A stretch of 27,317 bases of DNA from Cytophagaceae bacterium. Lineage in GTDB: Bacteria > Bacteroidota > Bacteroidia > Cytophagales > Spirosomataceae. Shown piece after piece: positions 1 through 27,317 of the stretch. The notes below the pieces were generated by a model. It was not told where the DNA came from. It did no database searches and saw only the letters and a program-made list of their open reading frames with translations. A program made the translations under genes and the position numbers. Each line of letters opens with the position of its first letter. The first letter of the stretch is position 1. The stretch is from contig CANHCG010000001.1 of NCBI GenBank assembly GCA_947459055.1, positions 1 through 27,317 of the forward strand, given 5' to 3'.

Positions 1-147
1 ATATCGAATGGCGGTAGGGAACATCTCTACCAAAAAAGCAGCAATCGGTCCATACACCATCGTCACATTCAAGTACTTTATGTGACGATGGTGTATGGAC
101 CGATTGCTGCTTTTTTGGTAGAGATGTTCCCTACCGCCATTCGATAT
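1..147. repeat. Perfect 68-bp inverted repeat at the window edge (probable fold-back artefact)
   Basis: Bases 1-68 are the exact reverse complement of 80-147, separated by an 11-nt spacer (69-79). The right arm is coding sequence of an MFS transporter. The spacer also reads on in the same frame (I-Q-V-L-Y before V-T-M-V-Y-G-P), which fits the family. The left arm has no counterpart gene. A perfect repeat of this length, starting at base 1 and copying coding sequence, is best explained as a snap-back chimera or assembly fold at a contig end. A native cruciform is possible but less likely. Confidence 0.9.
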
Positions 148-390
148 ACCTCTATGTCATTGCCTTATCACATTGGAAACGGGATTTTTGGAGGACTTTT
201 ACCGGCTGTGGCGACTTATTTGGCGTCTAAGGCGACGTCGGCCAATGAGGTGGCCAAATTGGCGGGCCAACAAATCCCCTTCGATAAGCCCTATTTAGAA
301 GGTTTATGGTATCCCATCATCATTGGCGGGGTATGTTTTGTGATTGGATTGTTATATGTGAATGGAAAAGATAGGGAAATAAACGATTAG
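67..390 (+). CDS. MFS transporter, C-terminal fragment (metabolite:H+ symporter type)
   Basis: This is the C-terminal end of a major facilitator superfamily permease, probably a proton-coupled uptake carrier for a small organic acid or osmolyte in the inner membrane. The visible part starts in a transmembrane helix (Y-G-P-I-A-A-F-L-V-E) and continues with E-M-F-P-T-A-I-R-Y-T-S, the cytoplasmic loop motif of the metabolite:H+ symporter group (ProP/KgtP/ShiA-like). Two further hydrophobic helices follow and a short charged tail ends at the TAG. The first in-frame start codon visible is GTG 82, but this is not the true start: the reading frame and homology extend upstream to about 67, where the inverted-repeat artefact begins. 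The gene is followed 4 nt later by a small membrane protein gene and then acs, so acetate or another carboxylate is a plausible substrate; that is inference from context. Confidence 0.8.
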   Translation: MQVLYVTMVYGPIAAFLVEMFPTAIRYTSMSLPYHIGNGIFGGLLPAVATYLASKATSANEVAKLAGQQIPFDKPYLEGLWYPIIIGGVCFVIGLLYVNGKDREIND

Positions 391-394
391 AAAT

Positions 395-613
395 ATGAAT
401 GCGATACGACGTGTTTTTGGGCTAGTTTGGATCTTATTGGGTCTTGCGGCAGGCTATTTTTTAGTAGTACTTCAATCCTTTGCTTTGTTTGAAAAAGGAG
501 GAATGGATAATGTGGTGCCAGCGATAATTTATAGTTTTATTTTGGCGCCTTTATTGACCGGCGGCATGGTCATTTTCGGCATTTATGCGCTACAAAATGA
601 ATATCAACGATGA
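395..613 (+). CDS. Small two-helix membrane protein (possibly DUF6814-like)
   Basis: This is a 72-residue hydrophobic protein with two predicted transmembrane helices, roughly residues 6-30 and 44-65, joined by a short polar linker (E-K-G-G-M-D-N) and ending in a charged tail (Q-N-E-Y-Q-R). It starts 4 nt after the MFS stop codon, and its stop overlaps the acs start codon (ATGA at 610-613), so translation is very likely coupled. I recall small proteins of this type beside MFS carriers in Bacteroidota (DUF6814), but that assignment is from memory and not certain. It may be an accessory subunit of the carrier, loosely analogous to the small partner protein of acetate permeases. No catalytic motif is visible. 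Confidence 0.75.
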   Translation: MNAIRRVFGLVWILLGLAAGYFLVVLQSFALFEKGGMDNVVPAIIYSFILAPLLTGGMVIFGIYALQNEYQR

Positions 614-2520
614 AATCTTTACAAATTAGCTCCTTTGAGGAATACAAAGACGTTTATGCCTATAGTGTTCAAAACCCCGAGGGATTTTGGGGTGATGTGG
701 CTGAACATTTTACCTGGAAAAAGAAATGGGATCAAGTCTTGGATTGGAATTTCACAGAACCCCAAGTAGCCTGGTTTAAAGGAGCTCAATTAAATATTAC
801 TGAAAACTGTTTAGATCGGCATTTGGTAGACCGGGGGGACGATGTAGCGATTCTTTGGGAATCGAACGATCCAGATGAGGCCTTTCGTAAAATTACGTAT
901 CGGGAATTGCACCGGGAAGTTTGCAAATTTGCCCATGTATTAACCCAGCAAGGGGCTAAAAAAGGGGATCGGATTTGTTTATATATGCCGATGGTTCCGG
1001 AATTAACGGTAGCGGTGTTAGCTTGTGCACGTATCGGAGCGATTCACTCGGTCGTTTTTGGAGGTTTCTCTGCGCAGTCGATTGCCGATCGAATTCAAGA
1101 TGCCGCCTGTAACCTTGTGGTGACGGCAGATGGCACAATGCGAGGGAATAAGGAGATTTTTTTGAAAAACATTATGGATGATGCGTTGGTGCATTGCCCT
1201 ACGGTGGAACGCGTCATCGTTTTGGAACGATCCAATAGCCCTATTTCAATGATTAAGGGCCGGGATGTGTTTTATGGAGAAGAAATGGCGCGCATGGAGG
1301 GGCAGGGGCTGACGGATTTTCCGGCAGTGGCCATGGAAGCAGAGGATCCATTATTTATTTTGTATACCTCGGGTTCTACGGGTAAACCCAAGGGCGTGGT
1401 GCATACATGTGCTGGCTACATGGTTTTTGCGGCTTATACGTTTCAAAATATTTTTCAATACAAGCGGGGACAAATATATTTTTGTACGGCGGATATTGGT
1501 TGGATTACCGGTCATTCCTACATCGTTTATGGGCCTTTGGCTTCTGGGGCTACGAATGTGATGTTTGAGGGAATTCCTACCTTCCCAGATGCGGGTCGTT
1601 TTTGGGAGATTGTAGATAAATTCAAAGTAAATATATTATATACGGCGCCTACGGCGATTCGTTCGTTGATGGCCTATGGGTTAGATTACGTTAAAAATAA
1701 GGATTTAAGTTCTTTGCAGGTCTTGGGTTCGGTGGGTGAACCGATTAATGAGGAGGCCTGGAATTGGTTTAATACTCATATCGGGAAGGGGAATTGCCCG
1801 ATTGTCGATACTTGGTGGCAAACGGAAACAGGGGGGATTTTGATATCGCCTTTGGCGAATATTACGCCGACGAAGCCATGTTTCGCCACTTTGCCTTTGC
1901 CGGGGGTTCAACCTATGTTAGTAGATGAGAAAGGGGAGGAGATTGTGGGCAATGGGGTATCGGGAAATTTATGCATTAAATTTCCTTGGCCAGGGATAAT
2001 TCGAACGACCTATGGGGATCATGAGCGCTGCCGTACTACCTATTTTGCCACCTACGAAAATTTATATTTTACGAGTGATGGTTGCTTGCGCGATGAGGAT
2101 GGCTATTATCGAATTACAGGTCGGGTAGATGATGTGATGAACATCTCGGGCCATCGGATAGGAACGGCGGAGGTTGAGAACGCAATTAATATGCATACGG
2201 GTGTAATTGAGTCCGCTGTGGTCGCTTTTCCACATGAAATAAAAGGACAAGGGATATATGCCTACGTGATTTTATCGGATCATTCGCATCAGCCGGATCA
2301 GATCCGTAAAGACATTTCAGCGACCGTAACACGGATCATTGGGGCCATTGCGCGACCTGATAAAATACAATTTGTGACAGGTTTACCCAAGACCCGTTCA
2401 GGGAAAATTATGCGTCGAATTTTACGGAAAATTGCGGAAGGGGAACTATCAAATTTAGGGGATACCTCTACGCTTTTGGATCCTAATGTAGTGGATCAGA
2501 TTAAAGAGGAAAGACTTTAA
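610..2520 (+). CDS. acs: Acetyl-coenzyme A synthetase (acetate-CoA ligase, AMP-forming)
   Basis: This cytoplasmic enzyme activates acetate with ATP and CoA to acetyl-CoA via acetyl-AMP, feeding the TCA cycle and lipid synthesis. At 636 residues it is full length for the family (about 650). Residues 252-262 hold the P-loop Y-T-S-G-S-T-G-K-P-K-G. S-V-G-E-P-I-N lies near 374-380, and W-W-Q-T-E-T-G-G at 402-409 includes the tryptophan that restricts the acyl pocket to acetate. The hinge and CoA-site region (G-R-V-D-D-V, S-G-H-R-I-G) spans 504-518. Lys599 in K-T-R-S-G-K is the conserved catalytic lysine that acetylation silences in other bacteria. The ATG overlaps the upstream stop by 4 nt, and the ABC ATPase gene begins 1 nt after the TAA. 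It probably works with the upstream MFS carrier in acetate scavenging. Confidence 0.97.
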   Translation: MKSLQISSFEEYKDVYAYSVQNPEGFWGDVAEHFTWKKKWDQVLDWNFTEPQVAWFKGAQLNITENCLDRHLVDRGDDVAILWESNDPDEAFRKITYRELHREVCKFAHVLTQQGAKKGDRICLYMPMVPELTVAVLACARIGAIHSVVFGGFSAQSIADRIQDAACNLVVTADGTMRGNKEIFLKNIMDDALVHCPTVERVIVLERSNSPISMIKGRDVFYGEEMARMEGQGLTDFPAVAMEAEDPLFILYTSGSTGKPKGVVHTCAGYMVFAAYTFQNIFQYKRGQIYFCTADIGWITGHSYIVYGPLASGATNVMFEGIPTFPDAGRFWEIVDKFKVNILYTAPTAIRSLMAYGLDYVKNKDLSSLQVLGSVGEPINEEAWNWFNTHIGKGNCPIVDTWWQTETGGILISPLANITPTKPCFATLPLPGVQPMLVDEKGEEIVGNGVSGNLCIKFPWPGIIRTTYGDHERCRTTYFATYENLYFTSDGCLRDEDGYYRITGRVDDVMNISGHRIGTAEVENAINMHTGVIESAVVAFPHEIKGQGIYAYVILSDHSHQPDQIRKDISATVTRIIGAIARPDKIQFVTGLPKTRSGKIMRRILRKIAEGELSNLGDTSTLLDPNVVDQIKEERL

Positions 2521-2521
2521 T

Positions 2522-3925
2522 ATGCTGATAGCAGATATTCAGGACCTTTCGGCTTCCTATGGGGCCCAACAAGTTCTCAAGGATATTTCGTTTCAAATTA
2601 ATTCGGGAGATTGTTTGGCGATTGTAGGCCCGATGGGTTCTGGAAAAACCACGCTTGCCAAAGCCCTTTCTGGGCGTCTCTTTCGAAAAGGATCAGTCTA
2701 TTTTTCTGCTTGTGATGGCCAATCGAAGGCCCGCGTTATTTGGGTAGAGCAGCAGCATCGATTTACGAATCGAAGCAACATGCAAGAGTTTTACCTCCAG
2801 CAACGATTTAATTCGGCTGATTCCGATGATGCTTACACGATTTTAGAACATTTAGTAGAAGAAAAAAAGGAAGATGTGACTCGTTGGCTCTCCTTTTTTC
2901 ATTTAGATGAACTCATTGATAAGCCTTTAATTCAATTATCCAATGGGGAAAATAAGCGTTTGCAATTAGTTAAGTCCTTATTGCGGGAACCTGATTGGCT
3001 AATTTTAGATAATCCCTTTTTAGGCCTGGATGTGGAAGGTAGGAGGATTTTATCTGAGGTTTTAGGTCAGTTGGATGAAATGGGCATTCATTTTATTTTA
3101 ATTAATTCCCCGGCTGAAATGCCTAATTGTGTGAATCGGGTGATTTATTTAGAAAATGGTACTTTGGTTGATGCCCCAGACCCCAAAGACCAGGTCATTT
3201 TTAACCCAGACAAAATGGGGGTTTGGTATGATGGGTTCCCTCCGCGGCCAGATTTCGAAGTGGCGATTGGTATGAAGGCGGTCAATATTCAATATGGTCA
3301 AACAACGATCATTCAGCGCTTGGATTGGCAAGTTCTAAAAGGAGAAGCCTGGGCTTTATCAGGTCCGAATGGTGCAGGAAAATCAACCTTATTAAGTTTA
3401 GTAACGGCGGATAATCCACAGGCTTATGCGCAAAACTTGGTTTTATTTGATCGAAAACGAGGTTCTGGGGAAAGTATTTGGGATATCAAACGTCGAATCG
3501 GATATGTAAGTCCGGAATTACATCTATATTTCAAGGAGGGAGGGGATGTATTTTCGGTGGTGGCTTCGGGTTTATTTGATACCTTGGGCTTATTTAAGAA
3601 ATTGTCGGATCGCCAAGCGGAACAGGTGGAGGGCTGTTTGGAGGTATTGGGTTTATCCCAAATACGGGATAGGAATTTCCAGCAAATTTCATCGGGCGAA
3701 CAGCGAATGGTTTTACTTGCACGCGCCCTCGTAAAAAATCCACCATTGTTGATTTTAGATGAACCTTGCCAGGGTTTGGATGTACGTCAAATTCAACTCA
3801 TTAAAGAGCTTATCAATTTTTTGATCAACCGAGGAGAAACCACCTTGGTCTATGTGTCCCATTACGCGAGCGATATTCCGTCCGCAGTCCAAAAAGAACT
3901 AGCCTTAAAAGCGCCGATTGGTTAA
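2522..3925 (+). CDS. Tandem ABC ATPase, ModF-like
   Basis: This is a 467-residue soluble protein with two ABC nucleotide-binding domains and no membrane helices. Domain 1 has Walker A G-P-M-G-S-G-K-T (36-43), signature L-S-N-G-E (139-143) and Walker B L-I-L-D-N (160-164), in which the catalytic glutamate is replaced by Asn164. Domain 2 has Walker A G-P-N-G-A-G-K-S (281-288), signature S-S-G-E-Q (390-394) and an intact Walker B L-I-L-D-E (410-414). Size and organisation resemble ModF/PhrA, an ATPase associated with molybdate genes in some proteobacteria. No permease or binding protein lies nearby, so a transport role is not supported here. It starts 1 nt after the acs stop and is the last gene of that group. 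Site 1 is probably non-hydrolytic, giving an asymmetric ATPase. The substrate and partners are unknown. Confidence 0.85.
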   Translation: MLIADIQDLSASYGAQQVLKDISFQINSGDCLAIVGPMGSGKTTLAKALSGRLFRKGSVYFSACDGQSKARVIWVEQQHRFTNRSNMQEFYLQQRFNSADSDDAYTILEHLVEEKKEDVTRWLSFFHLDELIDKPLIQLSNGENKRLQLVKSLLREPDWLILDNPFLGLDVEGRRILSEVLGQLDEMGIHFILINSPAEMPNCVNRVIYLENGTLVDAPDPKDQVIFNPDKMGVWYDGFPPRPDFEVAIGMKAVNIQYGQTTIIQRLDWQVLKGEAWALSGPNGAGKSTLLSLVTADNPQAYAQNLVLFDRKRGSGESIWDIKRRIGYVSPELHLYFKEGGDVFSVVASGLFDTLGLFKKLSDRQAEQVEGCLEVLGLSQIRDRNFQQISSGEQRMVLLARALVKNPPLLILDEPCQGLDVRQIQLIKELINFLINRGETTLVYVSHYASDIPSAVQKELALKAPIG

Positions 3926-4533
3926 CGGATTAATTTGTCGAATGCCCGACTTGCCAACCATGGGAATCATCGTTCCAACCTATTTGTATAACCCTCCGAA
4001 AATATTGCCTAATTGATTCAAAATTCGATCAAGATTATTTTTTTTTAAAAATTTCATTTTAATTCTTGAAAATATTTTTTGGCTAGCCTATTCCTTTCCT
4101 ATGAATCGAGTGAACTTATTTCGATTTCGATGTTTTTGTGCTTTTTGAATGTGCCATAAATTACTTGTGTTTGCTTAGACAATTTATCTCGAGGAATTGT
4201 ATTTAGTTATATGGGTCTTTATGTAGCTATAATAGCAGTTATGATAAATTTCAATTGAACTGATAGGAAAGATACTAGAAGAGTATAGCATAGTTGGTTT
4301 ATTTGAAAATATAAATATACCAAGTGCGCATTCGGGTCAATCGATAAAGCCTGAACGGTTAATAAACTATTTTTATGTCTAGAATAATATTATTTAAACT
4401 TTTTTGATAAAAAATTTAACTATCCTATGACTAAATAAGGATAGTTCTATACCTTGGCCGTGTTAAAATTGCAATGTCTAGGAAAGTTTTTAGACACCTG
4501 TAAACCTTTTTTTAAACCTTTAAAAATTCTTTT
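3926..4533 (+). promoter_or_regulatory. Long AT-rich leader upstream of susC
   Basis: This 608-bp gap separates the acs group from the sugar locus and carries no convincing gene on either strand. It must hold the end of the acs transcript and the promoter of susC. I found no convincing Bacteroidota -33/-7 element (TTG spaced from TAnnTTTG) and no strong intrinsic terminator after 3925. The only clear structure is the inverted repeat at 4418-4446, listed separately. The last 30 bases before ATG 4534 are A/T-rich without a Shine-Dalgarno sequence, as is usual in this phylum. Confidence 0.5.
4418..4446 (+). promoter_or_regulatory. 9-bp inverted repeat, candidate operator or leader hairpin for susC
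   Basis: The arms AACTATCCT (4418-4426) and AGGATAGTT (4438-4446) are perfectly complementary, with an 11-nt loop. There is no following T-run, so it is not an intrinsic terminator. It lies about 90 bp upstream of the susC start. It could be a dimeric repressor or activator site near the promoter, or a hairpin in the 5' untranslated leader. No regulator gene is encoded nearby. Confidence 0.45.
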
Positions 4534-7500
4534 ATGAAAAACAATTCTATCATTCATCGAATTGGAATTCGGTCCGGGGGAATATTCCTCGCACTGTTTT
4601 TGATTCTATCGACTACCTTGATGGCCCAGCAACAAGCGGCCTCAGGAAAAGTGAAGGGATCGGATGGCGGCCCAGTTATTGGGGCTTCTATTTCCGTGGT
4701 AGGAACTTCACGCGGAGCCTCGACCGATGGCGAGGGAAATTTTAAAATCAATGTAAGTAAGAATGAAACCTTGAGGATTTCCTCGGTAGGTTACAATACG
4801 ACGAATGTTGTTTTTACGGGTCAAAAATCAATTGAAGTAACGTTGACGGTTGATAATAAAACCTTAAATGAAATTGTTGTAGTAGGTTACGGTAGTCAAA
4901 ACAAAAAAGAGATTACTGGAGCCGTACAAACGATTGCTTATAAGGATTTAAAGGATTTACCAGTAACACAAATTGCTCAGAAATTACAGGGTCAATTGGC
5001 CGGTGTTCAAATTAACCAAACAACAGGTAAGCCAGGAACGGGTATGAACGTTCGTATTCGTGGTCAATTATCAGTTTCAGCAGGTTCTGATCCATTATAT
5101 GTTGTGGATGGTTTTCCTATTACAGGATCGATTGGTGCGATGAACCCAGATGAGATTGAAGATATTTCCATCTTAAAGGATGCGTCTTCTACTTCACTTT
5201 ACGGTTCTCGTGCGGCGAATGGTGTGGTATTGATCACAACTAAAAAAGGTAAAGGTGCTGGAATGAATGTAAGTTTCAATGCCTTTACAGGTGTTCAAAA
5301 TGTACCGATGAAAGGACGTCTTGATATGATGGATGCAGAGGAATTTGCACAATTTAAGAAAGAGTCATTTGAAGATGCGAAGCAACCAGTTCCGGCTGAA
5401 TTTCAAAATCCATCTCAATATAAGGGAAAGAATAACGACTGGTATGATGCCTTGTTAAACAAGGATGCGCCTATGTCGAGTTACAACTTATCTATTTCGT
5501 CAAACAAGGAGCGTTCAAGAACTTCCTTAGTGGCTGGGGTATTGCAACAAAAAGGTGTGGTTAGAAATACAGATTATCAGCGGTATTCATTGCGTTTGAA
5601 TTCAACGTATGATATTTCTGATAAAGTTACTGTTGGATTCAACGTAGCTCCACAAATGGTTTACGATAACACACCAAGAACAGATGGTGATCGTGGAACA
5701 GGTATTTTATTTAATGCATTACATACTTGGCCAGTTATGCCTATTTATGAGGCAGATGGAAAAACATTGACTAAATTCAACCGTTTTCCAGCTAGTACAG
5801 GTAATATTTTTGCGTATGCGAACTGGGTACGTTCAGCAGATGAGTTGATTAATGAAACCACAACTACGAATTTGTTATCAAATGCGTTTATTGAGGTTGA
5901 GCCAATTAAAGGCTTGAAATTTAAGTCTTCTATGAACGGAGAGATTTTAAGAACGAAGTTTTTCTTCTTTAATCCTTCGAATGCAACTTCTGCAATCAAT
6001 ACACCGATTCCAACGACGGCTGTTTCGATTCGTCAAAACGTTGAAAACCTTTCTTGGTTGAACGAGAACACATTAACTTATAGCAAGACGCTTTGGGATG
6101 ATCATAAGTTTGAGTTATTAGGTGGTTATACGAATCAATATTTCCGTCAAGAGTCTACACAAGTTCAGGCGGATACTTACGCTGATGATCGTCTTCCAAC
6201 AATCCAAGGTGCGATTAACATCAATAGAGGTGCAACAGTTTCAGGTGTGCAAGAGTGGTCTTTGACTTCTTATTTAGCACGTTTGAACTATAACTACAAA
6301 GGCAAGTATTTATTTAATGCAGCAATTCGTAGTGATGGTTCGTCTCGTTTTGGAGCTAATAACCGTTGGGGTACTTTCCCATCTGTAGGTGCGGGTTGGG
6401 TTGTTTCTGATGAAGCATTTATGGCGGATTTACCTGCGGTTTCATTCATGAAAATTAGAGGTAGCTGGGGTATCATTGGTAACAATAACTTAGGTAACTA
6501 TACTTCTTATGCATTGATCAACAATACGGTGAACGGTGTGTTTGGAAATACAGTTGCCACAGGTGCTGCCGTAAGTTCATTAGCGAATCCGAATTTAGGT
6601 TGGGAAACAACGACACAATTGGATTTAGGTTTGGATTTAAACTTATTTAACAATCGGGTTAATTTTGCTTATGATTATTACACGAAGAATACGACCAACT
6701 TATTATATGCAGTACAAATTGCACAAGAGTCTGGTTTTGGTAACTTCAATGATAACATCGGAGAAATTAAATTCTGGGGACATGAATTCTCTTTAAACAC
6801 AACCAATACAACAGGTAAGGTTAAGTGGACAACAAATGCAAACATTTCGTTTAATAGAAACGTAGTTGTTTCCTTAGCTCCTGGTATTGACCGGGTATAC
6901 GGATCATTCCACATCACGAAAGTGGGTCAACCATTCGGACAATTTTATGGTGTGATTGCGGATGGAGTATATAAAAATGCAGCTGATTTAGCGGCTTCTC
7001 CTAAAGTTCCAGGTCGTTCTACAGTGGGAAGTATTAAGTTAAAGGATGCGAATGGAAATGGAGTAATTGATTACGGTGGAAACGCGGATGATCGTGTTAT
7101 CATGGGTAATCCATTCCCTGATTTTGTTTACGGTATTACGAACAATGTTACATATGGTAATTGGGATTTCAATATCATTGGATCGGGTTCTTATGGTAAC
7201 CAATTATTGGTTCGTCATATTTACTCAACGGCTAACTTAGACGGTGTATTTAACATGGTGGATGGAGCTAAATATCGTTTCCGTTCGGAGGAAAATCCAG
7301 GATTGGGTATGTATGGAACGACAGTTGGTGGTGGTAACGTAACCGGTATTGAGCGTGACTGGATGAATAGCCGTTTCGTAGCGGATGCTTCTTATTTCAC
7401 GATTCGTAACGTGACCTTGGGATATACATTTGCGAAACCAACTAAAGTTTACAAGTCGGTGCGTGTGTATGCTTCATGCCAACAAGCTTATGTGTTTACT

Positions 7501-7641
7501 AATTATTGGGGTGGACCAAATCCAGAAACATCTGCACAAGGAAACGGTCAAGGTGACGGTGGTAACTTGAGCCCAGGTGTGGATTTATCCAACTACCCAG
7601 TTCCAAGAACTTTCACGATTGGAGCAAACTTTAACTTTTAA
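4534..7641 (+). CDS. SusC/RagA-family TonB-dependent outer-membrane transporter
   Basis: This is the outer-membrane importer for a glycan or oligosaccharide, powered by TonB and capped by the SusD-like lipoprotein encoded next to it. The 1035 residues begin with a signal peptide (hydrophobic 17-29, probable cleavage near A-Q at 31-32). A carboxypeptidase-regulatory-like beta-sandwich follows at about 37-106, then the SusC signature region L-N-E-I-V-V-V-G-Y-G (111-120). The plug domain runs from about 125 to 240, with V-R-I-R-G, P-L-Y-V-V-D-G and the conserved G-S-R-A-A-N-G-V-V-L-I-T-T. The rest is a 22-strand-type barrel ending in phenylalanine (N-F-N-F), the usual outer-membrane assembly signal. 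The gene is noticeably rich in GGT and CGT codons, consistent with high expression. It is first in the sugar locus, 34 nt ahead of susD, and the substrate cannot be read from sequence. Confidence 0.96.
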   Translation: MKNNSIIHRIGIRSGGIFLALFLILSTTLMAQQQAASGKVKGSDGGPVIGASISVVGTSRGASTDGEGNFKINVSKNETLRISSVGYNTTNVVFTGQKSIEVTLTVDNKTLNEIVVVGYGSQNKKEITGAVQTIAYKDLKDLPVTQIAQKLQGQLAGVQINQTTGKPGTGMNVRIRGQLSVSAGSDPLYVVDGFPITGSIGAMNPDEIEDISILKDASSTSLYGSRAANGVVLITTKKGKGAGMNVSFNAFTGVQNVPMKGRLDMMDAEEFAQFKKESFEDAKQPVPAEFQNPSQYKGKNNDWYDALLNKDAPMSSYNLSISSNKERSRTSLVAGVLQQKGVVRNTDYQRYSLRLNSTYDISDKVTVGFNVAPQMVYDNTPRTDGDRGTGILFNALHTWPVMPIYEADGKTLTKFNRFPASTGNIFAYANWVRSADELINETTTTNLLSNAFIEVEPIKGLKFKSSMNGEILRTKFFFFNPSNATSAINTPIPTTAVSIRQNVENLSWLNENTLTYSKTLWDDHKFELLGGYTNQYFRQESTQVQADTYADDRLPTIQGAININRGATVSGVQEWSLTSYLARLNYNYKGKYLFNAAIRSDGSSRFGANNRWGTFPSVGAGWVVSDEAFMADLPAVSFMKIRGSWGIIGNNNLGNYTSYALINNTVNGVFGNTVATGAAVSSLANPNLGWETTTQLDLGLDLNLFNNRVNFAYDYYTKNTTNLLYAVQIAQESGFGNFNDNIGEIKFWGHEFSLNTTNTTGKVKWTTNANISFNRNVVVSLAPGIDRVYGSFHITKVGQPFGQFYGVIADGVYKNAADLAASPKVPGRSTVGSIKLKDANGNGVIDYGGNADDRVIMGNPFPDFVYGITNNVTYGNWDFNIIGSGSYGNQLLVRHIYSTANLDGVFNMVDGAKYRFRSEENPGLGMYGTTVGGGNVTGIERDWMNSRFVADASYFTIRNVTLGYTFAKPTKVYKSVRVYASCQQAYVFTNYWGGPNPETSAQGNGQGDGGNLSPGVDLSNYPVPRTFTIGANFNF

Positions 7642-7675
7642 TTAGCTAGATATCAAACGTTTATTTTAAGAAAAA

Positions 7676-9190
7676 ATGAAAAATAAAATCATATTAAGCT
7701 GTTTGCTAGCCCTAGGATTATCAGGTTGCACAGCTGAGTTTTTGGAAATCACTCCAGAAACAAGTTTAAGTTCGGTTACGTTTTTTAAGACAGAAGCCGA
7801 TTTTACGCAAGCAGTGAATGCTTGTTACGTTCCTTTGCGTACGATTTACAATGATCGTTCGTACTTGTTATCTGAAATGCACTCTGATAATACCTATTAC
7901 TATCGTAATACGGCATTTGGTGCAACAGAGCAGCAAGAAGATTTGGCGGATTTTTCCATCCCTGTATCGAATAATTTGACGACAAACACGCACGTATTAA
8001 ATCAATATCGCCAAGATTATTTGATTATTGCGCGTGCTAATCAAATTTTAGCTTTGATTGATAAAGCTGATTTTGATGCAGCTGCTAAAGCAAATCTTAA
8101 GGGTCAAGCGCAATTTATGCGTGCTTTTGCCTATTTTGAAATCTATCGTTATTTCAACAAAGGGCCTTTGCAATTGACTCCAGTAGCAAACAGAGAACAA
8201 GCGGCTGCTCCACTAGGAACTGCGGATGATATTTCTAAAATCATCATCGGTGATTTGACGGGTGCTATTGCTGGATTAAAAACAAAGGCTACTCAAGAGC
8301 CTGGTCGTGCGACGGCTGGAGCTGCTAGAGCTTTATTAGCTAATCTATACTTGATTCAGAAAAACTGGGCAGGTGCTGAAAAGTTATGTCGGGAGATTGT
8401 GGCAGAAGGAAGTTATTCCTTGATGCCAGATTATAACAATGCCTTTACAACGAGTACGGGAAATAAGAATAATGCGGAGAGCGTTTTCGAAGTTCAATAT
8501 CAAGAAGGTGCTAATGGTTTCCAAGGATCATTCATGTATAACTTCTTACCTCGTCCAATGACTTCAGCTGAATTATTTACTTTAGCAGGTACATCAAATC
8601 CACAGCCTCAAACAGGTGAAGGTAATAATGCACCGATGCCTGAGTTGATTAATTCATATCCTGAAGGTGATTTGCGTAAAAATGCTTCGATTGGATATAT
8701 CACTTGCTCGTCAACTTTATGGCAAGCAAAAACTTATCCTTACATCAAGAAGTTTGTTAGAACTCACTCCTTGAATGGTAATCATGGAATGAACTGGCCA
8801 ATTTTCCGTTATTCGGAGGTTTTGTTATTCTTAGCAGAGGCTTTAAACGAGCAGGGAAAAACTGCTGAAGCGGCTACATTTATGAATCAAGTTCGTAAGC
8901 GTGCAGGTTTAGCTGAAACGACAGCTTCTACTCAAGCGGCCTTCCGTACGGCTTTAATGGATGAGCGTCGTTGGGAGTTGGCTTTTGAAAATAAGCGTTG
9001 GCATGACTTAGTTCGTACTGATACGTTTAAAGAAAGAATCACGGCTAAAGGCAATGCAATCAAGGCGGATCCATTTGCTCATTACTATGAGAGAGGATAT
9101 ACATTGCGTAGTAACTCATTCACGGTAATTGAAAAGTATTATCCTTTACCAGCTGATGAGGCTGCCTTGAATCCTAATTTAACTAAATAA
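7676..9190 (+). CDS. SusD/RagB-family surface glycan-binding lipoprotein
   Basis: This is the partner lid of the SusC transporter and binds the substrate at the cell surface. The 504-residue precursor has a short lipoprotein signal with lipobox L-S-G-C, placing the lipidated cysteine at residue 18. The N-terminal SusD region (E-I-T-P-E-T-S-L-S-S-V-T-F-F-K-T-E) is typical. So are the helical TPR-like segments (G-Q-A-Q-F-M-R-A-F-A-Y-F-E, and the A-E-A-L-N-E-Q-G-K region near 390). The C-terminal D-E-R-R-W-E-L-A-F-E-N-K-R-W-H-D-L-V-R-T block is highly characteristic of the family. The length is normal. It starts 34 nt after susC and is followed by a strong intrinsic terminator, so susC-susD can form its own abundant transcript. 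Confidence 0.95.
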   Translation: MKNKIILSCLLALGLSGCTAEFLEITPETSLSSVTFFKTEADFTQAVNACYVPLRTIYNDRSYLLSEMHSDNTYYYRNTAFGATEQQEDLADFSIPVSNNLTTNTHVLNQYRQDYLIIARANQILALIDKADFDAAAKANLKGQAQFMRAFAYFEIYRYFNKGPLQLTPVANREQAAAPLGTADDISKIIIGDLTGAIAGLKTKATQEPGRATAGAARALLANLYLIQKNWAGAEKLCREIVAEGSYSLMPDYNNAFTTSTGNKNNAESVFEVQYQEGANGFQGSFMYNFLPRPMTSAELFTLAGTSNPQPQTGEGNNAPMPELINSYPEGDLRKNASIGYITCSSTLWQAKTYPYIKKFVRTHSLNGNHGMNWPIFRYSEVLLFLAEALNEQGKTAEAATFMNQVRKRAGLAETTASTQAAFRTALMDERRWELAFENKRWHDLVRTDTFKERITAKGNAIKADPFAHYYERGYTLRSNSFTVIEKYYPLPADEAALNPNLTK

Positions 9191-9203
9191 ATAATAAAGT
9201 TTT

Positions 9204-9238
9204 ATAGAGCCGCTGAGTTTTCGGCGGCTCTATTTTTT
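9204..9238 (+). terminator. Intrinsic terminator or attenuator after susD
   Basis: A 10-bp perfect stem (ATAGAGCCGC at 9204-9213 with GCGGCTCTAT at 9224-9233) can be extended by a G-U and a G-C pair, and six T residues follow (9233-9238). It sits 13 nt after the susD stop and ends only 9 nt before the next start codon. Genes downstream run in the same direction, so this is either a true end with a separate promoter nearby or a partial terminator that lowers expression of the catabolic genes relative to susCD. Confidence 0.88.
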
Positions 9239-9247
9239 GCTCTATAT

Positions 9248-10426
9248 ATGCCAATTCTCAATTTTATTTTGTTGATTTTTTCTGTTTTCGGCCTCTTATT
9301 TTCGGCTGCAAATCCTCCTAAGTTTAAAAAAACGATATTGACATCTACCTTCGTTTCAGAAGGTGTTTGTATTGGTGATGTAAATAAAGATGGGAAAAAA
9401 GATATCATAGCAGGTGCTTATTGGTTCGAAGCCCCTCGCTGGACTCAGCATCAATTCACGACTGAATTACGTTACAACAAATCTCTAAAAGCATTTCCTG
9501 AAGGTTACGCTTTTAAAGTGGATGAAGGCTATTCCGACTCCTTTGCGAATTTTTCTGCGGATATTAACCATGATGGTTGGGTCGATGTAATCAAAATCGG
9601 TTTACCCGGTGAAGCTATTTATTGGTTGGAGAATAATCACAACAAACCAGGCTTTTGGAAAAGACATGATTTGTATACTTCCTTGGGCAACGAATCTCCT
9701 TTATTCGAAGATGTGAACGGGGATGGTCGGCGTGATTTAATCGGCAATGATTCCAAAAACAAACAAGTAGTCTGGTTAGAGGCTCCGGGTAAAAAAGATA
9801 CGACATGGGTCGCTCATGTTATTTCATCTAATCCAAACTTAGGCACGCACAAATATACGCACGGCCTTGGTTTTGCTGATTTAAACAAGGATGGCCGGAA
9901 GGATGTCATCATTAAAGAGGGATGGTGGGAAATGCCCAAAGACCTTCGTCTTGCCTGGACATTTCATCCATTAAACTTAAAGCATGACTGCTCACAAATC
10001 TATTTGCAGGATTTTGATGGAGATGGGGATTTAGATATTTTAACTTCCTCGGCGCATGATTATGGTACCTGGTGGCATGAAATCAAAAATTTGGCCACAG
10101 GGGAGGTCGAGACACATGAAATCCAACGTAGTTTGTCGCAGACGCATTCGCTCCAACAGGTAGATGTAAATGGCGATGGACAACAAGATTTCATCACTGG
10201 TAAACGTTACATGGCTCACAATGGGAAAGATCCCGGAGAATTTGAAAAAGCTTTATTAGTTTGGTACGAGTTTAAGCCGACTCCATCGCCAACCTGGGTG
10301 GAACATGTGATCGACGAAGATTCCGGTGCTGGCATTCAGTTTTTTGTGGAAGACATGAATAAGGATAAGAAAAGCGACCTTGTTTTGTCCAATAAAAAAG
10401 GGGTTTTTCTCTTCGAAAAATTATAA
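9248..10426 (+). CDS. Secreted FG-GAP/VCBS-repeat beta-propeller protein
   Basis: This is a 392-residue exported protein. Residues 3-20 form a hydrophobic signal peptide (cleavage near S-A-A-N), with no lipobox. Seven calcium-binding loops of the D-x-N-x-D-G-x-x-D type start near residues 44, 105, 155, 211, 255, 307 and 369; the last is less perfect (D-M-N-K-D-K-K-S-D). They recur every 44-62 residues, as expected for a seven-bladed FG-GAP/VCBS propeller. Aromatic stretches such as G-A-Y-W-F-E and H-D-Y-G-T-W-W-H-E could line a sugar-binding face. No catalytic motif is recognised, so it may bind substrate or act as a periplasmic or surface lyase-like propeller. It lies between susD and the DUF1080 gene; ATG 9248 is only 9 nt after the terminator T-run. 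Confidence 0.85.
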   Translation: MPILNFILLIFSVFGLLFSAANPPKFKKTILTSTFVSEGVCIGDVNKDGKKDIIAGAYWFEAPRWTQHQFTTELRYNKSLKAFPEGYAFKVDEGYSDSFANFSADINHDGWVDVIKIGLPGEAIYWLENNHNKPGFWKRHDLYTSLGNESPLFEDVNGDGRRDLIGNDSKNKQVVWLEAPGKKDTTWVAHVISSNPNLGTHKYTHGLGFADLNKDGRKDVIIKEGWWEMPKDLRLAWTFHPLNLKHDCSQIYLQDFDGDGDLDILTSSAHDYGTWWHEIKNLATGEVETHEIQRSLSQTHSLQQVDVNGDGQQDFITGKRYMAHNGKDPGEFEKALLVWYEFKPTPSPTWVEHVIDEDSGAGIQFFVEDMNKDKKSDLVLSNKKGVFLFEKL

Positions 10427-10498
10427 ATAAAATTTAATCAACCCAAACCATCATATTTTAAAAATATTGAATTAATTTAAACCAATAAACCTATTAAC

Positions 10499-11275
10499 AT
10501 GAAAATCAATTACCGTAGCCTTGTCTGGTTGCTTGTTCCTTTGCTGGGAATTTACAGCCCGAGTTTCGCCCAAAAGGATAAATCATCCGAAAAGGGATTT
10601 AAGAAAATTTTTGATGGTAAAACACTGAAAGGATGGGAGGGAGATCCTGTTTACTGGAAAGTTGAAAATGGAAGCATTGTGGGTGAAATTACCCCGGCAA
10701 CTTTATTGAAGCGAAATACCTTCATTATTTACCGAGATGCAAAACCTGCTGATTTCGAATTGAAATGTGAGGTAAAAATCACAAAAGAGGGAAATACAGG
10801 AATCAACTACCGTTCGGAAGAGTTATTACCTGATTTGCCTTTTGCTTTAAAAGGGTATCAAGCGGACATCGATGGTGCGATTCGTTACACGGGTCAAAAC
10901 TATGAGGAACGCGGACGTACCACCCTAGGTTATCGGGGAGAGATTGTTTCGGTAAATGAGCAAACGGACCCAGAAGTGAAGAATAATCTTCGTGCTTATT
11001 CAGCTCGTAACGCCTGGTTGCCTCGTAAGGTGACCGGATCATTAGGTAATTCAGATTCATTGAAAACGAAAATCAAATCGGAAGATTGGAATGAAGTACA
11101 TTTGATTGTGAAGGGTAATCGTTTGTTGCATTATGTCAATGGAATTTTAATGAGTGACGTCACGGACTTGGATAAAGTAAATGGCAAATCAGAGGGCTGG
11201 TTAGGTGTGCAAGTGCACGTAGGTCCTCCAATGAAAGTAGAGTACAGAAATATTCGTATCAAAAACCTAAAATAA
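10499..11275 (+). CDS. DUF1080-family protein (3-keto-disaccharide hydrolase domain), exported
   Basis: This 258-residue protein has a clear signal peptide (hydrophobic 7-20, cleavage after S-F-A at 24) and one DUF1080 domain (PF06439, concanavalin-like fold) filling residues 33-256. Recognisable family segments are F-D-G-K-T-L-K-G-W, W-K-V-E-N-G-S-I-V-G, N-T-G-I-N-Y-R-S-E, G-Y-Q-A-D-I-D-G and the terminal G-L-Q-V-H-like strand (W-L-G-V-Q-V-H-V-G-P-P). Members of this family have been linked to cleavage of 3-keto-glycosides, a route that needs prior oxidation at C3 of the sugar. It is exported, so it probably acts in the periplasm. It is followed 1 nt later by the propeller/cytochrome gene, suggesting a coupled oxidation-cleavage pair. 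Its exact substrate is unknown. Confidence 0.9.
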   Translation: MKINYRSLVWLLVPLLGIYSPSFAQKDKSSEKGFKKIFDGKTLKGWEGDPVYWKVENGSIVGEITPATLLKRNTFIIYRDAKPADFELKCEVKITKEGNTGINYRSEELLPDLPFALKGYQADIDGAIRYTGQNYEERGRTTLGYRGEIVSVNEQTDPEVKNNLRAYSARNAWLPRKVTGSLGNSDSLKTKIKSEDWNEVHLIVKGNRLLHYVNGILMSDVTDLDKVNGKSEGWLGVQVHVGPPMKVEYRNIRIKNLK

Positions 11276-11276
11276 T

Positions 11277-13994
11277 ATGAAATCAATAGTTAAGTATTTA
11301 GTAGCGCTCGTTGCGGTAGTTGGCCTAGGAAGTGCCGGTTACAACAGTTTATTTAAGATTGAACCTGCTCACGTAGAGGGTGCCAATCCTAAGTTGGATA
11401 AAATCAGATTACAACCTGGTTTTAAGATTGAACACTTAATAAGCCCATCTGATGAAAAAATGGGTTCTTGGGTTTCGATGACTTTTGATGATAAAGGTCG
11501 TATGATTTGTTCAGATCAATATGGTGGATTATATCGCTTGACTATTCCTGCGATCGGATCAGCCAGTGTGAAACCAAAGGTAGAGAAATTGAAATTTGGT
11601 AAAGGGGTTGATACCTTAGGTATCGGAAACGCGCATGGTATGTTGTATGCATTCAATAGTCTTTATGTGATGGTGAATGCTAGAGCAACAAGACCAGGTG
11701 CAACAGCTAACCCAGGACGTGGACCTGCACCGGGCTTTACACCAAGAGGTAGTGGATTGTATCGTGTGCAGGATTTAGATGGTGATGATCAGTACGACAA
11801 AATTACTTTAATGAAAGAATTTAAAGGAGAAGGAGAACATGGTCCGCATAGTATTATTTTATCACCAGATAAGAAATCTATTTTCTTGATTTCAGGAAAT
11901 CACACGGATGTGCCAGAAATGGATGCATATCGTTTGCCTAAAAACTGGCAAGAAGATAATATCTTCCCATTAATTAAGGATCCGCGTGGACATGCGAATG
12001 ATCGTATGGCTCCGGGTGGATGGATTGCAAACATTGATCCAGAAGGTAAAAAATGGGAATTGATTTCGGCAGGTTATCGGAATGCTTTTGATATCGCATT
12101 TAATGAAACAGGTGATTTATTTGCCTATGATGCGGATATGGAGTGGGATTTCGGTTTACCTTGGTACCGCCCTACGCGTATCTGTCACGTAACCAGTGCT
12201 TCTGAGTATGGATGGAGAACCGGTAATAGTAAATGGTCTACGACCTATCCTGATAATTTATCTCCTGTATTGAACATTGGGCAGGGATCACCTACGAGTT
12301 TATTGTCTTTGAGAGATGCTAAGTTTCCAGCGAAGTATAAGAAATCGTTGTTAGCTTTTGACTGGACCTTTGGTATTGGTCACTTAATTAAATTAAAAGC
12401 TTCTGGATCTACATTCTTGGCAGATCGTGAAGAATTTATTTCAGGTATTCCATTGCCTCTGACAGATGGTGTGATTGGCCCTGATGGAGCACTTTATTTC
12501 ATGGCCGGTGGTCGTCGTTTAGAATCGGATGTATATCGCGTTTCTTACGTAGGCACGGAGGAAGCGAGTGCAAAAACATTAGTTGGCTCGCCTAACCCTT
12601 TAAATGAATTACGTCGTAAGATTGAGCAATTTCACCAAGGGCCAAATCCTGCAGCTTTGGCAGTGGCATGGCCTAATCTGAAGCATCCAGATCGTTTTAT
12701 TCGTTATGCGGCCCGTTTAGCTTTAGAGCACCAACCAATCAACGAGTGGAAAGATAAGGCATTGACTGAAAAGGATCCGATCGCAGCAACTCATGCTTTG
12801 ATTGGCTTAATTCGTCAAAGCAAGCCTGAATTTAAATCTGCGATTTACACGTCCTTATTGGCCGTAGATAACAAGGCTTTCACGGAGTCTCAAACGTTAG
12901 ATATTTTACGTGCCTATGAATTAGCGATGTTGCGTTTGGGTATGCCAGATGCGGCGACCACGGCAAAAATCATTGCAAAATTTGATTCAAAATTCCCATC
13001 GAACCGGATGAATATGGATCGTGCATTGAGTCGTTTATTGATTCCTTTGGAGGCGCCAAAAGTAATCGAACGGACTTTAAAATTAATGGAAACAAAAGAT
13101 ACAGCTAGTGCAACTGCCTATCGTGTAGAAACGGCTACTTCTTCTGCGGATTTGATTATGCGTAATCCACAATATGGTACTGATATCGCGAAGATGTTGG
13201 AAAAAATTCCACCGGCTCAACAAACCTACATGGCTACCATGTTGTCAGCGGCCAAGAATAATTGGACTCCTGAATTACATGAGCGTTATTTCTCATGGTT
13301 CAAAAAAGCTTTTGCTTATTCAGGTGGTCGTAGTTATATTGGTTTTATCGACCGTGCACGTAAATTAGCTTTGAAGAATGTTACAGAATCTAAGCGTGCC
13401 TATTATGACAAATTGGGTGGTGCAGATATGTTGACCAGCAGTGGTAATGATATTGCGGCTATCAATTATCCAAAAGGTCCAGGTAAGCAATGGAAGTTGG
13501 ACGATGCAGTTGCTTTATTAGACGCGCCTTTAACCGATCGTGATTTCCAAAACGGTAAGTCTATGTTTGCAGCGACTACTTGTATTCGTTGCCATGCATT
13601 AGGTGGAGAAGGTGGAGGAAATGTAGGCCCTGACTTGACGAACTTGGGAACTCGTTTCTCGAAGAAGGATATGTTAGAGTCGATCATAGACCCGAACAAA
13701 ACAGTTTCAGATCAGTATGCAGCGACTCAAATCATGTTGAGAAATGGTACATCTGTGATTGGCCGTGTGACTAATGAGGATAAAGTAGCTTACTATGTTT
13801 CTCAAAATCCATATGCGCCAGAGCAAATCGAAAAAATATTAAAGAAAAATGTTCGTTCGGTTAAATACTCACCGGTGTCTAGTATGTTGCCAGGTTTAAT
13901 TAACAGCTTAAACGCCGAGGAGTTAAAAGATTTAATGGCTTATTTAATGTCAGGTGGAAGCGAAAGCAACGCCATGTTTAAAAAGAAGCAATAG
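11277..13994 (+). CDS. PVC-type propeller/cytochrome c fusion (putative membrane-bound dehydrogenase)
   Basis: This 905-residue exported protein begins with a hydrophobic signal or anchor (residues 6-22). Residues about 40-430 form a beta-propeller of the putative membrane-bound dehydrogenase type, distantly like PQQ sugar dehydrogenases, with G-E-H-G-P-H-S-I, G-Y-R-N-A-F-D-I-A-F and a long D-A-D-M-E-W-D-F-G-L-P-W-Y-R-P segment. A helical HEAT-like middle follows (about 440-740). The C-terminal cytochrome c domain has the heme motif C-I-R-C-H at 769-773, then N-V-G-P-D-L-T and a probable axial methionine in S-S-M-L-P-G near 874. It is the only heme protein in the locus and could pass electrons from sugar oxidation to the respiratory chain. 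PQQ or other cofactor use is not established. The gene starts 1 nt after the DUF1080 stop. Confidence 0.88.
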   Translation: MKSIVKYLVALVAVVGLGSAGYNSLFKIEPAHVEGANPKLDKIRLQPGFKIEHLISPSDEKMGSWVSMTFDDKGRMICSDQYGGLYRLTIPAIGSASVKPKVEKLKFGKGVDTLGIGNAHGMLYAFNSLYVMVNARATRPGATANPGRGPAPGFTPRGSGLYRVQDLDGDDQYDKITLMKEFKGEGEHGPHSIILSPDKKSIFLISGNHTDVPEMDAYRLPKNWQEDNIFPLIKDPRGHANDRMAPGGWIANIDPEGKKWELISAGYRNAFDIAFNETGDLFAYDADMEWDFGLPWYRPTRICHVTSASEYGWRTGNSKWSTTYPDNLSPVLNIGQGSPTSLLSLRDAKFPAKYKKSLLAFDWTFGIGHLIKLKASGSTFLADREEFISGIPLPLTDGVIGPDGALYFMAGGRRLESDVYRVSYVGTEEASAKTLVGSPNPLNELRRKIEQFHQGPNPAALAVAWPNLKHPDRFIRYAARLALEHQPINEWKDKALTEKDPIAATHALIGLIRQSKPEFKSAIYTSLLAVDNKAFTESQTLDILRAYELAMLRLGMPDAATTAKIIAKFDSKFPSNRMNMDRALSRLLIPLEAPKVIERTLKLMETKDTASATAYRVETATSSADLIMRNPQYGTDIAKMLEKIPPAQQTYMATMLSAAKNNWTPELHERYFSWFKKAFAYSGGRSYIGFIDRARKLALKNVTESKRAYYDKLGGADMLTSSGNDIAAINYPKGPGKQWKLDDAVALLDAPLTDRDFQNGKSMFAATTCIRCHALGGEGGGNVGPDLTNLGTRFSKKDMLESIIDPNKTVSDQYAATQIMLRNGTSVIGRVTNEDKVAYYVSQNPYAPEQIEKILKKNVRSVKYSPVSSMLPGLINSLNAEELKDLMAYLMSGGSESNAMFKKKQ

Positions 13995-14002
13995 AATAAA
14001 AG

Positions 14003-15061
14003 ATGTCAGATTGGACCGGAAAAATATCGAATCACAAGCAATTAGGAGGCATTGAAACGTCCGTTTTAGATAATGGGGCGGGGCGAGGAGTCCGAATTGC
14101 TTGGATCGATACCGGGTCTGGTTTTCGCTATAAAGTGGTCCTTGATCGGGCGATGGATATTGCGGAGGCATTTTTTAACCAACATAGTTTGGCGTGGATT
14201 AGCCACGTCGGTGTCACCGGACCTCAACCGATGTCGAACCAAGGAATTCATTGGCTTCGTACGTTCGGAGGAGGTCTTTTGGCTACGTGTGGATTAGACC
14301 ATGTCGGTGGACCCGACGAAGACGAGCACGGTGTGCGCGGCGTGCATGGGCAAATTAGTAATTTGCCGGCAGAGATTATTTCGATCCAGCAGCCTGACCT
14401 TTCGTCTGGAAATTTGGATATGTCGATTACGGGTATTATTCGCCAACATAAAATTTTTGGTCCTTGTCTTACCCTAAAACGTACCATTTCAGGTCGTTTG
14501 GGCGAGGCCAGTTTGCAAATCCATGACGAAATCCTCAATGAGGGAAATGCAGAAGCACCTTTGATGCTTTTGTATCACTTTAATTTCGGTTGGCCCTTTG
14601 TAGATAAAGGAACGGATATTGTTTGGAAAGGAAGTTACCGTGTGGCATCAGATCCTAAATTATTGGGAATACCCAACCTTAAAAAATGCCCGGATCCCTT
14701 GGATATTCATCAAGGTGGTGGGGAATCGGTCGTTTACATTGACCCTGAAGTGGATGAAAGCTATCGCGTTCAATGTGGACTTTGGAATGAGGAAAAGCAA
14801 TTAGGTGTTCGGATTGAATTTGATAAGCGGGAATTGCCTTGGTTGACTAATTGGCAACATTTTGCTAAAAACGAATACGTCACCGGTATTGAACCTGGAA
14901 CGAATCCACCCATTGGACAAAAAGCGGCGAGGGAATCCAATACACTAACTATGTTGGGACCCGGCGAAAAGAAAAAAGTAACAGTTAAATTAACGGTTTT
15001 GGCGCCATCAAATGACCCAAACCATCATGACGATAATTTTTTACATTTAATACAAGAATAA
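14003..15061 (+). CDS. DUF4432 protein (galactose-mutarotase-like fold)
   Basis: This is a 352-residue cytoplasmic protein with no signal peptide, assigned to the DUF4432 family of mutarotase-like sugar proteins. The diagnostic segments are G-R-G-V-R-I near the N-terminus, V-V-L-D-R-A-M-D-I-A-E-A, F-G-G-G-L-L-A-T-C-G-L-D-H-V-G-G-P, H-G-Q-I-S-N-L-P-A-E, a central L-L-Y-H-F-N-F-G-W-P and the C-terminal G-I-E-P-G-T-N-P region. Aldose epimerases of this fold interconvert anomers, but the biochemical role of DUF4432 is not settled. It starts 8 nt after the cytochrome gene, and its TAA overlaps the next ATG by one base, so it is co-translated with the cupin. Its place among the dehydrogenase and isomerase genes suggests it acts on a free keto or aldo sugar. 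Confidence 0.85.
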   Translation: MSDWTGKISNHKQLGGIETSVLDNGAGRGVRIAWIDTGSGFRYKVVLDRAMDIAEAFFNQHSLAWISHVGVTGPQPMSNQGIHWLRTFGGGLLATCGLDHVGGPDEDEHGVRGVHGQISNLPAEIISIQQPDLSSGNLDMSITGIIRQHKIFGPCLTLKRTISGRLGEASLQIHDEILNEGNAEAPLMLLYHFNFGWPFVDKGTDIVWKGSYRVASDPKLLGIPNLKKCPDPLDIHQGGGESVVYIDPEVDESYRVQCGLWNEEKQLGVRIEFDKRELPWLTNWQHFAKNEYVTGIEPGTNPPIGQKAARESNTLTMLGPGEKKKVTVKLTVLAPSNDPNHHDDNFLHLIQE

Positions 15062-16269
15062 TGAGCAATAATGCAGCAAAAGCGCTAGAACAAGGAAAAG
15101 GGATTTTACGGTTAGCACCGACATGGGTTCCTAGGTCTTTCTGCGTGCCAGGTAGACGAATCAAATTACATCCAGATGATTATTACGTATTGGGCGGTGT
15201 CCGTGGAGGAATCGACGAGCGTTGGTTATCTTCCACTACGCCAGCAAAAAACGGTCCATTAACTGGCGAAAATGAAGGCTTAAGTGCCGTGGTTTTTGAC
15301 AATGATGGAAAAGAGGAGCAAATTCTATTAATCGATGTGATCGAAGCCTTGAAAGGAGAAATTATTGGTGACCGCCTATGGAACGAATATCAATCTTGGC
15401 CGATGTACTCGAAGTTTTTCGATAACATGGGACCTTTGCCGCACCATATTCACCACAACGATGAACATGCGGCAAAAATAGGCCAATTAGGGAAGCCTGA
15501 GGCTTATTATTTCCCCCCGCAATTGAACAACCATGGCGGTGATTTTCCATATACGTTTTTTGGTATTGCGCCGGGAACAACGAAGGAGCAAATCAAAGAA
15601 TGTTTGATGAATTTCACGAAAGGCGATAATAAAATTACCATGTATTCACAGGCGTTTCCATTGATTCCAGGAACGGGCTGGGATGTGCCTCCAGGGATGT
15701 TGCACGCGCCAGGAAGTATGTGTACGTATGAGCCACAAAAGGCTTCTGATGTGTTTGCGATGTATCAATCGTTGGTCAATGAAGCAGTCATTCCAGAGGA
15801 ATTATTGTGGAATGGAACACCGAAAGAAGAGGTGGGTAATTATGACCAATTGATGGAAGTGATCGATTGGGATTTAAATACGAATCCAAATTTATTAGAA
15901 ACTCGTTTCATGCAACCGATTCCAGTGGAAGATGAAGCAGCCATGGCAGCTAAAGGATATTCTGAAAAATGGGTATGCTACCGTTCGGATGCTTTCAGTG
16001 CGAAAGAATTGACCGTATTCCCTGGTCAAACCGTAACCATTACAGATGCGGCAGCCTATGGCTTGATTATGATGCAAGGACATGGAAAAATGGGTGTTTG
16101 GAATATAGAGACGCCGGCGATGATTCGCTATGGCCAATTGACCAATGATGAATTTTTTGTGACTGAAAAAGCAGCTAAGGCGGGCGTTCAGATTACGAAT
16201 CATTCGTCCACGGACCCAATTGTGATGTTAAAGCACTTTGGTCCTCAAAATCCAGATTTGAAATTATAA
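15061..16269 (+). CDS. Cupin-fold protein related to type I phosphomannose isomerase
   Basis: This is a 402-residue cytoplasmic protein with the layout of a type I mannose-6-phosphate isomerase-like double cupin. Likely metal ligands are in P-H-H-I-H-H-N-D (127-134), G-K-P-E-A-Y-Y (Glu147) and P-P-G-M-L-H-A-P-G (His215), the His-Glu-His pattern of zinc isomerases. A second cupin domain spans about 290-400. It lacks the typical phosphomannose isomerase N-terminus and is not a housekeeping ManA. I infer isomerisation of a non-phosphorylated sugar or keto sugar, because no kinase is encoded in the locus. It overlaps the DUF4432 stop by one base and precedes the TIM-barrel gene by 19 nt. Other cupin activities, such as an oxygenase, are not excluded. 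Confidence 0.75.
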   Translation: MSNNAAKALEQGKGILRLAPTWVPRSFCVPGRRIKLHPDDYYVLGGVRGGIDERWLSSTTPAKNGPLTGENEGLSAVVFDNDGKEEQILLIDVIEALKGEIIGDRLWNEYQSWPMYSKFFDNMGPLPHHIHHNDEHAAKIGQLGKPEAYYFPPQLNNHGGDFPYTFFGIAPGTTKEQIKECLMNFTKGDNKITMYSQAFPLIPGTGWDVPPGMLHAPGSMCTYEPQKASDVFAMYQSLVNEAVIPEELLWNGTPKEEVGNYDQLMEVIDWDLNTNPNLLETRFMQPIPVEDEAAMAAKGYSEKWVCYRSDAFSAKELTVFPGQTVTITDAAAYGLIMMQGHGKMGVWNIETPAMIRYGQLTNDEFFVTEKAAKAGVQITNHSSTDPIVMLKHFGPQNPDLKL

Positions 16270-16288
16270 GCTTTAAAACCTACATAAT

Positions 16289-17311
16289 ATGAATACGTTT
16301 CCAAAATTACATAATGCCACATGGCCGGGTATTGTGGGCAAGGGGCCAGATTCGGAGCCCGTAATTTCTTTAGATCAGATGTTGCAAATGACTGCAGCAG
16401 CTGAAGTGAATGGAGTAAAATTTGATGGGGTGGACATCGGTTTGTTGCCGCCTCATTTTGATATCGAAAGTGGAAAAGAGGGAGCGAAGGCCTTAGCAGA
16501 TAAGGTAGCTGCGCATGGCTTAGAAATTGGAAGTTTAGTGGCGCCAATCTGGGCTGGAAATGCGATGGGCGACAAAGATGCTCGTGATACCTTTGTAGAC
16601 ATGGTACGTCGTTCGTGTGAAATCGGAGCGGAATTACGTAAAATCGGAATTCGTCCGAATGGCATCATTCGTATTGATTCGGCTGCGGGTGTGGCGGATT
16701 GGGCGAAGGATCCAAAGGGAAATTCAAAATTGATCGTGGATACATTCCAACGGGCTTGTGACGTAGCTGCCGATTTCGGTGAGCGCTTAGCTGCCGAAGG
16801 AGAAATTTGTTGGGGTGGAATGCATTCTTGGCGAAATATGATTCAGACGCTTGAGGCGGTGGATCGTCCTAATATCGGTTTCCAAGCGGATATGTCGCAT
16901 ACCTTGTTGTACACCATGGGTTATAATTGCCCAGAAGATCGTATTTTGCCAGCGGATTACAACTGGGAAGATCGTGACGTTTTGCGCAGTGCCTTGAAGG
17001 AATTGACGGCAGCTTTACGTCCATGGACAATTGATTTCCACGTAGCTCAAAATGATGGTACAGTTCACGGAACTGGAAGTCATGATAAAACGGGTCGTCA
17101 CTGTCAGGCGACGGATCCAAATGGTAAATTAGTTGTGGCTGAAGATGCTGGTTTCTGGCTTCGGGATGAAAAAGGGGAGTTGACCAAGGCGTTCAAGCAT
17201 ATTTGTTGGGATGGCTGTATGTTCTCTAATGCTGTCATGGAGCAACAAAAAACTTGGAATGATATTTTAGCAGCGATGATTCAAGTGCGTAATGCGCATG
17301 GTTGGTCTTAA
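16289..17311 (+). CDS. TIM-barrel sugar isomerase/epimerase (AP-endonuclease-2 superfamily)
   Basis: This 340-residue cytoplasmic protein belongs to the xylose-isomerase-like TIM-barrel group. Candidate divalent metal ligands are Glu172 (E-G-E-I-C-W-G-G), Asp201 (Q-A-D-M-S-H-T), His251 (D-F-H-V-A-Q-N-D-G) and an acidic residue near 308 (C-W-D-G-C-M-F). In characterised relatives such enzymes isomerise or epimerise keto sugars. Some act with a Gfo/Idh/MocA dehydrogenase to eliminate the aglycone from 3-keto-glycosides, as in C-glycoside deglycosylation. The Gfo/Idh/MocA gene follows directly (11 nt), which makes a joint pathway likely. The exact reaction here, epimerisation versus beta-elimination, cannot be chosen from sequence. 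Confidence 0.88.
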
Positions 17312-17322
17312 TTTTTATTGAT

Positions 17323-18461
<1,139 letters not shown>

Positions 18462-18471
<10 letters not shown>

Positions 18472-19952
18472 GCGATTGCCTGCTTGATTTAAAGGATGTT
18501 TCCTTTTCATATTCGGGTGCGCCCATTTTGCGTTCAGTGGATTTACGCTTGAATAAAGCTGAAATTCATGCGTTGGTGGGTGAAAACGGAGCGGGTAAAT
18601 CATCTTTATTTAAGTGTATTATGGGAATAATCTCTCCATCAGATGGGGAGATTATTTTTTTTGGAGAAAATATCAAAGGTCTTTCGGTAAGGGAAGTTTT
18701 GGGGAAAGGAATTTCGATGATTCATCAGGAATTGATGTTGATCCCCGAATTAACTGTTGCAGAAAATATCTATTTAGGCCGTGAACATGCTGGAGGTAAA
18801 CGGATGTCTTTGTCGGCGATTCAGCTGGCGGTTCAGGATTTATTCGATCGCTTTGGATTGGATATTCCGGTGGATGCGCGGGTGAAGGATTTGTCGATTG
18901 CGCGCCAACAAATCGTTGAAATCATGCGCTCCGTCTCCCAAGAAGCAAAATTGATTTTAATGGATGAACCTACGTCCTCTTTGACTGACGCCGAAATTCA
19001 GTTTTTTACTCGATTAATTCGCGATCTAAAAGAATCTGGCGTTGGTATTTTGTTTACTTCCCATAAAATGGAGGAGATTTTCGGTTTTGCGGATGTTTTG
19101 ACGGTTTTACGCGATGGGGAAGTAGTTGGAACTTATCGTTCAAATGAAATTGATGCACATGCACTGGTTCAAAAAATGGTTGGTCGGGAACTAAAGGATT
19201 TTTATCCAAAGGCCGAGGTGACCACTGGAGATCTAATTTTAGAAGTCGAAAATCTGGGATTAGTCGGTGTTTTTGAAGGTATTAATTTCGAGGTTCGGGC
19301 GGGAGAAGTGGTCGGATTGGCAGGATTGGTGGGGGCCGGAAGAACGGATATAGGCCAAAGTATTTTTGGAATTCAACCTTATACCTCAGGCGAAGTTCGA
19401 TATCAGGGAAAAGTCTTTACACCCAAACATCCTTCAGAGGCTTTGGAAGCGGGCATGGCCTATTTAGGGGAAGATCGGAAGGAACTGGGCATTATTCCGG
19501 AAATGAATATTACAGAAAATATGACCTTGGGATTGATGCGTTTGTATCAAAAATGGCAGCGTATTTTATTTCATAAGGAAAAAAAGGTGACCGAGGAAAA
19601 GTCGGAGGCGCTAAGCATTCGCATGGCGCATGCGGGTCAGAAAATCCAGGAATTGAGTGGCGGAAATCAACAAAAGGTTTTGTTTGGCCGGATGCTTTTG
19701 AATATGCCTAATTTATTGATTTTAGATGAACCTACTCGCGGAATTGATGTGGTTTCTAAATTTGATATTTATCGATTGATTTTGGAATTGAAACAGGCAG
19801 GGAAGGGTATTTTATTGATTTCCTCGGACATGACCGAATTGTTGGAAATGAGTGATCGAGTTGTGGTAATTTCGAAAGGGGGCCAACGAGGAGAATTAAA
19901 CAAGCAGGAAGCGAGTCCTGAACGAGTTTTACAATTAGCTTTGCATGCATAA
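18462..19952 (+). CDS. Sugar ABC importer ATPase, RbsA/MglA type
   Basis: This 496-residue peripheral inner-membrane ATPase has the two fused ABC domains of the carbohydrate CUT2 family (ribose, galactose, xylose importers). Domain 1 has G-E-N-G-A-G-K-S (40-47), L-S-I-A-R-Q-Q as signature and [12 protein letters not shown] as Walker B. Domain 2 has the usual degenerate Walker A (G-L-V-G-A-G-R-T-D), an intact signature L-S-G-G-N-Q-Q-K and Walker [13 protein letters not shown]. This intact/degenerate pattern is normal for RbsA. ATG 18462 overlaps the dehydrogenase stop by 10 bp, and the permease starts immediately after the TAA. CUT2 systems import monosaccharides, so the cargo is probably a monomer released in the periplasm. 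Confidence 0.93.
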
Positions 19953-20894
19953 ATGAAGAATCTATTTTTAAAGAGTCCTACGGGAGGAATATTTATTGCT
20001 TTGGTGTTGGTTTGCCTCCTGTTTGGTAGTCTAACATCGCGGTTTTTTACGCCGATGAACTTATCGGTAATTCTGAACCAAGTCTCAGTTAATGCCATTT
20101 TAGCTTTTGGTGTCACCTTTGTGATTATTGCTGGTGGAATTGATTTATCGCTCGGGTCGCTTTTAGCGGTCAGCGGGGTGATTGTCGCTTTACTATCGCA
20201 AGAAGGTACTTATGCGTTGTGGATTGGTCTTTTACTTACCTTGGTTGCTGGTATGGCGATGGGGGCTTTGAATGGCGTGCTGGTGGTACTAACGAAGGTG
20301 CCGCCGTTCATTGTGACATTGGGGACGATGACGATTGGTCGGGGTGCGGCGCTTTTATTGAGTAAGGGTCGGCCGATTTCAGATTTAAACGAGTCTTTGA
20401 ATTTTTTAGGTAGTGGGGATATTGGAGGTATTCCGGTGCCGATTATCTTTTTGGTGATTTCATTTATTTGTTGCCAAGTCCTTCTAAGCAAAACCGTTTT
20501 TGGGCGCTATGTGAAGGCCATAGGTGGAAATGAAATGGCGGCTTTTGTCGCGGGTGTGCGTGTGAATCGGATCAAATTATGGGTTTACATTATTTCGGGT
20601 TTATTTGCTGCCTTGGCAGGTATCTTATTGACGGCTCGGATTCAAACGGGCCAACCGAATGCTGGTTTAGGTTTTGAATTGGATGCGATTGCTGCCGTGA
20701 TTATCGGCGGAACGAGCACGCGTGGAGGAAAGGGAACGATTACGGGGACTTTGTTGGGCGTCTTGTTTATCGGGGTGATCAATAATGGCTTAGATTTAAT
20801 TAATGTTTCTGCCTATTGGCAGCAGGTTATTATGGGTGGAATTATTATTTTGGCAGTGGTATTGGATGGGCTTTACCAAAAAATGAAGAAATAA
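19953..20894 (+). CDS. Sugar ABC importer permease, RbsC type
   Basis: This 313-residue integral inner-membrane protein has about eight to ten hydrophobic helices. Family signatures are V-I-I-A-G-G-I-D-L-S-L-G-S near residue 60, K-V-P-P-F-I-V-T-L-G-T-M, and the C-terminal G-F-E-L-D-A-I-A-A-V-I-I-G-G-T-S block. It forms the homodimeric channel driven by the RbsA-like ATPase. Its ATG directly abuts the ATPase stop, and the binding-protein gene follows 1 nt after its own stop, so the three are one translation unit. Confidence 0.94.
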   Translation: MKNLFLKSPTGGIFIALVLVCLLFGSLTSRFFTPMNLSVILNQVSVNAILAFGVTFVIIAGGIDLSLGSLLAVSGVIVALLSQEGTYALWIGLLLTLVAGMAMGALNGVLVVLTKVPPFIVTLGTMTIGRGAALLLSKGRPISDLNESLNFLGSGDIGGIPVPIIFLVISFICCQVLLSKTVFGRYVKAIGGNEMAAFVAGVRVNRIKLWVYIISGLFAALAGILLTARIQTGQPNAGLGFELDAIAAVIIGGTSTRGGKGTITGTLLGVLFIGVINNGLDLINVSAYWQQVIMGGIIILAVVLDGLYQKMKK

Positions 20895-20895
20895 G

Positions 20896-21792
20896 ATGAA
20901 AATACGTGTATTACTAGTTTTGTTGGCTTGCTTAATTGGCAGCGGATGTTCGGAGAAAAAAAAGGATAGCTTGGTTATCGGTGTTTCGATGCTGAGTATG
21001 CAAAATGAGTTTATTCAGCAGGTAGCGGATGCGTTGGAGAAATCGGCAAAAACGTCGAATGTGGAATTAATTGTGGTGGATGCCGAGCGTTCTTCTTTGA
21101 AGCAGGTGGAGCAGGTGGAGAGTTTTATTAGCCAACAAGTCGACGCCATCATCCTCAATCCCTGTGAATTCGAAGCGAGTTCTCCTGCCGTGGAAAAAGC
21201 GCAGAAAGCCGGAATACCGATCGTGAATGTGAATTCATCCACAAAATCGAAGCCTGATGCATTTGTGGGTTCGGATGATGCGGAATCGGCGAATATGGCG
21301 ATGGAATTAATTGCAAAGCATTTGAATGGTAAAGGAAATGTATTAATGATTCAGGGGTATATGGGACAGGCGGCGCAGTTGGACCGTGAGCGTGGCGCCA
21401 AGGCTGTATTAGCAAAATACCCTGGATTGAAACTTTTAGCTTCTCAAACAGGCGAATGGGATCGTGCCAAGTCGATGTCCTTGATGGAAAACTGGATTCA
21501 GTCATTTGGGGATCAGGTGCAAGCTGTTTTTGCCCAAAATGATGAAATGGGATTAGGCGCGGTTCAGGCTTTAATGGATGCGAAGAAAAAAGCGAATGTC
21601 TATGTGGTGAGTGTGGATGGGATTCAAGATGCGCGCAAGTCGGTGGAGCAGGGCAATTTAGATGCGACGCTCATTCAAAATGCGGAAAAACAGGGTTCTG
21701 AATCCTTGCGCATGGCCATTGAATTAGCTCAAAAGAAAAAAATAAAGGAATCCGTTATTATGATTCCTTTTGAGATTTTTCAGAAAAAATAG
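20896..21792 (+). CDS. Sugar ABC importer substrate-binding protein, RbsB type (lipoprotein)
   Basis: This 298-residue periplasmic-binding-protein-like protein has a lipoprotein signal. The hydrophobic stretch of residues 5-14 leads to G-S-G-C with the lipidated cysteine at 18; Gly at position -3 is a slightly loose lipobox, tolerated in Bacteroidota. The mature protein shows the type I sugar-binding fold: V-I-G-V-S-M-L-S-M at the N-terminus, D-A-I-I-L-N-P in the first lobe, F-V-G-S-D-D near residue 120, a Q-N-D-E-M-G-L-G-A-V-Q-A-L region, and V-V-S-V-D-G-I-Q-D-A in the second lobe. Such proteins bind monosaccharides such as ribose, galactose, xylose or related polyols. It ends the 17-kb co-directional locus, and its stop lies 3 nt from the end of the converging esterase gene. 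Confidence 0.92.
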   Translation: MKIRVLLVLLACLIGSGCSEKKKDSLVIGVSMLSMQNEFIQQVADALEKSAKTSNVELIVVDAERSSLKQVEQVESFISQQVDAIILNPCEFEASSPAVEKAQKAGIPIVNVNSSTKSKPDAFVGSDDAESANMAMELIAKHLNGKGNVLMIQGYMGQAAQLDRERGAKAVLAKYPGLKLLASQTGEWDRAKSMSLMENWIQSFGDQVQAVFAQNDEMGLGAVQALMDAKKKANVYVVSVDGIQDARKSVEQGNLDATLIQNAEKQGSESLRMAIELAQKKKIKESVIMIPFEIFQKK

Positions 21793-21795
21793 GGT

Positions 21796-23046
21796 CTATT
21801 TGATGAGCTTATTGGCAAAATCAATGTATTGATCCCAATCGTAGGCGTTAATGTCATGATTTCCTTCTCGGATATGGTAGCGGACATGCTGGCCCACGGG
21901 CGTATTTAAGGCAGGAAATTCGTTTTTTCCGAGGCCTGATTTTCCAAATAATTGGTAGACAGGCTCGGCTTGTTGGCCTCCCATAAATTCCCCTTTTGGA
22001 TCGGACCATTGGTCACCTACGGCGCTGGCGATGTATAGCGGTCGGGGTGCTATAAGGCTAAGTAAAATGTGGCTATCAAAGGGCAATTCATTTTCCTTAT
22101 AGGCATAATTTTTATAGTCTTTGTAAAACCAATGGGGGAAACTATTCGTGATGCGCCATAGGTTTTCTCCGTAATTCCGTCGCGAAATGGCCGCGCCGCC
22201 TTCTCCTGATTCATTCGAAATAACGGCGGCATAGCGGGAATCATTGGCTCCTGCCCAAATCGCTGCTTTGCCTAAGCGCGAATGACCGTGTAAAATGATT
22301 CGTTTTGCGTCGATTTGCGGGATTTTTTCAAGGAAATCAACCGTCCGATTTAATCCCCATGCCCATGCGCCATTCGCCGACCACTCATCCGCTTGCAAAC
22401 CTAATTCCTTAGCTAATAAGGTACGAACGCCTGTCAGGTAGCCATCTGGTTTATCTTCTTCGAAATCACCACAGGCGATGGTGATGCTACCGTATCCAGC
22501 GGCGATCAGTTTTTCGAATTGCCAGCGAGAGGCCCAGGCACCTCTTGATTCTTCTTGTCCTTTGTTATTGATATAGGCGGGTTTGTTGTTGCAAACTGTA
22601 TATTTCTCAAACAATGGGATATTGGGGTCGTTTGAGGTAGTTTGATTGCCACAAAAATTCAGGCCGATGAATACGGGCACCTTCGTTTTTACTTTTGGCA
22701 AAACTCCAAGCACGGTCACGTCATAGATTCCGGCAAGGGTTAATTTCCAAACATATTGGGTGGCTTTTCCTTGTAGGATGTCGGTTTGGGAAATCAATTG
22801 GTAGGATTGGGCGATTTTTTTCTTGGGCATTTTTCCGAACATCATTTGTTCGTATTTGCCTAACCAATAATTTCGTTGATTTCCCCAGGCCTTGGCTGAC
22901 TGAATGATGGTTCCATCGGGTTTTTGGAGGGGATTTGGAAGGGTAAATGGGGCGATTTTTGATTCGTCGTAATTGGCCACAAAGGCTTGTTGGGCCATGG
23001 CATGCATACTAACTAGTATACTTAGCAAGGTTAAGATTTTTTTCAT
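21796..23046 (-). CDS. CE15-type glucuronoyl esterase, exported
   Basis: This 416-residue alpha/beta hydrolase carries a signal peptide (M-K-K-I-L-T-L-L-S-I-L, cleavage after A-M-A). I start it at ATG 23046 rather than the TTG nine bases upstream, because the ATG gives the classic signal sequence. The nucleophile motif G-H-S-R-L-G-K places the catalytic serine at residue 256. S-N-E-S-G-E-G-G-A-A, F-P-H-W-F and L-I-A-P-R-P-L-Y-I-A-S-A are typical of bacterial CE15 enzymes, and the catalytic histidine lies in E-G-N-H-D-I-N-A-Y-D-W (about 397). CE15 enzymes cleave the ester between glucuronic acid side chains of xylan and lignin alcohols. It converges on the rbsB-like gene with a 3-nt gap and no terminator between. 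Regulation together with the sugar locus is possible but not shown. Confidence 0.88.
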   Translation of the reverse strand: MKKILTLLSILVSMHAMAQQAFVANYDESKIAPFTLPNPLQKPDGTIIQSAKAWGNQRNYWLGKYEQMMFGKMPKKKIAQSYQLISQTDILQGKATQYVWKLTLAGIYDVTVLGVLPKVKTKVPVFIGLNFCGNQTTSNDPNIPLFEKYTVCNNKPAYINNKGQEESRGAWASRWQFEKLIAAGYGSITIACGDFEEDKPDGYLTGVRTLLAKELGLQADEWSANGAWAWGLNRTVDFLEKIPQIDAKRIILHGHSRLGKAAIWAGANDSRYAAVISNESGEGGAAISRRNYGENLWRITNSFPHWFYKDYKNYAYKENELPFDSHILLSLIAPRPLYIASAVGDQWSDPKGEFMGGQQAEPVYQLFGKSGLGKNEFPALNTPVGQHVRYHIREGNHDINAYDWDQYIDFANKLIK

Positions 23047-23152
23047 AGCTGTCAAATAGGTATCGCAAGTTAATAATTTGAAAATATGATTGTTGTTAGG
23101 CAGGTTAATTTGTTTCGTTTTATTTTCTTAAATTCGAGGATAATTTAGGCAT

Positions 23153-23935
23153 ATGGAATTTATCAAGAAAATCGAATTCACTACCGCGGAGGAAACCATC
23201 GCGAACTTAAAGCAGGCCATCACGCGGTATAAAGTCATTCATTTATCGGGATATCAATTGCCGATTCCGATTCAGCAGTTTTACACAGATTTATCAGATT
23301 CGATTGGGGAGATTTTTAATGAGGATGAGGATTTATTGACGGGGGAGCGAAAGGATAACCGTTGGATCGATATTTCCTATGACCCAGACGTTCAGGACCG
23401 TTACCGGAGTTCGAATACACGCCAACCATTGCACACCGATGATTCCTATGTGGAATTAGGAAACGAAAAGTCATTGCAATTTTTCTTTTGCGAGTCTCGG
23501 GCGGCTTTTGGAGGTGCGACTACCTTTTTTGATTTGCCAGAATTGGTTGCTTGTATGAAATTGGATGGCCAGCAGGAATTGTTGGATCGTTTAATGAGCA
23601 CGGTTGTGAATTTTGATAAGGCGGGGAATAAGAAGGTGAGAAAGATATTAGATGAGGATGAGAAGGGCTGGTTAGCGAACTGGAATTATTACTGCATCGA
23701 TACCCAAAATACCCCTGAAGCTTTGCAATTATGTGAAGATTTTCATCACTTTTTGGAGACGCGCATTGTGCCTTCGGGATTGATTACGCCGGTTCAATTG
23801 GAAAAAGGTGACGCGGTATTCTTTCATGATGACCGGATTTTGCATGGTCGGAATGCCTATTTTGCGACAAGCAAAGGTGAGCGTTGTTTGATCAAAGGAA
23901 AAATCATTTTGGATCCGACCTTTGAATTGGTGTAA
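23153..23935 (+). CDS. TauD/TfdA-like Fe(II)/2-oxoglutarate-dependent dioxygenase
   Basis: This 260-residue cytoplasmic protein has the iron facial triad of the family: His94 and Asp96 in L-H-T-D-D, and a distal His231 in R-I-L-H-G-R-N. Arg244 (G-E-R-C-L-I) is the likely 2-oxoglutarate anchor. The double-stranded beta-helix core around R-A-A-F-G-G-A-T-T-F-F-D-L is typical. Such enzymes hydroxylate or oxidatively cleave small molecules using O2 and 2-oxoglutarate; the substrate is not evident. It is divergent from the CE15 gene (106 bp between their start codons), and the next gene overlaps its end by 14 bp. Nothing links it firmly to the sugar locus. Confidence 0.85.
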   Translation: MEFIKKIEFTTAEETIANLKQAITRYKVIHLSGYQLPIPIQQFYTDLSDSIGEIFNEDEDLLTGERKDNRWIDISYDPDVQDRYRSSNTRQPLHTDDSYVELGNEKSLQFFFCESRAAFGGATTFFDLPELVACMKLDGQQELLDRLMSTVVNFDKAGNKKVRKILDEDEKGWLANWNYYCIDTQNTPEALQLCEDFHHFLETRIVPSGLITPVQLEKGDAVFFHDDRILHGRNAYFATSKGERCLIKGKIILDPTFELV

Positions 23936-24449
23936 GTTATTCTTCGGGTTACTATTAGGTGTCTTTCTTTCGGAGGATTTGAAAGCTCAAGGACCTGTGT
24001 CAACGTCAAGTACATTAGGCGTTCAAGCCGTGTCCATGAACTCGGAATCTTTGGTTTCTAAATTAGTAGATCCAGGTCTTACGTTAATTGCAGATGATTT
24101 CACGCGCTTTGTGAGTCCTACCATGGATAATGCGCGCCAATTGATGTCCATGTCGGACAGTTTATTTACTAAAACCTTATTGGGATTCGGTTATCGTTTG
24201 TCGGGAAGAGGAATCCCTTTGGAATATTTGATTAGTTCTTCGAAGAAAATGGGACATTTTCGGATGATTGCTCGCGGGAGGAAGGGGCTAGTGATGACCT
24301 TTTCGCCGAGCTATCCATGGTTGGAGGAATTGGTGAAAAAGCAGTCGGGCATGACCTATCGGATCGAGGAGGATACGGAGGAATATGTGGGACGGACATG
24401 GGCGATTAAGGTGATGGTGGTTGAAATAGGCCCCAAACTAAATTTATAA
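23922..24449 (+). CDS. Unrecognised small exported protein
   Basis: I do not recognise this 175-residue protein. The only reasonable start is TTG 23922, inside the end of the dioxygenase gene (14-bp overlap), giving an N-terminal signal peptide with a hydrophobic core (residues 6-16) and likely cleavage near L-K-A-Q at residue 23. The first half after the signal is polar and helical (S-E-S-L-V-S-K-L-V-D, N-A-R-Q-L-M-S-M-S-D-S-L). The second half is basic and beta-prone (G-F-G-Y-R-L-S-G-R-G, F-R-M-I-A-R-G-R-K-G-L-V-M-T-F). No cysteine pair, heme site or catalytic motif is visible. The overlap suggests translational coupling with the dioxygenase. Confidence 0.65.
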   Translation: MNWCKLFFGLLLGVFLSEDLKAQGPVSTSSTLGVQAVSMNSESLVSKLVDPGLTLIADDFTRFVSPTMDNARQLMSMSDSLFTKTLLGFGYRLSGRGIPLEYLISSSKKMGHFRMIARGRKGLVMTFSPSYPWLEELVKKQSGMTYRIEEDTEEYVGRTWAIKVMVVEIGPKLNL

Positions 24450-24505
24450 GATAAATTATTCAAGATACAATCTTGTTAGAAAGCATTGCAAGAGCCCATA
24501 TAAAC

Positions 24506-24533
24506 AAAAAAGCCCAACATTTCTGTTGAGCTT
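24506..24533 (-). terminator. Intrinsic terminator after tRNA-Thr
   Basis: On the - strand a 10-bp stem (24533-24524 with 24519-24510, one G-U pair) with a GAAA tetraloop is followed by a run of six T residues. It begins 5 nt after the tRNA 3' end and clearly ends the tRNA transcript. In the + direction it carries only four T residues, so it might weakly end transcription from the gene finishing at 24449. Confidence 0.85.
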
Positions 24534-24538
24534 TTAAG

Positions 24539-24611
<73 letters not shown>

Positions 24612-24672
24612 TTATTTAGGTTTGCAAAACTAACTCAATTCGTTTAAAACGCAAAATCTTGCCCTAAAAAAA

Positions 24673-26535
24673 TTAATCTTTTTTCAATTTCTCTAATTCC
24701 TTTTCCGCCTGTGCAATCTTCTTTTCAACATCTGCTCGTAATTTTTCGGAATTCTTGGACTTAGCGAAAAACTCTAAGTTGTTGGTTAACACCGCAATAT
24801 CATTTTCCAAGGCTTGAATTTTCTTCCGTAAATCCGGAGAAGCCGCTTTTCTTTCCTCTCCACCTGAATTTGCCTCAGATGCCAAGGATTTCAATTCAAA
24901 TCCCCAGGCAGCTAACTTTTCAGCTGGTTGGGTCCGCGCTAAATCGATCAACGAGTTCCAAAGCGTCCGGAATTTCTCCTGAATCATTTTCACATCCTTC
25001 CGAGGTACAAATCCAATCGCATCCCAATCTGCCTTCACCTGACCTAAGCCCGCTAAGGATTCTGGATCCTTCAGCATACCTTCCATCTTAGCTAAAATGG
25101 CAAGTTTAGCCGTTAAATTCGCATCAAATTCCGCATCCTGTCCTGACTTACCCTTTTCACGCTTTAAGTTGAAATAGGCATCACAGGCCGCCTTAAACTT
25201 CGAATAAATTTGATCTTTTTGCTTTTCAGGTACATGGCCGATTTCCTTCCAACGTTTTTGCAGGCCAATCACCATATTGGTTATCTCTGGCGTTTCTGTT
25301 CCTGTTTCAACGATGCCATTGACTTGGTCGACCAATTGCTGCTTCGCCGCTAAATTAGCCTTCCGCTCCGCATCAATCTTACTGAAAAATTCACTTTTAT
25401 GTTTAAAAAAGGTTTTTAAATCAGCCCAAAATTGTTGGCTCACTTCTTTTCCTCCCTCACGAGGCAATCCCCCTTTTAATTTCCCCCATTGCTCTTGTAA
25501 GGCTAATACCGCCTTCGAAGCCTGGTTCCATTCGGTGATACTCGTCGAAATAAAGGTTGCATGGTGATGCATCAAATCCCCCAGTTCTTTCTTAACCTTC
25601 AGGTTTTCTTCATACACGCCTTTTTGTGCCTCATTAATCTGACGCTTTTGCTCAAATAACACATCTAAGGCTTTTTTTACTCGACCCCATAGGGCTTCAT
25701 TATCTTCCCGTTGGGCCGGACCAATGTGCTTGTATTCTTCAAACAATTCCTCCGCCTCTTTCAATAATTTTTGAAGTGCTCCACCTTTTTGAACATCTTC
25801 AGCTAATTTTTCTAATTTCTTGGCGATCAACTCCTTCGCCTGTAAATTTTTCTTGCGGTCTAATTCCAATAACTCAAAGAAAATACTTCGATTACTGTAA
25901 AAACGATCCACCAAGGCGTGATAGGACTGCCAAAGGGTTTGGTTCATTGGTCCTTGGACACTGCCTAAGCCTTTCCATTCATCCTGTATTTTCTTAAATG
26001 CCTTGAAACTGGCATTTACGTGAGCTGGATCCGAATTGTCATCCGCATCCACCAAGGTTCTTAAATCATTGATTAATCGCGTTTTTCCTTCTAAAGCCTT
26101 TTCACGTAATTTCTCTAATTGACCGAAAAATTGTTGACGCTCTGCCCGAATAAACTGAATACTGGCATCGATTTTCTGACCGATTTCGTCTAATTTAAAC
26201 GAAAAGCCCTCCTCTGAATCTTCATTCGCTGCTTTAAAGGTCGCCAAGGCTTCCATTTTTTCAGCATATTTTTGCTTATCCCAAATCGCCTTTGGCTCTT
26301 TGGAGATTTCATCTACTTTTTTAAAGGTTCCCGTGCCCGGATGCGCTTGTATGATTTCCTTTAAGGATTGAAAGAAAGTAGCTAAACTTTCCTTATTGGC
26401 TTCTTCGATCGCCAATAGAGGATATTGAATGGATTTTTCTTCCACCACTTCCGAAGGGAATATGGTTTCTGCCACCGCAATGACCTCATTTTCGGGTACT
26501 GATTCCAAAGCGTTGCTTTCTTCTTCCGTCATCAT
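24673..26535 (-). CDS. DUF349 repeat protein
   Basis: This is a 620-residue soluble, highly charged, mostly helical protein. Five DUF349 repeats are visible at roughly 175-235, 260-300, 340-395, 420-460 and 495-535. Each centres on a W/Y-x-x-I/L-G motif (W-K-G-L-G, Y-K-H-I-G, W-G-K-L-K, W-K-E-I-G, W-D-A-I-G) followed by an aromatic-rich helix. The C-terminus from about 570 is a Lys/Glu coiled coil. Residues 1-50 are acidic and poorly conserved in appearance. The function of DUF349 proteins is not established; there is no signal peptide or membrane helix, so it acts in the cytoplasm. It lies 20 nt downstream of the glycyl-tRNA synthetase gene on the same strand, so the two are probably co-transcribed, possibly through to the tRNA terminator. 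Confidence 0.9.
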   Translation of the reverse strand: MMTEEESNALESVPENEVIAVAETIFPSEVVEEKSIQYPLLAIEEANKESLATFFQSLKEIIQAHPGTGTFKKVDEISKEPKAIWDKQKYAEKMEALATFKAANEDSEEGFSFKLDEIGQKIDASIQFIRAERQQFFGQLEKLREKALEGKTRLINDLRTLVDADDNSDPAHVNASFKAFKKIQDEWKGLGSVQGPMNQTLWQSYHALVDRFYSNRSIFFELLELDRKKNLQAKELIAKKLEKLAEDVQKGGALQKLLKEAEELFEEYKHIGPAQREDNEALWGRVKKALDVLFEQKRQINEAQKGVYEENLKVKKELGDLMHHHATFISTSITEWNQASKAVLALQEQWGKLKGGLPREGGKEVSQQFWADLKTFFKHKSEFFSKIDAERKANLAAKQQLVDQVNGIVETGTETPEITNMVIGLQKRWKEIGHVPEKQKDQIYSKFKAACDAYFNLKREKGKSGQDAEFDANLTAKLAILAKMEGMLKDPESLAGLGQVKADWDAIGFVPRKDVKMIQEKFRTLWNSLIDLARTQPAEKLAAWGFELKSLASEANSGGEERKAASPDLRKKIQALENDIAVLTNNLEFFAKSKNSEKLRADVEKKIAQAEKELEKLKKD

Positions 26536-26555
26536 AATCTTCGTTGTTTGCGTTT

Positions 26556-27317
26556 TTACTGTAAAAGTTTTTCAAAAATACGCTCCATCGATACCGCATA
26601 CCCAATTTTTTCTTTGAGATCTGCGATAGAAATGCGCTCCTGTTGCATCGTATTTCGGTCACGAATCGTCACCGTTTCATCTTCCATCGTTTGATAGTCG
26701 ACCACCACACAATAAGGGGTTCCAATTAAATCTTGACGAGTATAGCGCTTGCCTATGGCGCCTCCCTCATCGTAAGTTGTGTTAAAGGCAAATTTAATCT
26801 TATTTACGAGTTCTTGTGCTTTTTCAGCCAATCCATCTTTTTTAACCAAGGGCAACACCGCTACCTTCACGGGCGCTAAGGCCGGATGGAAGTTCAAATA
26901 CACCCTTTGCTTCTCCTGATCTCCTTCACCCACCGTCTCTTCCGTGTAAGCATTGCACAAAATTGCTAAAAATAAACGATCTGCACCGACCGAAGTCTCC
27001 ACTACATAAGGAATGTAATTTTCATTGATCTCTGGATCAAAATACTGCTGCTTTTTGCGCGATAATTCCTGATGACTTTTTAAATCAAAATCTGTCCGAG
27101 AATGAATACCTTCCATCTCCTTAAAGCCAAATGGAAATTTATATTCAATATCCACCGCCGCATTTGCATAATGGGCTAATTTATCATGGTCATGGAATTT
27201 CAATGAATCCGCTGGCAAGCCAATCGCCTGATGGAACTTCATCCGAGTCTGCTTCCACGTCTCATACCATTCCATCTCCGTGCCAGGGCGAACAAAAAAT
27301 TGCATTTCCATCTGTTC
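26556..27317 (-). CDS. glyS: Glycyl-tRNA synthetase, C-terminal part (runs off the window)
   Basis: This class II synthetase charges tRNA-Gly. It is the single-chain (alpha2) form, and its open frame continues to the last base of the window (E-Q before M-E-M-Q-F-F), so the N-terminal half with motifs 1 and 2 is missing. Visible are F-F-V-R-P-G-T-E-M-E-W-Y-E-T-W, a motif 3-type E-T-S-V-G-A-D-R-L-F-L-A, and the C-terminal anticodon-binding domain from about V-A-V-L-P-L-V to G-G-A-I-G-K-R-Y-T-R-Q-D-L-I-G-T-P-Y-C. The protein ends normally at S-M-E-R-I-F-E-K-L-L-Q. The first Met visible is internal, not the start. Confidence 0.95.
   Translation of the reverse strand, partial: EQMEMQFFVRPGTEMEWYETWKQTRMKFHQAIGLPADSLKFHDHDKLAHYANAAVDIEYKFPFGFKEMEGIHSRTDFDLKSHQELSRKKQQYFDPEINENYIPYVVETSVGADRLFLAILCNAYTEETVGEGDQEKQRVYLNFHPALAPVKVAVLPLVKKDGLAEKAQELVNKIKFAFNTTYDEGGAIGKRYTRQDLIGTPYCVVVDYQTMEDETVTIRDRNTMQQERISIADLKEKIGYAVSMERIFEKLLQ

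Follow-up and report, generated by a model that had tools for sequence, protein, structure and literature searches.

Results

The window analysed here, 27,317 nt in length, is the entire contig C1 of a Cytophagaceae bacterium. A co-directional set of sugar genes lies on the forward strand at positions 9248–21792, which confirms what a sequence-only reading had observed. Pfam and NCBIfam scans together with the translations found every family that it named, i.e. DUF1080, a haem propeller, DUF4432, a cupin, a TIM barrel, a Gfo/Idh/MocA dehydrogenase and an RbsABC-type importer, but the first gene of the interval (9248–10426) encodes an FG-GAP protein missing from its list, and DUF1080 begins at 10499. 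The tight packing that it described, with gaps of 0–72 nt or small overlaps, was borne out. The FG-GAP and DUF1080 genes are separated by 72 nt, DUF1080 and the haem gene by 1 nt, the haem gene and DUF4432 by 8 nt, and the cupin and TIM genes by 19 nt; the DUF4432 and cupin genes overlap by 1 nt. With ATG 17323 as the Gfo start, the spacer after TIM is 11 nt, whereas TTG 17302 would make the two genes overlap. The Gfo and RbsA genes overlap by 10 nt, RbsA and RbsC abut with 0 nt between them and RbsC is followed by RbsB after 1 nt. The description of the locus as GH-free holds for all 20 ORFs scanned, its scope being this window. By eye, the FG-GAP, DUF1080 and haem proteins have signal-like N-termini and RbsB, the binding protein, has a lipobox-like one, while none of either kind was seen on the DUF4432, cupin, TIM or Gfo proteins. 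This agrees with the suggested compartment split, in which DUF1080 and the haem protein are exported and the dehydrogenase stays in the cytoplasm.

The gene set is a real cassette which is widely shared in Bacteroidota. The sequence-only reading would have been contradicted by genes that do not travel together; we made this comparison and found them linked, both in full loci and in a separate sample of 296 genomes. The loci are the best 80 of at least 583 matches to the TIM protein, so that their counts describe near relatives; 21 short ones were left out, which gave 59 full loci, and some SusC, SusD, FG-GAP, ABC ATPase and second Gfo labels in the counts belong to distant paralogues. Among the 59 full loci of these best 80, Gfo is present in 59, the cupin in 58, DUF4432 in 56, DUF1080 in 54 and the haem protein in 43 (absent in 16), and TIM, as the search query, in all 59 by construction. 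The four cytosolic genes (DUF4432, cupin, TIM and Gfo) occur together in 56 and all six core genes in 40, with one strand shared by 325 of the 329 core genes and 11 patterns of content or order. Locus L093 is without the cupin and DUF4432, and two extra loci, G134 and G211, have TIM without the cupin. In the 296 sampled genomes of the phylum we found TIM in 11, a cupin of at least 50% identity in 10 and both in nine (hypergeometric 1e-14, a statistic which ignores phylogeny). Where the cupin is more than 70% identical, in eight other genomes, it is adjoined by DUF1080, DUF4432, TIM and Gfo in all eight and by the haem protein in seven, the exception, L030, being without it within the 20 kb read. 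None of eight neighbourhoods of distant cupins (36–39%) contained the other catabolic genes. The one of these that was Pfam-scanned, L036, carries an FGGY kinase and an aldo-keto reductase.

The DUF1080 protein (10499–11275, +) scores 120.8 bits against PF06439 (3keto-disac_hyd; cut-off 26.8) and is predicted to be exported. In favour of a 3-keto-sugar pathway, this family is now named 3-keto-disaccharide hydrolase, but none of the operon's proteins exceeds the threshold that NCBIfam sets for any named glycoside 3-dehydrogenase. The next gene (11277–13994, +) encodes a predicted exported protein with a GSDH-fold beta-propeller, a helical repeat and a mono-haem c domain with the motif CIRCH at residues 769–773. 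Its haem domain scores 96.3 bits for TIGR02603 (cut-off 68.15) and its N-terminal domain 60 bits for TIGR02604, below the cut-off of 122.2, so that it falls outside the PVC-type CxxCH haem proteins as defined by both families. In fold searches GSDH/AA12 sugar-dehydrogenase propellers took ranks 1–8 in Foldseek and 1–16 in VIA, which places the propeller in that fold class, and hhalign matched the protein to GSDH at 96.7% (E 4e-10, 334 columns). In an alignment for which 16 of 20 fetched GSDH loci were used, His188 and Arg268-Asn269, which all 37 haem proteins share, coincide with the GSDH histidine and Arg-Asn motif, whereas the Arg-x-Arg present in 14 of the 16 GSDH proteins is lost, its place being taken by Pro394 and Thr396. 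All three are cofactor-site residues in this class. A lysine of soluble GDH varies among the GSDH proteins themselves. The Pfam GSDH family had no hit in the window protein at E 1 and hit two of the 37 members, at best with E 0.027. No pqqE gene scored above cut-off in nine genomes, which gives no sign of PQQ synthesis by the hosts, although PQQ could be taken up from outside. The suggestion that the haem protein performs the first oxidation gains weight because it has a sugar-dehydrogenase fold and matches the GSDH profile, and we propose it as a periplasmic sugar dehydrogenase, which may act at C3. In four of the 16 full loci (best 80 of at least 583) without this protein, a second haem-propeller protein (GDSL, DUF7133 and cytochrome c) is encoded 3–8 kb away, once on the other strand, and it occurs in both G134 and G211 as well; the L114 example reaches 223.8 bits against TIGR02604 (cut-off 122.2).

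Four genes for predicted cytosolic enzymes follow. The DUF4432 protein (14003–15061, +; PF14486 329 bits, PDB 3ty1 92.5 bits) is aldose-1-epimerase-like and a putative mutarotase. The cupin (15061–16269, +), a candidate aldose-ketose isomerase, had been called PMI-like, and it does match the profile of mannose-6-phosphate isomerase 1qwr weakly and over part of its length (E 1e-4), but it has no Pfam or NCBIfam match at E 0.001. Its residues His129, His131, Glu147 and His215 are invariant in 12 of 12 aligned proteins. The xylose-isomerase-like TIM barrel (16289–17311, +; PF01261, model pLDDT 89) may be a keto-sugar hydratase or epimerase. Its first Foldseek match is the 2-hydroxy-3-keto-glucal hydratase AtHYD, at about 15% identity in a ranking tied with many isomerases, and it also folds like IolE; with so many tied matches we rejected fold as a means of pinning down its function. 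Its profile match to the accessory barrel TIM2 of related loci is weak (56%) and that to TIM3 nil. The Gfo/Idh/MocA dehydrogenase (17323–18471, +) is nearest among curated families to levoglucosan dehydrogenase (NF052479), with 334.3 bits against an equivalog cut-off of 650, and its best solved relatives include PDB 4h3v, 6a3f and 5ya8, the last of which is a scyllo-inositol dehydrogenase with L-glucose activity. As the only Gfo protein of the operon it scores 42.5 bits for BT_2158_fam (cut-off 750) and has no signal, unlike the exported BT2158-type dehydrogenases.

Other parts of the locus are optional. An adjacent pair of genes for a SusC/TonB-dependent transporter (4534–7641, +; Plug and CarbopepD_reg_2) and a SusD-like glycan-binding protein (7676–9190, +; SusD_RagB and SusD-like_3) forms a SusCD locus. 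The catabolic genes do lie co-directionally behind it, but both SusC and SusD occur in only 21 of the 59 full loci, some as distant paralogues, and a 13-bp hairpin followed by a T run (9204–9233, +), terminator- or attenuator-like, separates susD from the catabolic genes. A pattern scan found 28 hairpin sites, compared with a mean of 17.7 in shuffles, and this site surpasses the others in its number of pairs and of G-C pairs. The predicted exported FG-GAP repeat protein (9248–10426, +; FG-GAP_3 102.5 bits) is accessory, with matches in nine of the 59 full loci, several at only 30–34% identity; PHROGs gave a single weak family of unknown function. The importer, which had been listed with the other families, consists of an RbsA-type ATPase (18462–19952, +; ABC_tran, with XylG/AraG/RbsA-like NCBIfam models all below cut-off), an RbsC-type permease (19953–20894, +; PF02653 171.7 bits) and an RbsB-type binding lipoprotein (20896–21792, +; PF13407 214.5 bits). 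The permease is found in 16 and the binding protein in 15 of the 59 full loci, and with the importer absent from 44 we rejected it as core. Head-on to the operon lies a glucuronoyl-esterase-like gene (21796–23055, −; PF22244 102.7 bits), which adjoins the cassette in five of the best 80 loci.

Among these 80 loci, 29 contain TIM2, which is psicose-3-epimerase-like (161 bits in L058, below the cut-off of 300). The 22 most widespread neighbour families, examined by Pfam scans of seven examples and one sulfatase, included no recognisable GMC-type dehydrogenase, and gene pairs in L085 and L070 (about 560 and 240–270 aa), considered as GMC with a small subunit, were unlike it by eye. Twin-arginine Gfo proteins were rejected as replacements of the haem protein, being present both with and without it. 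The Gfo protein of L096 scored 139.5 bits for BT_2158_fam (cut-off 750), perhaps too low because a 381-aa piece of its 455 aa was scanned. Away from the operon, the genome itself has 12 BT_2158_fam-like hits, the best with 465 bits and all below that cut-off, three of which share their contigs, C75, C146 and C296, with further DUF1080 genes, and four Gluconate_2-dh3 hits, one a fragment. We dropped the idea that BT_2158-like and haem-propeller partners exclude each other beside DUF1080: of 11 DUF1080 contigs in this genome four have the former, three the latter and none both, a count weakened by C142 (opposite strand) and C40 (19 bits), and in the single-contig genome G249 only one of 17 DUF1080 genes has the former within 10 kb and only one the latter (17 of 18 DUF1080 matches and 18 of 22 TIGR02604 matches, merged to 14 places, were used).

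Discussion

The interpretation of this locus as a redox route of glycoside cleavage is partly supported. Oxidative cleavage is an alternative to the classical hydrolases, and we give even chances to the cassette being a conserved Bacteroidota system for such breakdown, judging from gene content, conservation, linkage, fold class and signal-like N-termini. In this pathway the exported haem protein would oxidize a ring carbon of the sugar, C3 being the likeliest, with its haem handing the electrons on to the respiratory chain. DUF1080, going by its family, would then cleave the activated glycosidic bond to give a 3-keto-sugar or a 2-hydroxy-3-keto-glycal, which RbsABC may import in this lineage. 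In the cytosol TIM would hydrate or epimerize the product, the Gfo enzyme would use NAD(P)H to reduce its keto group, and the resulting hexose might be mutarotated and isomerized by DUF4432 and the cupin, for example from allose through psicose to fructose if reduction yields the C3 epimer. A narrower proposal is rather doubtful: that the haem protein is a glycoside 3-dehydrogenase of the periplasm, linked to the respiratory chain, without classical PQQ binding and dedicated to feeding DUF1080. If true, C3-oxidizing enzymes would gain a new class and this branch of CxxCH haem proteins a function.

Could the haem propeller instead be an aldose 1-dehydrogenase that makes a lactone in the periplasm, with the product catabolized as an aldonate and DUF1080 binding or cleaving something upstream? 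Known members of the GSDH fold, which this protein shares, make lactones. Sugar-acid genes beside the cassette in two relatives, with which C1 oxidation fits as well, encode a gluconolactonase, a KDGal-kinase-like protein and a KDPG-aldolase upstream in L028, and a GntP permease, an IlvD/EDD sugar-acid dehydratase and an FAH-family protein downstream in L145; among the loci looked at for such genes, these two alone showed them. Similarly, an alpha/beta hydrolase in 17 of the best 80 loci is nearest to 3-oxoadipate enol-lactonase (below cut-off, example L096), but no signal peptide was seen on it by eye. Oxidation at C1 leaves unexplained why DUF1080 is so regularly linked and what the isomerase-type cupin and TIM do, and we consider it improbable. 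Somewhat less probable is a cytosolic route of the levoglucosan type, in which the cell takes up an intact small glycoside, anhydrosugar or cyclitol, Gfo oxidizes it and TIM carries out an elimination or hydration, the exported proteins serving another step. The nearest family of Gfo, its relative 5ya8, the IolE-like fold of TIM and the importer in 15 full loci accord with this, but Gfo reaches about half of the levoglucosan equivalog cut-off and both DUF1080 and the haem protein are linked more often than RbsABC. Least probable is a first oxidation in trans, akin to the supply from elsewhere that the sequence-only reading had named, with the haem protein as electron carrier or sensor and 3-keto-glycosides made by the BT_2158-like or Gluconate_2-dh3-associated dehydrogenases encoded elsewhere, which would suit the 16 full loci without this haem protein but not the 43 that have it inside the cassette, nor its enzyme-class propeller in place of a carrier domain alone.

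If the cassette does perform oxidative cleavage, the route is widespread in Bacteroidota, with at least 583 related loci for TIM alone, and an obscure haem-propeller family becomes tied to sugar oxidation. DUF4432, the cupin, this TIM and the haem protein gain one testable pathway context.

How does the operon compare with known systems? With the PQQ sugar dehydrogenases of the GSDH/AA12 class the haem protein shares the propeller fold, the histidine and the Arg-Asn motif, and quinohaemoproteins likewise carry a fused haem c domain; it differs in the lost Arg-x-Arg, the Pfam score and the nine genomes with no pqqE hit above cut-off. Its haem domain, but not its N-terminal domain, reaches the level of the PVC-type CxxCH proteins. 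Levoglucosan catabolism, which proceeds by LgdA and partners, has in common a related Gfo/Idh/MocA enzyme and a TIM barrel, whereas the Gfo here is far below the LgdA-type cut-off and is accompanied by the exported DUF1080 and haem proteins, the cupin and DUF4432. The Agrobacterium glucoside pathway uses the hydratase AtHYD (PDB 8ro4), the first but tied Foldseek match of our TIM barrel and nearly equal to it in length (340 aa for TIM and 339 aa for AtHYD), at about 15% sequence identity. The 3-keto-glycoside pathway with DUF1080 of the Bacteroides BT2156-2160 type, after which NCBIfam families BT_2158 and BT_2159 are named, likewise combines a DUF1080 family gene with Gfo/Idh/MocA and TIM-barrel genes in a member of the Bacteroidota; the present operon has no BT_2158-type exported dehydrogenase, and it contains the GSDH-fold haem c protein, DUF4432 and the PMI-like cupin.

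Results

Ten co-directional genes occupy positions 9248 to 21792 of the window, which is contig C1 in full; the draft genome to which it belongs comprises 348 contigs totalling 2.08 Mb and is 73% complete. The ten genes encode, in order, an FG-GAP protein, DUF1080, a propeller/haem c protein (the haem protein), DUF4432, a PMI-like cupin, a xylose-isomerase-like TIM barrel (TIM), a Gfo/Idh/MocA dehydrogenase (Gfo), RbsA, RbsC and RbsB. A SusC–SusD pair lies directly 5' of this run, and a terminator-like 13-bp hairpin with a T run (9204-9233) sits between susD and the catabolic genes; it is possibly an attenuator or terminator, which would uncouple the expression of susCD. Read by eye, the N-termini of the FG-GAP protein, DUF1080 and the haem protein are signal-like and that of the binding protein RbsB is lipobox-like, and no signal-like N-terminus was seen on DUF4432, the cupin, TIM or Gfo. 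The compartment split proposed by the sequence-only reading, with DUF1080 and the haem protein exported and the dehydrogenase cytoplasmic, agrees with this. A convergent glucuronoyl-esterase-like gene (21796-23055, minus strand) lies 3 nt past the end of RbsB; in two Aquirufa loci (L049 and L050) it shares the strand of the cassette. A TauD-family dioxygenase gene (23153-23935), which three close relatives (L044, L045 and L062) also have in their loci, and a tRNA-Thr gene (24538-24611) are found further on.

A TIM-alignment scan of one genome per species (84,980 species) gave at least 583 relatives, and the 80 best matches were taken further. By title, these fall in Bacteroidota groups, apart from L080, which is called only 'uncultured bacterium'. 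The window TIM is 97% identical to that of L062, a Cytophagaceae metagenome bin, and 85% identical to those of two Aquirufa species. Among the 59 of these 80 loci with full flanks, where TIM as the search query scores 59/59, we found Gfo in 59, the cupin in 58, DUF4432 in 56, DUF1080 in 54 and the haem protein in 43. The four cytosolic genes are complete in 56/59 loci and all six core genes in 40/59, and 325 of 329 core genes lie on the common strand. There are 11 patterns of content and order, with DUF1080 3' of Gfo, for example, in 15 loci. Since linkage persists despite rearrangement, the data argue for a single pathway served by the core genes. RbsABC, SusCD and FG-GAP are additions to the cassette (SusC 24, SusD 22, RbsC 16, RbsB 15 and FG-GAP 9 of 59), and these counts do not support placing the importer and susCD in the core.

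In a sample of 296 genomes from the phylum, our own counted, the cupin occurs in 18 (10 at ≥50% identity, own genome included), TIM in 11 and both in nine (hypergeometric 1e-14, phylogeny ignored). We examined the neighbourhoods in the 17 other cupin genomes. At >70% cupin identity, DUF1080, DUF4432, TIM and Gfo adjoin the cupin in 8/8 genomes and the haem protein in 7/8; L030 shows none within 20 kb. On the 3.7-kb contig of L035 the cupin is accompanied only by part of a binding protein and one further gene, and the other catabolic genes lie beside none of the eight distant cupins (36-39% identity). The cassette first recognized from the sequence is thus genuine, its families being conserved and its genes travelling together in this sample as well as in the 59 full loci. 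FGGY kinase and aldo-keto reductase genes lie near two distant cupins (L036:9400-14288; L043:9476-14499, the latter's genes read by eye), and a separate sugar isomerase role is suggested for both.

The commonest accessory neighbour in the 80 loci is a second TIM (29/80), psicose-3-epimerase-like (161 bits for an L058 example, below the cut-off of 300), in which Glu147, Asp180, His206 and Glu241 are kept in 17/17 aligned. A third TIM and an alpha/beta hydrolase each occur in 17/80, and a family taken for ThuA-like in 18/80, of which an L071 example is without a Pfam match and similar-looking genes in L030 and L145 do match. A GDSL–DUF7133–cytochrome c protein (17/80; TIGR02604 scores of 212 and 224 bits in two examples, cut-off 122.2) is present in 4/16 full loci without the haem protein, 3-8 kb off and once on the opposite strand, and in both G134 and G211, genomes chosen for having TIM without the cupin. 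Twin-arginine-type exported Gfo proteins, found by eye near the cassette in nine loci, are not a simple replacement for the haem protein, since only four of the nine lack it. Ten of the 80 loci (L054, L071, L078, L098, L100, L105, L107, L113, L118 and L120) have planctomycete-type PSCyt1-PSCyt2-PSD1 and DUF1501 genes close to the cassette.

Discussion

In our preferred reading, the haem protein, which is the lead of most interest, would oxidize a glycoside outside the cytoplasm, DUF1080 would cleave the oxidized glycoside, and the product would be imported and the keto-sugar hydrated or epimerized, reduced and isomerized in the cytosol. All four steps are inferred from fold, family and linkage. 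The redox cleavage guessed at from the sequence is plausible; its rival, oxidation at C1 by the haem protein to give a lactone, is a real one. GSDH-fold enzymes of known function act mainly on C1, and sugar-acid genes lie beside the cassette in two relatives: KDGal-kinase-like, KDPG aldolase and gluconolactonase genes 5' of it in L028 (1566-4166), and GntP gluconate permease, IlvD/EDD sugar-acid dehydratase and FAH-family genes 3' of it in L145 (13658-17843), whose cassette is a variant that gave no match to the cupin, DUF4432 or Gfo. It is also possible that the first oxidation is fed in trans from other loci, because the genome encodes further candidate oxidases. On its contigs C75, C146 and C296, other DUF1080 genes lie within 2 kb of BT_2158-like dehydrogenase genes, and these are candidate ordinary 3-keto-glycoside loci.

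How do the enzymes assigned to cleavage and cytosolic conversion in the preferred reading compare with known proteins? The cupin is weakly similar to mannose-6-phosphate isomerase and a distant relative lies near a sugar kinase gene, which is consistent with a putative aldose-ketose isomerase; DUF4432 is aldose-1-epimerase-like. For the predicted TIM model (pLDDT 89) the first Foldseek match was AtHYD, the Agrobacterium 2-hydroxy-3-keto-glucal hydratase, and in a second comparison IolE, sugar isomerases and tagatose epimerases were equal to it or slightly better. TIM residues Asp201, His204 and His251 align with conserved positions of the second TIM, in a profile match of only 56% probability. 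Gfo is closest to levoglucosan dehydrogenase (334 bits, below the cut-off of 650), with 4h3v and 6a3f as solved relatives, and DUF1080 is a clear PF06439 member whose solved relatives include 8rr2, titled 3-keto-disaccharide hydrolase domain-containing protein.
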